In this document: piece after piece, positions 1-64,000 of the stretch | Position numbering within the stretch: the stretch's first letter is position 1 | How the letters are laid out: each line of letters starts with the position of its first letter | Assembly (NCBI RefSeq): GCF_013393385.1 | Contig: NZ_AP023239.1 | Location: 1,612,001 to 1,676,000, forward strand | Length of the DNA stretch: 64,000 nt | Origin: Paenibacillus sp. URB8-2 | Lineage (GTDB): Bacteria; Bacillota; Bacilli; Paenibacillales; Paenibacillaceae | Direction of reading: 5' to 3' | Program-made: the position numbers and the translations under genes | The notes under the pieces: model-generated | Databases searched by the model: none | What the model was told of the DNA's origin: nothing | Seen by the model: the letters and a program-made list of their open reading frames with translations, nothing else

Positions 1-300
1 GCTTGAGTGAATGAGCGATCACGGTTCCTCGAAAAAGATACTTTCCTGAGAAAATATGGATAATTATGTCCGCTTAAGAACAGGTTTTACTAAAAAGGTG
101 GAAAAGAATCGAATTTGTGATTTTTAATGAATAGTTAAAAGCTTTATAGGTTGTTGAATAGCTCAAGCGATAAGCTTGAGCTTATTTGTGCGTACAGTTT
201 CCTAAGAAAATTGAAGTTAATTTGAATAATGGGGTATAGTGACGAATTATGCATCTATGGATTTAGTTTTCCATTATATTGTTTTAAGGTTGGTTAAAAT
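1..300. other. Upstream gene-free region
   Basis: AT-rich DNA before the first gene. No convincing coding frame is visible. The one clear structure is a stem-loop at 160-182, listed separately. The rest shows no repeat or recognisable RNA. Confidence 0.5.
160..187 (+). terminator. Stem-loop, possible terminator of an upstream gene
   Basis: AGCTCAAGC and GCTTGAGCT form a perfect 9-bp stem around the loop GATAA, followed by TATTTG. The T-tract is short, so termination is plausible but not strong. Confidence 0.45.
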
Positions 301-315
301 ATGGAGGTAAGTGCT

Positions 316-2241
316 TTGCAGAGAATTCAGTTAATTTGGAAAATGATATACGGTTTGATTTTTGTATTAGGACTTGTATTTGGATGGTCGCTTACTGCAA
401 ATGCAGAGCAGAAACAGCAAGAAATCTCAGTTGTTGTCGATGGGAAAATAGTAAATCTAATGAAAAAACCGATCAGCGTTAATAATGTGATTTATGTGCC
501 TTTACGGGGAGTGTTTGAGCAATTGGGTGTTAGTATCAAGTGGGATCAGAGCTCAAGTACGGTAAAGGCAAATAAAGGTGCTCAGAAGATGGTATACACT
601 CTTGGTAGCTCGTATGCACGCATTAATGAGAACGTGCTGCCCCTGTCTTCACCGGGTAAAATAATTGACAGTACGATTATGGTCCCTCTTCGGTTTGTTG
701 GAGAAGCGTTTGGAGCGGAGGTTATTTGGAACTCAACCACAAGAACCGTCGTGATATCGTCCGATCAGACACTACTTTCTTCCATTTCCGCAGAGTCTAC
801 AGGAAGCACCTCTTCCAATCTGGCTAATAACGGGTTTGCAGTTAAGGAGGGGAAGTGGATTTACGGGCTGGAAAATGAACAGCATGGATACGTATCTGGA
901 GGGAATGGCGGATACTTATATAAGGTAAACGAAGAAGATGGCAAAAAGGTCAGTCTTTTACTATCCCAAGTGCGGATGCTGAATATTCAAGGCGAATGGC
1001 TTTATTTCATAGGCAGCGACGGCATTTACAAAATGAGGACTGACGGCAGTTCGCTTAAACAACTGGCATATAACACTGTCGCAAGACAATTATTAATCAT
1101 GAACAATTGGTTGTTTTATAATACAGACGATGGAATCTACCGGATGCAAATTGACCGGAAAGGAGCAATGCCTATACGGATTCTCGATAATCCGAATATC
1201 TATCAGTTTACTGTCTCGAAGGGATGGGTTTATTACAAGGAATCAAGCAACAGTGGGCAAGCCGGAACGATCGGAAGAATCCGTATTAACGGAACGGACA
1301 ACCTCAATTATGGCAGTCTCGACTATGAAGATCTCACGGTACATGAAGACTATATATATTTCAACTATATCGCAGAAGATAAGGCGATGATTGGCAGAAT
1401 ACCTGTTGAAGGAGGTCGCCTGCAGAACTTGGCTATTGCCGAAGGTTTTAATATTTCAGATAATAAGCTGTACTTCAGCAAGGGATATTCCCTCTATCAA
1501 AGCAATTTGGACGGTACCGACAGTAAGAAAGTAGCTCAATTGGGCAGTTGGCCAATGCCAATGAAGCTGATAATTTTGGACGGATCAGTATATTATGAAA
1601 AAGACGCAAGCAATGAAAAGGGCGAATTTGTATCTGCAATGTATTCAATGAATTTAACAACTCAACTGGGAAATAGCTTATATGGAAAGACATTACCCTC
1701 TAGCAATAATGTTGAAAATATATTCGATGAGGTCTATCCTCTTCTGTCTGAAACGGATTCGGAAAAAGAGTACGAAGTAAAGCAAGCCGCCAAGGCTGTA
1801 GTGGAACAAACGGTTTTACCGGATATGACAACGCGTGAAAAAATAAAGGCATTACATGACTATGTTGTACTGAATACGGCATATGACTATGATAATTATC
1901 TGAATGACACTATACCGGACGTTTCTTATAGTGAATATGGAGTATTGATACAGCATAAAGCTGTGTGCCAAGGATATGCATTAACGATGAAAATGCTACT
2001 TGATTTGGTCAATGTGGAGAACTATTACATAACAGGAACGACCAATGAGGGTGCCGGTCATGCTTGGAATATCGTTGTGGTAGATGGTGCCTACTATCAC
2101 TTGGATGCAACATGGGATGACCCTGTCCCTGACGAACCGGGCTATATAGGATATGATTATTTTCTGCTCACGGATGAGCAGATGGCTCAGAATCATGTGT
2201 GGGATAGAGAAACGGTCAAAGGCTTTTTTACAAAAGAATAA
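316..2241 (+). CDS. Secreted stalk-domain/transglutaminase-like protein
   Basis: About 641 residues. The N-terminus has a hydrophobic segment (YGLIFVLGLVFGWSLTANA) that looks like a signal peptide. Next come two copper-amine-oxidase N-domain-like repeats (NNVIYVPLRGVFEQLG and STIMVPLRFVGEAFGAEV), a domain common in Bacillota surface proteins. The middle (about 180-440) has repeated short strands of the IYKMRTDGS / IYRMQIDRK type, consistent with a DUF5050-like propeller. The C-terminus (about 500-641) is transglutaminase-like, with Cys in HKAVCQGYAL, His in GAGHAWNIVV and Asp in YYHLDATWDDP forming the expected triad. The start is uncertain: ATG at 301 has no ribosome binding site, whereas TTG at 316 has GGAGG eight bases upstream (inside the alternative first codons), so 316 is preferred. 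It may act in the cell wall; the substrate is unknown. Confidence 0.8.
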   Translation: MQRIQLIWKMIYGLIFVLGLVFGWSLTANAEQKQQEISVVVDGKIVNLMKKPISVNNVIYVPLRGVFEQLGVSIKWDQSSSTVKANKGAQKMVYTLGSSYARINENVLPLSSPGKIIDSTIMVPLRFVGEAFGAEVIWNSTTRTVVISSDQTLLSSISAESTGSTSSNLANNGFAVKEGKWIYGLENEQHGYVSGGNGGYLYKVNEEDGKKVSLLLSQVRMLNIQGEWLYFIGSDGIYKMRTDGSSLKQLAYNTVARQLLIMNNWLFYNTDDGIYRMQIDRKGAMPIRILDNPNIYQFTVSKGWVYYKESSNSGQAGTIGRIRINGTDNLNYGSLDYEDLTVHEDYIYFNYIAEDKAMIGRIPVEGGRLQNLAIAEGFNISDNKLYFSKGYSLYQSNLDGTDSKKVAQLGSWPMPMKLIILDGSVYYEKDASNEKGEFVSAMYSMNLTTQLGNSLYGKTLPSSNNVENIFDEVYPLLSETDSEKEYEVKQAAKAVVEQTVLPDMTTREKIKALHDYVVLNTAYDYDNYLNDTIPDVSYSEYGVLIQHKAVCQGYALTMKMLLDLVNVENYYITGTTNEGAGHAWNIVVVDGAYYHLDATWDDPVPDEPGYIGYDYFLLTDEQMAQNHVWDRETVKGFFTKE

Positions 2242-2244
2242 ATC

Positions 2245-3383
2245 TATATAAATTGAACTCGTAATATTAAGGACCGCCAGAATCGGGTAAAAGGTAAGAA
2301 AGAACCTGAAAAGGCGGAGATTTAAATGACTACAGAACAAGAGATCGGAAAACTGACAGAAGCCATGAAGGAAACGGAAAGTACCCGGATGTATGAAAGA
2401 TATTTGGCGATAAGGCTGCATCTAGAGGGCCGGACCCTCACCGAAATTGCCGATATTTTGGGCAGATCCTTTCCGGCCATCAGCGGATACTGGAAGAACT
2501 ACCGTAAGAACGGACTGCAAGGTCTTGAATTGGGTGAATATCCGGGTGGTTCCAAGCGACTTTCGAATGAGCAAGAGGAACGGCTGAAGCAAGTCATCGC
2601 TGAGAAACGCCCTGTCGATGTTGGCTTTGAAGCGAAGTATACCTGGACGTTAAAACTCATTCGTGCCTGGATTCTTCGGGAGTATAGCGAAGACTACACG
2701 CTCAAAGGCGTCTCCAAAATGCTGAACCGCCTTGGCTTCAGCTACACGAAGGCCACCTATACTTTGGCAAAGGCCAATCCAGAGGAGCAAGAGCAGTTTC
2801 GCCAAGTCACGCTACCTGAGCTCAAAGACCAGTTAGATCAAGGAAAAGTGGATCATCTGCTGTTTGAAGACGAATCGGCTATTCGGGCCTATCTAGCCTT
2901 ACAGTACAATTGGTTTCCGAGAGGACAACAGCGAAAAATCAAGACGTATGGCCAGCATCAGGGTGCCAAGCTGTTTGCAGCGATCGATTACGAAACCGGC
3001 CATGTCCTTCACCGGGAAGAAGAAAAACTGGATGCGAAAGCGTTCCAACGCTTCTTGACCGATATTTTACAGACGTATTCCGGCAAGGTCGTGGTTGTAC
3101 TGGATAATGCCCACATTCATCATGCCGATGAAATTCAGCCTTTTCTCAGGGAGCACGCCCGATTGCAGTTGGTTTATTTACCCAAGTACAGCCCGGAACT
3201 CAATCCCACGGAAGGTTTGTGGAAATGGCTAAAGCACGATGTCGTGAACAATGTGTTTTTCCAAAAGTTCTACGTCATTCGTTCCCATGTGGCCGCTTTT
3301 ATGAAAAGCATCAACCGAACTCCTCAAGCCGTAATTGACCGCTTACTTCTTCAGGTATAAAGATTTTCAGTTCAACTTATATA
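2245..3383 (+). mobile_element. Complete IS630-family insertion sequence
   Basis: Terminal inverted repeats are visible: TATATAAATTGAACT at 2245-2259 and the complement of TATATAAGTTGAACT at 3369-3383, 14 of 15 matching. Both ends begin with TA, as expected for the TA target of the IS630/Tc1 group. The single transposase gene is intact. The element begins three bases after the stop codon of the preceding gene, so it sits in that gene's 3' flank without disrupting it. Confidence 0.85.
2326..3360 (+). CDS. IS630 family transposase
   Basis: 344 residues, the usual full length for a one-frame IS630 transposase. The N-terminal third is a helix-turn-helix region (LTEIADILGRSFPAISGYWK). The catalytic half carries the DDE residues: Asp in LLFEDESAI, Asp in VVVLDNAHIHH and Glu in SPELNPTEGLWK. 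The frame is uninterrupted and the inverted repeats flank it, so the element could be active. The product would catalyse cut-and-paste transposition into TA dinucleotides. Confidence 0.92.
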   Translation: MTTEQEIGKLTEAMKETESTRMYERYLAIRLHLEGRTLTEIADILGRSFPAISGYWKNYRKNGLQGLELGEYPGGSKRLSNEQEERLKQVIAEKRPVDVGFEAKYTWTLKLIRAWILREYSEDYTLKGVSKMLNRLGFSYTKATYTLAKANPEEQEQFRQVTLPELKDQLDQGKVDHLLFEDESAIRAYLALQYNWFPRGQQRKIKTYGQHQGAKLFAAIDYETGHVLHREEEKLDAKAFQRFLTDILQTYSGKVVVVLDNAHIHHADEIQPFLREHARLQLVYLPKYSPELNPTEGLWKWLKHDVVNNVFFQKFYVIRSHVAAFMKSINRTPQAVIDRLLLQV

Positions 3384-3525
3384 ACTACTAAAAGTAGAAT
3401 CCAGAAATCTCATCACCTTAAAAAGATGAGCCGATGATTTTTGCCAGCTTGGTCTTGTATCCAGAGATCGTGATATGAACTTTGTTCAGGAAGCGTTTGG
3501 TTTACCCCTAATAACGATTTAGCTG

Positions 3526-3570
3526 ACCCACCGTAACTCCATAAGGAGATACGATGGGTTTGTTTTTATT
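3526..3570 (+). terminator. Rho-independent terminator
   Basis: ACCCACCGTAACTCC pairs with GGAGATACGATGGGT (two imperfect positions) around the loop ATAA, followed by TTGTTTTTATT. Confidence 0.65.
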
Positions 3571-3621
3571 ATGGGGCTGACCTTGGGAAATAAAAGTTGC
3601 CATACCCATACATGCTCCCTC

Positions 3622-3648
3622 GCAGGTAGTTGATGCCTGCTTTTTTTG
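3622..3648 (+). terminator. Short terminator-like hairpin
   Basis: GCAGGT and GCCTGC form a 6-bp stem (one G-T pair) immediately followed by seven T residues. Confidence 0.5.
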
Positions 3649-3682
3649 CGCCTTTAGCTCCCCCAAGGTCAAAAAAATACAC

Positions 3683-3733
3683 GTCAACCGGTATGAGTCC
3701 TATACCGTATTTTTGACCGCTGGTTGCTATAAT
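3683..3733 (+). promoter_or_regulatory. Promoter and dyad operator for the sugar-uptake operon
   Basis: An extended -10 element, TGCTATAAT, lies at 3725-3733 (TATAAT 3728-3733). Upstream is a dyad: CGGTAT (3689-3694) and ATACCG (3702-3707), with outer arms GTCAA (3683-3687) and TTGAC (3713-3717). The dyad covers the -35 zone, which suits an operator. The regulator is unknown; the downstream YesN-type protein or a LacI protein elsewhere are candidates. Confidence 0.5.
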
Positions 3734-3796
3734 GAGGTCGAATAGAAGCGGCGGAACGCTTGCTAATCGGGAATCCGCCGGGAAAGCGAGGCTCGC

Positions 3797-5164
3797 ATGG
3801 ATAGCTACAGAATGAAGAGCAGGGAAATCCCGCTGAATACATCCTATGAGGTAATCGTCGTCGGGGGCGGACCGGCAGGCTGCACCGCCGCGGCGTCAGC
3901 CGCGCGGGAAGGGGCGAAGACGCTGCTGATCGAGGCCACCGGAAGTCTCGGCGGGATGGGGACGTCGGGGTTGGTCCCGGCGTGGTGCCCGTTCTCGGAT
4001 AAGGAGAAAATGGTCTACCGCGGGCTGGCGGAGAAGGTGTTCGAAACGCTGAAGGCGCAAATGCCCCATGTGAAGCCGGAGGCGCTTGATTGGGTGCCGA
4101 TCGAGCCGGAAAAGCTGAAGGTTGTCTACGACGATCTGGTGACGGAGGCGGGTGCCGACGTGCTGTTCCTAACGTCGCTGGCCGAGGTGGAGACGGACGG
4201 ACAGGGAAACGTGACGGCGATTGTCGCCTTGAACAAGGGCGGGCTGCAGGCGTTCCGGGCGCCGGTGTATATCGATTGCACGGGCGACGGGGATGTCGCC
4301 GCCTGGGCGGGAGCGGAGTACCGGAAAGGCGACAGCGCCACCGGCGATCTCCAGCCGGCCACTCATTGCTTCGTCCTCGGCAATGTCGACGATTACGCGT
4401 ATCTGAACGGGCCGCTTCTCCATAAAGAGAACCCGCGGAGCCCGATCCACGAAGCGTTTGCATCAGGCCGATACCCGGATGTGCCGGACACCCACCTCTG
4501 CAACAATCTGATCGCGCCGCGCGCCGTCGGCTTCAACGCCGGGCATCTGTGGCAGGTGGACAATACGGATGCCCATTCCGTATCCAAGGCGCTGATTCGG
4601 GGGCGGAAGATGGCTGCCGCCTACCGCGACATGCTGGCCGAGATCCAGCCGGCCTCTTTTGGCAATGCTTACGTCGCCAGCACCGGCACGCTGATGGGCA
4701 CACGCGAATCGCGGCGCATCATCGGGGATTACGTGCTGACGGTCGATGACTACGTCTCCCGCCGGAGCTTCGAGGATGAGATTTGCCGTAACAGCTATTT
4801 TATCGATGTGCACGGCACCGAGAAGGAGGAGAAGAGCGAGGCGGGCTCGGCGCAGACGATTACGCTGTATGGGCCGGGCGAATCGCACGGCATTCCCTAC
4901 CGCTGCCTGACGCCGCGCGGGCTGCGCAATGTGCTTGTGGCCGGGCGGTCCATCTCCTGCGAGCGCCGGGTGCTCGGCAGCGTCCGCGTCATGCCGGTCT
5001 GCCTCGCGATGGGTGAAGCCGCCGGATTGGCCGCATCCCTCGCCGCCTCGGCGGACGGCGATGTGCATGCGGTCGACGTCGGCCGGCTGCGGCAGCGTCT
5101 GCGGGAAGAAGGGGCCTATCTGCCGGAGATGACCGCCGCCGGGAACAGGGGAGATGCGAGATGA
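3797..5164 (+). CDS. FAD-dependent oxidoreductase
   Basis: 455 residues. The N-terminus has a dinucleotide-binding fold (VIVVGGGPAGCTAAASAAREG, then the acidic LLIEA strand end), and a conserved LGGMGTSG loop follows. The C-terminal region has the FAD-contacting pattern RGLRNVLVAGRSISCERRVLGSVRVMPVCLAMGEAAGLAA. This matches the FAD_oxidored family, which often accompanies carbohydrate ABC importers in Paenibacillus; the substrate is not known. It is the first gene of a cluster with two permeases and a binding lipoprotein, and its end overlaps the first permease start by 11 bases, so the two are probably co-translated. The start ATG follows a dyad-regulated promoter. Confidence 0.85.
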   Translation: MDSYRMKSREIPLNTSYEVIVVGGGPAGCTAAASAAREGAKTLLIEATGSLGGMGTSGLVPAWCPFSDKEKMVYRGLAEKVFETLKAQMPHVKPEALDWVPIEPEKLKVVYDDLVTEAGADVLFLTSLAEVETDGQGNVTAIVALNKGGLQAFRAPVYIDCTGDGDVAAWAGAEYRKGDSATGDLQPATHCFVLGNVDDYAYLNGPLLHKENPRSPIHEAFASGRYPDVPDTHLCNNLIAPRAVGFNAGHLWQVDNTDAHSVSKALIRGRKMAAAYRDMLAEIQPASFGNAYVASTGTLMGTRESRRIIGDYVLTVDDYVSRRSFEDEICRNSYFIDVHGTEKEEKSEAGSAQTITLYGPGESHGIPYRCLTPRGLRNVLVAGRSISCERRVLGSVRVMPVCLAMGEAAGLAASLAASADGDVHAVDVGRLRQRLREEGAYLPEMTAAGNRGDAR

Positions 5165-6101
5165 GCCACCACGCAACCGTACAGAAGCAGCTCGCAGCTA
5201 CGGAAAAAGAACGTACTGGACCCGCCGGCGGCGCGAACAGCTGGCCGGCTGGCTGTTCATTGCGCCCGAGGTGATCGGCATGCTTGTCCTCGCTGTATTT
5301 CCGCTCATTTTCAGCCTGGGCCTCAGTCTGACCGAGTGGAACCTCGTCGGCGGCCTGTCCGCCATCAAGTTTATTGGACTCGATAATTTTACCGAGCTGT
5401 TCCGGGACGATCGGTTCCTTAAGGCGCTGAAGAACAACATCGGCTTCACCGCCGGCACCGTGCCGGCCACGATGCTGCTGGGCGTCGTTTTAGCCGCGAT
5501 CATCCACAAGAAATTGTACATTAAGGATTATTTCAAGGTGGCGTTCTTCGTTCCTTATATTTGCTCAACGGTCGCGGTTTCAGCGGTGTGGTCGGCGCTC
5601 TATCATCCGTCCAAGGGACCGCTCAACCAGCTGCTGATCCAGCTTGGCGTCGCCGATCCGCCGCGCTGGCTGGTGGACACGAGCTGGTCGCTGGCCGCAA
5701 TCATGGTGATCTATATCTGGCAGCTGCTCGGCTACCAGATCATCATTTTTCTGGCGGGGATGGCCAATATCCCTGATGAGCTCTACGAGGCCGCGACGAT
5801 CGACGGCGCGACAGGCATCCAGCAGTTTCGGCGGATCACGCTGCCGATGCTCGGGCCGACGACTTTTTTTCTGGCGATAACCAGCATCATCTCTTCGTTC
5901 AAGGTGTTCGACATGATCAAGTTCCTGACAAACGGCGGACCCAATTACTCCAGTACGGTCATCGTATACCAGATTTATGAAGAAGGATTCCAGCATTTCC
6001 GGATGGGTTACGCTTCGGCCATGTCCTGGATACTGTTCCTGATCATCATGCTCGTGACTTCGCTGACCTGGATTACGCAGAGCCGGAAGGTGCATTATTA
6101 A
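5154..6101 (+). CDS. Sugar ABC transporter permease (MalF/UgpA type)
   Basis: 315 residues with about six membrane segments, the first at GWLFIAPEVIGMLVLAVFPL. The cytoplasmic EAA loop is present near residue 220 (YEAATIDGATGIQQFRRITLP), where the ATPase docks. The N-terminus is basic and precedes the first helix. The start at 5154 lies inside the end of the oxidoreductase gene, with AGGGGAG very close upstream; a later non-ATG start cannot be excluded. It pairs with the MalG-type permease downstream. No ATPase gene is present, so a shared MsmX-type ATPase is likely. Confidence 0.9.
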   Translation: MRDEPPRNRTEAARSYGKRTYWTRRRREQLAGWLFIAPEVIGMLVLAVFPLIFSLGLSLTEWNLVGGLSAIKFIGLDNFTELFRDDRFLKALKNNIGFTAGTVPATMLLGVVLAAIIHKKLYIKDYFKVAFFVPYICSTVAVSAVWSALYHPSKGPLNQLLIQLGVADPPRWLVDTSWSLAAIMVIYIWQLLGYQIIIFLAGMANIPDELYEAATIDGATGIQQFRRITLPMLGPTTFFLAITSIISSFKVFDMIKFLTNGGPNYSSTVIVYQIYEEGFQHFRMGYASAMSWILFLIIMLVTSLTWITQSRKVHY

Positions 6102-6138
6102 GTTTCGAAATTAAGTTTCGAAATAAAGTTTCGAAGAA
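6100..6138 (+). repeat. Three tandem 13-bp repeats between the permease genes
   Basis: The unit AAGTTTCGAAATW occurs at 6100-6112 and 6113-6125, with a third copy at 6126-6138 that diverges at its end. Each contains the palindrome TTCGAA. The array starts at the last bases of the stop codon of the first permease and ends just before the ribosome binding site of the second. Confidence 0.8.
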
Positions 6139-6153
6139 AGGACATAAGCACAA

Positions 6154-6990
6154 ATGACGATACGAAAAATCAAGCTTGGGTCTATCGTGCTAACGGTGCT
6201 GTTCGGCGCTCTCTCACTTTTCTTCCTGCTGCCGCTGGTCTGGATGATGTCCGCCGCCGCCAAGACGGAAAAAGAAGTCTGGACGTTTCCGATTCAGTGG
6301 ATTCCTGAGGATTGGCATTTTGTCGAAAATTTCAAGACGGTCTGGATGGGGGACGTCTCCTTCGGCCTTTTCTATATGAACTCGGTCAAAATCGCACTGA
6401 TCTCCACGCTCGCAACGCTCATCGTCTCCGCCATGGCCGGCTATGCGCTGTCCAAGCTGAAATTTACGGGAAAAGGTCTCGTCTTCAGCGCCATGATGGC
6501 TTTTATGATGATCCCGGAGCAGGCGACGCTCGTTCCCCGCTATATCATGATCAAGGAAATGGGACTGTACGATACGCACGCTTCGCTCATTCTCATGGGC
6601 ATGTTCTCCAGTTATTTCACCTTTTTGCTCCGGCAGTTCATGATCGGGGTGCATAACGATTTATTGGAAGCGGCCGAACTGGACGGCGCCGGATTCTACC
6701 GCATTTTCTGGAGCGTTATGCTCCCCTTGAGCCGTCCCATTCTCGCCACCGTCGGCATCATCAAATTCATCTGGACCTGGAATGACTATCAGGGACCGCT
6801 GATCATGCTGAATTCAACCAATCTGTATACAATTCCGCTCGGCATGCAGTTCTTCAAAGAGGAGTTCGGAACGACGATTTCGGTGATGATGATGGCTTCG
6901 CTCGCGGCCATTATTCCGCTGCTCGTGCTGTTCCTGGTGCTGCAGAAGCAGGTGATCAAGGGCATTTCCATCGGTGGGGTCAAGGGCTAA
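6154..6990 (+). CDS. Sugar ABC transporter permease (MalG type)
   Basis: 278 residues, typical of the MalG/UgpE family. About six membrane helices, starting with TVLFGALSLFFLLPLVWMMS. The EAA loop lies at about 165-190 (LEAAELDGAGFYRIFWSVMLPLSRP). It would form the heterodimeric importer channel with the upstream permease. GAAAGGA precedes the start by a workable distance. The 52-bp gap from the first permease is filled by the three 13-bp repeats. Confidence 0.92.
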   Translation: MTIRKIKLGSIVLTVLFGALSLFFLLPLVWMMSAAAKTEKEVWTFPIQWIPEDWHFVENFKTVWMGDVSFGLFYMNSVKIALISTLATLIVSAMAGYALSKLKFTGKGLVFSAMMAFMMIPEQATLVPRYIMIKEMGLYDTHASLILMGMFSSYFTFLLRQFMIGVHNDLLEAAELDGAGFYRIFWSVMLPLSRPILATVGIIKFIWTWNDYQGPLIMLNSTNLYTIPLGMQFFKEEFGTTISVMMMASLAAIIPLLVLFLVLQKQVIKGISIGGVKG

Positions 6991-7131
6991 AAGCGACCAG
7001 CCTGACCGGCGGAGCTTGCCATAGCCGCAAAGTCAAAAATGTCTACGCCCGGACCGCAAGACTGTACACGGTGCCCGCGGCGGCGGGGTAGTATAATTAA
7101 ATTGCATCAACCAACTGAAGGGGGAAATGGT

Positions 7132-8487
7132 ATGAAGAAGCCTGCATTATGGTTGGCCGGCCTGCTGCTGACGTTCTCGGTCACCGCATGTTCCGGAAGC
7201 GGGAATGCTCCGGCCGCAAGCGATAAAGGAGCCGCCGATCCGACCGCGGCAACCCAGACGAATACACCCGGGGAGAAAGAAAAGATCAAATTTTACACCT
7301 TTAAATCCAATAAACCGGAGGAGCCGACGTACCAGGCGGTTCAAGCCTACAACCAGTCGCAGGATAAAGTTGAGGTGGAATATGTTTCGCTTGTTCAGAA
7401 CAGCGACAGCACAGAGTTTCTGAAAAAGCTGGACGTTCTCGTTGCCGGCGGTGAAGTTGTAGACGCTTTCATGACCGGGAATGAGGAAGAATTGATGGAA
7501 CGGGCTTCGCGCGGAGTTGTGGAACCGCTTAACTCGTATTTTGAGACCGAGGGCGTCAAGCCGGAGGATGAATATTTCAAGGTACTCAAGCTCGATGGGA
7601 AAGTCTACGGGCTGATGGGTTCCGCAACGCAGTGGTTTACGGTCTTCAACAAGAAGCATCTGGATGAGGCCGGACTTAAGCTTCCGGAGATGGGCTGGAC
7701 CTGGGATGACTTCCGCGATTATGCCAAAAAGCTGACGACAAAGGATCATTTCGGGACTTATTTCCACACCTGGGGCGAATACGCGAACATCATCGCGTAC
7801 ACCGAGCATCCGAATCCGCAGCTGAACGCCGACCTGAAGCCGATCTTCGACGATCCGTCCTTTAGTTATTTCTTCAATCTCCGCCGCGCTATGGAGAAGG
7901 AAGACAAGAGCGTCGAGCCTTATGCGGATGTGCTGGCTTCGAACTATCATGTGCTGCAGCAGTTTTTCGCCGGTAAAGCCAGCATGCTGGCCGTTCCGAG
8001 CTACGCCGTCCGGGCGGGTCTCAATCTGGAAAAATTCCCGCATGACTTTCAGATGGTGTACGCACCGCTCCCCCGTTCCGTTGATGCAACCGATGTCGGC
8101 ATGACGAACATTTCCGGCGGAGGTCTGGCGGTTGGCGCCAAGTCTGCGCACAAGCAGGCGGCTTATGATTTCATCCGCTGGATGACCAAGGAAGCTTACA
8201 AGTATACGCAGGAAATTCCGGCGCTGAAAAAGGTCGACGGCAAGGCGCTGCTGGAACAATTTTTTAGCGAGAACAAAAACTTGATCGATACCGACTCGCT
8301 CGCCAAAACGCTGTTCGACAGCCGCAACAAAATGCCGGAGGGCACCTTCACCGTTCCTTACGGCAGCCAGCTGAAGACGATTGTTGAAAATTCCTTCGCC
8401 AGCTATATGCTCGACAATCGCAAATTCGATGATGTCAAGGCGGAAATGACGGCGGAAGTCGATAAGGTAGTCGCTGCCAACAAGTAA
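7132..8487 (+). CDS. Extracellular sugar-binding lipoprotein of the ABC importer
   Basis: 451 residues. The start at 7132 is preferred over upstream in-frame codons because AAGGGGGA lies just upstream and a lipoprotein signal follows at once (MKKPALWLAGLLLTFSVTAC, lipobox before Cys). The mature part has the family-1 solute-binding layout: KIKFYTFKSN start, a DAFMTGNEEE segment, the LPEMGWTWDDFRDYAKKL helix region and an ISGGGLAVGAKSAHKQAAYDFIRWM C-lobe motif. It delivers an oligosaccharide to the two permeases. A TATAAT at 7092-7097 could give it its own promoter. A large 61-bp hairpin follows the gene. Confidence 0.92.
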   Translation: MKKPALWLAGLLLTFSVTACSGSGNAPAASDKGAADPTAATQTNTPGEKEKIKFYTFKSNKPEEPTYQAVQAYNQSQDKVEVEYVSLVQNSDSTEFLKKLDVLVAGGEVVDAFMTGNEEELMERASRGVVEPLNSYFETEGVKPEDEYFKVLKLDGKVYGLMGSATQWFTVFNKKHLDEAGLKLPEMGWTWDDFRDYAKKLTTKDHFGTYFHTWGEYANIIAYTEHPNPQLNADLKPIFDDPSFSYFFNLRRAMEKEDKSVEPYADVLASNYHVLQQFFAGKASMLAVPSYAVRAGLNLEKFPHDFQMVYAPLPRSVDATDVGMTNISGGGLAVGAKSAHKQAAYDFIRWMTKEAYKYTQEIPALKKVDGKALLEQFFSENKNLIDTDSLAKTLFDSRNKMPEGTFTVPYGSQLKTIVENSFASYMLDNRKFDDVKAEMTAEVDKVVAANK

Positions 8488-8516
8488 ACGGCCTTTGATA
8501 GATAAACCATCGGTTC

Positions 8517-8577
8517 CCCGCAAAATAATCGCAGGTAACTTAGAAGGCAATCTCGCCTTAACGCATTATTTTGCGGG
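8517..8577 (+). terminator. Long stem-loop after the binding-protein gene
   Basis: CCCGCAAAATAAT (8517-8529) is the exact complement of ATTATTTTGCGGG (8565-8577), a 13-bp stem. An inner hairpin, AAGGC/GCCTT, sits in the loop. The downstream ACGATTTTAA is only weakly T-rich, so it may work as a 3' stabiliser or attenuator rather than a strong terminator. Confidence 0.6.
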
Positions 8578-8663
8578 ACGATTTTAACCGGATTGTCATA
8601 AAGGCCAGCAAACAGGGTTTATAATAACTATATAACGATACTCTGGGAGAAGGATGGCCCGCA

Positions 8664-10412
8664 ATGCAATGGATGAACCGTTTCTCCTATCACCGGAGGC
8701 TGCAATTCTCATTCCTGGCCCTGATTCTGCTGCCTTTTGCCGCCGTGACCTTTTGGTCTTATCAATCCGTTCGTCAGAACGTAAGCGACAAAATCCTTCG
8801 AACCAATGAAGAAACAATCACCGTCATCGCCAATCAGATCGAAAAAACAATCGACAGCATTTCCTTCGCATCCCTCTATCTCTCCGAAACATATGATCCC
8901 GAAGTCCTGAACAGTCTGCGCTACTTGACGAACGCCGAGAGCTTCGGTAATTACCAATCTTACTTCCACCAGGCCAAATTGAAATCGATAGGCGGCATTC
9001 TGACGATACAGGCGCTCGACGCGGACCTTGAAATTATGATCGTCAACCGGAACAACCGGATCATTATGGGCAATCTGGACCGCCCCGTCTTCTCGAAGGT
9101 GCCGGACCGTTTCCTGCAGGAGAGCGGCAGGCTGAATCCGGAAGAAGGGACGGTGCTTCAGTGGTTTCCCTACCGGGAAAGCACTTCAGTACCGGAGTAT
9201 TACTATGCCGCCCGTTTCATCTTCGATCCCCGGAATCATGAGAAGCTGGGTACCCTGTTCATCGGCATTCCCCGCCATTATTTTGAGAATTTGCTGGATA
9301 CGGGCAACCCGTCCGTCGTCTTATCGCTGGTTGATTCGGCGGGGGAAACAATCGCCGTACGTCGGGGAAGCGAGGCGGCAGACGGGAACAATCCGCTTCG
9401 CAGCGAGGTGCGGATCGCAAGAACGGGCTGGCTTCTGGCTTGCGAGCTTCCCCGCAGCTCAATCGACAGCCATATCAAGCGGGAGTTTCTGGTGTCCATT
9501 TCAGTGGTTGGTGTGTTTTTTCTGGCTTTTATTGTGCTGTCCATATTCTGGGCAGGGTATATAAACAAGCCGATCAGTCTGCTGCGTGCCAGCGTCAAGC
9601 AGTACGTCGGCGGCAATCGCGAAGTGCGGATTCCGGTCAAGGGCAAGGACGAGGTGGCGATGCTGTCGGCCGCTTTTAATCAGATGCTGGAGGACATCAA
9701 CCAGCTTCTGCACCAGGTGGAAAGCGAGCAGGAAGAGAAGCGGAGACTTGAGCTTAGGGCGCTGTCTGCGCAGATCCGGCCACATTTTCTGCTTAATACG
9801 CTGAATTCGATCAAGGTCAATCTGTTAATGTCCGGCGACACGGTCCACGGGGCGATGATCGACGCGCTAATGAAGCTGCAGCGGGCCTACGTCCATGCCG
9901 ATCGGCCGATTCAGCTTGCCGAAGAGTGCTCCATTCTCGGCAGCTATGTGCAGGTCATGCAGATCCGCAACCGGCTGAATATTGCCTTTCACTACCGGCT
10001 GGAGAAGGGAACGGAAGAACTGGAGCTGCCGAGGCTGCTGTTGCAGCCTGTCGTCGAGAACGCGATCGGCCACGGCTTCTCGGCCCGTCCCGAACATCCC
10101 CGCATCGAGCTGGAGTCGCGCCTAAGCGGCGGCATGCTCGAAATTGCGATCTCCGACAACGGCCGGGGAATGGCCGAAGAGGCGATCCATCGGCTGGGCC
10201 GCCGCCTGTCGGGCGCGGAGCCCGAGCAGCCGCAGCCGGAGAAGGGCGTGGGGCTGATCAACACGGCGCGCCGATTGCAGGTGTTGTACGGCTACCGGTC
10301 GCGGCTGACGGCGGCCGCGAACCCGGACGGCGGCATGATCTTTACATTCTATATTCCGGTAACGGGCGGCAAGGAGGTTTCTTCCCATGATGACGGTCAT
10401 GTTGATCGATGA
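8664..10412 (+). CDS. YesM-type sensor histidine kinase
   Basis: 582 residues. An N-terminal membrane segment (about 14-32) and a second one (about 277-298) bracket an extracellular sensing domain. A HAMP-like linker follows (NKPISLLRASVKQYVGG...). The phospho-acceptor is His374 in SAQIRPHFLLNTLNSIK, the His_kinase family box. The ATPase domain has LLLQPVVENAIGHGF, ISDNGRGM and GVGLINTARRL. It is 5' of and overlaps a response regulator by 26 bases. The pair probably senses an extracellular oligosaccharide and activates the importer and the secreted beta-helix protein. Confidence 0.93.
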   Translation: MQWMNRFSYHRRLQFSFLALILLPFAAVTFWSYQSVRQNVSDKILRTNEETITVIANQIEKTIDSISFASLYLSETYDPEVLNSLRYLTNAESFGNYQSYFHQAKLKSIGGILTIQALDADLEIMIVNRNNRIIMGNLDRPVFSKVPDRFLQESGRLNPEEGTVLQWFPYRESTSVPEYYYAARFIFDPRNHEKLGTLFIGIPRHYFENLLDTGNPSVVLSLVDSAGETIAVRRGSEAADGNNPLRSEVRIARTGWLLACELPRSSIDSHIKREFLVSISVVGVFFLAFIVLSIFWAGYINKPISLLRASVKQYVGGNREVRIPVKGKDEVAMLSAAFNQMLEDINQLLHQVESEQEEKRRLELRALSAQIRPHFLLNTLNSIKVNLLMSGDTVHGAMIDALMKLQRAYVHADRPIQLAEECSILGSYVQVMQIRNRLNIAFHYRLEKGTEELELPRLLLQPVVENAIGHGFSARPEHPRIELESRLSGGMLEIAISDNGRGMAEEAIHRLGRRLSGAEPEQPQPEKGVGLINTARRLQVLYGYRSRLTAAANPDGGMIFTFYIPVTGGKEVSSHDDGHVDR

Positions 10413-11964
10413 CGATGTGCCTATGCTGGACTATGTGAAGCATTTACTGGGCCAGCTTGATTTCGAGCTTGAACTGGCCGCCGCGGCTTCCGGCAGCGAG
10501 CAAGCGCTGGAGCTGTTTCATGACTGCCTGCCCGATCTGGCCATTGTCGATATCGGACTGCCCGGCATGGACGGACTGGAGCTGGCCGAAGCGTTCCGGA
10601 TGATGAAGCCGGAGGTGCGGCTCATTTTTCTGACCTGTTATGAAGATTTTCATTATTCCAAACGGGCGATTCAGCTGGAGGCCGACGATTATCTTATTAA
10701 GGATGAACTCACGCCGCAGCAGCTCCGGGACAGCGTCGGCAAGGCGATGGACCGCTTCCGGAGGCGCCGGGAGCTGCTGGAGCGCTACTCGTTCCAGCAG
10801 GCGATCGAGCGCAACCGGGAGGTGCTGAAGCAGAATTTCCTGAAGCAGCTGCTCTCCGAAGGCGGGGAATGGGACAATATTTTGCTGTTCGGCGAACGGC
10901 TCGGCATTTCCTGGAAACTGCCCTATCTCCGCCATGGTTTTTTGCATATCGACGCCGCCTCCGTCGTTGGCCGTTACCGGTACAAGGACATGCCGCTCCT
11001 GCATTTTGCCGTCGGCAATATCGCAGCCGAGCTGTCCTCCGGTCCAGTATCGATCACGGCGCTGATGGACGGAGAGGCGGATATTTATTTGCTGTGGAAC
11101 GTCGAAGACCGGGACATCTCCGAAGGCGAGCTGATCCGGTACATGACATCTGTCCGGGAGAAGGCGGAGCAGTATATGAAGGTCCGCGTGCTCGGCTTCT
11201 ACGCGGCGGAGGCGGTCCCGGTCCGGCAGTTCGTCGAGACCTACAAGAAGCTGGCGGAATACCGCGACCACAGCTTCTACGGCCAAGGCCTGCCGGTCAT
11301 GATGCTGAAGCCGGACCGTACTTTCCTGCAGGCGGCCGAATCGAAGCCGGAGAAAGAGAAGGCGATGCTGTCGCTGGCGCTCGAGGAAGACAACGCCGCC
11401 TGGATTGATCTGGCCGTGAGCAAGCTGCTGCAGCACGCCGAAGCGGAGCATTGGGCGCCAAGGCTGCTGAAAGAAGCTTACGCCGATTGTGTCCGCAAGA
11501 TGGCGTCGGAGACGCACGGAACGGCAGAGGAAGCGTTCTTCTTCCACTTAAGCCGGTCCCTCCGGGCGGAGGAAGCGGCGCATCTGACGAAGCGGGAGCT
11601 GTGGAACTTGTGGCGGCATCAGGCGCTGACGCCGATAAGCGACCTGGAGAAGGACATCCGGCTTCAGGCGATCGACGATTTTCTCCGGGAGCATGTCGAC
11701 CGGATGATTACCTCGGTAGATATGGCGGAGCATCTGCACCTGAACCCCAGCTATTTCTCGCGCTATTTCAAGCGGCTGGCCGGGATGAAATTTACGGATT
11801 ACGTCAATAGCTACAAAATCTCCATCGCCATTTCCATGCTTCGCCGGGAGAACGAGACCGTCGAGAATGTGGCTTATACGCTCGGTTTCTCGGACCGGGC
11901 TTATTTCTCCAAGGTTTTTAAGAAGTACAGCGGCAAGAGCCCCAGCGAGTTCAAGAATGCTTAA
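10387..11964 (+). CDS. YesN-type response regulator, AraC family
   Basis: 525 residues. The receiver domain occupies about 1-120, with the acidic cluster LIDDD, phospho-acceptor Asp55 in AIVDIGLPG, Thr in IFLTCYEDF and Lys in DDYLIKDEL. A long central region follows. The C-terminal 100 residues form a two-helix-turn-helix AraC domain (VDMAEHLHLNPSYFSRYFKR ... VENVAYTLGFSDRAYFSKVFKKYSGKSPSEF). The start has AAGGAGG upstream, inside the kinase gene. It is the partner of the overlapping kinase. Confidence 0.95.
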   Translation: MMTVMLIDDDVPMLDYVKHLLGQLDFELELAAAASGSEQALELFHDCLPDLAIVDIGLPGMDGLELAEAFRMMKPEVRLIFLTCYEDFHYSKRAIQLEADDYLIKDELTPQQLRDSVGKAMDRFRRRRELLERYSFQQAIERNREVLKQNFLKQLLSEGGEWDNILLFGERLGISWKLPYLRHGFLHIDAASVVGRYRYKDMPLLHFAVGNIAAELSSGPVSITALMDGEADIYLLWNVEDRDISEGELIRYMTSVREKAEQYMKVRVLGFYAAEAVPVRQFVETYKKLAEYRDHSFYGQGLPVMMLKPDRTFLQAAESKPEKEKAMLSLALEEDNAAWIDLAVSKLLQHAEAEHWAPRLLKEAYADCVRKMASETHGTAEEAFFFHLSRSLRAEEAAHLTKRELWNLWRHQALTPISDLEKDIRLQAIDDFLREHVDRMITSVDMAEHLHLNPSYFSRYFKRLAGMKFTDYVNSYKISIAISMLRRENETVENVAYTLGFSDRAYFSKVFKKYSGKSPSEFKNA

Positions 11965-11998
11965 GAAGCGGGGCTAGAACAATTATGGGGGAGTATTT

Positions 11999-14092
11999 AT
12001 GAAAGCGGTTACTTTGAGAAAAATATTACTGCTTCCGCTTATGGCCGCCCTGTTATTTGGTCCGGTCGGCCTCATGCCGGCGGACCGGGCGTCGGCGGCG
12101 GGCACGACATATTATGTGGATGCGGCGGTAGGAAGCGACACGAATGGCGGCACGAGCACGGACAGTCCCTGGAAGTCACTGGCCAAGGTCAACTCGGTCG
12201 TATTCGATCCCGGTGACCGGATTTTGCTTAAAGCCGGTTCGGTCTGGAACGATACCTATCTGGACCTGAAGGGCTCGGGCGTGGAAGGCAGCCCGATCGT
12301 GGTCGACCGGTACGGAACCGGCTCCAAACCGCTGATTAACTTTGGCAATACGGCGGTAGGCGGCGAAGGATTCGGCGTCCGGCTCAAGAATGTGTCGTAC
12401 TGGGAAATCAACAATCTGGAAATTACGAGCGGGCAGTACGCGACCGATATGCGTCGAAGCGGCATTCTTGTCGTCGGCGAAGGCGCGGGCGCCGGTGCGT
12501 TCAAGCATATTTATATTAAAGGAAACGACATCCATGACGTATTCGGCACCGACCGGAGGACTGGCGGCATCAATTTTCACGCGCGCGGCGGCAATACTGA
12601 TCCCGAGAGCACCTGGGACGATGTGCTGATTGAGGACAATACGGTGATCAATGTGGCGGATACCGGCATCCAGGTGATGACGGACGCTTTTGCCAATACT
12701 TCCTGGACCCATAAATTCAATGCTTTCACCCGTTTGATTATTCGCGGCAATTATGTGGAGAAAATTCACCGGGACGGCATTCTGGTCCGCGCCAGCGTCT
12801 CTCCGCTGATTGAGTACAACACGACGAATGAGATCGGGGTCAGCTGCGATGTGAACACGTCGGTGGTCAAGTATCTGGATAACATCGGTTTCGTCGCCGC
12901 CCAGTGGGCGTATTACACCACCGGGGCTGTCTTTCAGCATAACGAAGCGTTCAACACCCGGGTTCTTCAGGGAGACGGTCAGGCTTGGGACTTCGACATC
13001 AGGGTCAGCGACAGTATCTATCAATATAACTTCAGCCATCACAACGAAGGCGGAGCCCTGCTCGTTATGGACAGTACGAACAATAATATTTTTCGCTACA
13101 ATATCAGCCAGAATGACTACGACGCCTTCGGCACGTTCCATTTGAGACCGGGCGGCGGCAATCTGCACATCTACAACAATGTCATCTACCGCGACAACGG
13201 AATTACGTCGAGTCTGACCCAATCAAGCACGAGCGGGATGGCGAATTACACCAACAATATTTTCTATAACGCCGCCGGGGGGACGTATTCGAACAGCAAT
13301 TACATGAAATACAGCCACAACCTGTTCTACGGCGCAAACTCGAACGTGCCGAACGACCCGGACAAGGTTGTCGCCGATCCGCAGTTCCTGAACGGCGGCG
13401 GCGCGTCCGGCATCGACACTGCATCGGCGTACAAACTGGCCGAAGGCTCGCCGGCCATCAATGCCGGGGCCGTTATATGGGGCAACGGCAGCTCCGACTT
13501 CTTCGGCAATCCGCTGTATAGCGGAACGCCTGACATCGGCGTATACGAAGCCCCGGGAACGGGGGGACCTCCGGCGGCGCTGCTTGAGGATGATTTCGAA
13601 GACGGAGCGGCGGATGGCTGGACCACTGTCGGAGGAAGCTGGAACATTGGGAACGAGGGGTCGCTGGTCTATGCCCAGAATGGCCTTTATGGGGAATCGA
13701 TCGCTTTCGCCGGCGAAGCCTCCTGGACCGACTACATCCTTGAAGCGGATGTGAAGGTGAAGAAGCTTGGCGGCAATGGCGGCATTCTATTCCGCTATCA
13801 GGATGCGAACAATTTCTATATGTTCCGGTTGAACGACACGGGCAGCACCGCCGATCTGTACAAGAAGACGGGGGGCACTCTCCAGATGCTGGCGAGCGTG
13901 CCGATTACCGTAAATCCGAATCAGGTATACAGGCTGAAGGTGACGGTTCAGGGATCGTCCATTACCGGGTCCGTCGACGGCACCGATCTCATCTCCTGGA
14001 CCGGCAGCGGAGCGGAACTCGCTTCCGGCAAAATCGGCCTGCGCGTGCACTCCGGCATGGCGTCGTTCGACAATGTGCGGGTGACCGAGTAG
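11999..14092 (+). CDS. Secreted right-handed beta-helix protein with C-terminal sugar-binding-like domain
   Basis: 697 residues. A signal peptide (about 1-34, ending near DRASAAG) precedes a TYYVDAAVGSDTNGGTSTDSPWKSLAKVN motif, typical of secreted beta-helix polysaccharide lyases and related enzymes. The body (about 35-525) has repeated short strands such as IYIKGNDIHDV, VLIEDNTVINV and LIIRGNYVEKI, the coils of a parallel beta-helix. Residues about 545-697 form a separate beta-sandwich domain (LEDDFEDGAADGWTTVGGSWN ... DNVRVTE) of the LamG/DUF1080-like type. It is the likely polysaccharide-cleaving member of the locus. The exact substrate, for example pectic material, is inference. Confidence 0.82.
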   Translation: MKAVTLRKILLLPLMAALLFGPVGLMPADRASAAGTTYYVDAAVGSDTNGGTSTDSPWKSLAKVNSVVFDPGDRILLKAGSVWNDTYLDLKGSGVEGSPIVVDRYGTGSKPLINFGNTAVGGEGFGVRLKNVSYWEINNLEITSGQYATDMRRSGILVVGEGAGAGAFKHIYIKGNDIHDVFGTDRRTGGINFHARGGNTDPESTWDDVLIEDNTVINVADTGIQVMTDAFANTSWTHKFNAFTRLIIRGNYVEKIHRDGILVRASVSPLIEYNTTNEIGVSCDVNTSVVKYLDNIGFVAAQWAYYTTGAVFQHNEAFNTRVLQGDGQAWDFDIRVSDSIYQYNFSHHNEGGALLVMDSTNNNIFRYNISQNDYDAFGTFHLRPGGGNLHIYNNVIYRDNGITSSLTQSSTSGMANYTNNIFYNAAGGTYSNSNYMKYSHNLFYGANSNVPNDPDKVVADPQFLNGGGASGIDTASAYKLAEGSPAINAGAVIWGNGSSDFFGNPLYSGTPDIGVYEAPGTGGPPAALLEDDFEDGAADGWTTVGGSWNIGNEGSLVYAQNGLYGESIAFAGEASWTDYILEADVKVKKLGGNGGILFRYQDANNFYMFRLNDTGSTADLYKKTGGTLQMLASVPITVNPNQVYRLKVTVQGSSITGSVDGTDLISWTGSGAELASGKIGLRVHSGMASFDNVRVTE

Positions 14093-14265
14093 CGGCCATT
14101 TGGCCGGCTGAGTTGGTCGTCCGCCGCGGTCACGCGTCCGGCAAGTAAGCGGGTGTACTAGCACGCGTTACGGCTAAAGCATGGAATGATTGCCTGTAGT
14201 ACCGTTAATAACGCCGCTTGCTTTCCCTGGATTAAGGCTTGCCGACGTACAAGGAGGGATGCACG

Positions 14266-15024
14266 ATGACCGTCGATAAGACGGCGAGGGGCGAAAGCCG
14301 CAAACGCCGTCTGCGTTTGGGGGCGGGAAGACGGCTCCGGCCGCTGGCGGCGCTGCCGCTGCTGCTTGTGCTGCTGGCGCTGCTGGTGCCTGTCGCCTGC
14401 TCGTCACACGGGCCGCCTGGCGAAGCCAGCGTTTCCGAAGTCGGCGGCGGTGCGGCGGTGCCCGATCCGTTTACCGCCGTTGCCTGGGTGAACGGCGAAC
14501 CGATCGCGTACGGCGAATTCCGGACCCGCATGCTGGAGCTGCGGGGAGAGGTCATTGCCGAGACGGCGAAGGGGGGGGCCGATCCGGCGGCCAAGGGCTT
14601 CTGGACCTCCGGCGCCGGAGGCCGGACGCCGCTTGATCTGCTGAAAGAGAAGACGCTGAACCTTCTGGTCCGGGTCAAGGTTCAGCAGATTGCCGCGAAG
14701 GAAGCCGGAATCGCCGGAGACATCGGATACAAGGCGTTCTTGTCGCGGCTGGATGCAGAGAATCGGACGCGGAGCAGCCGGCTCCGGCGCGGCGAACCAA
14801 TCTATGGTCCTAAGCAGTATACGGAAAAAGCCTATTACCGGTACAATCTGGCCAATCTGGAGCTGGCGCTGCGGCAGCGGCTTTCCAAGGAAGACGGTGA
14901 CCGTTCCGGCAAGCCGCTGAACGATGAGCGGTACGAGGCGTGGCTGAACCGGGAGGCGGCGAACGCCGAGATTCGGGTTAATTCTTCCGTATACGATAAG
15001 TTGTCGGTGGAGACTGCTCCATGA
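14266..15024 (+). CDS. SurA/PrsA-like N-domain membrane-anchored protein
   Basis: 252 residues from the ATG at 14266, which has AAGGAGG eight bases upstream. A basic N-terminus precedes a hydrophobic stretch (LAALPLLLVLLALLVPVAC) ending at Cys; this may be a lipoprotein signal, though the lipobox is atypical (PVAC). The mature part has VAWVNGEPIAYGEFRTRMLELRGEV, the start of a SurA-like chaperone domain, but no recognisable parvulin isomerase domain follows. It may help fold secreted enzymes of this locus. The stop codon lies inside a short stretch matching the 3' end of sigK. Confidence 0.65.
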   Translation: MTVDKTARGESRKRRLRLGAGRRLRPLAALPLLLVLLALLVPVACSSHGPPGEASVSEVGGGAAVPDPFTAVAWVNGEPIAYGEFRTRMLELRGEVIAETAKGGADPAAKGFWTSGAGGRTPLDLLKEKTLNLLVRVKVQQIAAKEAGIAGDIGYKAFLSRLDAENRTRSSRLRRGEPIYGPKQYTEKAYYRYNLANLELALRQRLSKEDGDRSGKPLNDERYEAWLNREAANAEIRVNSSVYDKLSVETAP

Positions 15025-15041
15025 GTTTTATAAGACGAAAC
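15019..15041 (+). repeat. Remnant of a sigK 3' end
   Basis: This 23-base stretch matches the last codons of the intact sigK (22807-22829) at 22 of 23 positions, same orientation. It overlaps the stop codon of the preceding gene. No other sigK sequence is adjacent. It could be a deletion scar or a short direct repeat from recombination. Confidence 0.6.
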
Positions 15042-15055
15042 TATAAGAGAGGGAA

Positions 15056-15090
15056 AGCAGCTTGTCATTGACAGGCTGCTTTTTCTTTCT
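15056..15090 (+). terminator. Rho-independent terminator
   Basis: AGCAGCTTGTC and GACAGGCTGCT pair (one G-T) around the loop ATT, followed by TTTTTCTTTC. It ends the transcription unit of the SurA-like gene. Confidence 0.8.
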
Positions 15091-15165
15091 CACCAAAGAA
15101 CATTCAGAACTCGTGTTAAATATTTTAACATTGAAATAAAAAATATTGCCAATATTCTGCTCCGG

Positions 15166-15435
15166 ATGTATGGTGGACTCGGTTCCGTCCACACCACTCA
15201 CCCTTGTCCATTGGGAGACGGGCAGGAGCTTCTGTACAGCCTGCAAATCGGGGACGAACAACGTCACCAAAAAGTCCGGAGTAAATTGGCGGAGATTGTT
15301 CAGTGGGACGGACTTTTCCCTGAAGCAGTAAACGGGCATACGGGAAAAGTGGAATCACGGCATTGGTTTTCCTGGCCGGGTGCGTTTATTTCTTCTGTAT
15401 TCTTGCATTCAATGTCAATGAATGACTATGGTTAA
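15166..15435 (+). pseudogene. Probable C-terminal remnant of a glycosidase-like gene
   Basis: An open frame of 89 residues without a convincing start site. Two segments look conserved rather than random: YGGLGSVHTTHP near the start and VESRHWFSWPGAFI near the end, a pattern reminiscent of the C-terminal part of (alpha/alpha)6-barrel glycosidases such as GH125-like proteins. The N-terminal catalytic part is absent, and a terminator precedes the frame. The rest of the gap to 15573 shows only the 15478-15501 hairpin. The family assignment is tentative. Confidence 0.35.
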
Positions 15436-15477
15436 GCATTAAACAGACCGTAACGGCTCGTAAGTCATTGTTATAAG

Positions 15478-15501
15478 AACCCCCCAGTTTGACTGGGGGT
15501 T
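15478..15501 (-). terminator. Hairpin downstream of the minus-strand SDR operon
   Basis: AACCCCCCAGT pairs with ACTGGGGGTT (one bulged C) around the loop TTG. On the minus strand it is followed by CTTATAA. It is placed to end the aldehyde dehydrogenase/SDR unit. Confidence 0.5.
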
Positions 15502-15573
15502 AAGGAAAGCTTATAGCTATGAGTAGAAAATCCTTTGAACCCGATGATAACAAAGTTACCGACCTGGTATCCT

Positions 15574-16368
15574 TTAATCAAGATTCATAAACCTCGAAAT
15601 TTCGTCATCCAAGTCATTAATATAAAAATCGGTAGATACACGTAAAAGACGCAATGGAGGGTACTCTTCATCAGCAATCGTTAGAATGGCTTGGGCTGCT
15701 TTCGACGGGTCTCCAGGCTGATTGCCACTGGATTCCCGAACATATTTCAATAATAAACCCACAGTGTTTTTATATTCTTCACTTGGCGTAACATGCTCCA
15801 TGGATGACCCTGCCCAATCCGTACGGAATCCACCCGGTTCGATTAACGTTACCTTTATCCCTAACGGATCAACTTCCTTGGCCAATACCTCGGAGAACCC
15901 TTCCACGGCCCATTTTGCAGCTTGGTACGGGCCCAAACCAGGGGCGCCTGATCGTCCGCCAATCGAAGAAAACTGAAAAATGTGGCCCGATCTTTGTTCG
16001 CGTAAAACAGGCAATGCTGCTTTCGTAACTTGCACGACTCCCCAAAAGTTCGTCTCGATTTGAGAACGAAAATCTTCCATAGTAGTCTCTTCGATAGCTG
16101 AGATATTTGCATACCCTGCATTGTTAACCAATACATCCAGTCTGCCAAATGTAGTTGCAGCCGCTTGAACAGCTGCTTCTGCCTGCAGCATGTTGGTTAC
16201 ATCTAATTCCATCGTATGGATTTGCTCTCCGTAACGATCTACAAGGTCTTCGAGCTGCTCAGGTTTGCGTGCAGTAGCGACCAATTGATCACCTTGAGCT
16301 AGAACAGCTTCAGCTAGACTGCGGCCGAAGCCGCGTGAACTACCGGTTATAAGCCATACTTTAGACAT
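15574..16368 (-). CDS. Short-chain dehydrogenase/reductase
   Basis: 264 residues from the ATG at 16368, which has GGAGGA just upstream; an in-frame codon at 16389 lacks this. The classical SDR pattern is complete: TGSSRGFG cofactor loop, NNAG, Ser in FSSIGG, and Tyr/Lys in PYQAAKWAVEG. It would be an NAD(P)-dependent oxidoreductase of the cytoplasm. It lies 41 bases downstream of the aldehyde dehydrogenase on the same strand, so the two probably form an operon controlled by the divergent TetR gene. Confidence 0.9.
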   Translation of the reverse strand: MSKVWLITGSSRGFGRSLAEAVLAQGDQLVATARKPEQLEDLVDRYGEQIHTMELDVTNMLQAEAAVQAAATTFGRLDVLVNNAGYANISAIEETTMEDFRSQIETNFWGVVQVTKAALPVLREQRSGHIFQFSSIGGRSGAPGLGPYQAAKWAVEGFSEVLAKEVDPLGIKVTLIEPGGFRTDWAGSSMEHVTPSEEYKNTVGLLLKYVRESSGNQPGDPSKAAQAILTIADEEYPPLRLLRVSTDFYINDLDDEISRFMNLD

Positions 16369-16409
16369 CGCGTATCCTCCATATATCAATTTTAGAACAC
16401 TGTGTTTGA

Positions 16410-17840
16410 TTATTTGGCCGAGTCATAGCCTGTTATGGTTTTCGTCTCCAAACATTCCTCCAGCCCATGTAATCCGTATTCTCTGCCGATACCCGATTGC
16501 TTGAATCCCCCGAACGGAGCCTTCATTTCAAAACCTGCCCCGTTAATGAGCACAACACCAGCAGCAATTTGGGCTGCCACTTCATTGGCTTTCTCAATGT
16601 CCGAGGAACTCACGTAGGCACCGAGACCATAATCTGTATTGTTAGCCATCTCAATGGCTTCATCTTCCGTCTCGTAAGATAAAATCGATAAGACGGGACC
16701 GAAGATTTCTTCCTTGGCGATCGTCATATCTTCTGTCACCTGAGCGAAAACCGTTGGTCTAACAAAATATCCTTGTTCCAAACCCTCTGGATGCCCCACA
16801 CCTCCGATGACCAGTTCAGCACCCTCTTCAATACCAGACTGAATATATCGCTGAACCTGATTGTATTGCTTCTCTGTTACGATTGGACCAAGTTCTGTGC
16901 CTTCTTCCCAGGGATTGCCGACTTTGATGCGTTCCACAGTTTCTTTAGCTATCTGTTTCACTTCGTCCAACCGATGCTTGGGGACCAAGAGGCGGGTCCC
17001 TGCAACGCAAGCTTGCCCATTATTGTTATAACACTGTCTTACAGCGGTCGGGATTGCCACGGAAAAATCGGCGTCATCTAAGATGATGTTCGGCGATTTG
17101 CCGCCCAGTTCCAGCGTGACCCGCTTCATGGAATCTACAGCACCTCTCCTAATTTCTTTCCCTGTTCGAGTGGAACCAGTGAAGGTGATCATTGCAATAT
17201 CCGGATTGCGGGTCAATTCGGATCCAACCGTTTGGCCAAGTCCATGAACTACATTGATCACACCAGCTGGAATATCAGCCTCATGGAAACATTCAGTGAT
17301 CAGCTGTGCCTGAATCGCGCTTAGTTCACTTGGCTTGATCACCACTGGACAGCCGGCAGCTATGGCAGAAGCAAGCTTTGCAGTAATCTGAGAATAGGTT
17401 GCATTCCAGGGAGTAATAATTCCAATGACTCCAATTGGCTCTGCTACTACTTTCGCTTTCCCGATATACTTCACGAAATCGAATGCCTCAAGCGCTTCTT
17501 TCGTGTCCAAAAAATTCGTAGCTGCCAGTTTAACTCGGCCAATGGCAGCGGGCTTCGGAGCACCGTATTCATTGATGTTAGCCTCCATCATTACTTCTAA
17601 TTTTCTCATAACTGCGTCATGTAGTCTTTGCAGCATTTGACTGCGCTCTTCCACTGAAGTTCGTGAGAAAGTCTTGAAGGCTTTCTTTGCTGCCGAGATT
17701 GCTCGTTTGGCATCCTCTTCGTTCCCTAAAGTGACACGTCCGATGATTTCCCTAGTTGAAGGATTAATAAGTTCTTGTACCTCTGTGCCGTATGGCTTTA
17801 CAAATTCCCCGTTAATATAAACTTGATTAATTGTTCTCAT
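16410..17840 (-). CDS. NAD(P)-dependent aldehyde dehydrogenase
   Basis: 476 residues, full length. Motifs include TPWNATYSQITAKLASAIAAG (cofactor domain), TFTGSTRTGKEI, the general base Glu in TLELGGKSPNI and catalytic Cys in NNNGQACVAGTR, with EEIFGPVLSILSY toward the end. It oxidises an aldehyde to an acid; the substrate is unknown. It is the first gene of a minus-strand unit with the SDR, transcribed divergently from a TetR-family gene whose likely operator overlaps its promoter. Confidence 0.95.
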   Translation of the reverse strand: MRTINQVYINGEFVKPYGTEVQELINPSTREIIGRVTLGNEEDAKRAISAAKKAFKTFSRTSVEERSQMLQRLHDAVMRKLEVMMEANINEYGAPKPAAIGRVKLAATNFLDTKEALEAFDFVKYIGKAKVVAEPIGVIGIITPWNATYSQITAKLASAIAAGCPVVIKPSELSAIQAQLITECFHEADIPAGVINVVHGLGQTVGSELTRNPDIAMITFTGSTRTGKEIRRGAVDSMKRVTLELGGKSPNIILDDADFSVAIPTAVRQCYNNNGQACVAGTRLLVPKHRLDEVKQIAKETVERIKVGNPWEEGTELGPIVTEKQYNQVQRYIQSGIEEGAELVIGGVGHPEGLEQGYFVRPTVFAQVTEDMTIAKEEIFGPVLSILSYETEDEAIEMANNTDYGLGAYVSSSDIEKANEVAAQIAAGVVLINGAGFEMKAPFGGFKQSGIGREYGLHGLEECLETKTITGYDSAK

Positions 17841-17960
17841 TTAAATAACTCCTTTGAATTCATTTAGGATTTACTATTCTTTTCTTGGGAATTGTCTTTT
17901 TTCATACCCGATCTATTGGCCCATTCTTTGACGCCCCCCTTCGAGCTCTTGCTAAAAAGA

Positions 17961-18015
17961 ATGATAACACACAACGAAAACGAAGTAAACAAAATATATA
18001 TAAATTGTCTATATA
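17961..18015 (-). promoter_or_regulatory. Promoter and operator-like motif of the aldehyde dehydrogenase unit
   Basis: On the minus strand, TTTACT (complement of 17984-17989) and TATCAT (complement of 17961-17966) are 17 bases apart. Overlapping the -35 is the motif GTAAACAA...ATATAAA.TGTCTAT (plus strand, 17985-18015), which recurs upstream of the second SDR gene at 20351-20378. Flanking arms TAAACAAA and TTTGTTTA add a wider dyad. It is a candidate TetR operator. Confidence 0.6.
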
Positions 18016-18079
18016 GTATTATTTGTTTATATTTTATTGAAACCGTGTATAATAGAAGCAACGGGTAAGGGGGAGCGTA

Positions 18080-18742
18080 ATGTCAATGGAGAATCAGCAA
18101 GATAAAGCAAAAAACAAGCTGCTGAAAAAACTGATTCCGTCCCTCATGAAGGACGGGTTTCAACAAATGAGGATGGACGATATTGCTAAGTTTATGGATG
18201 TTAGCAGAGCAACGATGTACAAGAATTTTTCTTCAAAAGAAGAAATCATCGAGGGTGTCGTTCGCATTTTTGTTGACTATATAGAACGGCTAGAGGATCG
18301 TACCAATGAGGATGACGATCGATCGTTCGGGGGTTGGTTTCAGCAATTGTTTGAACAATCGGTAACGTTAGTTGGCAAAATATCTGATGTGTTTCTGAAG
18401 GATTTACAAATGGTATTTCCGGAAATGTACGATGTTTTGAAGTCTGCGTTGAATAAGAAGGAACAGCAGACCCTTAAGTTTTATCAAGATGGGAAGAACA
18501 AGGGGATTTTTAATCCGATTAACGAGAAGTTCATTTTACTTCAAGACGATATTTTGCTCCGGGAAATCATGAATGTGAAGTATTTGCTTTATAACCAAAT
18601 GACCATTCAACAAGTCCTCAATGATTATTATCATTTTAAAAAAATTCAATTGTTCAAACCGGAAAAGATGTCCTTAGTGGACGACTTACGGATTCACCCC
18701 GTCATTGAACATATTGTCGAGAAATTCAATCGTGCTTTATAA
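18080..18742 (+). CDS. TetR family transcriptional regulator
   Basis: 220 residues. The N-terminal helix-turn-helix spans about 25-50 (MRMDDIAKFMDVSRATMYKNFSSKEEIIEG). The C-terminal ligand-binding domain is not assignable to a specific ligand. GGGGGAG precedes the ATG at 18080; a second ATG lies two codons downstream. It is divergent from the aldehyde dehydrogenase/SDR unit, and a shared motif also occurs upstream of a second SDR gene at 20.3 kb, so the regulator probably controls both. A TATAAT at 18048-18053 could serve its own promoter. Confidence 0.9.
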   Translation: MSMENQQDKAKNKLLKKLIPSLMKDGFQQMRMDDIAKFMDVSRATMYKNFSSKEEIIEGVVRIFVDYIERLEDRTNEDDDRSFGGWFQQLFEQSVTLVGKISDVFLKDLQMVFPEMYDVLKSALNKKEQQTLKFYQDGKNKGIFNPINEKFILLQDDILLREIMNVKYLLYNQMTIQQVLNDYYHFKKIQLFKPEKMSLVDDLRIHPVIEHIVEKFNRAL

Positions 18743-18764
18743 ATCAGAATATATAAAAGTCTCA

Positions 18765-18798
18765 AAGTCTTGTTCATTTGGAACGAGGCTTCTTTTTA
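18765..18798 (+). terminator. Terminator of the TetR gene
   Basis: AAGTCTTGTTC pairs with GAACGAGGCTT (two G-T pairs) around ATTTG, followed by CTTTTTATT. Confidence 0.7.
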
Positions 18799-18820
18799 TT
18801 GGGAAAATTGAGTAAAGAAG

Positions 18821-18877
18821 AGACCACTGACCGAACGGAAGCACCATAAATCGTGGCGTCATTTCCGTCAGCGGTCT
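18821..18877 (-). terminator. Long imperfect inverted repeat
   Basis: AGACCACTGAC (18821-18831) and GTCAGCGGTCT (18867-18877) pair at 10 of 11 positions, with an inner CGGAA/TTCCG pair. It lies downstream of the SDR remnant on the minus strand and is followed there by CTTCTTT, so a terminator role is possible. Confidence 0.4.
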
Positions 18878-18915
18878 AAACAAAGGGGTTCGGTAAACCC
18901 TATGCTTCAGCCTGT

Positions 18916-19290
18916 TTAGTCTGTTTCTGTCGGAAAATCAGCAGAACGACTTACTTCAGCCCATGTATCCACTTCTTCAGCGCGCGATCTTGAGGATTTC
19001 TCTGCAGCTTCAACAGCCCCGGCACCGAGAAGTAGACGAAGCGGTGGCTCTTCCAAGTTAACGATATCCATGATGATCTTGGCTGCCCGTGCCGGGTCTC
19101 CTGGTTGTTTACCTTCCGTGGCAAGGCGGAACTGGTGCATTTGACCAACGGTTTGAAGGTAATCTTCACTTACCTCCGCCATGTTCATAGATGCCCCTTG
19201 TCAGTCAGTTCGAAATGCCCCCGGCTCAATAATTGTGACCTTGACACCGAAGGGCTTGACTTCATTGCTTAATACATTCAACTCCATTTG
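18916..19290 (-). pseudogene. Truncated SDR pseudogene
   Basis: Reading the minus strand from about 19290, the frame gives ELNVLSNEVKPFGVKVTIIEPGAFRTD, then a TGA stop, then QGASMNMAEVSEDYLQTVGQ and on to PGDPARAAKIIMDIVNLEEPPLRLLLG. This matches the C-terminal half of the SDR at 15.6-16.4 kb (for example GIKVTLIEPGGFRTDWAG and PGDPSKAAQAILTIADEEYPPLRLL). The tryptophan codon after RTD has become TGA, and the N-terminal cofactor half is missing. It is a dead gene that is probably related to that SDR. Confidence 0.8.
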
Positions 19291-19348
19291 ATTTAATTTG
19301 TGCTTTGCACATGTAATTCGTATTTTGCTAATTTAGTGTGTTGGGTTC

Positions 19349-20155
19349 TTAGAATGCTCCTCGAATCAAACCACCATCAACGCGAATGGTTGCCCCACTT
19401 ACATATTCTGCATATTCGCTGCAAAGATAGGCTACAGCCGCTGCAATTTCATCAGGGTAGCCGAAGCGTCCCCGGTCATTAGGAATAAGCTCGTTAACCG
19501 CATTAGACATAATCTCATCCCAGGTTTGGCCCCAACCTCGAGAAGGTCCAATGTGCTCAACCAAGTCCTTAACCGCATCCACAAGGATTGCTCCTGGCGC
19601 AACTACGTTGGAAGTAATTCGCGTGCCCTTCAACTCACGTGCCAAAGATACAGCAAGATTATGGCGGGCAGCCAGGGTTGCGTTGTATTGAGGGTGGGTA
19701 TTCATTGGTTGCAGAGCAAGTCCCCCACCGATCGTAATGACACGACCCCAGTTCTGTTCACGCATTTTTGGAACCAAACGTTGAATCATACGCACACCAG
19801 AAATGACGTTAACGTTATAGGTATCAGCCCATTCGTCGGCTGTAGCTTCCATCCAGGAGAAATGACGATAGAAGCCAGCGTTGTTGACGAGAATGTCTAC
19901 TGGACCATCGGCCAACGCAGCAGCAGCTACTGCATCTGCTCCTTCATCAGTAGTTAGATCACCGAGTGCAATCGTCGCAGTTCCACCATTGGACTTGATG
20001 GACTCTGCTACAGCGCGAGTGCGCTCTTCATCGCGTCCATGTACAATAACGGTTGCTCCTTCAGCTCCCAGCATTTTTACCATTGCCCTTCCAAGACCAT
20101 TGCTCGAACCTGTAATAAGTGCCCGTTTGCCTTTTAAATTCAATTCCATGTCCAT
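19349..20155 (-). CDS. SDR family protein with altered active site
   Basis: About 268 residues from the ATG at 20155 (GAAGG upstream; another in-frame ATG lies two codons later). The cofactor loop TGSSNGLG, the NNAG motif and a C-terminal EYVSGATIRVDGG are normal for SDRs. The catalytic region is not: the Ser position reads ITIGGGLALQP, and the YxxxK motif reads YNATL, so both the Ser and the Lys are replaced. It may have lost reductase activity, use another mechanism or bind cofactor as a sensor. It has its own promoter carrying the motif shared with the aldehyde dehydrogenase unit. Confidence 0.85.
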   Translation of the reverse strand: MDMELNLKGKRALITGSSNGLGRAMVKMLGAEGATVIVHGRDEERTRAVAESIKSNGGTATIALGDLTTDEGADAVAAAALADGPVDILVNNAGFYRHFSWMEATADEWADTYNVNVISGVRMIQRLVPKMREQNWGRVITIGGGLALQPMNTHPQYNATLAARHNLAVSLARELKGTRITSNVVAPGAILVDAVKDLVEHIGPSRGWGQTWDEIMSNAVNELIPNDRGRFGYPDEIAAAVAYLCSEYAEYVSGATIRVDGGLIRGAF

Positions 20156-20326
20156 TTGCCTTCTTTCTTCGCGTGAAATCAATATCAATATAATTACGCC
20201 ATGGCATTTAACGCTTGTTGAACAGGATCCTGTGAATTGCCCATACTACTTTGATTAAAACAGTGCAACGATAGGATTCGGCTTTCTTTAACTTCATTAA
20301 CCACTCCTTCATCTTAACCTGATCAG

Positions 20327-20378
20327 ATTATATCACTGGAATAAAACAGAGTAAACAATAAGTATATAAAATGTCTAT
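20327..20378 (-). promoter_or_regulatory. Promoter and shared operator-like motif of the second SDR gene
   Basis: On the minus strand, TTTACT (complement of 20350-20355) and TATAAT (complement of 20327-20332) are exactly 17 bases apart. The motif GTAAACAATA...TATAAAATGTCTAT (20351-20378) matches the one at 17985-18015 and overlaps the -35 in the same way. Confidence 0.65.
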
Positions 20379-20701
20379 TTTGAATAAAGTTTATACATTT
20401 CGACCGAAGTTACGCCAGACAGCTATCGGCAATCTGATCCTAATCAGATTAAAGCGTTTGTTCGGATCTTGAATTCAAAAGGGTATCAGCGTCACGGTCC
20501 GAACTCAATTCGGATCGGACATTAACGCGGCATGCGGCCAGCTATACCGCTCCGAATAATCGATGTCGGAAATAAGTTTATCTTAAATAAGCCGAGAAGA
20601 CCCTTCCTCTATAGGGAGGAGATGAATCGGTGGTTTTTTTGGTTGATAGCGAACATATGTGCTATAATGGAAATATCCTACATAAAAGGAGGCTCTGTGG
20701 C
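20379..20701. other. Gene-free stretch with left flank of the TnpB element
   Basis: It holds an 8-bp inverted repeat at 20431-20450 (AATCTGAT, loop CCTA, ATCAGATT) of unknown role. Toward the end comes the probable left end of the TnpB element and an extended -10, TGCTATAAT, near 20660-20668 that could drive tnpB. The exact left boundary cannot be set from one copy. Confidence 0.45.
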
Positions 20702-21814
20702 ATGTTGGTACATAAAGCTTACAAATATCGTATCTATCCCGATCCAAAGCAACGGCAACTCATCCATCAAATGTTTGGCTGTTGCCGTTTTGTCTTCAAT
20801 CATTTCTTAGTCAAATGGAACGAAACCTATGCAGCAACAGGGAAAGGGTTGTCCTATAATACCTGTGCCACACAGCTTCCTGCACTCAAACAGCAATTTG
20901 ATTGGTTGCAGTCGGTTGATAGCATTGCTTTGCAATCGGCGGTGCGGAACGTGGCAGACAGCTTTGAACGTTTCTTCAAGAAACAAAATCAGGCCCCGCG
21001 TTTCAAAAGCCGAAAGCATCCTGTGCAAAGCTACACCACCAAATACACAAATGATAACATTGCTATCGATGGAAACCGGCTTAAACTTCCGAAGCTTGGC
21101 TGGCTTCGCTTTGCCAACTCCAGAGCGTGTGAAGGTCACATTCTTTCAGCTACCCTGCGGCGCAATGCGGCAGGCAAGTATTTTGTATCCATCCTCTGCG
21201 AAGTGGAAATGAATCCTCTCCCGCAGATCGATAAGGAGATTGGCGTTGACCTTGGACTCAAGAAATTTGCGGTCTGCTCTGATGGGCTGCGGGTTGCCAA
21301 TCCCAAAGTGTTTCGCAAATATGAACAAAAACTTGCATTTTGGCAACGCCGCATGGCTCGCCGTAACCAAGGGGGCTCCAATTGGGAGAAAGCCAAACAG
21401 AAGGTTGCCCAAATCCATGAAAAGATCGCGAGCAGCCGTCGTGATTTTTTGCATCAACTCACCACAAAGCTGATTCGTGAAAACCAAACGATCAGCATCG
21501 AAAATCTGAGAGTGGCGAACATGCTCAAAAATCACCGGCTGGCCAAATCCATCGCCGATGCGTCCTGGAGTGAATTTGCCCGTCAGCTTTCGTATAAAGC
21601 GGAATGGTATGGACGTACGGTGAAGACTGCCGACACGTTCGCCCCCACGAGCCAAAGGTGTCATGTATGCGGCTATATCCATTCCGAAGTAAAGAAATTG
21701 TCTGTGCGGCAATGGGAATGTCCATCGTGCCATACCCTTCATGATCGAGATGAAAATGCCGCACAGAACATCAAAAGCCTTGCTGTTTTAACGTCAACCC
21801 CTTCTTTCCTTTAG
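20702..21814 (+). CDS. tnpB: TnpB (IS605 OrfB) RNA-guided nuclease
   Basis: 370 residues from the ATG at 20702, which has AGGAGG nine bases upstream. The RuvC-type active site is complete: Asp183 in [11 protein letters not shown], Glu267 in TISIENLRV and Asp350 in [12 protein letters not shown]. The zinc ribbon is Cys320/Cys323 and Cys340/Cys343. Proteins of this family cut double-stranded DNA guided by an RNA made from the element's right end, at sites next to a short flanking motif. All key residues being present suggests an active nuclease. The omega-RNA region follows directly. Confidence 0.93.
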
Positions 21815-22001
21815 ATATTTTGCTAAGGCAAAAATCTTAAAACTCTGGGAAAATCAGTACAGATTTTCCTTAGGAAAACTGCGGGAACCGCAGGGATCGC
21901 TTGGTATACGATTTTTCGAGAGAAAATATCGATATGAATTCCCCTCAGTAGAAGGGATTACCCAAGAATCTCCCACTTCAAGTGTTAGCTAAGTGGGGGA
22001 G
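21815..22001 (+). ncRNA. Probable omega-RNA (right-end guide RNA scaffold)
   Basis: It lies directly 3' of tnpB, where omega-RNAs are encoded. Stem-loops are visible: GGAAAATC/GATTTTCC (21848-21869), CTGCGG/CCGCAG (21879-21893) and the right-end hairpin (21970-22001). The guide would be the bases just beyond the element's right boundary. No transcription evidence is available; the call rests on position and structure. Confidence 0.6.
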
Positions 22002-22036
22002 TGTTCAATTCGTGCTTCTATTTTTCGCGGTACATG

Positions 22037-22064
22037 CACTTCTAGGCATTCACCCACATACAAT
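22037..22064 (+). promoter_or_regulatory. Mother-cell (sigma-E/sigma-K) promoter of sigK
   Basis: CATACAAT at 22057-22064 is the -10 consensus of mother-cell sigma factors; CAC at 22037-22039 is 17 bases upstream and fits a sigma-K -35. This matches the known sigma-E start and sigma-K autoregulation of sigK in Bacillus. Confidence 0.65.
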
Positions 22065-22132
22065 GAAGTGACCGTGAACCCGTAAGAATGACTGACCGGT
22101 TTCATTGTACATGTGCGGGAGGTGTCGCCAAA

Positions 22133-22834
22133 GTGCCCGGATTTCTTAGCACCATTGCACTGTTGATCAAGGAACTGTCGCTGCTGGTATCTTATGTAAG
22201 GAACAATGCGTTTCCCCAACCTTTGACCGAGCAGGAAGAAAGCAAATACTTAGGAATGATGGCCGAGGGTGATGCCAAGGCACGGAATTTGCTGATTGAA
22301 CATAACTTGCGGCTGGTTGCGCATATCGTTAAAAAATTCGACAATACCGGCGAAGACATGGAGGATTTAATCTCCATCGGGACGATCGGGCTCATCAAGG
22401 CCATAGAAAGCTACCGCCCCAACAAGGGAACCAAATTGGCTACGTTTGCAGCTCGCTGCATCGAGAATGAAATCCTGATGCACCTCCGCTCGCTCAAAAA
22501 AACACGCAAGGACGTGTCGCTGCACGACCCCATCGGTACGGATAAAGAAGGCAACGAAATTACCTTGATTGATATCCTCGGCTCGGAAACGGACGATGTG
22601 ATTAAAGAGGTTGATCTGAAGATCGAGAAGAGCAAGATCTACCGCAATCTTGATATTTTGGATGACCGGGAAAAAGAGGTGGTGGTCGGCCGTTTTGGCT
22701 TGGACACTGGGGGAGAGGAGCGGACACAGCGGGAGATCGCCAAGGAACTGGGGATCAGCCGCAGCTATGTATCGCGGATTGAGAAGCGTGCGCTGATGAA
22801 GCTGTACCATGAGTTTTATAAGGCGAAACGTTAG
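22133..22834 (+). CDS. sigK: RNA polymerase sporulation sigma factor sigma-K
   Basis: 233 residues from a GTG at 22133 with GGGAGGTG eight bases upstream; this gives a product that aligns from its first residues with Bacillus pro-sigma-K, including a hydrophobic pro-sequence ([19 protein letters not shown]). Region 2 contains [19 protein letters not shown] and [29 protein letters not shown]; region 4 contains [13 protein letters not shown] and the helix-turn-helix [24 protein letters not shown]. It directs late mother-cell transcription during sporulation. The gene is continuous, not split by a skin-type element. Fragments similar to it occur at 15.0, 37.8 and 39.1 kb. Confidence 0.95.
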
Positions 22835-23096
22835 AAAATTGACATAGAATCGTTGTGTAGCTGGTCTCAAGTCATGCAATTAGTAAGTCGAAAAACTTGG
22901 AAATATTGGAACTGGTACCCTCTATGTAGACACGGTTATAAAAAGCCGAAAAAAACTGCATAGGGGTTTTTTTATGTCAAAAAAGGGTTCAACCCATCTT
23001 AAGCATTCATAGGATTTTAAGTAAGTCTTCGAGAAACACCTTCAAGAAGGCATATCCATCGACATTCTTGCTGCTAATATCAACTAGAGCCTAGAT
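22835..23096. other. Region between sigK and the AraC regulator
   Basis: No coding frame is convincing. A weak A-rich/T-rich hairpin ending in a T-run near 22945-22975 may terminate sigK transcription. Nothing else stands out before the motif at 23097. Confidence 0.35.
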
Positions 23097-23133
23097 GGAT
23101 TCTGTGTCAAAAAGGGAGAGGTTTGAAGATAGG
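23097..23133 (+). promoter_or_regulatory. Motif shared with the GH127 upstream region
   Basis: GGATTCTGTGTCAAAAAGG followed by a TTTGAA element closely matches 26879-26914. The two half-elements (TGTCAAAAAGG and a TTTGAA...AGG unit) resemble the direct half-sites bound by AraC proteins. Here it lies about 110-150 bases before the AraC-type regulator gene. Confidence 0.5.
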
Positions 23134-23244
23134 TGTTTTTCTGCTTATCAGAAAAGTCCATGCCAAACTTGGATTTTAACTAATATTTTTGCTAAACTGT
23201 TCTCGTTTGGAGTGTTAAAAAGTCTAGGGAGCAGGGAATCATTT

Positions 23245-24090
23245 ATGATATTTTACCGATTCAGAGTGGATGTGCCGGTCATGATGGTAATGACAGGGAA
23301 GTTTGTATCGCCAAATTCCCAATGGAAGCATATGCCCCGGACTTTACTGGAATATGAACTGTTTATTCAGACCCGGGGCACCTTGTATATCTCCCGCGAT
23401 TCGGAACGTATAGCCTTGAAGGAGGGAGAATTCCTGCTCATGCCTCCCCGCACCCAACAGAGCGGTTACCAGCCATCCGATTGCAGCTTCTATTGGCTGC
23501 ATTTCTCCGTACAAGCTTGCGAAACGATTAGGGACGATGACTTTGATCATGTGTATGAGCCCGGTGTGATTGTCATTCCCCAGAAGGGGGTGCTTCGCAG
23601 CCCGGAGAAGCTTATTGTGATGCTGAAGCAATTGCAGGATTCCATTCGCAGCTACAGAGAGGAATCCTTAAACAATTACCTGAGTACCGGCATTTTGTGC
23701 GAGTTGTATAATCAGATGTTCTTTTTTCACAATCCATCCGGAAAACAAACGAAACAGCAGCTATTCAACGACATTGTGGATTACATCAAGTGGAACCGTC
23801 ATGAAAATTTGAAAGCCAATCAGGTAGCCCAGCACTTCGGATATAACGCCAAACACCTCTCCAGTTTATTTTCTTCAATAGCGGGGATTTCTGTGAAACA
23901 GTTTATGCTGCAGGACAAGATGGAGGTTGCCAAGTATCTGCTGTCCGATACCAATCAAAAAATCATCGATATTGCCATGCAGCTTGCTTTTCCTGACAGC
24001 CAATCCTTCACCAAAGCGTTCAAAAAAATTACGGGACTCACACCGACAGATTATCGGAATGCCTATGCCAACCGGCTGCTTAATTCTTAA
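23245..24090 (+). CDS. AraC family transcriptional regulator
   Basis: 281 residues from the ATG at 23245; a longer frame from 23095 exists, but its extra N-terminus looks non-coding. Residues about 1-160 form a cupin-like sugar-sensing domain (RTLLEYELFIQTRGTLYISRDSERIALKEGEFLLMPPRTQQSGYQP). The C-terminal AraC domain (about 180-275) has ANQVAQHFGYNAKHLSSLFSSIAGISVKQF and IIDIAMQLAFPDSQSFTKAFKKITGLTPTDYR. It probably controls the arabinan-degrading genes nearby, since a shared motif lies upstream of both this gene and the GH127 gene. Confidence 0.92.
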   Translation: MIFYRFRVDVPVMMVMTGKFVSPNSQWKHMPRTLLEYELFIQTRGTLYISRDSERIALKEGEFLLMPPRTQQSGYQPSDCSFYWLHFSVQACETIRDDDFDHVYEPGVIVIPQKGVLRSPEKLIVMLKQLQDSIRSYREESLNNYLSTGILCELYNQMFFFHNPSGKQTKQQLFNDIVDYIKWNRHENLKANQVAQHFGYNAKHLSSLFSSIAGISVKQFMLQDKMEVAKYLLSDTNQKIIDIAMQLAFPDSQSFTKAFKKITGLTPTDYRNAYANRLLNS

Positions 24091-24438
24091 AAAGGCTATC
24101 CCTTCACTCTGGAAGAAGATGTGGTATTCGACCGAACAGCTCCTCAGAGGTATGGATTGTGAAAACATAGTCAAAAGTTTAAAGCCGGGTGAGTATTGGG
24201 AAGAAACGGCGAGATTTTATATAAAAGAATAATAGAATGCCATACAAGAGAGCGGTTCGAGTGTCGAGAAGAAGGCGAATATGAGCAGCTTCTATTTTTT
24301 TCAGGAAGAGGGGGGACGAATCGTAATCACAAGTGTATGCTGGATGTCCAATTGGGCAGGCATTGTGAACGGCAAAACCGAGCAAAGAGGGCTTCCCATT
24401 TCATTCTCCAACCGAGCGTGCCCCACAATACGAAATAC
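24091..24438. other. Gene-free stretch after the AraC gene
   Basis: A short open frame at 24152-24232 (ending YWEETARFYIKE) has no start signal and looks like the tail of a lost gene. Longer frames across 24196-24583 overlap the GH127 gene end and show no domain. Nothing else is supported. Confidence 0.35.
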
Positions 24439-24472
24439 CCGCTGTGCGATTCTCAAACGAATTGCACAGCGG
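24439..24472 (-). terminator. Stem-loop after the GH127 gene
   Basis: CCGCTGTGC and GCACAGCGG form a perfect 9-bp stem, with GATTC/GAAT pairing inside. It sits 27 bases beyond the GH127 stop on that strand. There is no T-tract, so it may stabilise the 3' end. Confidence 0.5.
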
Positions 24473-24498
24473 CAGGTGTTCAGCCAAAGCTGGGGAGC

Positions 24499-26784
24499 TT
24501 ACAGCTTTATGGTCCGTAAAATGCCATATATGCCTTTAAAGCGGCCGCTGGCAGTGACAAACTTGACCACAATAGATTCTTGACCTTCGGCAATCATATC
24601 GGCAGGAACTTCCAATACTTTGTCGTAAAATTCCCGTTTTCTGGACTCGCCGGGGCTTCCTTCCGTCGCCAGCAGGTGATTGTTTACCCAAATCTCGCAA
24701 GTTCTGTCGTTTTCCAGATGGTTAAAGGTGACCAATAGTCCGTTCTTTTGTCCGGGCAGTACCTTCATTTCATAACTGAACCAGCCGCCCGTCTCCGTTC
24801 TTCTTCCATTGAGGCCTTCATAGCTGCCGGCATTCGTACGTTCGCCTTTAATGCGGTGCTCCAGCTCGTATTGGTCATTGCCCACTTGCACATGGTCAAG
24901 GGTAATTTCTTTAAGCCGCTGCTCCTGATGGATCTTCTCAAGGTGTTCCCGCAGTTCAGGCGAACCTGCCTCAATGAATTTCCAATAGATGCCGTATCTT
25001 TCGCTATGCTGTTTGTAGTGAGGCGTGAAAACCAGATGTTCATCTTCGTCTGTATTTCGAAGGACAAAATCCAACTTATCGTTTACCCTGACGAAGTTCT
25101 GATCGAGGCTGTTGAACCACTCCTGTACGCTCATCCCGGCGGGAATAATAAAATCTTTGACCAGCATCTGCCGGGTTGCCACCGAGACGTTAACGCCGGT
25201 AGTGGATTCGACCATACCCGCTGTGCCTAGCGCGGCGCTCAGTACCACCGGACCGTACTTGAAGCCGACGACATTCGGCGCGTCATGCAAGGAGAAGCAG
25301 ACAGCCTTCACCAGGATTCCGAGCTGCAAGGTGTCGCCATTTTTCCAGACTTGTTCAACAAGAGCATAGCCATTCTTAACTTCTGGCTGAACGGCTTGGC
25401 CGTTAAGCGTAATTGTGATTTCACCAGCAGCCCAATCCGGTACACGTAGAAACAGTGAGAAGCGCTGTCCCTGCGGATCGGTCGTTTCAATGGTAAATTG
25501 AGCCGTGTCGGTGTAAGGAAGATCCGTAGTTTGGGTGATGTGTACCCCCTGTTCCGACCAATTCAATTGGCTGCTGATATATTGGTTTACAAATAACTGC
25601 CGATCCAGTTGGAAATAGATGCTGTCATTCAATTTGGTGAAGCTTTCCATACCGGTTCCCGTGCAGCACCAAAAATGCTCAAAAGGCGAAGAGTATACTT
25701 TGAAATACCCCGTGGCCATCGGTTGAAAATACATTGTCATCCCTGTTTCCGGATGCTGAGACGAAAGGATGGCGTTGATATAAGCGGTTTCATAAAAATT
25801 AGAATATTTTACATCCCGCGTTAATTTGAACAATTCTTTCGTAAGCTTCAGCATGTTATAGCTGTTGCAGGTTTCGCAATTGATGTCGGTGCGTTTGGCG
25901 TCAAGAACATCAGGCTGGTCGAAATGCTCAGACTCGCTGTTGCCGCCTGTAATGTAGCTGTGGTGATAGACGACCATGTCCCAGAATTTCTCCGCGGCCT
26001 CAAGGTAAAAGACTTCGCTCTCGCCCAACGTCAGATAGCGGTTCAGAGCCCCTATAAATTTCGGGATCGTAGTATTGGCATGTCTGCCCTTTAGCACATC
26101 CTTGCCATCGCGTATCGCTTCAAACAGGCTGACCTCGTCGAAGATGTGGGCCGCGTCCAGGTGGCGCTTATTCTTGGTCAATTTATACAGGTCATAGAGA
26201 CAATCGTTCATACCGCCATATTCCACTGCCAGTACCGTGGCCTGCAATTCTGAGGGCCATCTGGAGGTGCGATCCGCGACCCAATCTCCCAGCTTGTTCA
26301 CTACATCATAAGCCTTGTGGATACCCGTTCCCTTATAAACGGCGATCAGGCCGGCGATAATCTTATGCATCGTATACCAGGGAACCCAGGCCGGCTTTCT
26401 GTTCTCCACATTATCAAACAGGGTCTCCGGGAATGCGGACAGATATCCGTTACCCAGTTGAGCGGCGGATAATTCATTTATCATATATTCCAGTTTGGCA
26501 GCCAGCTCGGGGGTTCTATTCTGTTCGTAAGCCTGCGCGAGTGCGACTAAAAAATGGCCTAATGTATGGCCTCTGATCTCTGTAGTTTCCCATCCCGGAT
26601 AGACAGCGGCCTTGGCCGGCAATCCGGCGACCTCACGGAACCCCGCCAGCAGACGATCCGCGTCGTAGCTTAGCAGATACGCCATTTCTTTCTCAAAAGC
26701 ATTCACATAATAAGCTCCGGTCAGTTGTACCTGGTTCATGCCAAAGTCCCGCAAGGCCGTTCTTATCGTCGAAATACTCTTCAT
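24499..26784 (-). CDS. GH127 family beta-L-arabinofuranosidase-like enzyme
   Basis: 761 residues. The N-terminal (alpha/alpha)6 catalytic barrel covers about 1-420 and C-terminal beta-sandwich domains follow. The signature residues of the family are visible: Glu304 and Cys306 in NCETCNSYNMLKL, and the pair Cys373-Cys374 in WCCTGTGMES, matching the zinc-binding Glu/Cys set with a catalytic cysteine described for HypBA1. No signal peptide is seen, so it is probably cytoplasmic and acts on imported arabino-oligosaccharides. Its strand is opposite to the AraC regulator; the likely binding motif of that regulator lies about 95 bases upstream. Confidence 0.92.
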   Translation of the reverse strand: MKSISTIRTALRDFGMNQVQLTGAYYVNAFEKEMAYLLSYDADRLLAGFREVAGLPAKAAVYPGWETTEIRGHTLGHFLVALAQAYEQNRTPELAAKLEYMINELSAAQLGNGYLSAFPETLFDNVENRKPAWVPWYTMHKIIAGLIAVYKGTGIHKAYDVVNKLGDWVADRTSRWPSELQATVLAVEYGGMNDCLYDLYKLTKNKRHLDAAHIFDEVSLFEAIRDGKDVLKGRHANTTIPKFIGALNRYLTLGESEVFYLEAAEKFWDMVVYHHSYITGGNSESEHFDQPDVLDAKRTDINCETCNSYNMLKLTKELFKLTRDVKYSNFYETAYINAILSSQHPETGMTMYFQPMATGYFKVYSSPFEHFWCCTGTGMESFTKLNDSIYFQLDRQLFVNQYISSQLNWSEQGVHITQTTDLPYTDTAQFTIETTDPQGQRFSLFLRVPDWAAGEITITLNGQAVQPEVKNGYALVEQVWKNGDTLQLGILVKAVCFSLHDAPNVVGFKYGPVVLSAALGTAGMVESTTGVNVSVATRQMLVKDFIIPAGMSVQEWFNSLDQNFVRVNDKLDFVLRNTDEDEHLVFTPHYKQHSERYGIYWKFIEAGSPELREHLEKIHQEQRLKEITLDHVQVGNDQYELEHRIKGERTNAGSYEGLNGRRTETGGWFSYEMKVLPGQKNGLLVTFNHLENDRTCEIWVNNHLLATEGSPGESRKREFYDKVLEVPADMIAEGQESIVVKFVTASGRFKGIYGILRTIKL

Positions 26785-26878
26785 TTTTATTAACCCCTCC
26801 GTGTAGGAATAACGTTCTCCGATAGGAGACTGTCACAATCTTATCCGCCGGACGCGTCGGGGTAAATAAGAGAAAGTC

Positions 26879-26914
26879 GGATTTTGTGTCAAAAAGGAAG
26901 GTGTTTGAATAAGG
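26879..26914. promoter_or_regulatory. AraC-like direct-repeat motif upstream of GH127
   Basis: GGATTTTGTGTCAAAAAGG followed by TGTTTGAATAAGG repeats the motif at 23097-23133. Two TGT-TTGAA-like half-sites in direct orientation suggest a binding site for the AraC-type protein encoded at 23245-24090. Confidence 0.5.
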
Positions 26915-26984
26915 ATAGCGGCATATTTGTAATAGGAGGCGCTGTTCAAAAGCTAAGCATTCCCGACCGGTTATCTCTCGCCTG

Positions 26985-27388
26985 CTAGAACCGGTACAGC
27001 CGGACGCCGTGCGGGGGGACGGTTGCCGTCAAGCATCCGTCCCGCACTACGGCAGGCTGCCGGCTCCAAAGTTCCATGCCTCCGGTCCAACCGGTGAAAC
27101 CGATCTGCTCCGGCAGGATGGCATAGTCCAGAGGCGTCTCCCCCGTATTAAATAGCGCGGCGTAGCGCGTGCCGCCGGTTTCCAGTGTCGTCCAGACGAT
27201 GGAGTCGCCTTCGTGAAGCGCTTCCCTAGCGCCGTAGCTGTCATGGTGCATGCGCAACCATATGCCTTGAGATACTCTGCCATATACTCCGCGTTGCCTC
27301 TGACTTCCGACTCCGTTACCGCCGCTCCGTAGCAATCCCAGCTGTTCCAGCCTCGGGGTGGCAGTGGTGCTGCATTTTTGTGGTTCAT
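26985..27388 (-). pseudogene. GH27 glycosidase with large internal deletion
   Basis: The minus strand starts well: AAGGAGC before an ATG at 27388, then LPPRGWNSWDCYGAAVTESEVRGNAEYMAEYLKAYG, the typical N-terminus of GH27 (alpha-galactosidase/beta-L-arabinopyranosidase). Around 27265-27280 this jumps, with a frame change, to WLRMHHDSYGAREALHEGDSIVWTTLETGGTRYAALFN ... VPPHGVRLYRF, a typical GH27 C-terminal domain. The middle of the barrel, including both catalytic Asp residues, is gone. It is a deletion pseudogene in the arabinan block. Confidence 0.8.
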
Positions 27389-27493
27389 GTCAAAGCTCCT
27401 TCTCTAGATTAGATAGCAATTATTGCTCTTTGCAAACCTATAATAGAAAGGAATCAGGCAGAAATCTATAGTGATCTGGACAGATGAATAGCA

Positions 27494-27877
27494 TTATATT
27501 GCGGTGATATAGGTGTCAGTCGAAAAATAGAATTCCCAAGGCTCCTCGGCATCGGGCGGATAATAATACCGGTGACTGCCGGGAATCTCCGTCAGGAAAG
27601 CCTTTCTTGGCCCGATGCGGTGTGTGAGGCCCTCCGACTCGAAAATGCCCTCTCCGGTAACTGTATATTGGAATAACAGAAGAGGACCGTCGTTGCGAAG
27701 TTGTCCCTCCCAGTAATAGGCTTCATTCAGGGCCTGTTCATGTCCCGCCGCGAACAACCCGCATAAAGATATCTCCTTATCTTCCGCAAAGCGGAAGCCG
27801 TAAGTACCCATGTTGGTAATCACAGACAATCTCTCCTCATATTCCCGGAAGTCCTCTTTTCGTTGGTTAGCGAGCAT
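27494..27877 (-). pseudogene. Truncated AraC-type regulator (sensing domain only)
   Basis: About 127 residues from the ATG at 27877, overlapping the end of the ArsR-type gene. The sequence (FRFAEDKEISLCGLFAAGHEQALNEAYYWEGQL ... RKAFLTEIPGSHRYYYPPDAEEPWEFYFST) is a cupin-like AraC N-terminal domain. The frame stops soon after, at TYITAI, and no AraC helix-turn-helix follows before the GH27 remnant. It is probably a 3'-truncated gene; a free-standing sensing domain cannot be excluded. Confidence 0.6.
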
Positions 27878-28790
27878 CCGGAGCCCTCTCAGAATAAAAC
27901 AGTTCTGCCACAAGATGCTCATTGTAATTGCCGAATCCTTTGCCAAAAAGGGTAAGCCCGCCTTGATGCAGCGCATCCTCTTCTACGGACAGCCGGATCG
28001 TCCACTGCTTGCGCAGGATATCCACATCGCTTAGCTTCACATCAGACAGCTTGAGGCCGTCCATGTAAGTGCCCTCCTCCGTTATCCGCAATTGTTTCAG
28101 CAGCCCATATTGGTTGATGCTCTCCGGCCACCAATCGGGTGTGAATTTGCCCTTCCGGTCCCCGTAATCCCCGGGGCTGGTCCAGGTCCCGAGAAGGCAT
28201 TCATTGAAAGTAAAGGTAATGTCGGACGGATAGTTGTTATTCGTCGCCGGTGCCTCCGAAGCAATTTCCATGGTGAGCATCAGTTCCTGGGGCTGCTGGC
28301 TCGACAACAGAAAATTGGGCGCTTTGTACTCAATAAAGCCTTTGCCGAACCAAAGAATAGCTGCGTTTGCGCGATCCTGATCCCAGAAATACCGGGGGTC
28401 GTCAAAGCTGCCGATGATTTTTCCCGTTGTTGCCAGGCCGCAGGTAGGCTCGATATGAAAATCGGAATATTGTCCGATAGGAATTTCGGTCCGGTAGCTT
28501 TTGCGTACCGACCCTCCGGTCGTCGGAAATATAATTTCCGCGGACGAAGCCGCCAGAGAGCATATTTTCTGCAAGCCGCTTTTTCCAGGTGCCATTTGGG
28601 TCGTCACAAGGTCAGCCTCTGCAAGCTTGCGGACATGCATCGTCATAATGGCGCTCGACAGATGCACGGCGGCTGCCAGCTCCTTGACGTTCATCGGGCG
28701 TTCGGCAAGCAGACGGAGAATGTGAAGACGCACCGGGCTGGCCAGCGCTTCGTATACGGGTAATGATTTTTCGGAAAGATCAAGTTTCAT
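27867..28790 (-). CDS. ArsR-type regulator of the arabinofuranosidase gene
   Basis: 307 residues from the ATG at 28790 (AAAGGA upstream). Residues about 8-75 are a winged helix-turn-helix (LPVYEALASPVRLHILRLLAERPMNVKELAAAVHLSSAIMTMHVRKLAEADLV). A long C-terminal domain of about 220 residues, rich in aromatic residues (FWDQDRANAAILWFGKGF, WTSPGDYGDRKGKFTPDWWPE), probably senses a sugar. It is divergent from the GH51 gene. Two identical 16-bp operators lie in the shared intergenic region, one near each start codon, so it should control both itself and GH51. Confidence 0.88.
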   Translation of the reverse strand: MKLDLSEKSLPVYEALASPVRLHILRLLAERPMNVKELAAAVHLSSAIMTMHVRKLAEADLVTTQMAPGKSGLQKICSLAASSAEIIFPTTGGSVRKSYRTEIPIGQYSDFHIEPTCGLATTGKIIGSFDDPRYFWDQDRANAAILWFGKGFIEYKAPNFLLSSQQPQELMLTMEIASEAPATNNNYPSDITFTFNECLLGTWTSPGDYGDRKGKFTPDWWPESINQYGLLKQLRITEEGTYMDGLKLSDVKLSDVDILRKQWTIRLSVEEDALHQGGLTLFGKGFGNYNEHLVAELFYSERAPDAR

Positions 28791-28814
28791 ATCCTTTGCC
28801 GCCTTTTCATTATG

Positions 28815-28830
28815 ATTAATAAATATATTA
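28815..28830. promoter_or_regulatory. Operator copy 1 (near the ArsR-type gene)
   Basis: ATTAATAAATATATTA, a near-palindrome, 25 bases upstream of the regulator start. An identical copy lies at 28942-28957. Confidence 0.65.
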
Positions 28831-28890
28831 CTCAAGTTTCGTTTTTTTAACAACTAAAAAGAAAGATTCATTAAGATATGTGCAATAAAA

Positions 28891-28920
28891 TTGACGGGAG
28901 AGACCCAATATACATATAAT
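28891..28920 (+). promoter_or_regulatory. Sigma-A promoter of the GH51 gene
   Basis: TTGACG (28891-28896) and TATAAT (28915-28920) are separated by 18 bases. The second operator copy lies 22 bases downstream of the -10, where a bound repressor would block transcription. Confidence 0.7.
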
Positions 28921-28941
28921 TATTTATGAAAATATAAATTA

Positions 28942-28957
28942 ATTAATAAATATATTA
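28942..28957. promoter_or_regulatory. Operator copy 2 (near the GH51 gene)
   Basis: Identical 16-base sequence to 28815-28830, located between the promoter and the ribosome binding site AAGGGGTG. Confidence 0.65.
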
Positions 28958-28976
28958 ATTAAGGGGTGAACGCTTC

Positions 28977-30479
28977 ATGGCTCTAAAGGGTGTGCTTAAC
29001 GCTGATATCGGCAAAGGAACGATCAACCGCAATATTTACGGTCATTTCTCCGAGCATCTGGGAAGATGCATCTATGAAGGCATCTGGGTGGGAGAGGACT
29101 CGGCCATTCCGAACACGAACGGAATTCGTGACGATGTTGTGAAAGCGCTCAAACAGATCAAGATTCCGGTGCTTCGCTGGCCGGGTGGATGCTTTGCCGA
29201 CGAATATCACTGGAAGGACGGGATCGGCCCGCGTGAAGACCGGAAGCGGATGATTAACACCCATTGGGGCGGCGTGGTCGAGAATAATCATTTCGGCACG
29301 CATGAATTTATGGAGCTGTGCAGACAACTTGAGTGTGAACCGTATATTAACGGCAACGTCGGGAGCGGCACCGTGCAGGAGATGTCCGAATGGGTGGAAT
29401 ACCTGACCTTTGAAGGCGTGTCGCCGATGTCGGAACTGCGTGCGAAGAACGGAAGTGAAGCACCGTGGGCGGTGACTTATTTTGGAGTGGGCAATGAGAA
29501 CTGGGGCTGCGGCGGCAATATGCGTCCTGAATATTATGCGGATTTATACCGCCGTTATCAGACCTATGTGCGAAATTACGGAAATAACAAGATCCACCGG
29601 ATCGCCTGCGGCCCCAATGTGGATGATTACAACTGGATGGAAGTTGTGATGCGCGAAGCGGGGCGTTACATGGATTCCATTACCCTCCACTACTACACTC
29701 TTCCGAAAGAGCGCTGGGAAGATAAAGGGAATGCAACGGGGTTCGATGAGTCGGAATGGTTCTCTACTCTGAAAAAAGCTCTGCGCATGGATGAGCTCAT
29801 TACGCGGCACAGTGCGATCATGGACAAATACGACCCGGACAGACGGGTGGGCCTTATTGTGGATGAATGGGGCACCTGGTATAATGTGGAACCCGGCACC
29901 ACTCCGGGTTTCTTGTACCAGCAGAATACGGTGCGCGACGCCTTGGTGGCGGGGCTGACGTTCCATATTTTCCACAAGCACAGCGGACGCGTTCGGATGG
30001 CTAATATTGCCCAGACCGTCAATGTGCTTCAGGCCGTCATTTTGACGGAAGGCGAGAAAATGGTGCTGACCCCAACTTATCATGTCTTCAATATGTACAA
30101 GGTTCATCAGGATGCGGTGCTGCTTGATCTGACACTTGAAAGCGGAAGCTATATTTATGAAGGCATTGAAATACCGGCTGTGTCCGCCACGGCTTCGAGG
30201 GATAGCGAAGGGAAAATTCATATCAGTCTGTGCAATTTGAATGACATCGAAGCTGCCGAAGCTTCACTGGACATTCGCGGGCTTGCGAGGGAAACGTTGA
30301 CGGTTGAAGGCGAAGTCCTCACAGGCGATGCGATCGACGCCCACAATACCTTTGAGCTGCCGGATCGGGTACAACCGCAGCCGTTCACCGCGTTCAAGCT
30401 GGAAGGCGAAGTGTTATCCGCCGTTCTGCCGCCGATATCGGTAACCGTGCTGGAGCTTTCGTCACCGGGCCGGGTGTGA
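28977..30479 (+). CDS. abfA: GH51 alpha-N-arabinofuranosidase
   Basis: 500 residues, the standard length. The acid/base is Glu174 in [11 protein letters not shown] and the nucleophile Glu297 in [11 protein letters not shown]. Other family features include [21 protein letters not shown] near the start and [15 protein letters not shown]. There is no signal peptide, so it is cytoplasmic and removes alpha-L-arabinofuranosyl units from imported oligosaccharides. It has a clear sigma-A promoter and two copies of a putative ArsR-type operator upstream. Its stop overlaps the start of the next small gene. Confidence 0.96.
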
Positions 30480-30766
30480 CTCCAATGGCTGCCGAATCGT
30501 CATGCAAGGGCTGCAGGGAGGAATACAAGCTGACCGAAGCCCAAATGGAGCGAATCCTGAAGTCATCGATGTTCTCGCCTGACCAGTGCGTGCCGGATGA
30601 GGTCTATAATGAGCGGCTTCGGGCATGTCGAACTTGTCCAAAGCTGGAGGATGGTGTGACCTGCCGGGTATGCGGCTGCATCATCCCGGTCGTGGCAAGG
30701 CTCAGGGAACGGGGCTGTCCGCTGCCGGGCGGCGGGCTATGGCAAGCGGTGAATAAGGCCGTTTAA
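30476..30766 (+). CDS. Small cysteine-rich protein (DUF6171-like)
   Basis: 96 residues from a GTG whose bases overlap the GH51 stop codon; an ATG lies three codons on. Cysteines are arranged as CKGC near the start, CRTCPKL in the middle and CRVCGC, with a final CPLP. This pattern suggests a zinc-binding protein. The family is known only as uncharacterised in Bacillota, to my recollection DUF6171. Its function is unknown; the overlap implies co-translation with GH51. Confidence 0.7.
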
Positions 30767-30979
30767 GGTCAAGAGGCCGTCAGAATATTTTATTCAGCAT
30801 CACTTCCATAATCATTTCATGCCGTCTAATCGGATTCATGGTCTGCCTCAGCTTTCCGTACTTATTTTGTTTCTATATGTAACTCTTTCATCGGGACAGG
30901 GTCCATATCGGTTCTTCAGCCCACTCCAGCAATGAAATAGTCTTTAGCTATCAGTCCATCGGTTCGAACCTCATGTACT

Positions 30980-31009
30980 TACAAGTTAATTGTGATATAA
31001 TAACTTGTA
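30980..31009 (+). promoter_or_regulatory. araR promoter with autoregulatory dyad
   Basis: TACAAGTTA (30980-30988) and TAACTTGTA (31001-31009) form a perfect dyad. An extended -10, TGATATAAT, sits at 30993-31001 between and overlapping the arms. AraR or another GntR-type protein bound here would block its own promoter. Confidence 0.6.
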
Positions 31010-31037
31010 TTATTCCAATGATGCCCCGAGGTGGACA

Positions 31038-32147
31038 ATGACGGAGAAAGCAATACCGAAATATATGCAGCTGAAGCGGGAACTGCTGTCCTGGATCGAA
31101 TCCGGGCAGCTGAAGCCGGATGAAAAAGCGCCTTCCGAGCATGAAATCGCCGGAAGGTTCGGCATGAGCAGGCAGACTGTTCGACAGGCGCTGGGCGAAC
31201 TGGAGAAGGAAGGCCTATTGTACCGGGTTCAGGGAAAGGGAACGTTTATCGCCCGGCAGCCCGCGCGCCAGCTTCAGCAGCGCGGCTGCCTGATTGGCAT
31301 GATGACCACTCATATCTCCGATTATATATTTCCGCATATTGTGCGGGGCGCGGAGGCCCGGCTAAGGGCCGGCGGGTACAGCCTGATGCTGTCCAGCACC
31401 GACAATGACAAGAAGAAAGAACGCGAAAATTTGGAGCAGCTGATCGGTCAACCGATCAGCGGGCTGATCATCGAACCGACTAAAAGTGCCGAAGGCAACC
31501 CGAATCTGCCCCTCTTCCTTTCGCTGGATGTTCACAATATCCCTTATATTATGATTAATGAGCGCTACCCCGAGCTTCATTGTCCCTGCCTCAAGGTGGA
31601 TGACGAAGCAGGCGGCTTCATGGCGGCGGAGCACTTGATCGAGCTGGGGCACACGCGGATTGCCGGCTTCTTCAAGACGGATGACCTGCAGGGGGCGAAC
31701 CGGCTGAAGGGATTCATCCGGGCGATGCACAAGCACCGTCTGCCGTTCGGAGACGGCACGGTAACGCATTACACGTCGGAAGAGAAGCAGACCGTGCCTT
31801 ATGAAGCCGCTTTGGGTCTTCTTCAGGGCGGGGAGCGGCCCACCGCGTTCGTCTGTTACAACGACGAACTGGCGGTGCTGCTGCTGGAGGCGGCGCGGCA
31901 GAGGGGACTCAGCGTACCCGGTGATCTGTCGATTATCGGCTTCGACGACTCATCGCTGGCAACGGCGACAGAAGTAAAGCTGACAACACTGAGTCATCCG
32001 AAGACGCAAATGGGTATCGAGGCGGCGGAGATGCTGATCGGCATCATCGAGGGCCGAAACTCCGAGGCGCCTCTTGACATCATCTACAAGCCGGAGCTGA
32101 TCTTAAGAGGATCGACAAAGGCGATAGGCAAGGGCGCCGCCGACTAG
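31038..32147 (+). CDS. araR: Arabinose-responsive repressor AraR (GntR-LacI chimera)
   Basis: 369 residues from the ATG at 31038 (GAGGTGG upstream). Residues about 1-70 are a GntR winged helix-turn-helix (PKYMQLKRELLSWIESGQLKPDEKAPSEHEIAGRFGMSRQTVRQALGELEKEGLLYRVQGKGTFI). The remainder is a LacI/periplasmic-binding-like effector domain (CLIGMMTTHISDYIFPHIVRGAEARL ... LSIIGFDDSSLATATEVKLTTLSHPK). This fusion is diagnostic of AraR, which releases DNA on binding L-arabinose. Two AraR-like boxes lie upstream of the araDBAM operon directly downstream. Confidence 0.95.
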   Translation: MTEKAIPKYMQLKRELLSWIESGQLKPDEKAPSEHEIAGRFGMSRQTVRQALGELEKEGLLYRVQGKGTFIARQPARQLQQRGCLIGMMTTHISDYIFPHIVRGAEARLRAGGYSLMLSSTDNDKKKERENLEQLIGQPISGLIIEPTKSAEGNPNLPLFLSLDVHNIPYIMINERYPELHCPCLKVDDEAGGFMAAEHLIELGHTRIAGFFKTDDLQGANRLKGFIRAMHKHRLPFGDGTVTHYTSEEKQTVPYEAALGLLQGGERPTAFVCYNDELAVLLLEAARQRGLSVPGDLSIIGFDDSSLATATEVKLTTLSHPKTQMGIEAAEMLIGIIEGRNSEAPLDIIYKPELILRGSTKAIGKGAAD

Positions 32148-32215
32148 AAGTAAGCATGTCGAGTAAGACGGCTCCGAGGTACAGCAAGCCTAAAACGCAT
32201 ACTTACCGTACGATG

Positions 32216-32263
32216 CACCGTACCGGATTGGCTCTCATGCGCCGATCCGGTGCGGTGTTTTTT
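32216..32263 (+). terminator. Terminator of araR
   Basis: CACCGTACCGGATTGGC pairs with GCCGATCCGGTGCGGTG (two G-T positions) around TCTCATGC, followed by six T residues. Confidence 0.85.
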
Positions 32264-32309
32264 GCATGCATGAATGCACGCTGCATAGGAACCTTAATTA
32301 TGAATTTAT

Positions 32310-32323
32310 AATGTACGTACATT
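32310..32323. promoter_or_regulatory. AraR box 1
   Basis: AATGTACGTACATT, a perfect palindrome close to the Bacillus AraR operator ATTTGTACGTACAAAT. Its centre is 44 bases from that of box 2. Confidence 0.8.
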
Positions 32324-32343
32324 TGCATTTTTTTCATAAATCG

Positions 32344-32375
32344 TTATAGACCAAATGTACGTACAAGTGTATAAT
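32344..32375 (+). promoter_or_regulatory. araDBAM promoter with AraR box 2
   Basis: AAATGTACGTACAAGT (32353-32368) lies immediately before a TATAAT at 32370-32375; the -35 is weak (TTATAG or TAGACC near 32344-32352). AraR bound here would cover the space between -35 and -10. The two boxes are about four helical turns apart, as in the cooperative AraR sites of B. subtilis. Confidence 0.75.
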
Positions 32376-32427
32376 GGGGATACAAAGCAGGAACTTATAA
32401 CCTCATTTCATAGGGAGGCTTGCGGAG

Positions 32428-33117
32428 ATGTTGGAGCAATTGAAAGAAGAGGTGCTGGAGGCGAATCTCGAGCTGCCACGCTACAATCTGGTAACGTTTA
32501 CATGGGGGAATGTCAGCGGGGTTGACCGGGAGCGGGGGTTGATCGTCATCAAGCCAAGCGGTGTGGAGTACGACAAGCTGAGCCGGGACGACATGGTTGT
32601 GGTAGACCTTGAAGGAAATACCGTGGAGGGCAAGTACAAGCCGTCTTCGGATACCGCGACTCATTTGGTGCTGTACAAGGCTTTTCCGAATATCGGCGGA
32701 GTTGTCCATACCCATTCCCCATTCGCGACGGCTTGGGCGCAGGCGGGAAGAGGTGTACCCGCGCTCGGCACGACGCATGGCGATTATTACTATGGCGAGG
32801 TGCCGTGCACCCGTCCGATGACGGAGGAAGAAATCAAAGGCGCTTACGAACTGGAAACCGGCAACGTGATTGTCGAAACCTTCGCAGAATTGAATCCGGA
32901 TATGATTCCGGGTGTGCTCGTCCACTCCCATGCGCCGTTCAACTGGGGCAAGGACCCGGGCAAAGCGGTCCACAACGCGGTCGTGCTGGAGGAAGTAGCC
33001 AAAATGGCCATCCAAAGCTTTCAGCTTAACCCCGGCCTTCAGCCGATGAACGGGCATTTGCTAGACCGCCATTTCCTGCGCAAGCATGGAGCGGGCGCTT
33101 ATTACGGACAGAACTGA
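32428..33117 (+). CDS. araD: L-ribulose-5-phosphate 4-epimerase
   Basis: 229 residues, full length. Class II aldolase-type fold with metal-binding histidines in [32 protein letters not shown] and the later [12 protein letters not shown]. It converts L-ribulose 5-phosphate to D-xylulose 5-phosphate. It is the first gene of the arabinose operon. GGGAGG lies upstream of the ATG. AraB follows after 27 bases. Confidence 0.95.
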
Positions 33118-33144
33118 TCCCATTTCCCCAAAGGAGAATTTCAG

Positions 33145-34812
33145 ATGAGCAAAAAATATGCAATCGGCGTCGACTACGGCACTCAATCCGGTCGCGCCGT
33201 GCTGGTCGATCTGGCGGACGGCCGCGAAGTGGCGGATCATGTGACGCCTTACCCCCATCATGTGATTGACGAGACGCTTCCGGGAACCGGCATGAAGCTT
33301 GAGTATGACTGGGCTCTGCAGCATCCCGCGGACTACATCGAAGTGCTGAAACGTTCGGTGCCTGAAGTAATCCGCGAGTCCGGCATTGACCCCGCCGAAG
33401 TAGTCGGCATCGGGATCGACTTTACGGCATGTACAATGCTGCCGGTCAATGAAGAAGGCGAGCCTCTCTGTCTGCTGCCGGAATACCGGGAGAATCCGCA
33501 CAGCTGGACGAAGCTGTGGAAGCATCACGCGGGCCAGCCGGAGGCTGAAGAAATCAACCGCATCGCCAAGGAGCGCGGAGAGAAATGGCTGCCGCGCTAC
33601 GGCGGTAAAATCTCATCCGAATGGATGATGGCTAAAGTATGGCAAATTCTGAATGAAGCGCCGGAGATTTACGATGCTGCAGATCAGTTCCTGGAAGCGA
33701 CCGATTGGGTCATATCGCAAATGACCGGTAACATTGTCCGCAACAGCTGCACGGCCGGATATAAGGCAATCTGGCACAAAGAAGACGGTTATCCGGATAA
33801 AGAGTTCTTCAAAGCGCTAGACCCCCGGCTGGAGAATCTGACGGAAACGAAGCTGCGGGGCGAAATCGCGCCGCTGGGCACAAAAGCGGGAGGACTGACG
33901 CCGCAGACGGCTGAAATGATAGGGCTGAAGGCCGGAACGGCCGTCGCGGTCGGCAACGTGGACGCGCATGCCGCCGTGCCGGCGGTTGGTGTGGTGTCGC
34001 CTGGGAAGCTGGTCATGGCGATGGGAACCTCTATCTGCCACATGCTGCTCGGCGAGACGGAGCGGGAAGTGGAAGGTATGTGCGGCGTGGTAGAGGACGG
34101 GATCATTCCCGGATTCTACGGCTATGAGGCGGGACAGTCGGCGGTCGGCGATATTTTTGAGTGGTACGTGGAAGAAGCAGTTCCGGCTTATGTGAAAGAA
34201 GCAGCGGCCGAAGAGGGCGTAAACATTCATGTTTGGCTGGAGGGACGCGCCGCCGCCTACAAGCCGGGTCAGACGGGTCTGCTCGCTCTGGACTGGTGGA
34301 ACGGCAACCGTTCCGTACTTGTCGATACGAACCTCACCGGCCTTCTGCTCGGCTGCACGCTGCTGACGAAGCCGGAAGAAATATACCGCACACTGCTTGA
34401 AGCGACCGCCTTCGGCACACGCAAAATCGTCGATGCTTTCCATCACGCCGGCGTAACCGTGGATGTGCTGTATGCCTGCGGCGGGCTTCCTCAGAAGAAT
34501 CGGCTCCTGATGCAAATTTATGCCGATGTGACGAACCGCGAGATTAAGGTTGCGGCTTCCAAGCAGACACCGGCGCTGGGCGCGGCGATGTTCGCGGCGG
34601 TTGCGGCAGGTTCGGAACAGGGCGGATACGACACGATAATGGAAGCGGCAGCGAAAATGGCCCGCATTCGGGAGGAATCTTATAAGCCGATTCCAGAAAA
34701 TGTGGCAATCTACGAGAAGCTGTATCAGGAGTACTCCCGGCTGCATGATTATTTCGGCCGCGGAGGGAACAACGTCATGAAAACTTTGAAAGCGATTAAG
34801 GAAGAGGCTTAA
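33145..34812 (+). CDS. araB: Ribulokinase
   Basis: 555 residues, usual for AraB of the FGGY kinase family. The N-terminal phosphate motif is [17 protein letters not shown], the substrate region [14 protein letters not shown], and a C-terminal ATP-site segment [27 protein letters not shown]. It phosphorylates L-ribulose. AAAGGAGAA precedes the ATG. The gene is second in the operon. Confidence 0.96.
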
Positions 34813-34857
34813 TACCGAGCAACGGCAATTATCCATTTAATTTAGGAGGAACTTTAG

Positions 34858-36348
34858 ATGCTAACCGTAAAACCGTATCAATTTTGGTTTGTGACAGGCA
34901 GTCAGCATTTGTATGGCCCGGAAACGATTGAGGAAGTGGCCGGACATTCGCGCGCGATCACGGATGGGCTCAACGCCGATTCCGGCATCCCATTTGAAAT
35001 TATTTTCAAGCCCGTGCTGACAACTGCGGATGAAATCGTCAAGCTTGCCATTGCGGCGAACAGCGACGAGGCTTGCGCGGGGGTCATCACCTGGATGCAC
35101 ACCTTCTCTCCGGCCAAAATGTGGATCGCCGGCCTGTCCCAGCTCCGCAAACCGCTGCTGCATCTGGCCACTCAATATAACCGCGACATTCCGTGGGACA
35201 GCATCGACATGGATTTTATGAACACGAATCAATCCGCGCACGGCGACCGCGAATACGGCTTTATCGGCGCGCGGATGGGAATTGCCCGCAAGGTGGTAGT
35301 CGGATACTGGGAGGACGGGGAAGTCAGAGGCCGTGTCGGCAGTTGGATGAACACGGCGGTCGCCTTCAATGAGAGCCGCTCGCTGAAAGTGGCCCGCTTC
35401 GGCGATAACATGCGTTCCGTTGCCGTAACCGAAGGCGACAAGGTGGAAGCCCAGATCAAATTCGGCTGGACAGTGGACGGATACGGCGTTGGCGACCTGG
35501 TGGAGCGTGTCGACGCGGTTACGGAAGAGCAAATCGACGATCTGATGGAAGAATACGCTCGGCTGTATGATTTCGAGCAAGGAGGCGTGAATGAAGACGC
35601 CGTACGGAACTCGATCCGTTATCAGGCCCGCCTCGAGCTTGGACTAAAGTCGTTCCTGGAAAAGGGCGGATACACAGCTTTTATCACCACCTTTGAAGAT
35701 CTGCACGGATTGAAACAGCTTCCGGGCCTTGCGGTCCAGCGTCTGATGGAGCAGGGCTATGGCTTTGCGGGCGAAGGTGACTGGAAGACGGCGGCGCTTG
35801 TCCGGCTCATGAAGATTATCGCCGGCAACGAGGGAACTTCTTTCATGGAGGACTATACGTATCATCTCGACCCTGCCAATGAGCTGGTGCTCGGCTCCCA
35901 TATGCTGGAAGTCTGCCCGACCATCGCGGTTGATAAGCCGCGTCTTGAGGTGCATCCGCTCGGAATCGGCGGCAAGGAAGATCCGGCACGCATGGTGTTC
36001 AACGGCCGCTCGGGCTCCGCGCTCAACGCTTCGATCATCGACCTTGGTAACCGTTTCCGCCTGTTGGTCAATGAGGTGGAAGCGGTAGAGCCCAAGGAAG
36101 CCATGCCGAACCTGCCGGTAGCCCGTGTGCTCTTGAAGGTGGAGCCGAGCTTGAAGGAAGGCGTGGAAGCGTGGATTCTTGCCGGAGGCGCGCACCATAC
36201 CGGATTTTCCTACGTAGTGACGACGGAGCAACTGATCGATTTTGCCGAGATGGCGGGCATTGAATGTGTAGTTATCGACAAGGACACGAACACGCGGGCT
36301 TTCCGCAGTGAGCTGCGCCTGAACGATATGGTCTGGAAATTGTCCTGA
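34858..36348 (+). CDS. araA: L-arabinose isomerase
   Basis: 496 residues, full length. Starts with FWFVTGSQHLYGPETIEEVAGH, a hallmark of the family, and contains FEDLHGLKQLPGLAVQRLMEQGYGFAGEGDWKTAAL with manganese-binding Glu residues, then GSHMLEVCPTIA and a later HPLGIGGKEDPARMVFNG. It converts L-arabinose to L-ribulose. AGGAGGAAC precedes the ATG. Third gene in the operon. Confidence 0.97.
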   Translation: MLTVKPYQFWFVTGSQHLYGPETIEEVAGHSRAITDGLNADSGIPFEIIFKPVLTTADEIVKLAIAANSDEACAGVITWMHTFSPAKMWIAGLSQLRKPLLHLATQYNRDIPWDSIDMDFMNTNQSAHGDREYGFIGARMGIARKVVVGYWEDGEVRGRVGSWMNTAVAFNESRSLKVARFGDNMRSVAVTEGDKVEAQIKFGWTVDGYGVGDLVERVDAVTEEQIDDLMEEYARLYDFEQGGVNEDAVRNSIRYQARLELGLKSFLEKGGYTAFITTFEDLHGLKQLPGLAVQRLMEQGYGFAGEGDWKTAALVRLMKIIAGNEGTSFMEDYTYHLDPANELVLGSHMLEVCPTIAVDKPRLEVHPLGIGGKEDPARMVFNGRSGSALNASIIDLGNRFRLLVNEVEAVEPKEAMPNLPVARVLLKVEPSLKEGVEAWILAGGAHHTGFSYVVTTEQLIDFAEMAGIECVVIDKDTNTRAFRSELRLNDMVWKLS

Positions 36349-36377
36349 TTTCAATTTGACAGAAAGGGAGGATGGAC

Positions 36378-37544
36378 ATGGCAGTATTATTGGAACGAAT
36401 ACGCGCGGCGGCAGAAGAGATGGGCGGAACGGCAGCGGCGCTGCCAGAGGTAATTTCGGTCGGGCGCGGCGCGCTGAACGCTGTGACGCCTTATGCCGCG
36501 GAGCAGGGCTGGCGCTCTCCGCTGCTTGTCGCCGACGGCAACACCTTCGCTGCAGCCGGCGAGTTCCTGGCGCAGCAGTTTGGCGGCGCCAGGATACCGG
36601 CCGGAGTCTCTCTGGTGACTCCGAACGCTCTGGGCGACGTCATCGCAGACGAAGCCTCTGTGGTGGAGGTGCTGCTGGCCATCCAGCAGCAAAAAGCCGA
36701 CAGCGTCATTGTCGCCGGCTCCGGGACGCTGACCGACATCGCCAGATATGCCGCGTACACGGCCGGTCTTCCGTTCGTCTCCGTGCCAACTGCTCCCTCG
36801 GTGGACGGCTTCACCTCGAACGGCTCGCCGCTCATCATCCGCGGCAATAAAATTACCGTTCCCGCTGCCGGCCCGATTGCCATCTTCGCCGACACGGAGC
36901 TGCTGCGCAGCGCGCCTGCATCCATGATCGCAGCGGGCTTCGGCGACATGCTGGGCAAATATACGTCGCTGTTCGACTGGAAATTCGGAAGCCTCACCGC
37001 AGGCGAGCCTTATTCGCCAACCGTTGCCCGGCTGACGGAACAATCCCTGCTGGCCTGCGTCGGCCACGCGGAAGAAATCGGCGAACGGACCGAGGAGGGC
37101 ATCCGGATTCTGACAGAAGCTCTCCTCCAGTCCGGTCTGGCGATTCTCCTGTTCGGCCAGTCACATTCTGCCTCCGGCGCGGAGCATCACCTGTCCCACT
37201 ACTGGGAAATGGAGTATATCCGTACGGGCAGAAGACAGCTCCTGCACGGTGCCAAAGTCGGCGTGGCCTGCGCCGAAATATCGGCGCTTTATCACAAGCT
37301 TGAAGGACTGCCGGAGCTCCGGGAACATCCTGAGGGAGAACAGCTCCGCAGGTGCATCTCGGAAATTCCCGGACCGGATGAAATCCGCAGTCTGCTGCGC
37401 ACCGTGCACGGCCCTTCTACGACCGTGGAACTGGGCGTGGACGATGAACTGCTGCGCCGGAGCCTGATGGAAGCGCACTTCATCCGCATAAACCGTCATA
37501 CACTGTTGCGCTTTCGGAACGAACAAAGGCTCGGATATCAATGA
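36378..37544 (+). CDS. araM: sn-glycerol-1-phosphate dehydrogenase (AraM)
   Basis: 388 residues from the ATG at 36378; an ATG at 36372 abuts the GGGAGG and is less likely. Iron-alcohol-dehydrogenase fold: VIVAGSGTLTDIARYAAY cofactor motif, SVPTAPSVDGFTSNGSPL, and metal-site histidines in SHSASGAEHHLSHYWEM. In B. subtilis AraM makes sn-glycerol 1-phosphate from dihydroxyacetone phosphate and lies in the ara operon, as here. The ABC importer genes araNPQ of the B. subtilis operon are absent from this one. Confidence 0.93.
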   Translation: MAVLLERIRAAAEEMGGTAAALPEVISVGRGALNAVTPYAAEQGWRSPLLVADGNTFAAAGEFLAQQFGGARIPAGVSLVTPNALGDVIADEASVVEVLLAIQQQKADSVIVAGSGTLTDIARYAAYTAGLPFVSVPTAPSVDGFTSNGSPLIIRGNKITVPAAGPIAIFADTELLRSAPASMIAAGFGDMLGKYTSLFDWKFGSLTAGEPYSPTVARLTEQSLLACVGHAEEIGERTEEGIRILTEALLQSGLAILLFGQSHSASGAEHHLSHYWEMEYIRTGRRQLLHGAKVGVACAEISALYHKLEGLPELREHPEGEQLRRCISEIPGPDEIRSLLRTVHGPSTTVELGVDDELLRRSLMEAHFIRINRHTLLRFRNEQRLGYQ

Positions 37545-37774
37545 GCATACCCTCACGCCTGCCAAATACGAAAGGTTCATGTATTCGACCGGCTTCAGCT
37601 TCAGCGTGCCCCTTTCCGAATGGGGACTCTCCCAAGGCGCGTTCGATTCCATGCTCGCGCTAAACGAGGGCGGAGACAACCTATACCGGGTCAGACGCCG
37701 GAATCTGGAGTCCGAGATTGTGGACAATGTGCTGCGCTCCGTCTGGAAGCCGTTGCTCATCATGCAATCTCGGT
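37545..37774 (+). other. Orphan coding-like fragment after araM
   Basis: A frame running from about 37552 through 37785 reads NEHTLTPAKYERFMYSTGFSF... to SEIVDNVLRSVWKPLLIM. It has codon use like the neighbours and a compact amphipathic pattern, but no start signal, and I do not recognise it. It is directly joined to a sigK-like fragment at 37775, so it may be the tail of a lost gene. Confidence 0.35.
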
Positions 37775-37921
37775 ATGCTGGATGACCGGGAAAAAGAGGT
37801 AGTTGTCGGTCGTTTCGGTCTGGACACGGGAGGAGAGGAGCGAACGCAGCGGGAGATCGCCATGGAGCTGGGCATCTCGGACGCGGGAGAAGTCAAGTCC
37901 TTGCGTAACTTGGATATTTAA
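37775..37921 (+). pseudogene. sigK-like fragment (region 4)
   Basis: From ATG at 37775 the frame reads [19 protein letters not shown] then [14 protein letters not shown], matching region 4 of the intact sigK (22.66-22.75 kb), then diverges to DAGEVKSLRNLDI and a stop. The base differences from sigK are mostly synonymous, so it comes from a diverged relative rather than a recent copy. It has no promoter-proximal half and lacks the end of the recognition helix. Confidence 0.8.
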
Positions 37922-38154
37922 GTAAAGTAAAATCTGCGCGTAACAAGGTTAATAGAAAGTATATGACATGGGGCGTCTTGCTGCCGTTCTACGGCCAGGG
38001 ATGCCTCGTTTTTTTGGATAAGAACCAGTAAGATCAGAAAGTCTGAAGGGATACTGAGCTTGCGACAGGGAAATCCGTACAGTACACTTTCTTTATCCAG
38101 TACTACTAATGATAACTTTGATGAGAGTACTTCGAAAAAAGGAAGTGTTAAACA

Positions 38155-38862
38155 ATGGATGTAGAAATGGTTATGCAGGAGCTTGAAGCGCTCGGCAAGG
38201 AACGAACCAAGAAAATATACAGCTCGAATGGTGCGCAGGAACCGCTTTTTGGCGTGGCTACCGGCGCAATGAAGCCTATCTTCAAGAAAACTAAAATAAA
38301 TCAGCCTCTAGCTGAGCAGCTTTACGCGACGGGGAATTACGACGCCATGTATTTTGCCGGGATCATTGCCGATCCCAATGCAATGACGGAAGCCGATTTT
38401 GACCGATGGATGGATGCGGCTTATTTTTATATGCTGTCTGATTATGTAGTTGCAGTAACCTTGGCAGAAGCGGATATTGCACAAGAGGTTGCCGATAAAT
38501 GGATCGCGAGCGGTGAAGAGCTGAGAATGTCAGCGGGCTGGAGCTGTTACTGCTGGCTGCTCGGCAATCGACCGGACGATGAATTTTCCGAAAGCAAAAT
38601 TGCCGATATGCTTGAGATGGTGAAAAATACGATTCATGATTCTCCAGAACGCACTAAATACGCAATGAACAACTTTTTATACACAGTGGCGGTATCCTAT
38701 GTGCCTCTTCATGATAAAGCGTGTGAGACCGCAAGGACTGTAGGCCCAGTAGAAGTCAATAAGGATAAGGCAAAAAGCAAATTTCTTCACGCTTACGAAA
38801 ATATTCAAAAGGCAGTCGACAAAGGGCAGGTTGGTTTTAAACGCAAGCATGTAAGATGTTGA
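38155..38862 (+). CDS. DNA alkylation repair protein (AlkD-like)
   Basis: 235 residues of helical HEAT-like repeats. Segments such as LFGVATGAMKPIFKKTKINQPLAEQLYATGNYDAMYFAGIIADP and ADFDRWMDAAYFYMLSDYVVAVTLA fit the DNA alkylation repair enzyme family, whose members excise alkylated bases. AAGGAAG precedes the ATG by ten bases. It stands alone between two sigK-like fragments. Whether its catalytic residues match AlkD cannot be judged by eye. Confidence 0.8.
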   Translation: MDVEMVMQELEALGKERTKKIYSSNGAQEPLFGVATGAMKPIFKKTKINQPLAEQLYATGNYDAMYFAGIIADPNAMTEADFDRWMDAAYFYMLSDYVVAVTLAEADIAQEVADKWIASGEELRMSAGWSCYCWLLGNRPDDEFSESKIADMLEMVKNTIHDSPERTKYAMNNFLYTVAVSYVPLHDKACETARTVGPVEVNKDKAKSKFLHAYENIQKAVDKGQVGFKRKHVRC

Positions 38863-39117
38863 CCGTGACAAAAGCTTAAACCTACTCCTTAATTGAACTC
38901 GCCATTTCTTCGTTTAGAGGCCATGACCTTAATCATTTATACTTACCGATAACCTATTCTATGTTGTACATTCGCATCCTCGTAACTCACCGAACACAAA
39001 ACAGCAAGCGCATCTAATCCAATGCGTGGGTGGAAGCTTGCTAGCATGCATGCAAAAGCTGCAACCACGCAAGAAATCACAGAATCGCATAAAAATTTGA
39101 CATCGGTTCGTGTCCAC
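38863..39117. other. Gene-free stretch before the second sigK fragment
   Basis: AT-richer DNA with no supportable gene. It starts the shift into the AT-rich acquired segment. Confidence 0.4.
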
Positions 39118-39274
39118 AACCTCAAGAAATTCGACAACACCGGCGAAGACATGGAGGATCTCATCTCCATCGGGACGATCGGACTCATCAAGGCCATTGA
39201 AAGCTACCGCCCCAACAAGGGAACCCAATTGGCTACGTTTGCAGCCCGCTGCATCGAGAATGAAATTCTAATTA
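39118..39274 (+). pseudogene. sigK-like fragment (region 2)
   Basis: The frame reads [48 protein letters not shown], matching sigK region 2 (about 22.33-22.48 kb). Similarity ends a few bases after GAGAATGAAAT; beyond it the sequence is unrelated. AATGA at this point is the crossover sequence used by the skin element of B. subtilis. The start of the gene is also missing. Differences from the intact sigK are mostly synonymous. Confidence 0.85.
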
Positions 39275-39311
39275 CAATAGTGTTGCTTCTAATCATGGTT
39301 TATATTTATGA

Positions 39312-39339
39312 AGTCACATCAATGTATGTGGCTTTTTTT
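39312..39339 (+). terminator. Rho-independent terminator
   Basis: AGTCACAT pairs with ATGTGGCT (one G-T) around CAATGT, followed by seven T residues. It lies just after the sigK region-2 fragment. Confidence 0.7.
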
Positions 39340-39464
39340 ATGAAGTAAATCACATGAGAATTTGTAAATATTCAATTGCTAAAAGTTTAAAGTTGAACAC
39401 AAATTCTAAATCGCTTACTATTAGGAATCAAAGTTTATTTGGTGAAGGTATGAGGTGAAGTGAT

Positions 39465-39681
39465 TTGAAGGATAAAAAAAGCAACTTGGGTGATTCATTA
39501 AAATTTGTAATTAGTGAAGATATGATGAGAAGAATAACTAACTTGGATCAATGTAAACCAGTTGATTTTAGCGGGGCAAAGTTTGCTTTTACATTTGTTC
39601 CATCGGGACTGGGGTACATACATTATTGTGAAATGTGATGTGTGTAAACGTGAGCTACCTATTTCCGATGATTTTGATTAG
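39465..39681 (+). pseudogene. Frameshifted small gene of unknown function
   Basis: A TTG at 39465 has GAGGTGA six bases upstream. The frame reads LKDKKSNLGDSLKFVISEDM, MRRITNLDQCKPVDFSGAKF, AFTFVPSGLG, then stops early at 39636-39638. Shifting one base near 39613 restores TYIIVKCDVCKRELPISDDFD to a stop at 39681. The restored product, about 72 residues, carries a CxxC pair. I do not recognise the family. The AT-rich setting with toxin genes makes a small accessory or immunity protein conceivable. Confidence 0.6.
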
Positions 39682-39725
39682 GAGTTCAGCCTTTTAAATG
39701 ACAGCAAAGAGGTATTACTTGTTTT

Positions 39726-39754
39726 TTGACTGGATTGCAAAAAATAAGTATAAT
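39726..39754 (+). promoter_or_regulatory. Sigma-A promoter of darTG
   Basis: TTGACT (39726-39731) and TATAAT (39749-39754) with an ideal 17-base spacer. The next gene is darT, starting 127 bases downstream. Confidence 0.8.
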
Positions 39755-39880
39755 AGATATTAAGCAAACGTATATTCTCATCTTGTTCGTGATTGAATAT
39801 ATACTATGGGCTAAGAGGAAAACTTGATCTTTTGTCGAATTAACATTTAAAAATGTGAATTTGACATGGAGTGTAGGATA

Positions 39881-40516
39881 ATGGTCCCGAACCCAACATT
39901 AATTTATCATATTACGAGCGTTGAAAATCTACACTCGATACTGGGGAACAATGGTCTCTTCAGCATTAATAAGTTACAGAAGGATGGCAGCTCATTTGTT
40001 AATATTGCTTTTGAGCAAATCCAGTCCAGACGTTCGGAGAAGCAAGTACCTTTACCTCCATATGGTAATTTACATGATTATGTTCCTTTTTATTTTGCAC
40101 CGCGATCTCCTATGTTGTACACAATTAATCAAGGGAATGTTCCGCAATATCAAGAGGGACAAAGCCAGATTATTTATCTTGTATCTACTATACAGCAAGT
40201 TATCTCTGATCAAATCCCATTCGTATTCACTGATGGACATGCAATCATTAATTATTCTGAATTCTATAATGACGCCGAGGATTTAAATCAAATTGACTGG
40301 GGCATAATGAACTCTCGATATTGGCATGATACTACAGATTATCCGGATAGGAAGCGAAAACGGCAGGCTGAGTTCTTAGCCTTCGAGTATTTTCCATTAG
40401 CTAGTATACTTGAAATCGGTGTAATCAACAGTAGTATTCATGAACAAACATCAAAGATCATTCAGGAAAAAGAAGTTTATATTCCCGTCAAAGTACGCCG
40501 AGATTGGTATTATTAA
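39881..40516 (+). CDS. darT: DarT DNA ADP-ribosyltransferase toxin
   Basis: 211 residues from the ATG at 39881, which has GGAG nine bases upstream; an ATG at 39866 lacks a site. The fold features of DarT (DUF4433) are present: an N-terminal LIYHITSVENLHSIL with the NAD-binding His, a conserved YVPFYFAPRSPMLY segment, and the catalytic Glu164 in RKRKRQAEFLAFEYFP. DarT adds ADP-ribose to thymidine of single-stranded DNA and is held off by DarG, encoded 12 bases downstream. In other bacteria the pair stops phage replication. Confidence 0.92.
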   Translation: MVPNPTLIYHITSVENLHSILGNNGLFSINKLQKDGSSFVNIAFEQIQSRRSEKQVPLPPYGNLHDYVPFYFAPRSPMLYTINQGNVPQYQEGQSQIIYLVSTIQQVISDQIPFVFTDGHAIINYSEFYNDAEDLNQIDWGIMNSRYWHDTTDYPDRKRKRQAEFLAFEYFPLASILEIGVINSSIHEQTSKIIQEKEVYIPVKVRRDWYY

Positions 40517-40528
40517 GGTGGTGAGAAT

Positions 40529-41563
40529 GTGATTGAATATAAAAAAGGAAACTTGTTAGAAGCTGAGGCAGAGGCGCTGATAAATACAGTGAATTGTGTC
40601 GGGGTTATGGGGAAGGGGATAGCCTTACAATTTAAACAAGCCTTTCCCGGTAATTTTAAGGAATATGCAAAAGCATGTAAAAACAATTTAGTCATGCCTG
40701 GAAAAATGTTTGTGGTCCCTACAGGATACATGCTCAATCCTAAATATATAATTAACTTTCCAACAAAACGGCATTGGAAGGAAAAGTCCAAAATTGAGGA
40801 TATAAAGTCAGGGCTTATCGATTTTATAGACACTATTAAAGAGAATGGAATCAAGTCGGTCGCAGTCCCACCTTTAGGTTGCGGTAATGGTGGATTGGAC
40901 TGGAATCAAGTAAAACCATTAATAGAAGCATCAGCTCAAGAGGTGCCGGATGTCTTATTTATGGTTTACCCTCCCGAGGGTAGTCCGGAGCCGGACAAAA
41001 TGCGTGTAGGAACTGAAAAACCAAAATTAACACGGGCTAGAGCTCTTCTCATAATGCTAATGAACTTGTATGCTGCCCCGGGATACAAATTATCTATGTT
41101 GGAGATTCAAAAGCTCGCCTATTTTCTACAAGAGTCAGGCGAAGATTTAAAGTTAAGATTTGTAAGTGCCCAATACGGTCCATATGCAGATAATCTAAAT
41201 CATGTTCTTCAGCGACTCGAAGGGCATTTTATAAGAGGTTATGGAGACCGAAACAGAGATGCGCAGATCTATTTGTTGCCTGAAGTTGTTAAGGAGGCGG
41301 AAGCTTTTTTGAACTCAATAGAAGATGCCACCTCTGAGCAAAGACTTGAGAATACAAAAAGAATAATTGAAGGCTATGAAACGCCTTATGGACTTGAATT
41401 ATTAGCTACAACCGATTGGATCATTAAACACTATCCTGATGCCAGAACAGATGTAAGCCGTGCAATTGACCATTTTAAAGCATGGAATGATCGAAAGAAG
41501 AAAGTATTTAAAGACTCTCATATCGAGATGGCGTGGAAACATCTAACTACTGCTTCAAATTAA
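40529..41563 (+). CDS. darG: DarG macrodomain antitoxin
   Basis: 344 residues from a GTG with AAGGTGGTGA upstream. The N-terminal macrodomain (about 1-155) has GNLLEAEAEALINTVNCVGVMGKGIALQFKQAFP and the glycine-rich VAVPPLGCGNGGLDW; it removes ADP-ribose from DNA. The C-terminal part (about 170-344, with LSMLEIQKLAYFLQESGEDLKLRFVSAQYGPYA) corresponds to the DarG domain that binds and neutralises DarT directly. It is in an operon with darT. Confidence 0.93.
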   Translation: MIEYKKGNLLEAEAEALINTVNCVGVMGKGIALQFKQAFPGNFKEYAKACKNNLVMPGKMFVVPTGYMLNPKYIINFPTKRHWKEKSKIEDIKSGLIDFIDTIKENGIKSVAVPPLGCGNGGLDWNQVKPLIEASAQEVPDVLFMVYPPEGSPEPDKMRVGTEKPKLTRARALLIMLMNLYAAPGYKLSMLEIQKLAYFLQESGEDLKLRFVSAQYGPYADNLNHVLQRLEGHFIRGYGDRNRDAQIYLLPEVVKEAEAFLNSIEDATSEQRLENTKRIIEGYETPYGLELLATTDWIIKHYPDARTDVSRAIDHFKAWNDRKKKVFKDSHIEMAWKHLTTASN

Positions 41564-41581
41564 ATTTAAAAACGCAATATG

Positions 41582-41620
41582 AATGCCCTGTCCAAATTAA
41601 CTTGGCAGGGCATTTTGCTT
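41582..41620. terminator. Bidirectional terminator between darG and the recombinases
   Basis: AATGCCCTGTCCA and TGGCAGGGCATT pair (one bulge) around AATTAACT. It lies between two convergent transcription units and has TTTGCTT on one side and an A-rich flank on the other. Confidence 0.7.
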
Positions 41621-42542
41621 AATCCTCATCCAATATCAAACTATCCGAAATTGATAGATATTCCAGCGTAGTTCCTAATAATTCATGCCTCAGTTGTTGT
41701 TGAATTGCCCTCAAGTTAGCTCCACTTTTAAGCATTAGAAATCCAGTCGTTCTCCTGAGATCATGAGGAATTACCTTTCTTTCAATCCCAGCTTTTGTAG
41801 ATATGGAACTGACTATAGATACCAACTTATGATGCGATAGTTTACGTTCTTTCCTCGAGAACACGAGTGGACTAAAGTCTTTTTCTATAGTCTCTTTGTA
41901 ATGTTTGAAGTGCCTCAGTTCATTCGCTAAGAATCTAGGAATAGCGATTCCCTTAACACTGGTTTTTTGCCCTTTGTTTACTATCACCATGTTATTTTGA
42001 AAGTTGATCTGATCAAATGTAAGACAACATATTTCATTGTTTCTTAGACCTGTTGTAATGGCTGTCCAGAATAACAAATAATAATACTTGGAGAAGGGCT
42101 CCTCCAGAATAGCTATTTTGAGGATGTCTTTACACTCAACCTCTGACAAGTAATTAATATTAATATTTCGCTCATAATATTTGTTTTTATAATGCGCCAT
42201 TGGATTGTGGCTTATCATATTCACTCTTTCAAGGAAGTTGAAAAACCCCTTCAGATAACTAATTTTATTGTAAATAGTTTTGTTCGAAAGCTTTGGATTA
42301 GATGATACAAGATATTGTACAAATTGATCAATGAACTTTTTGTTAATCGGTTCAAAATCTTTTGATTCAACATAATATGAAAATCTATCAAAATCCAGAT
42401 GGCCTTCAAAACCTTGTTGCAATAGATATTCTTGAAGTGAAGCGAGAATCTTTATGGTTGCTAAATGCGCTGATTTTTTCAAACCTGAGTGATCATTCCA
42501 AGCTTTAAAATAAGTTGAGTCAAACACAATCTCAGTGACCAT
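41619..42542 (-). CDS. Tyrosine recombinase, third of a trio
   Basis: 307 residues from the ATG at 42542, which has GAGGTG upstream. C-terminal catalytic residues: Arg in TGLRNNEICCLTFDQI, His/Arg in IPHDLRRTTGFLML, a final RHELLGTTLEYLSI with the Tyr nucleophile. An N-terminal SAM-like core-binding region is present. It follows the second recombinase with a 13-base gap and is most likely co-translated with it. Confidence 0.88.
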   Translation of the reverse strand: MVTEIVFDSTYFKAWNDHSGLKKSAHLATIKILASLQEYLLQQGFEGHLDFDRFSYYVESKDFEPINKKFIDQFVQYLVSSNPKLSNKTIYNKISYLKGFFNFLERVNMISHNPMAHYKNKYYERNININYLSEVECKDILKIAILEEPFSKYYYLLFWTAITTGLRNNEICCLTFDQINFQNNMVIVNKGQKTSVKGIAIPRFLANELRHFKHYKETIEKDFSPLVFSRKERKLSHHKLVSIVSSISTKAGIERKVIPHDLRRTTGFLMLKSGANLRAIQQQLRHELLGTTLEYLSISDSLILDED

Positions 42543-42555
42543 TCTATACTTCACC

Positions 42556-43650
42556 TCAATCAAATAAATTAGCTGCTAACGAACGGGCGAACGGATGTTT
42601 CTCGATTGCATTCAGTAGCATACTGTTAAATAACTGTAGATAAATAGTTGTTGTTTTTAATGATTTATGTCCGAGGAATTTTGAGATACTGACAATATCA
42701 ACTCCTTCCTCTAAAGCAAACAATGCAAAAGAGTGCCGTAAAGAGTGAACGGATAAACGTTCTTTTTCTTTATCAGAAATAGTCTGTGCCATTGAAATTA
42801 ACCCATCTAACATCTTCTGAACGGCACTATCACTAATCGGTTTATCTCCTTTACCAGTAGAAAATACATACAAGTCAGTGTAATTAGGACGATTCTTAAG
42901 TGCCGCGTATTTAAAACTGATATATTTTTTAAGTAATTCTAATGAAGTAGCAGTGATGTTTCGAGGGACTTTTTTAAGTTTGTTCCCCTTAACACGAACT
43001 TCAATATTCTTTGAGTTGTAGCAAATATCCTTGATCTGTAACTGAGTGAGCTCATTTAAGCGAATACCACTGCCAAGAAAAGTCCATAAGATAACGAAAT
43101 TTCTTAATCCTTCGTTAGTTAGACGCGACAAAAGAACAATTTCTTCAACTTGTTCTTTTGTGAAAGCTTTTGGCAGATTTTCATCAAATCCAACTTTAAC
43201 TACCAGGTTTTGTTTAATCTTTTTAATATCTATTTCAAAAAAACGTGTAAATGTAACAGTAAAGAAATCTCTTAAAAATGAAGCTTTTTTTGATCTCGTA
43301 TTCTGAGCTTTAACTGTCTTTAAATAATCCAGCAATACTTTGGGACTCTCTTCGAATGAACGCAAAGAGGGGGCTTGCGTAAGTGAATTAATGAACGATA
43401 CAAATTGATTCAATTCAGACCGATATGTTTTTTGGGTAGCTTGACTCTTCCGCGCGAATTCAGCGCTCTGTAAGTACCAATTAACAGCTTCATCGAACGT
43501 TACATCTTTCAGTTCTTTGGATTCCTTTGCGAAAATAAGATTACTTCTTTCTAATGCTTGTTTCATAGTATCTTGACTATTGGATGCGGCTAACTTTTGC
43601 AATTGGACCATTAAATCAACAACAGGTGAGCTACCTTCTACTTTGAACAT
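42556..43650 (-). CDS. Tyrosine recombinase, second of a trio
   Basis: 364 residues from the ATG at 43650 (GGAG eight bases upstream), four bases after the stop of the preceding recombinase. Catalytic segments: LGSGIRLNELTQLQIKD, VHSLRHSFALFALEEG and LGHKSLKTTTIYLQL, giving the Arg-His-x-x-Arg-His-Tyr set. The N-terminal half has a core-binding domain (WYLQSAEFARKSQATQKTYRSELNQFVSFINSL). Confidence 0.9.
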   Translation of the reverse strand: MFKVEGSSPVVDLMVQLQKLAASNSQDTMKQALERSNLIFAKESKELKDVTFDEAVNWYLQSAEFARKSQATQKTYRSELNQFVSFINSLTQAPSLRSFEESPKVLLDYLKTVKAQNTRSKKASFLRDFFTVTFTRFFEIDIKKIKQNLVVKVGFDENLPKAFTKEQVEEIVLLSRLTNEGLRNFVILWTFLGSGIRLNELTQLQIKDICYNSKNIEVRVKGNKLKKVPRNITATSLELLKKYISFKYAALKNRPNYTDLYVFSTGKGDKPISDSAVQKMLDGLISMAQTISDKEKERLSVHSLRHSFALFALEEGVDIVSISKFLGHKSLKTTTIYLQLFNSMLLNAIEKHPFARSLAANLFD

Positions 43651-43654
43651 AAGA

Positions 43655-45178
43655 TCATCTCCATATAGAATCAATTTTTTGCATTGCATCATTGAGTTCT
43701 TGTTCCTGTCTATGGAGATACTTTGATGTAGTTTCGAGTCTGTCATGCCGAGCTAATCGTTTGACAACTTGAGGATGAACATTGTCTTTAAAGCTAAGTT
43801 TTGTGATAAATGTATGTCTAAACAAGTGAAGCCCTCCAGGGAATGCCCAGTCGGAAATCATTGCGAAACATTTGTATTTATCTAACATTTTTTTATAAAA
43901 GGCGCTTTTTGAAAGATCTCCTTTAAAAACGGATGCATTGTGTGTGCGAATTTTGTACAACGATTCTAGATAATGATGTAATTTTTCCGGCAAATGTAAA
44001 GGCACGGGTATCTCCTCTTTACCTTTACCGCGGATCTTGATTATGCTTGCTTTAAAATTAATATCATCCCAAATAAGACGCTCGGCTTCGCAGAATCGAA
44101 GGCCAAGATGAAGGAGAGATCCGAAAAATGCTGTATCATACTCAGGATCATCCGAGTATAAATCGATGGTTCTGAAAAAAGCGGAAAGTTGATTGTTACT
44201 GGGAATGGTCCGGTGCAAAAACCTTACTGCGTTAATTCCTCGTATTGATCCGATATTTTTTGAGATAATTCTGTTGCCGTAAAGGAACTTAAAAAACGTT
44301 GTTACACAGTAAAACTTATTGCTGGCGGTAATTTCGCTGAGAACACCTTTTAAATGGCAACGTTTCAAGTGATTTTGATATTCAAAAATGTGATCTCTCT
44401 CTATTAGCCAAACAGGAATCGAATATATAGTGAATTCATTGAAAGTAGCGTAATTATCGGCAAGCCATTTCATAAATAACATTACATTCCGATTAACTTC
44501 GCTTATATATTCTGGTGAATAATTTTCTTCAGCTTGAAGATGGTTGTTGAAGTTAATTAAGAATGGATGCAATTCTTGATCAGTTAGTTTTGGTTTAGAT
44601 ATTTTGACTACATTGAATTTTTGGCTTGGAAAATATAACTTTGCAATTTGGATATGGAATGATTTCTTTTTGTCTGAATGGATGTAATTCAAACAATACT
44701 GAAAATTTCTTTCTGTAATGTCCAAATCATTAAGCTGCCAAATCGGCTTTTTAATAAATGCGGCGATTTGCTTTTGAAATTCGATTGCTTCGGCATAGAA
44801 ATCATAAAGTTTCATAGGAGTTTTAGATGTCTGGAATCGTTTTAAAAATATTTTGACTTTATCTAATAGAATGTTTGGCAAAATTTTGTTTTCCCATAAC
44901 CAATCTGAGATGCTCCTTTTTGGAGAAGTTACATCTTGGGAATCACCCAGGTTATATAAAAACAATGTATCCATAACGTTCCTCACTTTGCTCTTACTAA
45001 CGTCCCAAACGGCGTCAGTTGTAAGATGCTCATCGTGAGGATTTTTTATTCCATTTGTAAATTCTTCTGTAGAAGAAGCATTCCACAGAAGTAATTCTGT
45101 TCCTTTCCATAATTCGTTTTCTTGTAAGAAACTGCTGCTCATCAATTCATTAATCACGTTATTTGAATCTTGATCCAT
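43655..45178 (-). CDS. Tyrosine recombinase, first of a trio
   Basis: 507 residues. An extended N-terminal region of about 230 residues precedes the core-binding and catalytic domains. Catalytic residues: Arg in LHLGLRFCEAERLIW, His/Arg in GLHLFRHTFITKLS, His and Tyr in LARHDRLETTSKYLHRQE. The start has GAGGAGGT six bases upstream. The three genes, all minus strand and nearly contiguous, resemble the recombinase trios of RIT and Tn554-like elements. Confidence 0.9.
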   Translation of the reverse strand: MDQDSNNVINELMSSSFLQENELWKGTELLLWNASSTEEFTNGIKNPHDEHLTTDAVWDVSKSKVRNVMDTLFLYNLGDSQDVTSPKRSISDWLWENKILPNILLDKVKIFLKRFQTSKTPMKLYDFYAEAIEFQKQIAAFIKKPIWQLNDLDITERNFQYCLNYIHSDKKKSFHIQIAKLYFPSQKFNVVKISKPKLTDQELHPFLINFNNHLQAEENYSPEYISEVNRNVMLFMKWLADNYATFNEFTIYSIPVWLIERDHIFEYQNHLKRCHLKGVLSEITASNKFYCVTTFFKFLYGNRIISKNIGSIRGINAVRFLHRTIPSNNQLSAFFRTIDLYSDDPEYDTAFFGSLLHLGLRFCEAERLIWDDINFKASIIKIRGKGKEEIPVPLHLPEKLHHYLESLYKIRTHNASVFKGDLSKSAFYKKMLDKYKCFAMISDWAFPGGLHLFRHTFITKLSFKDNVHPQVVKRLARHDRLETTSKYLHRQEQELNDAMQKIDSIWR

Positions 45179-45241
45179 TAGTAAACCTCCTCATTTTGGA
45201 CTTGTTCAAATTTCAAAAAGTTAGTAAACAGAGGTGAGAAA

Positions 45242-45403
45242 ATGGCAAAGGTGGAACCCACCAAAATCACAGTGAAATATGGAGACAATCATCAAAAATC
45301 ACTTTGGTCAGCAATCGATCTCTTGAAGGCTAAAGCAATAATTGAGACTTCTGATACGATAAAGGAAAGAAATAGTCCGGTTAACGTTTCGAAACATGTT
45401 TAG
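45242..45403 (+). CDS. Small divergent ORF of unknown function
   Basis: 53 residues (starts MAKVEPTKITVKYGDNHQKS). GAGGTGAG lies five bases before the ATG. It is read away from the recombinase trio and begins 64 bases beyond that operon's start, a position suited to a directionality factor or small regulator. I do not recognise a family. Confidence 0.5.
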   Translation: MAKVEPTKITVKYGDNHQKSLWSAIDLLKAKAIIETSDTIKERNSPVNVSKHV

Positions 45404-45568
45404 TTATTGGACTGTGCATTTGGTTTGTCTTTGACTTTGTTTTCGCAAGAGTCTTTATTGCAGATTGAACGTTCTGCTGAAAATGATCGCCCTTAATACA
45501 GTTGATTCGTTTTGGTGTTACAAGTCCCATAAACATTACCTCTTTCAAAAAGGCCTTAAAAAAACAAA

Positions 45569-45616
45569 AAAGGGACCCAAAATACCACAGTTAACTGTGG
45601 AAATTCGGATCCCTTT
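45569..45616 (-). terminator. Nested palindrome, terminator-like on the minus strand
   Basis: A perfect 16-bp palindrome (CCACAGTTAACTGTGG, 45585-45600) is flanked by arms AAAGGGACCC and GGATCCCTTT (one mismatch). On the minus strand it is followed by a long T-rich run. No gene that would end here is visible on that strand. Confidence 0.55.
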
Positions 45617-45778
45617 CGCCGCATGGCCAGAGACTTATATTCATTAACAGTTGAACTATTAAGAATTCAGCAGAGGAACTTTCCGCATCCCGAAGACTCA
45701 GGGGAAAATTCTGCCAGACACTGCCTATAATTAAAACTATAAAATAGATAAGGGCTTGATGTCAACTTATTGTTCCAG

Positions 45779-45804
45779 GCACTTCTATGCATATGTATAA
45801 GTGC
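45779..45804. repeat. Dyad upstream of the toxin operon
   Basis: GCACTT (45779-45784) and AAGTGC (45799-45804) flank ATGCAT-rich DNA. It lies about 50 bases before the antitoxin-like gene, so it could be an operator of the toxin-antitoxin operon. Confidence 0.4.
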
Positions 45805-45851
45805 AAATATCGATTATTAATGGTATTCGGAAAGAAATGGGGTGTTCAAGA

Positions 45852-46032
45852 ATGGAAGCTAACAATGATTTAATGAAGCTCATTAAGTTAACGGGAGAGC
45901 GTGCAAAGCTGGACGCGAAGGCAAATGGAACGAACTTATGTTGTCTACAAAGACAAGACGGGCAAATTAGTGAAAGAACATTCTGATGGAATGAAAGAAA
46001 TTCTAGCGGAAGGTAACCCTGGATATGCCTGA
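45852..46032 (+). pseudogene. Frameshifted antitoxin gene of a zeta-like toxin
   Basis: The ATG at 45852 opens MEANNDLMKLIKLTGERAKL, DAKANGT, but the frame then runs into NLCCLQRQDG and stops by 45986. Dropping one base near 45931-45935 restores TYVVYKDKTGKLVKEHSDG, MKEILAEGNPGYA, ending at a TGA that overlaps the start of the zeta-like toxin by eight bases. The small helix-plus-strand shape and the overlap are those of an antitoxin. It may be a genuine mutation or a sequencing error. Confidence 0.65.
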
Positions 46033-46603
46033 ACCCAAGGCAACGATGTTTGTTTTTGCGGGTAATAATGGCAGCGGTAAAAGTACAATTCGAAATTTGA
46101 TCATTGATCGAATAGAAGTCAGTGTCAATATTGATCCAGATGCCTTAGCTCGGCGGATCAATCCGACACAACCTGAAACGGCACGTGTATCCGCCGGGAA
46201 AGAAGCCATTCGGTTAGCTCGTGAGTGCATACACAATCACCGGGATTTTTCAGTTGAAACGACCTTGTCCGGTGGATACGCGATTCGCCTCATGAAGGAA
46301 GCCAAACTTAAGCAGTTTGAAATTACAATGTTTTATATTGGCCTTGGAGATCCGAATTTGAATATTGAGCGTGTTGCCAGCCGGGTTCGTAATGGAGGAC
46401 ATCATATTCCTACCAAGGACATTTTACATCGTCATCAATCCTCTATGCAGAATCTGCTTCCTCATTTAGATCTGCTGAATGACTTAATTGTTATAGATAA
46501 CAGTGCATTAGATGGACAGATCGTTCTTGAATCCAATAATGGCAGATTGAAATATCAACATTCCAACTTACTGATTGGGTTACCCCTATTCGAAATCAGT
46601 TGA
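46025..46603 (+). CDS. Zeta toxin family kinase
   Basis: 192 residues. The P-loop is GNNGSGKST near residues 13-21, followed by a substrate-binding INIDPDALARRINPTQPE-like segment and a VETTLSGGYAIRLMKEAK region, typical of zeta-type toxins that phosphorylate a nucleotide-sugar precursor. The frame is intact. Its start lies inside the antitoxin-like gene, so the two were co-translated. With the antitoxin frame broken, its tolerance by the cell is a question. Confidence 0.85.
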   Translation: MPEPKATMFVFAGNNGSGKSTIRNLIIDRIEVSVNIDPDALARRINPTQPETARVSAGKEAIRLARECIHNHRDFSVETTLSGGYAIRLMKEAKLKQFEITMFYIGLGDPNLNIERVASRVRNGGHHIPTKDILHRHQSSMQNLLPHLDLLNDLIVIDNSALDGQIVLESNNGRLKYQHSNLLIGLPLFEIS

Positions 46604-46612
46604 ACCGCATAT

Positions 46613-46666
46613 AACCTGATTCCTACCTGTGTTCATCGCACGGATGAATCAGGTTTTTTGTTTTTT
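46613..46666 (+). terminator. Terminator of the zeta toxin operon
   Basis: AACCTGATTC (46613-46622) and GAATCAGGTT (46646-46655) form a 10-bp stem, followed by TTTTGTTTTTT. Confidence 0.8.
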
Positions 46667-46710
46667 ATCGACAAACATACGTTCCCTGACAACTTATAGC
46701 GCCCTTGATT

Positions 46711-46719
46711 TGGTATACT
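46711..46719 (+). promoter_or_regulatory. Extended -10 promoter element before the WYL gene
   Basis: TGGTATACT gives an extended -10 about 117 bases before the WYL regulator start; no clear -35 is present. Confidence 0.4.
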
Positions 46720-46835
46720 GTGTAAAAAACCATCCATACATAGAATCTGACGGAAGTAATTGGATCTTATAGAAAATTATAGTGTGGAAACCTAATGATG
46801 ATTGAGGAAACATTACTATAGTGAGGAGAACAACC

Positions 46836-47786
46836 ATGCCTGAGAAAATTATACGTATCTTTAATATCATTAATGCGATCCAAGCGAATCCTGGTATATC
46901 CGCAACGGATCTAGCCTTTAAGTGTGATGTAGATGTAAGGACGATTTACCGTGATCTAAGGCTGCTGGATACTTTTGCTCCCATAACTAATACAGGCAAA
47001 GGAACTGGCTACCGGTTTATGGGCAAGTTCTTTATGTATCCACTTAATTTTTCAGAACAAGAAGCACTGGTATTCTCTCTTCTACCCTCAATGGTGGATG
47101 AAGACAAACTCCCTCCCGGATTCCATACAGCATACGATAAAGTGATGTCCACACACCACAAAGAAAAATCCAAGCAAAACAGTATCATTGAGGACATCAC
47201 TAATATTATTCAGATGGGTACACCAGCTTACCGTAAAGAAAGCCCCAATTTTCTGCAACCGATTATTCAGGCTATTCTAGAGCAAAAAACGATTGAGACT
47301 GTTTATCATACCCAGTATCGGAATGAAACTACGGAGCGCAAAATTGATCCTTATTACCTAGTCCCACGTGATCAACGATTCTATTTAATCGGATTCTGCC
47401 ATACCAAGCAGGACATTCGGACGTTTCGAATCAGCCGTTTTCTGAAAGTGGATCCTACGACTCAAACGTTCGACAAGAGTGAATTTAATATCAAAAAGTA
47501 TCTCAAGAACACGTGGTCGATTGAACAGGGCGAAAAAAACATTACTTTTAAAGTACGGTTTAATGCTGAGGTTGCCAGGTACATTAAGGAGGAAGAATTG
47601 TTCGTTCATCCACGAATGAAGGATCTTAAAGACGGCAGTATGATTTTTGAGGTGACCGTAAATAACGAAAATGAGTTTATAAGGTGGATTCTGCAGTATG
47701 GACCTGCCGCTGAAATATTAGAGCCTGCTTCTGTACGTGAAACCTTAAAAGGCCAGTTGGCGCAATGGACAGAGATGTATAAATAA
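46836..47786 (+). CDS. WYL-domain transcriptional regulator
   Basis: 316 residues from the ATG at 46836 (AGGAGA upstream). The N-terminus is a DeoR-like winged helix (IFNIINAIQANPGISATDLAFKCDVDVRTIYRDLRLLDTF). The C-terminal WYL-type domain shows KTIETVYHTQYRNETTERKIDPYYLVPRDQRFYLIGFCHTKQDIRTFRISRF. WYL regulators commonly control defence genes and respond to DNA or nucleotide ligands. It lies 51 bases upstream of the nuclease/helicase pair, same strand, and probably controls it. Confidence 0.9.
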   Translation: MPEKIIRIFNIINAIQANPGISATDLAFKCDVDVRTIYRDLRLLDTFAPITNTGKGTGYRFMGKFFMYPLNFSEQEALVFSLLPSMVDEDKLPPGFHTAYDKVMSTHHKEKSKQNSIIEDITNIIQMGTPAYRKESPNFLQPIIQAILEQKTIETVYHTQYRNETTERKIDPYYLVPRDQRFYLIGFCHTKQDIRTFRISRFLKVDPTTQTFDKSEFNIKKYLKNTWSIEQGEKNITFKVRFNAEVARYIKEEELFVHPRMKDLKDGSMIFEVTVNNENEFIRWILQYGPAAEILEPASVRETLKGQLAQWTEMYK

Positions 47787-47837
47787 GATAAGCAGGAACT
47801 GATCATAATAACTCGAAATATACAAGGTAGGAAGGAT

Positions 47838-50756
47838 GTGGGTCTCTTGAACTATAATTGGTTTGCGGATTTGTATGAAATATGCAATAACGATCCATTT
47901 TGTAGAAAGATCCTCCTTGTGGATCATTATGATCAGGGTGAACAATGGCTGACCCGGATAACAAAGGAACACGGACCTCTTCTAGGTGTGGTAACAGAAA
48001 CGTTAAGGTCTCTCGTTGTGAAGCGGACAAAACCGGAACTGGTAAAACGAGGGCTTCGTCTTTTAAATAGTAAACAGACGTTCTGGGTTGTCCAGAATCT
48101 TATGGTTGATATGGCAGAGCGTCAAGATAAGTACATACCAGCCGAGATGATTACCCCTGGTATCGTTCAAAGCTTTCACCATGCGATTGAGGAACTCCGA
48201 GGGGCGGGTATTTGCGCTTCAGAGCTTTCTATTTCTGTTTTTGAACATGTGCAAAAAGGTCTCTACATCACTGAGCTGCTCACTTTATATGAGGACTGGT
48301 TAGAACAGAATCACTTTACTGATTTTGCAGGTCTGCTTGATTACATACCGGAAGCTAATAAAGCAGCAAATAACCATCTCTTCATCCATAGAGACATGGA
48401 GAAGTTCTCTTTTGTGGAGAAAGAAATGCTAAGGCGCATCGCCGGAGATAGACTTCTCATTCTTCCGCAAGATGGTTCTTTCCCATCATCCCCACAGAAC
48501 GGAGATCATTTTGATGTTCGGTTGTACCATGCCACAGGAACTTTAGCTGAGGTTCGTGAAGCATTCCGACGTATCTGCAATCAGGATCATTCCTTCGATC
48601 AAGTAGAGATCGTTGTTTGTAATTATGAGGCTTATAGTGAAGCGATATATACGCTCAGCCAAGCTCTCGATATTCCTTGTACATTTTCAAAAGGTCTACC
48701 CGTCACTTATACAAAGGTTGGAAAGGCTTCGCTGGCTTATCTCGAATGGCTGGAATGCAACTACGATGTAGAGTGCTTACTTAAGGCTCTCCGACACGAT
48801 TATATGTCATTTCATCATTTTGGAGACTCCGTAGATAAGGCTAATCTCATACTTGCTTTGGAGCAAAGCGGAATTGGATGGGGAAGACAACGTTATTCCA
48901 TGTTAGAGGCTGCAGGTAATGCTGAGTTAAGGGGAAGACACACTGAAGCGATCAGGTTGTTAGACCGGGCTTTTAAAGGACTGTTTCAAAAACTGCCTGA
49001 TTCGGGTCAAGTGACGTGGACTCCTTTGGTGATCTTGCACGCATTGATAGATTTTCTTGAAAAGTACACCGTTCCATCCAGTGATGCTGACTCACTTGTT
49101 GTCGCTGAACTGATCGATCAAATGAAGCTGCTGGAGGTTGTTTCTCCTCGTGCGCTGTCCAGCGAGAGCGCGCTGCGTTATGTGAAAGACATGGTAGAGG
49201 GTATTCGTATCTTTGGTGGCGGACCAGCTAGCGGAAAGCTACATATATCTTCTCTTCAAGATGGCGGCGTATCGGGAAGAAATCAGACGTACATCTTGGG
49301 CATGAGTAATGAGGCTTGGTCATTACAGCTCCGGCAGGATCCTGTATTACTGGATATGGAACGCAGGAGTTTGGAGGGGTTACTCCTATCTACTGAGCGG
49401 ACAGAGCATATTATTCGTGAACGCGAGACCCGATTAGGGTTGCTTTCAGGACGAGTGACGCTAAGCTATTCCAGTTATGATCCGGCAGAACAGAAAGAAA
49501 TCATTCCGGCTTTTGTGTTATTACAGGCTGCTAGAATCGTAACGGGCGATTCCCAGATGGATCTGACAGGACTAGGACAGGTACTCGGTAAACCGGTTGG
49601 CTATATGTCGAGTGACCCGATAAAAGAGCATCTGTTGGATGGGACGGATCGTTGGCTAGGACGGTTCTACACTGAGGGGAAACTGCAAGATGGACTTTCC
49701 ACACTACGCCAATCCTTTCCATTCACCGCTAATTTGGATCAAGCAGAAATGCGAATTAGCGAGGGAACCCTATCAGAATATGAGGGAATGCTCTCGACGG
49801 ATACATTTACGGTTAGTTATCTAAACAATCCTGAGACGTATCTTAGTGTGACGCAGCTCGAACGATATGCGGAATGTCCCAAGAGGTTTTTCTTTTCTCA
49901 AGTACTGAAACTTAGGGCAAAGGAGACTGCTGATTTCGATCGGTCCCGGTGGCTGGATGCGGCTAGCAAAGGCAGCTTGCTTCACAGTATCTTTTACCAC
50001 TATCTGAAAGAGATGTCTGCAGGTTCAATAAATGAGGATAGGCTTAAACATGATGAATACAGACTTCAGGAAATCACAGAGCAGGTCATCCGTGAGTATG
50101 AAGCGATGGTGCCGCCGCCAACTCCACATATCTTTCATAAAGAATGTGATTCGGTGCGGCGTGATGTCGCCATTTTTTATCAAATGGAGCGGAAATCCGA
50201 GGGACGGCCACGTTTTTTTGAGCTCGAATTGACCCTAGACGGACAACCCATGAGTGTTAGACTGGACAATGGTATTGTGATCAGAATGAAGGGATTTGTG
50301 GACAGGGTAGATGAGATCAGACCACACAAGTACAAAATTTATGATTACAAGACTGGCAGCCCGGCGAAGTATGACGAGAACGAGTATTTCTCACAGGGTA
50401 CGCAGCTGCAGCATGCGTTGTATGCTGTTGCGGTTGAACAGTGGCTTAAGGATAGCGGTATTGATACGGAGGCACGTGTTGTAGAGTCGGCCTATTATTT
50501 TCCAACGGAACGAGGCAAGGGAAACGAGGTATCCCGGGTTCAAAATAAGACTGCGGAGCTTTCGGAGCTGGTGGAACATCTATTAGCATCAATGGAGTCA
50601 GGAACGTTTGCTGCAACGACAGAGTCGAAACGATGCTCCTATTGCGATTACGGGGCGGTATGCAGGAATGAATCAGAACGTACAAAGGAAAAATGGGACT
50701 TAGCCCTAAATACTCCACTGCTTCACCATATCAAGGAGGTAGAGCGTTTTGGTTGA
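47838..50756 (+). CDS. AddB-like PD-(D/E)XK nuclease protein
   Basis: 972 residues from a GTG with AGGAAGG upstream. The first 600 residues resemble an inactivated helicase-like AddB core. The C-terminal nuclease domain has LSVTQLERYAECPKRFFFS, GSLLHSIFYHYL, RMKGFVDRVDEI and KIYDYKTGSP (the catalytic D...DxK), with the later CSYCDYGAVC supplying the cysteines of an AddB-type iron-sulphur staple. The gene is shorter than chromosomal AddB proteins and overlaps the helicase gene by eight bases. It probably forms a heterodimer with it. Confidence 0.82.
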   Translation: MGLLNYNWFADLYEICNNDPFCRKILLVDHYDQGEQWLTRITKEHGPLLGVVTETLRSLVVKRTKPELVKRGLRLLNSKQTFWVVQNLMVDMAERQDKYIPAEMITPGIVQSFHHAIEELRGAGICASELSISVFEHVQKGLYITELLTLYEDWLEQNHFTDFAGLLDYIPEANKAANNHLFIHRDMEKFSFVEKEMLRRIAGDRLLILPQDGSFPSSPQNGDHFDVRLYHATGTLAEVREAFRRICNQDHSFDQVEIVVCNYEAYSEAIYTLSQALDIPCTFSKGLPVTYTKVGKASLAYLEWLECNYDVECLLKALRHDYMSFHHFGDSVDKANLILALEQSGIGWGRQRYSMLEAAGNAELRGRHTEAIRLLDRAFKGLFQKLPDSGQVTWTPLVILHALIDFLEKYTVPSSDADSLVVAELIDQMKLLEVVSPRALSSESALRYVKDMVEGIRIFGGGPASGKLHISSLQDGGVSGRNQTYILGMSNEAWSLQLRQDPVLLDMERRSLEGLLLSTERTEHIIRERETRLGLLSGRVTLSYSSYDPAEQKEIIPAFVLLQAARIVTGDSQMDLTGLGQVLGKPVGYMSSDPIKEHLLDGTDRWLGRFYTEGKLQDGLSTLRQSFPFTANLDQAEMRISEGTLSEYEGMLSTDTFTVSYLNNPETYLSVTQLERYAECPKRFFFSQVLKLRAKETADFDRSRWLDAASKGSLLHSIFYHYLKEMSAGSINEDRLKHDEYRLQEITEQVIREYEAMVPPPTPHIFHKECDSVRRDVAIFYQMERKSEGRPRFFELELTLDGQPMSVRLDNGIVIRMKGFVDRVDEIRPHKYKIYDYKTGSPAKYDENEYFSQGTQLQHALYAVAVEQWLKDSGIDTEARVVESAYYFPTERGKGNEVSRVQNKTAELSELVEHLLASMESGTFAATTESKRCSYCDYGAVCRNESERTKEKWDLALNTPLLHHIKEVERFG

Positions 50757-53700
50757 TGATCAGACGGCCAGAGAGCGAATTCTAGAGGTACTAGACCGGA
50801 CATTGATGGTGGAAGCAGGGGCAGGATCAGGGAAGACGACATCACTCGTTGGCCGGATGATTGCATTGATTAAGTCAGGGAGCGCCGGGGCCGAGCAGAT
50901 TGCAGCCATTACTTTCACGCGGAAAGCAGCGGATGAACTGAAGAGCCGGTTCAGACTGGAGCTGGAGCGGCAGATCCGTAAGGCGATAGAGCCAGAGCAG
51001 GCACTGCTGCAGCAGGCTTTAAAGGAGATCGATCGGTGCTACATTGGCACGATTCATTCTTTTTGTGGCAGACTGCTTAGGGAGAGACCGATTGAGGCGA
51101 GACTGGATCCTATGTTCCGTGAAATTGAAGAAGATGAAGCGAACTTGCTGCGGGATCAATGCTGGGATGAGTATCTAGTGAGTTTGATCGAGAACGGTCA
51201 GGAAAATATTATGGCGGGCCTTGCGTCCCTGCAAGTGAATGTGGAGGATCTGCATCAGGTGTACAAACGGGTATGTGACTACACAGACGTACATATTGAG
51301 ACGGTTGACTCTCCAAGACCTAACTTTGACCTTATTCGATGTTCTCTGCCCAAGATGATAGAAGAAGCAGGTCGTTATATTCCAACACAGAAACCAGAGC
51401 AAGGCTGGGATACGCTGCAGACACTGGTTCGTGATGGCAAGAGAATGTTGGATTTACATGGGCTTGATGATGATATGCGAATGCTGCAGCTCGCACTGAT
51501 GTTCGATCGGAAAATCGATGCTACCTTGAAGAGGTGGACAGATACTGCTATGGCCAAGGAATATAAAGGTATGTTCCAGGAGTGGCAAAGCCGTGTCTTG
51601 TTTCCCTTTCTTTGTGCTTGGCGGGAGCATCTATATCCGCAGTTGATTGATTTTGTCAGACCAGCTGTTGATTATGGCTCACACAAGCGAAACGAACTAG
51701 GCGTTCTAGACTTTCAGGATCTACTGATGCGGGCAACAGCGTTACTCCGTGAGCATGAGCATGTACGGCGTTTTTTTGCTGCTCGTTATACACGTCTGTT
51801 CATAGATGAATTTCAGGACACGGATCCCATTCAGGCAGAGCTCATGTTTCTGCTGACAGGTGATGACCCAGGAGAAGCGAATTGGAGACGGATTACACCT
51901 AAACCGGGATCCTTATTTATTGTTGGAGATCCTAAACAGTCGATCTATCGGTTTCGCCGCGCGGATATTTCTACCTATAATTGGGTCAAGAACAAGATCA
52001 GTACCTGTGGTGAGGTCCTTCAGCTAAGTGCTAATTTTCGGTCTATTCACCATCTTGGTCAATTCACTAATGATGAATTTAATACCCGGTTTCCAGAGAC
52101 TGAGTCTGAACATCAGGCGGCTTTTGTACATATGGATACACGAACAGCTAATCCGGAGAATGGTATACAGCATGGAGTCTACACGATGACTCATGCGAAA
52201 ATGGCTGGAGGTCAGGCAGCGATTGCCGAAGCAGATGCAGATCGGGCCGCTCGTTATATTGCATGGGCTTGCAGTGGTCAATTGAAGATTCAGGAGAAGC
52301 AGCCGGGAAGTGACGGTGGTTTCCTTGTAAGGGACGCATCACCGAGTGATTTCCTGGTACTCCTGAAACGAAAAGATTTCTTACACATCTACGCTGCAAA
52401 GCTGGATCAATACGGAGTTCCCTCTGTTACGGCTGGGAGTTCGGCGATATACGAAGAAATAGATGCGCTTGCTGTGCTTGCAAGTTGTCTTAACGACCCC
52501 GGAGATCTGGTATCCCTGTTAGCTGTGCTGAAGGGTATGTTATTTTGTGTTAGTGATAATGCACTCTTCCATTATAAGATGGAGGGGTTCCCGATTAACT
52601 ATACTACTTTACCGAATCAGGCAGAGGTCGGGGAAATAGCTTATCCAGTATATGAAGCGCTGGTACGACTCGCTGAATACACGGCTATGATTAGGAGGTT
52701 GCCGGCAATATCGGCACTGTTATATATAATAGAGGATCTAGGGATGATTCCTCTCGCAGCAGTTCGTCAGACCGGCCGGGCGCGTGCCGGAACATTGATC
52801 AAGCTGCTGCATCTGCTGCACAAGGACAGCCTAGTTGCAGCAAATTGGCCGGAACTGAGCTTGTATCTAATGCGGGTCGTAAAAGAAGCGAAGCTAGAGT
52901 GCGGAGATCTGTTCGCAGGTGAGCAGGATGCTGTTCGCATCATGAACCTTCATAAGGCCAAAGGGCTTGAGGCACCAGTGGTACTTTTAGCTTGTCCCTG
53001 CGGGGAGTCTGACCACGATGCCACAGAGCATGTGGACCGGATGGGGGATTCCTCTCGCGGATACTTCAGTATCACGCGGCGAAGAGGATATCAAGAGGAT
53101 GTGATCGCCCATCCACCAGGGTGGGAGGGACTCGCCGAACGAGAGCGATTGTACATGAATGCTGAAAAGGAGCGGCTGCTGTATGTCGCCGCTACTCGCG
53201 CAAAGCAGCTTATGATCATTAGCCGATATCCGGACCGTCCAGCCATCGATCCCTGGAGCAGCTTCGATACTGGGATTCAGGAAGATAGAGAGCTGGATGA
53301 TCTTGAGGTTATGACTGAGGTGCCTTCACGTTACGAAGGGGTACATGATGAAACGGCAGATGAAAATAATGGCCGTCAGTGGCGAAGCCGGCTGGCACAG
53401 CCGACGTACCAGACAGCATCGGTAACGAAACTAGTCAAGACCAGAGCTGTCCAGCCCCCTAGGCCGCTTGCGGGAAGAGGTATGGCATTCGGCAGCGTGG
53501 TTCATCGCTGCATTGAGCTGCTTGGGAGTGGCGCTGAATCCGAGCAGATGGAGCTGCACATCAGGATGATTGCCGAAGAAGAGGGTATGAATGAAGCATT
53601 GATCCCGGACGTGCATGCGATGCTGGAGGAAGTGGTGAATCATCCGCTGTGGCGACGTGCGCTGGTGGCGAAGCGGTGGATTCATGAGCTTCCGCTACGT

Positions 53701-53997
53701 ACGGTGAGGACGGATCTAGAACTGGATCTGGAGAGCGAAGCTTCGACAGCAGGTTCAACAGCAAAGGCCCTGTATTTGAAAGGCGTTATTGACTTCCTCT
53801 TTGAAGAGGAGGACGGCTGGGTGATTATTGATTTTAAAACGGATGTGTATGAAGAAAGGCAGCAGGCAGCATTTGTGGAATTTTATCGGCCGCAGGTGGG
53901 GGCTTATCGGGAAGAGTTGGAGAGGGCGTTTGGGATGACGGTGAAAGAGATGGGGCTTTATTTTTTGCATGGGGGTGAGTATGTTGTTCTAGAGTAG
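50749..53997 (+). CDS. AddA-like UvrD-family helicase with PD-(D/E)XK nuclease
   Basis: 1082 residues from a TTG with AAGGAGG nine bases upstream. Helicase motifs: LMVEAGAGSGKTTS (Walker A), AITFTRKAADEL, RLFIDEFQDTDPIQAEL (Walker B), FIVGDPKQSIYRFRRADI, NLHKAKGLEAPVVLL, LLYVAATRAK. The nuclease domain at the end includes GMAFGSVVHRCIELL and LKGVIDFLFEEEDGWVIIDFKTD. It would unwind and cut DNA ends together with the AddB-like partner. Because a host AddAB is normally encoded elsewhere, this pair is probably accessory. Confidence 0.88.
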   Translation: MVDDQTARERILEVLDRTLMVEAGAGSGKTTSLVGRMIALIKSGSAGAEQIAAITFTRKAADELKSRFRLELERQIRKAIEPEQALLQQALKEIDRCYIGTIHSFCGRLLRERPIEARLDPMFREIEEDEANLLRDQCWDEYLVSLIENGQENIMAGLASLQVNVEDLHQVYKRVCDYTDVHIETVDSPRPNFDLIRCSLPKMIEEAGRYIPTQKPEQGWDTLQTLVRDGKRMLDLHGLDDDMRMLQLALMFDRKIDATLKRWTDTAMAKEYKGMFQEWQSRVLFPFLCAWREHLYPQLIDFVRPAVDYGSHKRNELGVLDFQDLLMRATALLREHEHVRRFFAARYTRLFIDEFQDTDPIQAELMFLLTGDDPGEANWRRITPKPGSLFIVGDPKQSIYRFRRADISTYNWVKNKISTCGEVLQLSANFRSIHHLGQFTNDEFNTRFPETESEHQAAFVHMDTRTANPENGIQHGVYTMTHAKMAGGQAAIAEADADRAARYIAWACSGQLKIQEKQPGSDGGFLVRDASPSDFLVLLKRKDFLHIYAAKLDQYGVPSVTAGSSAIYEEIDALAVLASCLNDPGDLVSLLAVLKGMLFCVSDNALFHYKMEGFPINYTTLPNQAEVGEIAYPVYEALVRLAEYTAMIRRLPAISALLYIIEDLGMIPLAAVRQTGRARAGTLIKLLHLLHKDSLVAANWPELSLYLMRVVKEAKLECGDLFAGEQDAVRIMNLHKAKGLEAPVVLLACPCGESDHDATEHVDRMGDSSRGYFSITRRRGYQEDVIAHPPGWEGLAERERLYMNAEKERLLYVAATRAKQLMIISRYPDRPAIDPWSSFDTGIQEDRELDDLEVMTEVPSRYEGVHDETADENNGRQWRSRLAQPTYQTASVTKLVKTRAVQPPRPLAGRGMAFGSVVHRCIELLGSGAESEQMELHIRMIAEEEGMNEALIPDVHAMLEEVVNHPLWRRALVAKRWIHELPLRTVRTDLELDLESEASTAGSTAKALYLKGVIDFLFEEEDGWVIIDFKTDVYEERQQAAFVEFYRPQVGAYREELERAFGMTVKEMGLYFLHGGEYVVLE

Positions 53998-54030
53998 TGC
54001 TACGGTTCATTCTTAGTTAACTAAATATGT

Positions 54031-54762
54031 ATGCAGCAAAATCTGGAACCGAGAGAAGTGTCCATCAATATGAGTGAACATAAAGGGTATCCCCAACTTG
54101 AAAATGGTCGAGGTAGTCTCCGGGCAATTCAAGTCTGGGTGAATGATCATGGGACAGAGTCAGTTGATTTGGTGACTACGCAGCTATCCTTAAGAGGGAA
54201 ACTAAAGTGGGTATCACCAATACGCAGTAATTCAATGGCGGAATACAGAGATGTGGGGTTTCTAGAAAGAGTTGGTGTTTCAGATAAACTCACTGTGCCT
54301 CTGGGCACCTTTTGGCCTTCTAGGGGACCACAGTGGGATGGTCTTGGCGTAACGGAAGCCGAAGAAGTTATTCTGGTGGAGGCAAAGGCTAACTTAAAGG
54401 AGCTGAAGTCCCCAGGGACCAAAGCGGGAGAACAATCTTTGGCGTTAATTAGGCAAACCCTAGACGAGGTGAAAGATGGTTTAGGGATAGGTGTACAGTT
54501 TGATTGGACAAAAACCTACTATCAGTATGCAAATCGAGTAGCACATTTGTATTATCTTCGTGAGTTAAACGGGATTAAGGCTTTCCTGATTAATGTATAT
54601 TTTATAGGAGATCAGAGTGTAAAAGGACCATCTTCGGTTGCAGAATGGCAGATTGCTATTAGACGAATGAAGAAGATGCTCGGGCTGGATTATCCAAATA
54701 TTTTGCAACCTTACATGTATGATTTGTTTATAGATGTTCAGACCATGAAGGGCATAACATGA
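54031..54762 (+). CDS. Putative PD-(D/E)XK nuclease-like protein
   Basis: 243 residues (or 230 from the ATG at 54070). The centre reads PQWDGLGVTEAEEVILVEAKANLKEL: an Asp followed by ExK at the end of a hydrophobic strand is the core pattern of PD-(D/E)XK nucleases. The rest has no recognised domain. It lies 33 bases after the helicase gene and probably belongs to the same unit. The assignment is from one motif only. Confidence 0.5.
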   Translation: MQQNLEPREVSINMSEHKGYPQLENGRGSLRAIQVWVNDHGTESVDLVTTQLSLRGKLKWVSPIRSNSMAEYRDVGFLERVGVSDKLTVPLGTFWPSRGPQWDGLGVTEAEEVILVEAKANLKELKSPGTKAGEQSLALIRQTLDEVKDGLGIGVQFDWTKTYYQYANRVAHLYYLRELNGIKAFLINVYFIGDQSVKGPSSVAEWQIAIRRMKKMLGLDYPNILQPYMYDLFIDVQTMKGIT

Positions 54763-54817
54763 CTGGATAAGTATATAGCTTGTTTGTAACAATGAGAATG
54801 GGATGGGGGAGACAGAA

Positions 54818-55342
54818 ATGTCAACAGTTCAATTATCTGAAGAAATGCTCAAATCTCATGGTTGGGCCTATTTGTTTGATTTATCACATTTGAAAGACTC
54901 CCAAGAAGATACAATAAATGAGCAAATCAGAAACATTTATTTTTCTGCGGTTAACGAATTATCCAAACAAAGATCCAAAAAAATAAAGAAAGGGCCCTTT
55001 GTTGTTTGGAACTGTATGAAGTGGCTCATTGGAGATAACAATCAACCAACTGATGGTTATGTACTATTCGTAACTCCTTTCTATCATAAAATTACTGGTA
55101 GAGATGTTGATCCTATTGTTGAGGAAATGTGGAAACATAAAGGCTATATTAGGGCTTCCTCAGCGATACCTATATTAGAAGGAGCTATTCCAGCTTGTTT
55201 GTATGAAGAGGGTGAGGTTACTCCTGTAGAGATGGATAAGAGGCTCTTATCCAAACTATCGGATATATTCGAAGAACATCAATACATGTTAAGCCAAATA
55301 AATCCCGGAATGGAGCTTCGGGCGAATCCGTACGAAAATTAA
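54818..55342 (+). CDS. Protein of unknown function in the defence operon
   Basis: 174 residues from the ATG at 54818 (GGGGGAGA upstream). The sequence (MLKSHGWAYLFDLSHLKDSQEDTINEQIRN... and KGYIRASSAIPILEGAIPACLYEEGEVTPVEM) shows no domain I recognise. It is in the same orientation and spacing as the preceding genes, so it may be part of the system or its boundary. Confidence 0.55.
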   Translation: MSTVQLSEEMLKSHGWAYLFDLSHLKDSQEDTINEQIRNIYFSAVNELSKQRSKKIKKGPFVVWNCMKWLIGDNNQPTDGYVLFVTPFYHKITGRDVDPIVEEMWKHKGYIRASSAIPILEGAIPACLYEEGEVTPVEMDKRLLSKLSDIFEEHQYMLSQINPGMELRANPYEN

Positions 55343-56255
55343 TGGACTATAGTCTTAATAATGAAATATCCCCACTTGTAGATATGAATTACATATAGTA
55401 ACTCCAATTTGTAATTCACCTCTTCGTAATACAGAGCCTGTCTTAGAAGCTTATGGAGTTGAAGTTTTTGTGGAGTTGAAATGAAATGTAATTTAGAATG
55501 ATTCAAGAATTATTTTCATAAGCAGTATTACCAAATAGCTCACGGAAAGGTTATATTATAATTTGCGTCGAATTAAGGATATAAATAAGATACTATAGCA
55601 ACACCTAGTAATTTTAATCTAACTTTAATGAGCCATTTCTTATAGTGAGATCTTAGATTATAAAGTTTATAAGTATTAAAAATAAAGGCTAATTTATAGA
55701 GGGTGAGATTTTGTTGAAATAACAACGAGAATAACAAACATTCACTCGTTTTGAGATAGATTTAACTCAAAGTGGAGCACATTTTGCTAGCACTTTAATA
55801 ATAGATGAACTATGAGAGCTTTTGGCTTATGCAGGTGATGTCTCCGCTTCAAAAGATATTGAATCTTTTAATTATATATGGATTAGACTCGACTTTACTG
55901 TTATTTAGAGCGCAGATATTTATGGCGTAGAGATGAACAGGCACGGTCCTTACTGGGCGCTTTTGAATTTTAGAGTAAGGGGCCACCTGTTTTTTCGAGT
56001 GATTACGGATAGCTATTAAAGTCGAAGATTTATCATTACAATCAACTTGGAATTCTCCAAATAGGGTTCTGTCTTTACGGATGACCAGATGGGGCTGTAA
56101 TAATTGACCATGGAGATGAGCAGAAAAGGGACCGCCATTGAGCGGTTGCGAGAAAAATCTAGCAAACATAAGAGTAACGCTATGCAATACCACGCCAAAA
56201 CGATAATAATCCCGGCGTCCATGCTAGGTTAAAGAGAAAAGGAAGGAACTTATAA
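55343..56255. other. Long gene-free stretch between the two defence cassettes
   Basis: About 900 bases of low-GC DNA. On the minus strand overlapping frames (55849-56193 and 56016-56222) look partly protein-like: one has a hydrophobic N-terminus (MDAGIIIVLAWYCIALLLCLL), but neither has a ribosome binding site, and I cannot decide between them. They may be remnants of a membrane protein gene. The promoter of the downstream cassette should be in the last 100 bases. Confidence 0.4.
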
Positions 56256-59200
56256 ATGAGAACAATCAAATCAGCATGCCAATTACAACCCAAGGCCCTT
56301 GAAATAAATGTTGGTGATCAGATCGAGCAACTGGATCAGATCATTCATGACACAAATGGGCAGGATTATTTCAAGAAAACATTCATAACAGACGGAATGA
56401 AAATTCTTCTATCCAAAGGTATGGCACGTCTTGCTGGAAAGTCAAACGATACTGTGTTCCATCTTAAACAAGCCATGGGTGGTGGTAAGACACACTTGAT
56501 GGTTGGATTTGGACTACTTGCAAAGGATTCGGCGCTTCGGGAGACAAAAATAGGCTCGATTCCATATCAGTCCGATTTTGATGCGGCAAAGATCGCCGCT
56601 TTTAATGGACGTAACAATCCTCATACATATTTCTGGGGAGAAATTGCCCGTCAGTTAGGTAAAGAGGGTCTTTTCAGGGAATATTGGGAATCCGGTGCAA
56701 AGGCTCCTGATGAGCAGTCATGGATAAAACTGTTCGAAGGTGAAGAGCCTATTCTTATACTTTTGGATGAAATGCCGCCATATTTCCATTATTACAGCAC
56801 TCAAGTATTGGGGCATGGAACGATCGCAGACGTGATTACCAGAGCATTTTCTAACATGCTGACAGCAGCTCAGAAAAAGAAAAATGTTTGTATTGTCGTA
56901 TCTGACCTGGAGGCCGCCTATGATACTGGCGGAAAGTTGATCCAACGTGCTCTTGATGATGCTACACAGGAGTTGGGACGTGCGGAGGTTTCGATTACTC
57001 CGGTTAACTTAGAATCTAATGAAATCTATCAAATTCTTCGCAAACGGCTCTTTCTCTCGTTGCCGGAAGAAAGCGAGATAGCAGAGATTGCCTCCGTTTA
57101 TGCGTCAAGGTTGGCAGAAGCAGCAAAGGCCAAAACAGTTGAAAGAAGTGCTGAAGCATTAGCCAACGATATTGAGTCAACCTACCCATTTCATCCAAGC
57201 TTCAAGAGTATTGTTGCCCTGTTTAAGGAAAATGAAAAGTTTAAACAAACGCGTGGTTTGATGGAGTTGGTTTCACGTCTTTTAAAATCGGTTTGGGAAA
57301 GCAGCTATGACGTGTATCTGATTGGTGCTCAGCATTTTGATCTTTCCATTCATGATGTCCGCGAGAAGCTTGCTGATATCTCAGAAATGCGTGATGTGAT
57401 TGCAAGAGACCTCTGGGATTCCACAGACAGCGCTCATGCGCAAATCATCGACATTAACAGCGGTAATCATTATGCAAAACAGGTTGGAACTTTGTTGCTA
57501 ACAGCAAGTCTTTCAACCGCTGTCAATTCTGTAAAGGGTCTTACTCAAAGTGAGATGCTTGAATGCTTAATTGATCCCAATCATCAAGGAAGTGGGTTCC
57601 TAACCGTATTCAATGAGCTTCAAAAGTCAGCATGGTATTTACACCAGACCCAGGAAGGCCGTAACTATTTCAGTCACCAGGAGAACTTAACAAAAAAGCT
57701 GCAAGGCTATGCAGATAAAGCTCCGCAGAACAAGGTGGATGAATTGATCCGCCATCGTCTTGAAGAAATGTATAAGCCAGAAACTAGAGAAGCTTATGAA
57801 AAAGTATTGCCTTTGCCTGAAATGGACGAAGCAGCTGCTGTTCTAAAGACAGGACGGGCACTCTTGATTATTAGTCCTGATGGAAAGACCCCTCCAGGTA
57901 TTGTTGCAAACTTTTTCAACGATTTGGTTAACAAAAATAACGTGTTAGTTTTGACTGGGGATAAGTCATCTATTGCCAGTATTGATAAGGCAGCTCGCCA
58001 TGTCTATGCAGTAACAAAAGCGGATAAGGAAATTCCTGATTCACATCCGCAGCGAAAAGAACTAGATGAGAAGAAAGCTCAATATGAACAGGATTTCCAA
58101 ACCACTGTTCTTTCTGTGTTCGATAAACTTATCTTCCCAGGAAATAATCGGGGGGAAGACGTACTTCGACCTAAAGTTCTTGATAGTACGTATCCATCCA
58201 ACGAACCCTACAATGGGGAACGGCAGGTTGTAAAAACGCTGACTTCCGACCCCATTAAGTTATATACCCAGATCAGCGAAAACTTTGATGCCCTTCGTGC
58301 CAGAGCCGAGTCTTTGCTTTTCGGTTCTCAGGATGAGGCACGTAAGACTGACTTACTCGACAGAATGAAGCAGAAGACTCAAATGCCGTGGCTTCCAAGT
58401 CGTGGGTTTGACCAGTTAGCTATTGAAGCTTGCCAGCGCGGTGTATGGGAAGACCTAGGCAATGGCTATATTACGAAAAAGCCGAAACCCAAAATGACAG
58501 AGGTCATTATTAGTGAAGATACTTCACCGGATGACTCCGGTACGGTGCGTTTGAAGGTCGATGTGGTGAATGCAGGCAATAGTCCTCGAATCCATTTTGC
58601 TGAGGATAGCGAAGTTTCCGAAAGTAGTCCCGTACTAAGTGACAACTCACTCGCAACCAAAGCACTGCGCGTACAGTTTCTAGCCGTCGACCCCACTGGG
58701 AAGAACCTAACTGGTGCTCCTACAACATGGAAGAATCGCTTGACACTGCGCAATCGGTTTAATGAAGCTTCTCGAACAGTAGAGCTGTTTGTTGCACCAA
58801 GAGGTTTAATTAAGTACACCCTAGATGGGTCAGAAGCTCGAAACGGAACGGAATATTCAGGGCCCATCCAATTGGGAAATGAAGAAACGACAGTTTATGT
58901 CTTTGCAGAGTGTGAAAGCCTTGAGGAAAAGCGTACCTTTACCTTTTACAAATCCGGCTCCAAGGAAGTTCCCATTATGAAAGAGGCTCCTGCGATTTGG
59001 TCTAGCCCATCACCAAAACGCTTGGATAGTTCCTCAAAAACATATGAGGGATTGAAGATGGCCAAGGAGAAAAGCATTGAATTTGAACAGGTGACACTAA
59101 TGGTGGGTTCTGCACCTAAGGTCATCCATTTATCCCTTGGTGAAATGAAGATCAGTGCAGGGTTTATTGAAAAGGAGCTGGCACATCTTCAAACCCTCCT

Positions 59201-59324
59201 TAGCCCTGACGCACCTGTTATTATGACATTTAAAAAAGCCTACACGCCAACTGGTTACGATTTAGAGCAATTTGCCAAGCAGCTAGGTATTGAGATAGGC
59301 AACGGAGAGGTAGAACAAAAATGA
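56256..59324 (+). CDS. DUF499-domain AAA ATPase (anti-phage associated)
   Basis: 1022 residues. The N-terminal ATPase has a Walker A AMGGGKTHLMVGFGLL (about 70-85) and a Walker B PILILLDEMPPYFHYY (about 165-180). It continues with large helical regions. At about 850-905 there is a beta-sandwich resembling chitobiase C-terminal domains (IKYTLDGSEARNGTEYSGPIQL). DUF499 proteins are large ATPases linked with DNA-modifying defence loci. AAGGAAGG precedes the ATG. The stop overlaps the start of the DUF3780 gene by four bases. Confidence 0.88.
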   Translation: MRTIKSACQLQPKALEINVGDQIEQLDQIIHDTNGQDYFKKTFITDGMKILLSKGMARLAGKSNDTVFHLKQAMGGGKTHLMVGFGLLAKDSALRETKIGSIPYQSDFDAAKIAAFNGRNNPHTYFWGEIARQLGKEGLFREYWESGAKAPDEQSWIKLFEGEEPILILLDEMPPYFHYYSTQVLGHGTIADVITRAFSNMLTAAQKKKNVCIVVSDLEAAYDTGGKLIQRALDDATQELGRAEVSITPVNLESNEIYQILRKRLFLSLPEESEIAEIASVYASRLAEAAKAKTVERSAEALANDIESTYPFHPSFKSIVALFKENEKFKQTRGLMELVSRLLKSVWESSYDVYLIGAQHFDLSIHDVREKLADISEMRDVIARDLWDSTDSAHAQIIDINSGNHYAKQVGTLLLTASLSTAVNSVKGLTQSEMLECLIDPNHQGSGFLTVFNELQKSAWYLHQTQEGRNYFSHQENLTKKLQGYADKAPQNKVDELIRHRLEEMYKPETREAYEKVLPLPEMDEAAAVLKTGRALLIISPDGKTPPGIVANFFNDLVNKNNVLVLTGDKSSIASIDKAARHVYAVTKADKEIPDSHPQRKELDEKKAQYEQDFQTTVLSVFDKLIFPGNNRGEDVLRPKVLDSTYPSNEPYNGERQVVKTLTSDPIKLYTQISENFDALRARAESLLFGSQDEARKTDLLDRMKQKTQMPWLPSRGFDQLAIEACQRGVWEDLGNGYITKKPKPKMTEVIISEDTSPDDSGTVRLKVDVVNAGNSPRIHFAEDSEVSESSPVLSDNSLATKALRVQFLAVDPTGKNLTGAPTTWKNRLTLRNRFNEASRTVELFVAPRGLIKYTLDGSEARNGTEYSGPIQLGNEETTVYVFAECESLEEKRTFTFYKSGSKEVPIMKEAPAIWSSPSPKRLDSSSKTYEGLKMAKEKSIEFEQVTLMVGSAPKVIHLSLGEMKISAGFIEKELAHLQTLLSPDAPVIMTFKKAYTPTGYDLEQFAKQLGIEIGNGEVEQK

Positions 59325-59908
59325 GCGGCACTACTGATTTTGGAGCACCAACAGAATTTGGAATGCACCATTTCTATGTGGACATTCCCGCGGCTCCACG
59401 TGATGCTATCTGTATTTATGAGGACTTTGGCTTCGATGGCGATGAAGCTCGCCGCGAAACAGTTGAATGCAGACTGATTCTTGCTCGAGAACTCTGGAAC
59501 AAAATTCGGGATGAAGCCAGGCGAGACTTTAATGCACGCTTAAAGAACAAAAAGCAAAGTACTGGAAATTGGACAATCGGGAAAGTTAAGCTGGACCGCT
59601 TTCTGGGAAGGGAGTTGTGCGTCCTTGGCTGGGCGGCGGAGCATGCCTCGCCTGATGAGTGCCTTGTCATATGCCAAAAGTGGCTAGCATTGCGTCCCGA
59701 GGAACGCTGGTGGCTTTACAGCAAAACTGCCTCAGAGGCAGGGCATGAAAATCAATCAGGGCACGGCTGGCGCAAAGCACTCTACTGCGCATTGTCTGAC
59801 GGTTCGAATATTAAGCTTGAACCCAAAAAGAAGCCAAAGAAAAAACAGAAACCAGAAGAACAGGAGCCCCTGACTCTTTTTGATTTCATAGAAAAGGGAG
59901 ATATCTAA
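59321..59908 (+). CDS. DUF3780-domain protein (anti-phage associated)
   Basis: 195 residues. The sequence (TEFGMHHFYVDIPAAPRDAICIYEDFGFDGDEARRETVECRLILARELWNKI, LALRPEERWWLYSKT, GWRKALYCALSDG) matches what I know as DUF3780, which occurs only beside DUF499 and DUF1156 genes. The C-terminus is strongly basic (KPKKKQKP), as expected for nucleic-acid contact. Its biochemical role is unknown. Its start overlaps the ATPase gene by four bases and its stop shares one base with the methyltransferase start. Confidence 0.82.
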   Translation: MSGTTDFGAPTEFGMHHFYVDIPAAPRDAICIYEDFGFDGDEARRETVECRLILARELWNKIRDEARRDFNARLKNKKQSTGNWTIGKVKLDRFLGRELCVLGWAAEHASPDECLVICQKWLALRPEERWWLYSKTASEAGHENQSGHGWRKALYCALSDGSNIKLEPKKKPKKKQKPEEQEPLTLFDFIEKGDI

Positions 59909-62745
59909 TGGCACTAGCACCATTTGAATGGAAAGACAGACCGTCACTGATTGAACATCTGTTTCCAGTTCAGAAAATATCTGCTGAAAGTTTTAAGGAA
60001 CAGGAAGCTCGTCAAAGTAAAACACTAACTCCGCTCGGCAGTTATTGGAAGGGCAGAAAACCTCTTGTACTGAATAAAGCGTGTATTTTGGGGTCACTAC
60101 TTCCTGCCACAGAAGATCGTCTTAAAGATCTAGAAATCTTTGAACTATTGATGGGGATGGATTCTAGATCCATGCAAAAACGTATTGTAGCAGCTCTGCC
60201 AACTTCAAAACAAAGTACTGTCGGTGAATATTTAGTTTTACCGTACAATGAACAGGTGAAGAACGCAAAAAGACCTGAAGAGATAGGGGATTCACTTTTC
60301 ACCCATGTTTGGACAAAAGTGAACAACTACCTTGGCACTTCGGCTACCTCCTTTCCAGAATTAATAGAACAAATCGGGATAGCACGCTTTGGGCGACGCC
60401 CGAGAGTTGCAGATGTTTTTAGTGGTAGTGGTCAAATCCCTTTTGAAGCTGCCCGTCTTGGTTGTGATGTTTATGCTTCGGATTTAAACCCTTTAGCATG
60501 TATGTTGACTTGGGGGGCTCTGAACATTGTTGGAGGACGATCTATAGATACAAATCGTGACTTTCGTCAAGAGCAGTTAACAGTATTGGAAAAAGTCCGT
60601 TGTGATTTGGATGCGTTAGGTGTTGAGAATGACGGAAACGGGTGGTATGCCAAAGCATTTTTATACTGTGTAGAGGTCAAGTGTCCTGAAACAGGTTGGC
60701 TAGTCCCTCTTTTACCTAACCTCGTAAGTTTAGGGCATTCTGTTATTGCTCGATTAATACCCGACCCAACTAATAAGCGGTATGATATTGCCATTGAGTA
60801 TGTTGATGAATTGGATTCAGAATATATAAGCACAGGAAGTATTCGTTCAGATGGTCCAAGGCAAGATTCATATGTATATCACATTGTGGATGGTAAAGAG
60901 TACCGAATCAAAATTCCAACAATTCGAGGAGATAATAGAGACGGCACAAATAATTTAAGGCTTTGGGAGAAAAATGACATTATTCCTAGAGAAGATGATG
61001 TTTTCGGGGAACGACTGTATGCTATTCTATGGACTAACTCGAAAAATAACTCTCGAAGCGCTAGGCAGGAATTTCGTTCGGTCACTGGTGAAGATTTGGT
61101 AAGAGAGCAAAAGGTTGTTAATTATGTTGCCGAACATCTGAAAGAGTGGCAAGAAAAGGGCTACATCCCCGATATGGTAATTGAAAAGGGATATAATACT
61201 GATCAGCCAATTCGTGAGAGAGGCTGGACCCATTGGCACCATTTGTTTAATCCAAGACAGCTGTTGGTTAATGGATTAATCAACAAACATACTTCAGCTA
61301 ATTTCAAATTTGCTTTTACACAAGTCTTAAATAATAATTCGAGACTTAGTCGATGGAATTCCAGAAGTGGTGTAGGTCAAACCGCAAGTGTATTTGACAA
61401 TCAGGCCTTAAACACCCTCTATAATTACGGTTGCCGTGGTTTCTCCTTTTTAGATAGCCTTTTATCGCCAGCATATAAGTCTTACAGGGTTCCAGATGAA
61501 ATAAGTATAAGCATCAACTCTCAGCCTGCCCAGAATATTGATAGTGTTAATGATCTCTATATCACTGATCCGCCCTATGGAGATGCGGTGAAATATGAAG
61601 AAATCACCGAATTCTTTATCGCATGGCTTCGTAAGAATCCTCCTCAGGAGTTTGCCCACTGGACTTGGGATAGTCGACGTTCAATCGCAATCAAAGGCGA
61701 GGACGAAAGTTTCCGCCAAGGGATGGTGGCAGCATATAGGAAAATGGCTCAATACATGCCGGATAATGGAATTCAAATTTTAATGTTTACCCACCAAAGC
61801 GGTACTATTTGGGCTGATATGGCGAATATTGTATGGGCGAGTGGTCTGCAGGTAACCGCCGCTTGGTATGTGGTCACAGAAACGGATTCAACCTTACGTG
61901 ATGGTGCCTATGTAACTGGCACAATCATGCTTGTCCTACGAAAGCGAAAAGAAAATCTCGAAACATTTCGGGACGACCTCGGTTGGGAAATAGAGGATGC
62001 CGTTAGAGAACAAGTTGAATCCCTTGTTGGATTAGATAGATCTATTAGAGCTCAAGGATCAGAAGGACTCTACAATGATGCTGACTTACAGATGGCTGGA
62101 TATGCAGCCGCTTTGAAAGTTCTAACAGCTTACTCCCTTATTGACGGTAAGGACATGGTCACCGAGGCAGAAGCGCCTCGTCAAAAAGGTAAAAAGACCT
62201 TTGTGGATGAATTGATCGAATTTGCAGTTCAGACAGCCGTCCAATTCCTTGTCCCGTTGGGCTTTGAAAAAGGGGAATGGCAGAAGCTGCAAGCCGTAGA
62301 GCGGTTTTATCTTAAGATGGTGGAAATGGAGCATCAGGGTGCCAATACTCTGGATAATTACCAGAACTTTGCCAAGGCCTTTAAAGTCCATCACTTTGAT
62401 CAGTTGATGAGTGACGGATCCAAAGCCAATTCCGCACGTTTGAAACTCTCGGCTCAGTTCAAAGGCGCGATGATGTCTGAAGACACTGAATTTGGGAAGA
62501 CGCCATTGCGGGCTTTACTTTACGCTCTCTATGAACTCTACAAAGAGGTGGAAGTAGAAGACGTGCTCTTGCACCTGATGGACAATTGTCCTAATTATTT
62601 ACCCAACAAGACCTTACTCTCCAAAATGGCAGATTATTTGGCGGAAAAACGTGAAGGTCTGAAAGGCACAAAAACCTTCAAACCCGATGTTGAGGCGAGC
62701 TGTGCACGCATACTTTCGGAGGCAATAAGAAACCAGAGGTTATAA
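59908..62745 (+). CDS. DUF1156-domain adenine-type DNA methyltransferase (anti-phage associated)
   Basis: 945 residues. The SAM site reads VADVFSGSGQIPFEAARLGCDVYASDLNPLACML (about 169-200). The catalytic loop is TDPPYGDAVKYEEITEFFIAW (about 552-572), the DPPY motif of amino-methyltransferases. The start is typical of DUF1156 (SLIEHLFPVQKISAESFKEQEARQ...). It would modify host DNA to mark it as self, or regulate the system. It is co-transcribed with the upstream ATPase and DUF3780 genes. Confidence 0.9.
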   Translation: MALAPFEWKDRPSLIEHLFPVQKISAESFKEQEARQSKTLTPLGSYWKGRKPLVLNKACILGSLLPATEDRLKDLEIFELLMGMDSRSMQKRIVAALPTSKQSTVGEYLVLPYNEQVKNAKRPEEIGDSLFTHVWTKVNNYLGTSATSFPELIEQIGIARFGRRPRVADVFSGSGQIPFEAARLGCDVYASDLNPLACMLTWGALNIVGGRSIDTNRDFRQEQLTVLEKVRCDLDALGVENDGNGWYAKAFLYCVEVKCPETGWLVPLLPNLVSLGHSVIARLIPDPTNKRYDIAIEYVDELDSEYISTGSIRSDGPRQDSYVYHIVDGKEYRIKIPTIRGDNRDGTNNLRLWEKNDIIPREDDVFGERLYAILWTNSKNNSRSARQEFRSVTGEDLVREQKVVNYVAEHLKEWQEKGYIPDMVIEKGYNTDQPIRERGWTHWHHLFNPRQLLVNGLINKHTSANFKFAFTQVLNNNSRLSRWNSRSGVGQTASVFDNQALNTLYNYGCRGFSFLDSLLSPAYKSYRVPDEISISINSQPAQNIDSVNDLYITDPPYGDAVKYEEITEFFIAWLRKNPPQEFAHWTWDSRRSIAIKGEDESFRQGMVAAYRKMAQYMPDNGIQILMFTHQSGTIWADMANIVWASGLQVTAAWYVVTETDSTLRDGAYVTGTIMLVLRKRKENLETFRDDLGWEIEDAVREQVESLVGLDRSIRAQGSEGLYNDADLQMAGYAAALKVLTAYSLIDGKDMVTEAEAPRQKGKKTFVDELIEFAVQTAVQFLVPLGFEKGEWQKLQAVERFYLKMVEMEHQGANTLDNYQNFAKAFKVHHFDQLMSDGSKANSARLKLSAQFKGAMMSEDTEFGKTPLRALLYALYELYKEVEVEDVLLHLMDNCPNYLPNKTLLSKMADYLAEKREGLKGTKTFKPDVEASCARILSEAIRNQRL

Positions 62746-62748
62746 GAT

Positions 62749-64000
62749 ATGACGTTAAAGCGGTTTTCATCACGAACGGAACGGTTGGATACAGATTTTT
62801 TGGCCGAAACTCTTAGAGGCGCATCTAAGTACTTCCGAATTGCGGGCTATTTTAGGAGTTCAATCTTTGAGCTGGTTGGCGAGGAAATCTCTAAAATTCC
62901 TGAAGTAAAGATTATTTGTAATTCTGAACTGGACCTGGCTGATTTTCAGATGGCAACAAGGCGGAGTACGGCCCTTAAAGAGCATTGGAACGAAATAGAT
63001 GTTGAAGCGGAAGCGCTCCTAAAAAAGGAGCGCTATCAAATCCTAGATAAGCTATTGCAGTCTGGAAATGTGGAAATAAGGGTTGTGCCGCGAGAGCGCC
63101 TGTTCCTTCATGGAAAAGCAGGATCTATACATTATCCTGATGGTAGTCGCAAGTCTTTCATTGGTTCTGTTAATGAGTCGAAAAGTGCCTTTGCCCATAA
63201 CTATGAACTGGTATGGCAGGATGACGATGAGGAAAGCGCTGATTGGGTAGAGAGGGAGTTCGGGGCCTTGTGGAACGACGGTGTTCCTCTGCCGGAAGCC
63301 ATACTTGCAGAAATCAATCGTGTGGCTAATCGTCGGGAGGTCACGGTAGAAGTATTGAAGCCGTCTGAGGTCCCGGCTGCTGCAATGGCTGAAGCTCCGA
63401 TATATCGGGGCGGAGAACAATTGCAGCCCTGGCAGCGCTCCTTTGTAACCATGTTTTTGGAGCATCGAGAGACTTACGGTAAAGCCCGCTTACTTTTAGC
63501 TGACGAGGTCGGGGTTGGTAAAACGCTCTCCATGGCTACTAGTGCTCTGGTGAGTGCTCTTCTTGAAGATGGTCCCGTTCTCATTCTTGCTCCGTCCACG
63601 TTAACAATTCAATGGCAAATTGAGATGATGGATAAGCTGGGGGTTCCCGCGGCTGTCTGGTCTTCTCAAAAAAAGGTGTGGCTTGGTGCTGAAGGGCAAA
63701 TTTTATCTCCCCGCGGAGATGCATCTTCAATAAAAAAGTGTCCTTATAAAATTGCTATCATATCGACTGGATTAATCATGCACCAGCGGGAGAGGTCTGA
63801 GTTCGTCAAAGAAGCAGGAATGCTCCTTAAGAATCGATTCGGGACAGTCATTCTGGATGAAGCACACAAAGCACGGGCAAGAGGTGGGCTGGGCGATAAA
63901 GCAGCTGAACCGAATAATCTTCTTGCTTTCATGCATCAAATTGGAAAGCGTACTCGGCATTTGATTCTCGGTACTGCAACCCCTATCCAGACAGACGTGC
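62749..64000 (+). CDS. PLD-domain/SNF2-like helicase, partial
   Basis: The start ATG is three bases after the methyltransferase stop, with AGAGG upstream; the frame runs open to the window end (417 residues). Residues about 1-200 resemble a phospholipase-D-like domain (the H-x-K at FLHGKAGSIHY, then FIGSVNESKSAF). Residues from about 215 are a superfamily-2 helicase: LLADEVGVGKTLSMA, ILAPSTLTIQWQIEMM, ILDEAHKARARGG, LILGTATPIQT. Such helicases accompany DUF1156/DUF499 cassettes. Confidence 0.88.
   Translation, partial: MTLKRFSSRTERLDTDFLAETLRGASKYFRIAGYFRSSIFELVGEEISKIPEVKIICNSELDLADFQMATRRSTALKEHWNEIDVEAEALLKKERYQILDKLLQSGNVEIRVVPRERLFLHGKAGSIHYPDGSRKSFIGSVNESKSAFAHNYELVWQDDDEESADWVEREFGALWNDGVPLPEAILAEINRVANRREVTVEVLKPSEVPAAAMAEAPIYRGGEQLQPWQRSFVTMFLEHRETYGKARLLLADEVGVGKTLSMATSALVSALLEDGPVLILAPSTLTIQWQIEMMDKLGVPAAVWSSQKKVWLGAEGQILSPRGDASSIKKCPYKIAIISTGLIMHQRERSEFVKEAGMLLKNRFGTVILDEAHKARARGGLGDKAAEPNNLLAFMHQIGKRTRHLILGTATPIQTDV

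Follow-up and report, generated by a model that had tools for sequence, protein, structure and literature searches.

An AddAB-like operon forms the constant edge of an exchangeable slot for restriction systems in Paenibacillus and related bacteria

Here we show, from the anatomy of the locus, intact catalytic residues, exchange edges and cargo swaps, that an operon encoding a WYL regulator, an AddB-like nuclease subunit (AddB') and an AddA-like helicase-nuclease (AddA') makes up the constant left-hand boundary, or anchor, of a modular island with an exchangeable slot behind it. The window, the whole stretch of 64,000 nucleotides that was analysed, covers positions 1,612,001-1,676,000 of the Paenibacillus sp. 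URB8-2 genome, a single contig of 5.58 Mb. An earlier note, made from the letters alone, had seen two DNA-processing cassettes here and took the left one to be either an independent nuclease system or a partner of the right, DUF499-containing one. We propose a third answer: what stays constant is the left cassette, which borders a slot, and the DUF499 cassette, a Type-2 BREX-related (BR) system, is one of eight recognised kinds of cargo in that slot. The two are not bound to occur together, nor did chance alone make them neighbours. The coupling between them can be proposed from sequence: the anchor probably degrades DNA ends on behalf of restriction modules that can replace one another.

Table 1. 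Features of the island in the window (positions counted from the first letter of the window).
Feature	Position	Strand	Basis
WYL/WCX transcription factor, first anchor gene	46821-47786	+	Pfam WYL 72 bits, WCX 66.1 bits
AddB' (AddB-like nuclease subunit, without Walker A)	47838-50756	+	Pfam PDDEXK_1
AddA' (UvrD-type helicase and PD-(D/E)XK nuclease)	50749-53997	+	UvrD-helicase 185.5 bits, PDDEXK_1
Left edge of the exchangeable slot (addA' end)	53984-54025	.	Homology breakpoints
243-aa protein gene	54031-54762	+	Without known family; ExK-like motif by eye
179-aa protein, mobile small gene	54803-55342	+	Without known family
DUF499 AAA+ ATPase, Type-2 BR	56256-59324	+	NF042962 1484.2 bits, cut-off 1200; PDLC02192 1968.6 bits
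DUF3780 protein, Type-2 BR	59321-59908	+	NF042961 268.5 bits, cut-off 200
DUF1156 methyltransferase, Type-2 BR	59908-62745	+	NF042963 1259.2 bits, cut-off 1000
Two hypervariable, target-recognition-like segments of the methyltransferase	60508-61528	+	Residues ~201-394 and ~445-540
PLD(HKD)-SNF2 helicase, Type-2 BR	62749-64000, on to window-equivalent 65466	+	NF042964 1225.5 bits, cut-off 1100

The gene positions and spacings of the earlier note were borne out by the open reading frame listing (Table 1); its start for the WYL gene, 46836, is an in-frame ATG on the forward strand, and a longer frame opens with a GTG at 46821. The addB' and addA' genes overlap by 8 bases, and in the BR cassette the DUF499 and DUF3780 genes overlap by 4 bases, the DUF3780 and DUF1156 genes by 1 base, with a 3-base gap before the helicase gene. 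The helicase, 905 aa at full length, ends beyond the window (L011:750-3467), and the island also extends rightward past the window end, out of the earlier note's view: the helicase is followed by a divergent sbcD-sbcC pair (SbcDC') and a helicase of 1673 aa that carries an MTES_1575 nuclease domain and, further right, by a 541-aa protein without family, McrB-like and DUF2357/PDDEXK_7 proteins, pPIWI_RE and GmrSD genes. The left flank contains a zeta-like gene, three phage-integrase-family genes and DarT/DarG.

The reading of the right cassette as a modification-plus-helicase system is supported, and the cassette is already described: it is named by NCBI and PADLOC and was published as a Type-2 BR system, reported in 1120 taxa (PMC12839542, in part). 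All four proteins exceed the NCBIfam equivalog cut-offs for 'anti-phage' families and match the PADLOC profiles over their full length, and the N-terminal HKD/PLD feature of the helicase is present (PLDc_2 at residues 19-175). Among the four family copies of the cassette, the DUF499, DUF3780 and helicase proteins are 90-97% identical overall; the methyltransferase falls to 24-65% identity in 50-residue blocks of its hypervariable segments, with 72-86% in the block between them, from residue 395. The methyltransferase alone is hypervariable in the cassette, as expected if specificity is exchanged. The gap to the preceding gene is ~430-913 nt (L105, L114 and the window), and with this upstream stretch the cassette may have its own promoter, which counts against a partnership with AddB'A'. 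A scan of 53900-56300 gave 5 promoter matches and 1 terminator match, no more than shuffled sequence yields on average (8.1 and 1.2). The BREX marker PglZ had no match in this genome (G000).

According to the earlier note, the left cassette would be no defence module if the genome had no other AddAB and if the cassette shared the synteny of housekeeping addAB. Neither holds: a housekeeping addB-addA-sbcD-sbcC set (addB 1167 aa, addA 1393 aa) stands at 4.04 Mb, 2.4 Mb away, which rules out this identity for AddB'A', and AddB' is also patchily distributed in the family. AddB' shares 20.7% identity over 450 residues with the AddB of its own genome, and both subunits remain below the equivalog scores (AddB' 55 bits against TIGR02773, cut-off 903.7; AddA' 234.4 bits against TIGR02785, cut-off 707.65). 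AddB' is nonetheless predicted to have the AddB fold: the best PDB matches of its AlphaFold model (pLDDT 85.6) in Foldseek are five AddB chains, at E 1.3e-31 (3u4q_B) to 2.7e-28. The best PDB sequence match of AddA' is AddA, 3u44_A. The Walker A pattern G....GK[ST] occurs in none of 29 aligned AddB' rows, the window's included; an N-terminal Walker A is present in the housekeeping AddB of this genome. A Chi-site reading of AddB' was dropped, the N-terminal alignment being too weak.

The catalytic residues are conserved across the loci, which counts for a partnership with the cargo. In the rows that cover them, all 43 keep the AddB' nuclease residues, and the four Fe-S-type cysteines are found in 44 of 44, 43 of 44, 43 of 43 and 43 of 43; in AddA', Walker A is kept in 44 of 44, the DE of motif II in 45 of 45 and the nuclease D and DxK in 46 of 46 covering rows of 46. 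Based on this conservation, selection appears to maintain the two nucleases and the single helicase, notwithstanding four loci (L116, L125, L143 and L146) in which the AddA' or AddB' frame is interrupted by decay or sequencing error; these interruptions count against AddB'A' as a partner of the cargo.

The distribution of the operon rests on 394 family genomes searched with an AddB' profile, which separates AddB'-type proteins (at least 138 bits) from the next matches, of the housekeeping kind, from 63.9 bits down. Full-length, split or partial AddB' was found in 42 of the 394 genomes, at 46 loci, and short fragments, left out of the locus set, in three more (G282, G247 and G313); these counts are lower bounds, at most two candidates being scored per genome. 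The 45 AddB'-type genomes thus comprise 38 with a full-length match, four with split matches only and the three with short fragments, and there are 41 full-length loci plus a partial second locus in G002. The locus set used below consists of 45 family loci and the window (46 in all). A separate set, the best 80 of 381 loci, served for discovery only and shares species with the 394 genomes. The named relatives of AddB' are mostly from Paenibacillus, some from Cohnella, Brevibacillus and others, and a remoter group at 27-30% identity comes from uncultured Bacillota and other phyla. The addA' gene follows addB' at all 46 loci, although an insertion breaks it up in L146. A WYL gene is near AddB'A' in 37 of 46, window included, within the sequence read for each locus, ~4 kb upstream and more downstream. 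It is present in 33 of 33 loci with cargo versus 3 of 11 without, which counts for a partnership.

What stands behind the operon varies. In 33 of the 46 loci, the next recognised system downstream, on the same strand, is a modification-linked restriction-type system; 11 loci have no recognised cargo, which counts against a partnership. Cargo was called with 50 marker proteins, some of them drawn from the loci themselves, supplemented by a small number of profile searches; profiling of the 11 cargo-free loci was partial (one protein, L134), and L108, which ends at a contig end, was left out of the judgement. The type I restriction-modification (RM) label was given to L102, L103, L106 and L112 for a weak similarity to HsdM (24-27%), to which Pfam adds HsdR domains in L103 and a specificity domain in L112; in L132 it is HsdM only, the contig ending there. 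The earlier note had proposed to survey how often the operon occurs with the DUF499 cassette, and the answer is 4 of 46 loci (the window, L105, L114 and L135). From the other side, DUF3780 was found in 5 of the 394 genomes, and all four matches above the cut-off lie 7-10 kb downstream of AddB' on the same strand; the fifth (G154), below the cut-off, is on another contig. Among 30 strong PglZ loci (>70 bits), nine lie ~12-16 kb downstream of AddB', a very large excess over chance (46 loci of 25 kb make up ~0.05% of ~2.4 Gb, assuming 6 Mb per genome); the 21 located elsewhere indicate that BREX needs no AddB'A' and does not depend on this site.

The cargo moves INDEPENDENTLY, as scored by placing the labels on the AddB' tree, which leaves out L125 and L146 (too short) and enters L111 as unknown (its cargo was later identified as SspFGH). 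The label changes per number of rows, 9 of 10 for type I RM, 7 of 7 for BREX 1, 6 of 6 for type III-like and 4 of 4 for BR, are about those of shuffled labels. With all labels and empty loci included, there are 23 changes versus a shuffled mean of 27.9 (no value as low in 200 shuffles), and for empty loci 5 versus 9.2, pointing to some clustering of labels, mainly of the empty loci. At close range, L132 carries type I RM and L133 BREX 1, in spite of 97.3% identity between the two over 7.4 kb. The opposite case is that of G205 and G327, whose BR cassettes are nearly those of the window (DUF499 96%, helicase 97% identical), with AddB' only 36-41% identical. The G205 block aligns with the window from 49 nt before the DUF499 gene to the helicase stop codon, and directly before the BR cassette of G327 there is a remnant, the N-terminal 50 residues, of a helicase that belongs to another cargo. 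Slot 1 of six genomes, the window's included, holds BR, BREX 3 or type I RM.

The left edge of the slot is sharp. Homology of the window with L103 and L106, which carry other cargo, ends at 53987 and 53984, and with G164 at 54025. Among locus pairs at least 80% identical over addB'A', which come from few clades and are non-independent, 44 of 46 pairs that differ in cargo cease to be homologous in the interval from -45 to +1 nt relative to the addA' stop, the two exceptions sharing additional genes before the break; homology continues for more than 100 nt in 11 of 13 pairs with the same cargo, one of these 13 being a pair of cargo-free loci. The final addA' codons can track cargo rather than lineage: the addA' ending of L116 matches that of L131 and L139, remote loci with type I RM, and not that of its near relatives L113, L115 and L117. 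Many cargos begin ~25-210 nt after the addA' stop, which counts for a partnership. A DUF6946 frame has its likely start 26 nt after this stop, preceded by AGGAGG; its 49-nt overlap with addA' is a longest-ORF artefact. Classic att-site integration at the addA' end was ruled out: there is no duplicated end, and the last 70 nt of addA' gave only 11-15-nt matches, at E 0.009 or worse, in their own loci (the window, the family and joined G164).

On the right, the window and five relatives become homologous again at a nearly constant point, ~120-140 nt before the divergent sbcD'. In two other clades the edge lies before two MZB DEAD-box helicases, as seen in five genomes of one and in four of six of the other. 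The slot thus delimited measures 8.2-18.7 kb (15 genomes). In the stretches read, SbcDC' is present in the window and five of six close relatives; the sixth, G173, lacks both cargo and sbcDC' and continues into the pPIWI_RE block. SbcDC' was rejected as a general partner of AddB'A', there being no match in the 80 loci of the discovery set with up to 10-kb flanks (two of these, L014 and L015, are from species whose SbcDC' falls just past the flank). The sbcC' end and the pPIWI_RE block are also sharp-edged, which makes the slot one of several between conserved blocks and weakens, without removing, the case for a special coupling to AddB'A'.

The two small genes between addA' and the BR cassette (~1.9 kb) belong to a 1.86-kb insertion, absent from G164, where BR-side homology directly adjoins addA'. 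Searches of Pfam, NCBIfam and PADLOC at E<=0.001 gave no family for either the 243-aa or the 179-aa protein. The 243-aa protein, common to the window and G185, has 216 protein matches at E<=0.001, itself included, with no Pfam domain in the 120 of them listed. Genes for relatives of the 179-aa protein precede a WYL gene in L039/L122 and separate the PLD helicase from McrB in L148; G215 has one in slot 2.

The explanation that we favour with modest confidence combines a constant anchor, a cassette-exchange slot and an AddB'A' that degrades phage DNA beside the cargo. Modification-linked restriction systems swap as whole cassettes behind addA', the right edge of the slot being fixed, where examined, by divergent SbcDC' in this clade and by the MZB DEAD-box helicase pair in two others; in this genome the slot holds the Type-2 BR system and the insert with its two small genes. 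The cassette would mark self DNA and attack unmarked phage DNA, and the WYL-regulated, AddAB-like helicase-nuclease would degrade the broken or linear phage DNA. RecBCD is described as degrading phage DNA after restriction unless blocked by lambda Gam, and as also attacking a host chromosome cut by EcoKI (PMC12707154, in part). RecBCD-like enzymes are commonly antagonised by phage-carried factors, as part of a preprint reasons (PMC12407980); being very unlike the housekeeping AddAB, AddB'A' may escape inhibitors aimed at that enzyme. That anchor and cargo are co-regulated and act jointly, and to what purpose, we infer. It is tempting to go further, although we would put this at somewhat below an even chance, and to speculate that AddB'A' is a dedicated DNA-shredding chassis that takes any modification-linked cassette behind addA', the last codons of which travel along, and that the WYL gene and the DNA-processing anchors make an acquired system work at once.

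Other explanations deserve to be weighed against this one. The site could be purely a hotspot, a recombination slot between conserved blocks in which cassettes swap via homologous recombination in the flanks and AddB'A', without functional tie, acts alone or marks the site. We consider this unlikely, though it deserves serious weight: sharp edges also occur at sbcC' and around the pPIWI_RE block, BREX occurs without AddB' at 21 of 30 strong PglZ loci, and hotspots with varied defence cargo are known (compare PMC10250203 and PMC9122126). It fits poorly with the WYL gene being kept in all 33 cargo loci, with the many cargos that begin close to the addA' stop and with slot 2 of the six genomes, where the part of the genes that was profiled included no methyltransferase-bearing marker system.

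A role in tolerance, in which AddB'A' (with SbcDC') repairs host-DNA breaks made by a newly arrived restriction system so that the slot can accept new specificities, seems improbable, since a complete addB-addA-sbcD-sbcC set is already in the genome and no sign of recombination activity, RecA loading or Chi recognition was seen here. It would nevertheless account for anchors that are all end-processing or helicase proteins (AddAB-like, SbcDC-like and MZB helicases) and for the fast variation of the specificity-like methyltransferase region, and there is precedent in EcoKI, which cuts unmodified chromosomal sites, RecBCD then degrading the chromosome unless recombination rescues it (PMC12707154, in part). 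Least of all do we expect AddB'A' to be an independent nuclease-helicase defence, Gabija-like or stand-alone, with restriction systems as chance neighbours in the island. While the UvrD domain of AddA' does resemble GajB (PADLOC 122.5 bits) and some AddB' loci lack cargo, the position of the operon relative to the cargo is fixed, its architecture is that of AddAB and not of Gabija, and no OLD-type partner corresponding to GajA was found among the operon proteins with Pfam.

If AddB'A' works with each cargo, then systems of such different kinds as BREX, type I RM, SspFGH and Type-2 BR would rely on one common enzyme for the degradation step that follows, which would explain in concrete terms how they finish off phage DNA. 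The loci provide natural experiments in both directions, with ~97% identical anchors in front of different cargo and DUF499 proteins 95-96% identical behind AddB' proteins ~40% alike. Even if the link is positional only, the region after addA' gives the search for new restriction systems in Paenibacillus and related bacteria a precise target.

As far as seen, the parts of this island are known, and its arrangement and exchange behaviour are new. Among the titles and abstract starts covered, which take in few subscription journals, none describes a restriction slot anchored by an AddAB-like operon; within the same limit, no paper in the literature searched has AddA, AddB and BREX together as whole words, and six terms looked for in the main text of the DefensePredictor paper (PMC13092281) are absent. 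The cassette agrees with the Type-2 BR systems, as described in part of PMC12839542, in its DUF499 ATPase, DUF3780 protein, DUF1156 methyltransferase and HKD/PLD-helicase, and in a chitobiase/Fn3-like domain near the C-terminus of the DUF499 protein. No difference was found within the cassette; what is new is its position behind AddB'A' in the family examined, and AddA, AddB, RecB, UvrD, SbcC and McrC do not occur in the main text of that paper; the absence of AddA, AddB and UvrD from it counts against a partnership. With AddAB (PDB 3u44, 4cej), AddB'A' shares an adjacent gene pair, an SF1 helicase and nuclease with an AddB-fold nuclease subunit, and the four Fe-S-type cysteines; it differs by scores far below the equivalog cut-offs, an AddB' without Walker A, a patchy distribution and the adjoining WYL gene. 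The WYL gene recalls BrxR/CapW, WYL-type HTH proteins tied to BREX and other defence systems (PMC9122601 and PMC12255303; neither paper uses the terms AddAB and RecB, nor the former AddA), but here an AddAB-like pair usually stands between the regulator and the exchangeable system. Finally, the island resembles core defence hotspots and P2/P4 hotspots, to the extent that the sources seen in part describe them, in holding variable defence cargo at a fixed place; it differs in that its flanks are accessory DNA-processing operons and its edge lies within the last codons of addA'.

By two profile matches, a DarTG toxin-antitoxin pair makes up the left end of the island. Three integrase-family genes lie between this pair and the WYL gene and may mobilise the entire island; relatives of these genes flank AddB' islands (those with the divergent AddB-like protein) of several other genomes, at the left or the right end. 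In several loci of Paenibacillus, too, the WYL gene is preceded by a relative of the zeta-toxin-like protein.

Features of the island, its rightward continuation (L011) and a compared AddB' locus (L072)
Feature	Position	Remark
DarT and DarG-type macro-domain genes	window 39866-41563	Pfam DarT 219.1 bits; PADLOC DarG 455 bits
Three overlapping phage-integrase-family genes	window 41619-45178 (-)	
Zeta-toxin-like P-loop protein	window 46025-46603	immediately ahead of WYL gene
243-aa protein of the slot insertion	window 54031-54762	
Second, divergent SbcD-SbcC pair	L011:4113-8358	right edge of slot in window's clade
Second variable slot	L011:8565-19590	behind sbcC'
VWA-like protein, ~415 aa	L072:7627-8913, and like places in other loci	labelled from sequence by eye

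In many loci WYL-AddB' is adjoined by the VWA-like protein, which matched no PADLOC family. HIRAN-, Fic- and YhaM-like genes are likewise recurrent there; the Fic-like label comes from PADLOC (SoFic), and the other two are presumed. The 243-aa family was without a Pfam domain among the 120 matches listed of 216 (E<=0.001), and many of its members are metagenomic, while a few with names belong to other phyla.

In L011 the second slot encodes a 1673-aa helicase with an MTES_1575 nuclease, a 541-aa unknown, a McrB/McrC-like pair and a 161-aa unknown, and its content is not alike from one relative to another. The SbcD preceding this slot is 29% identical to the housekeeping SbcD.
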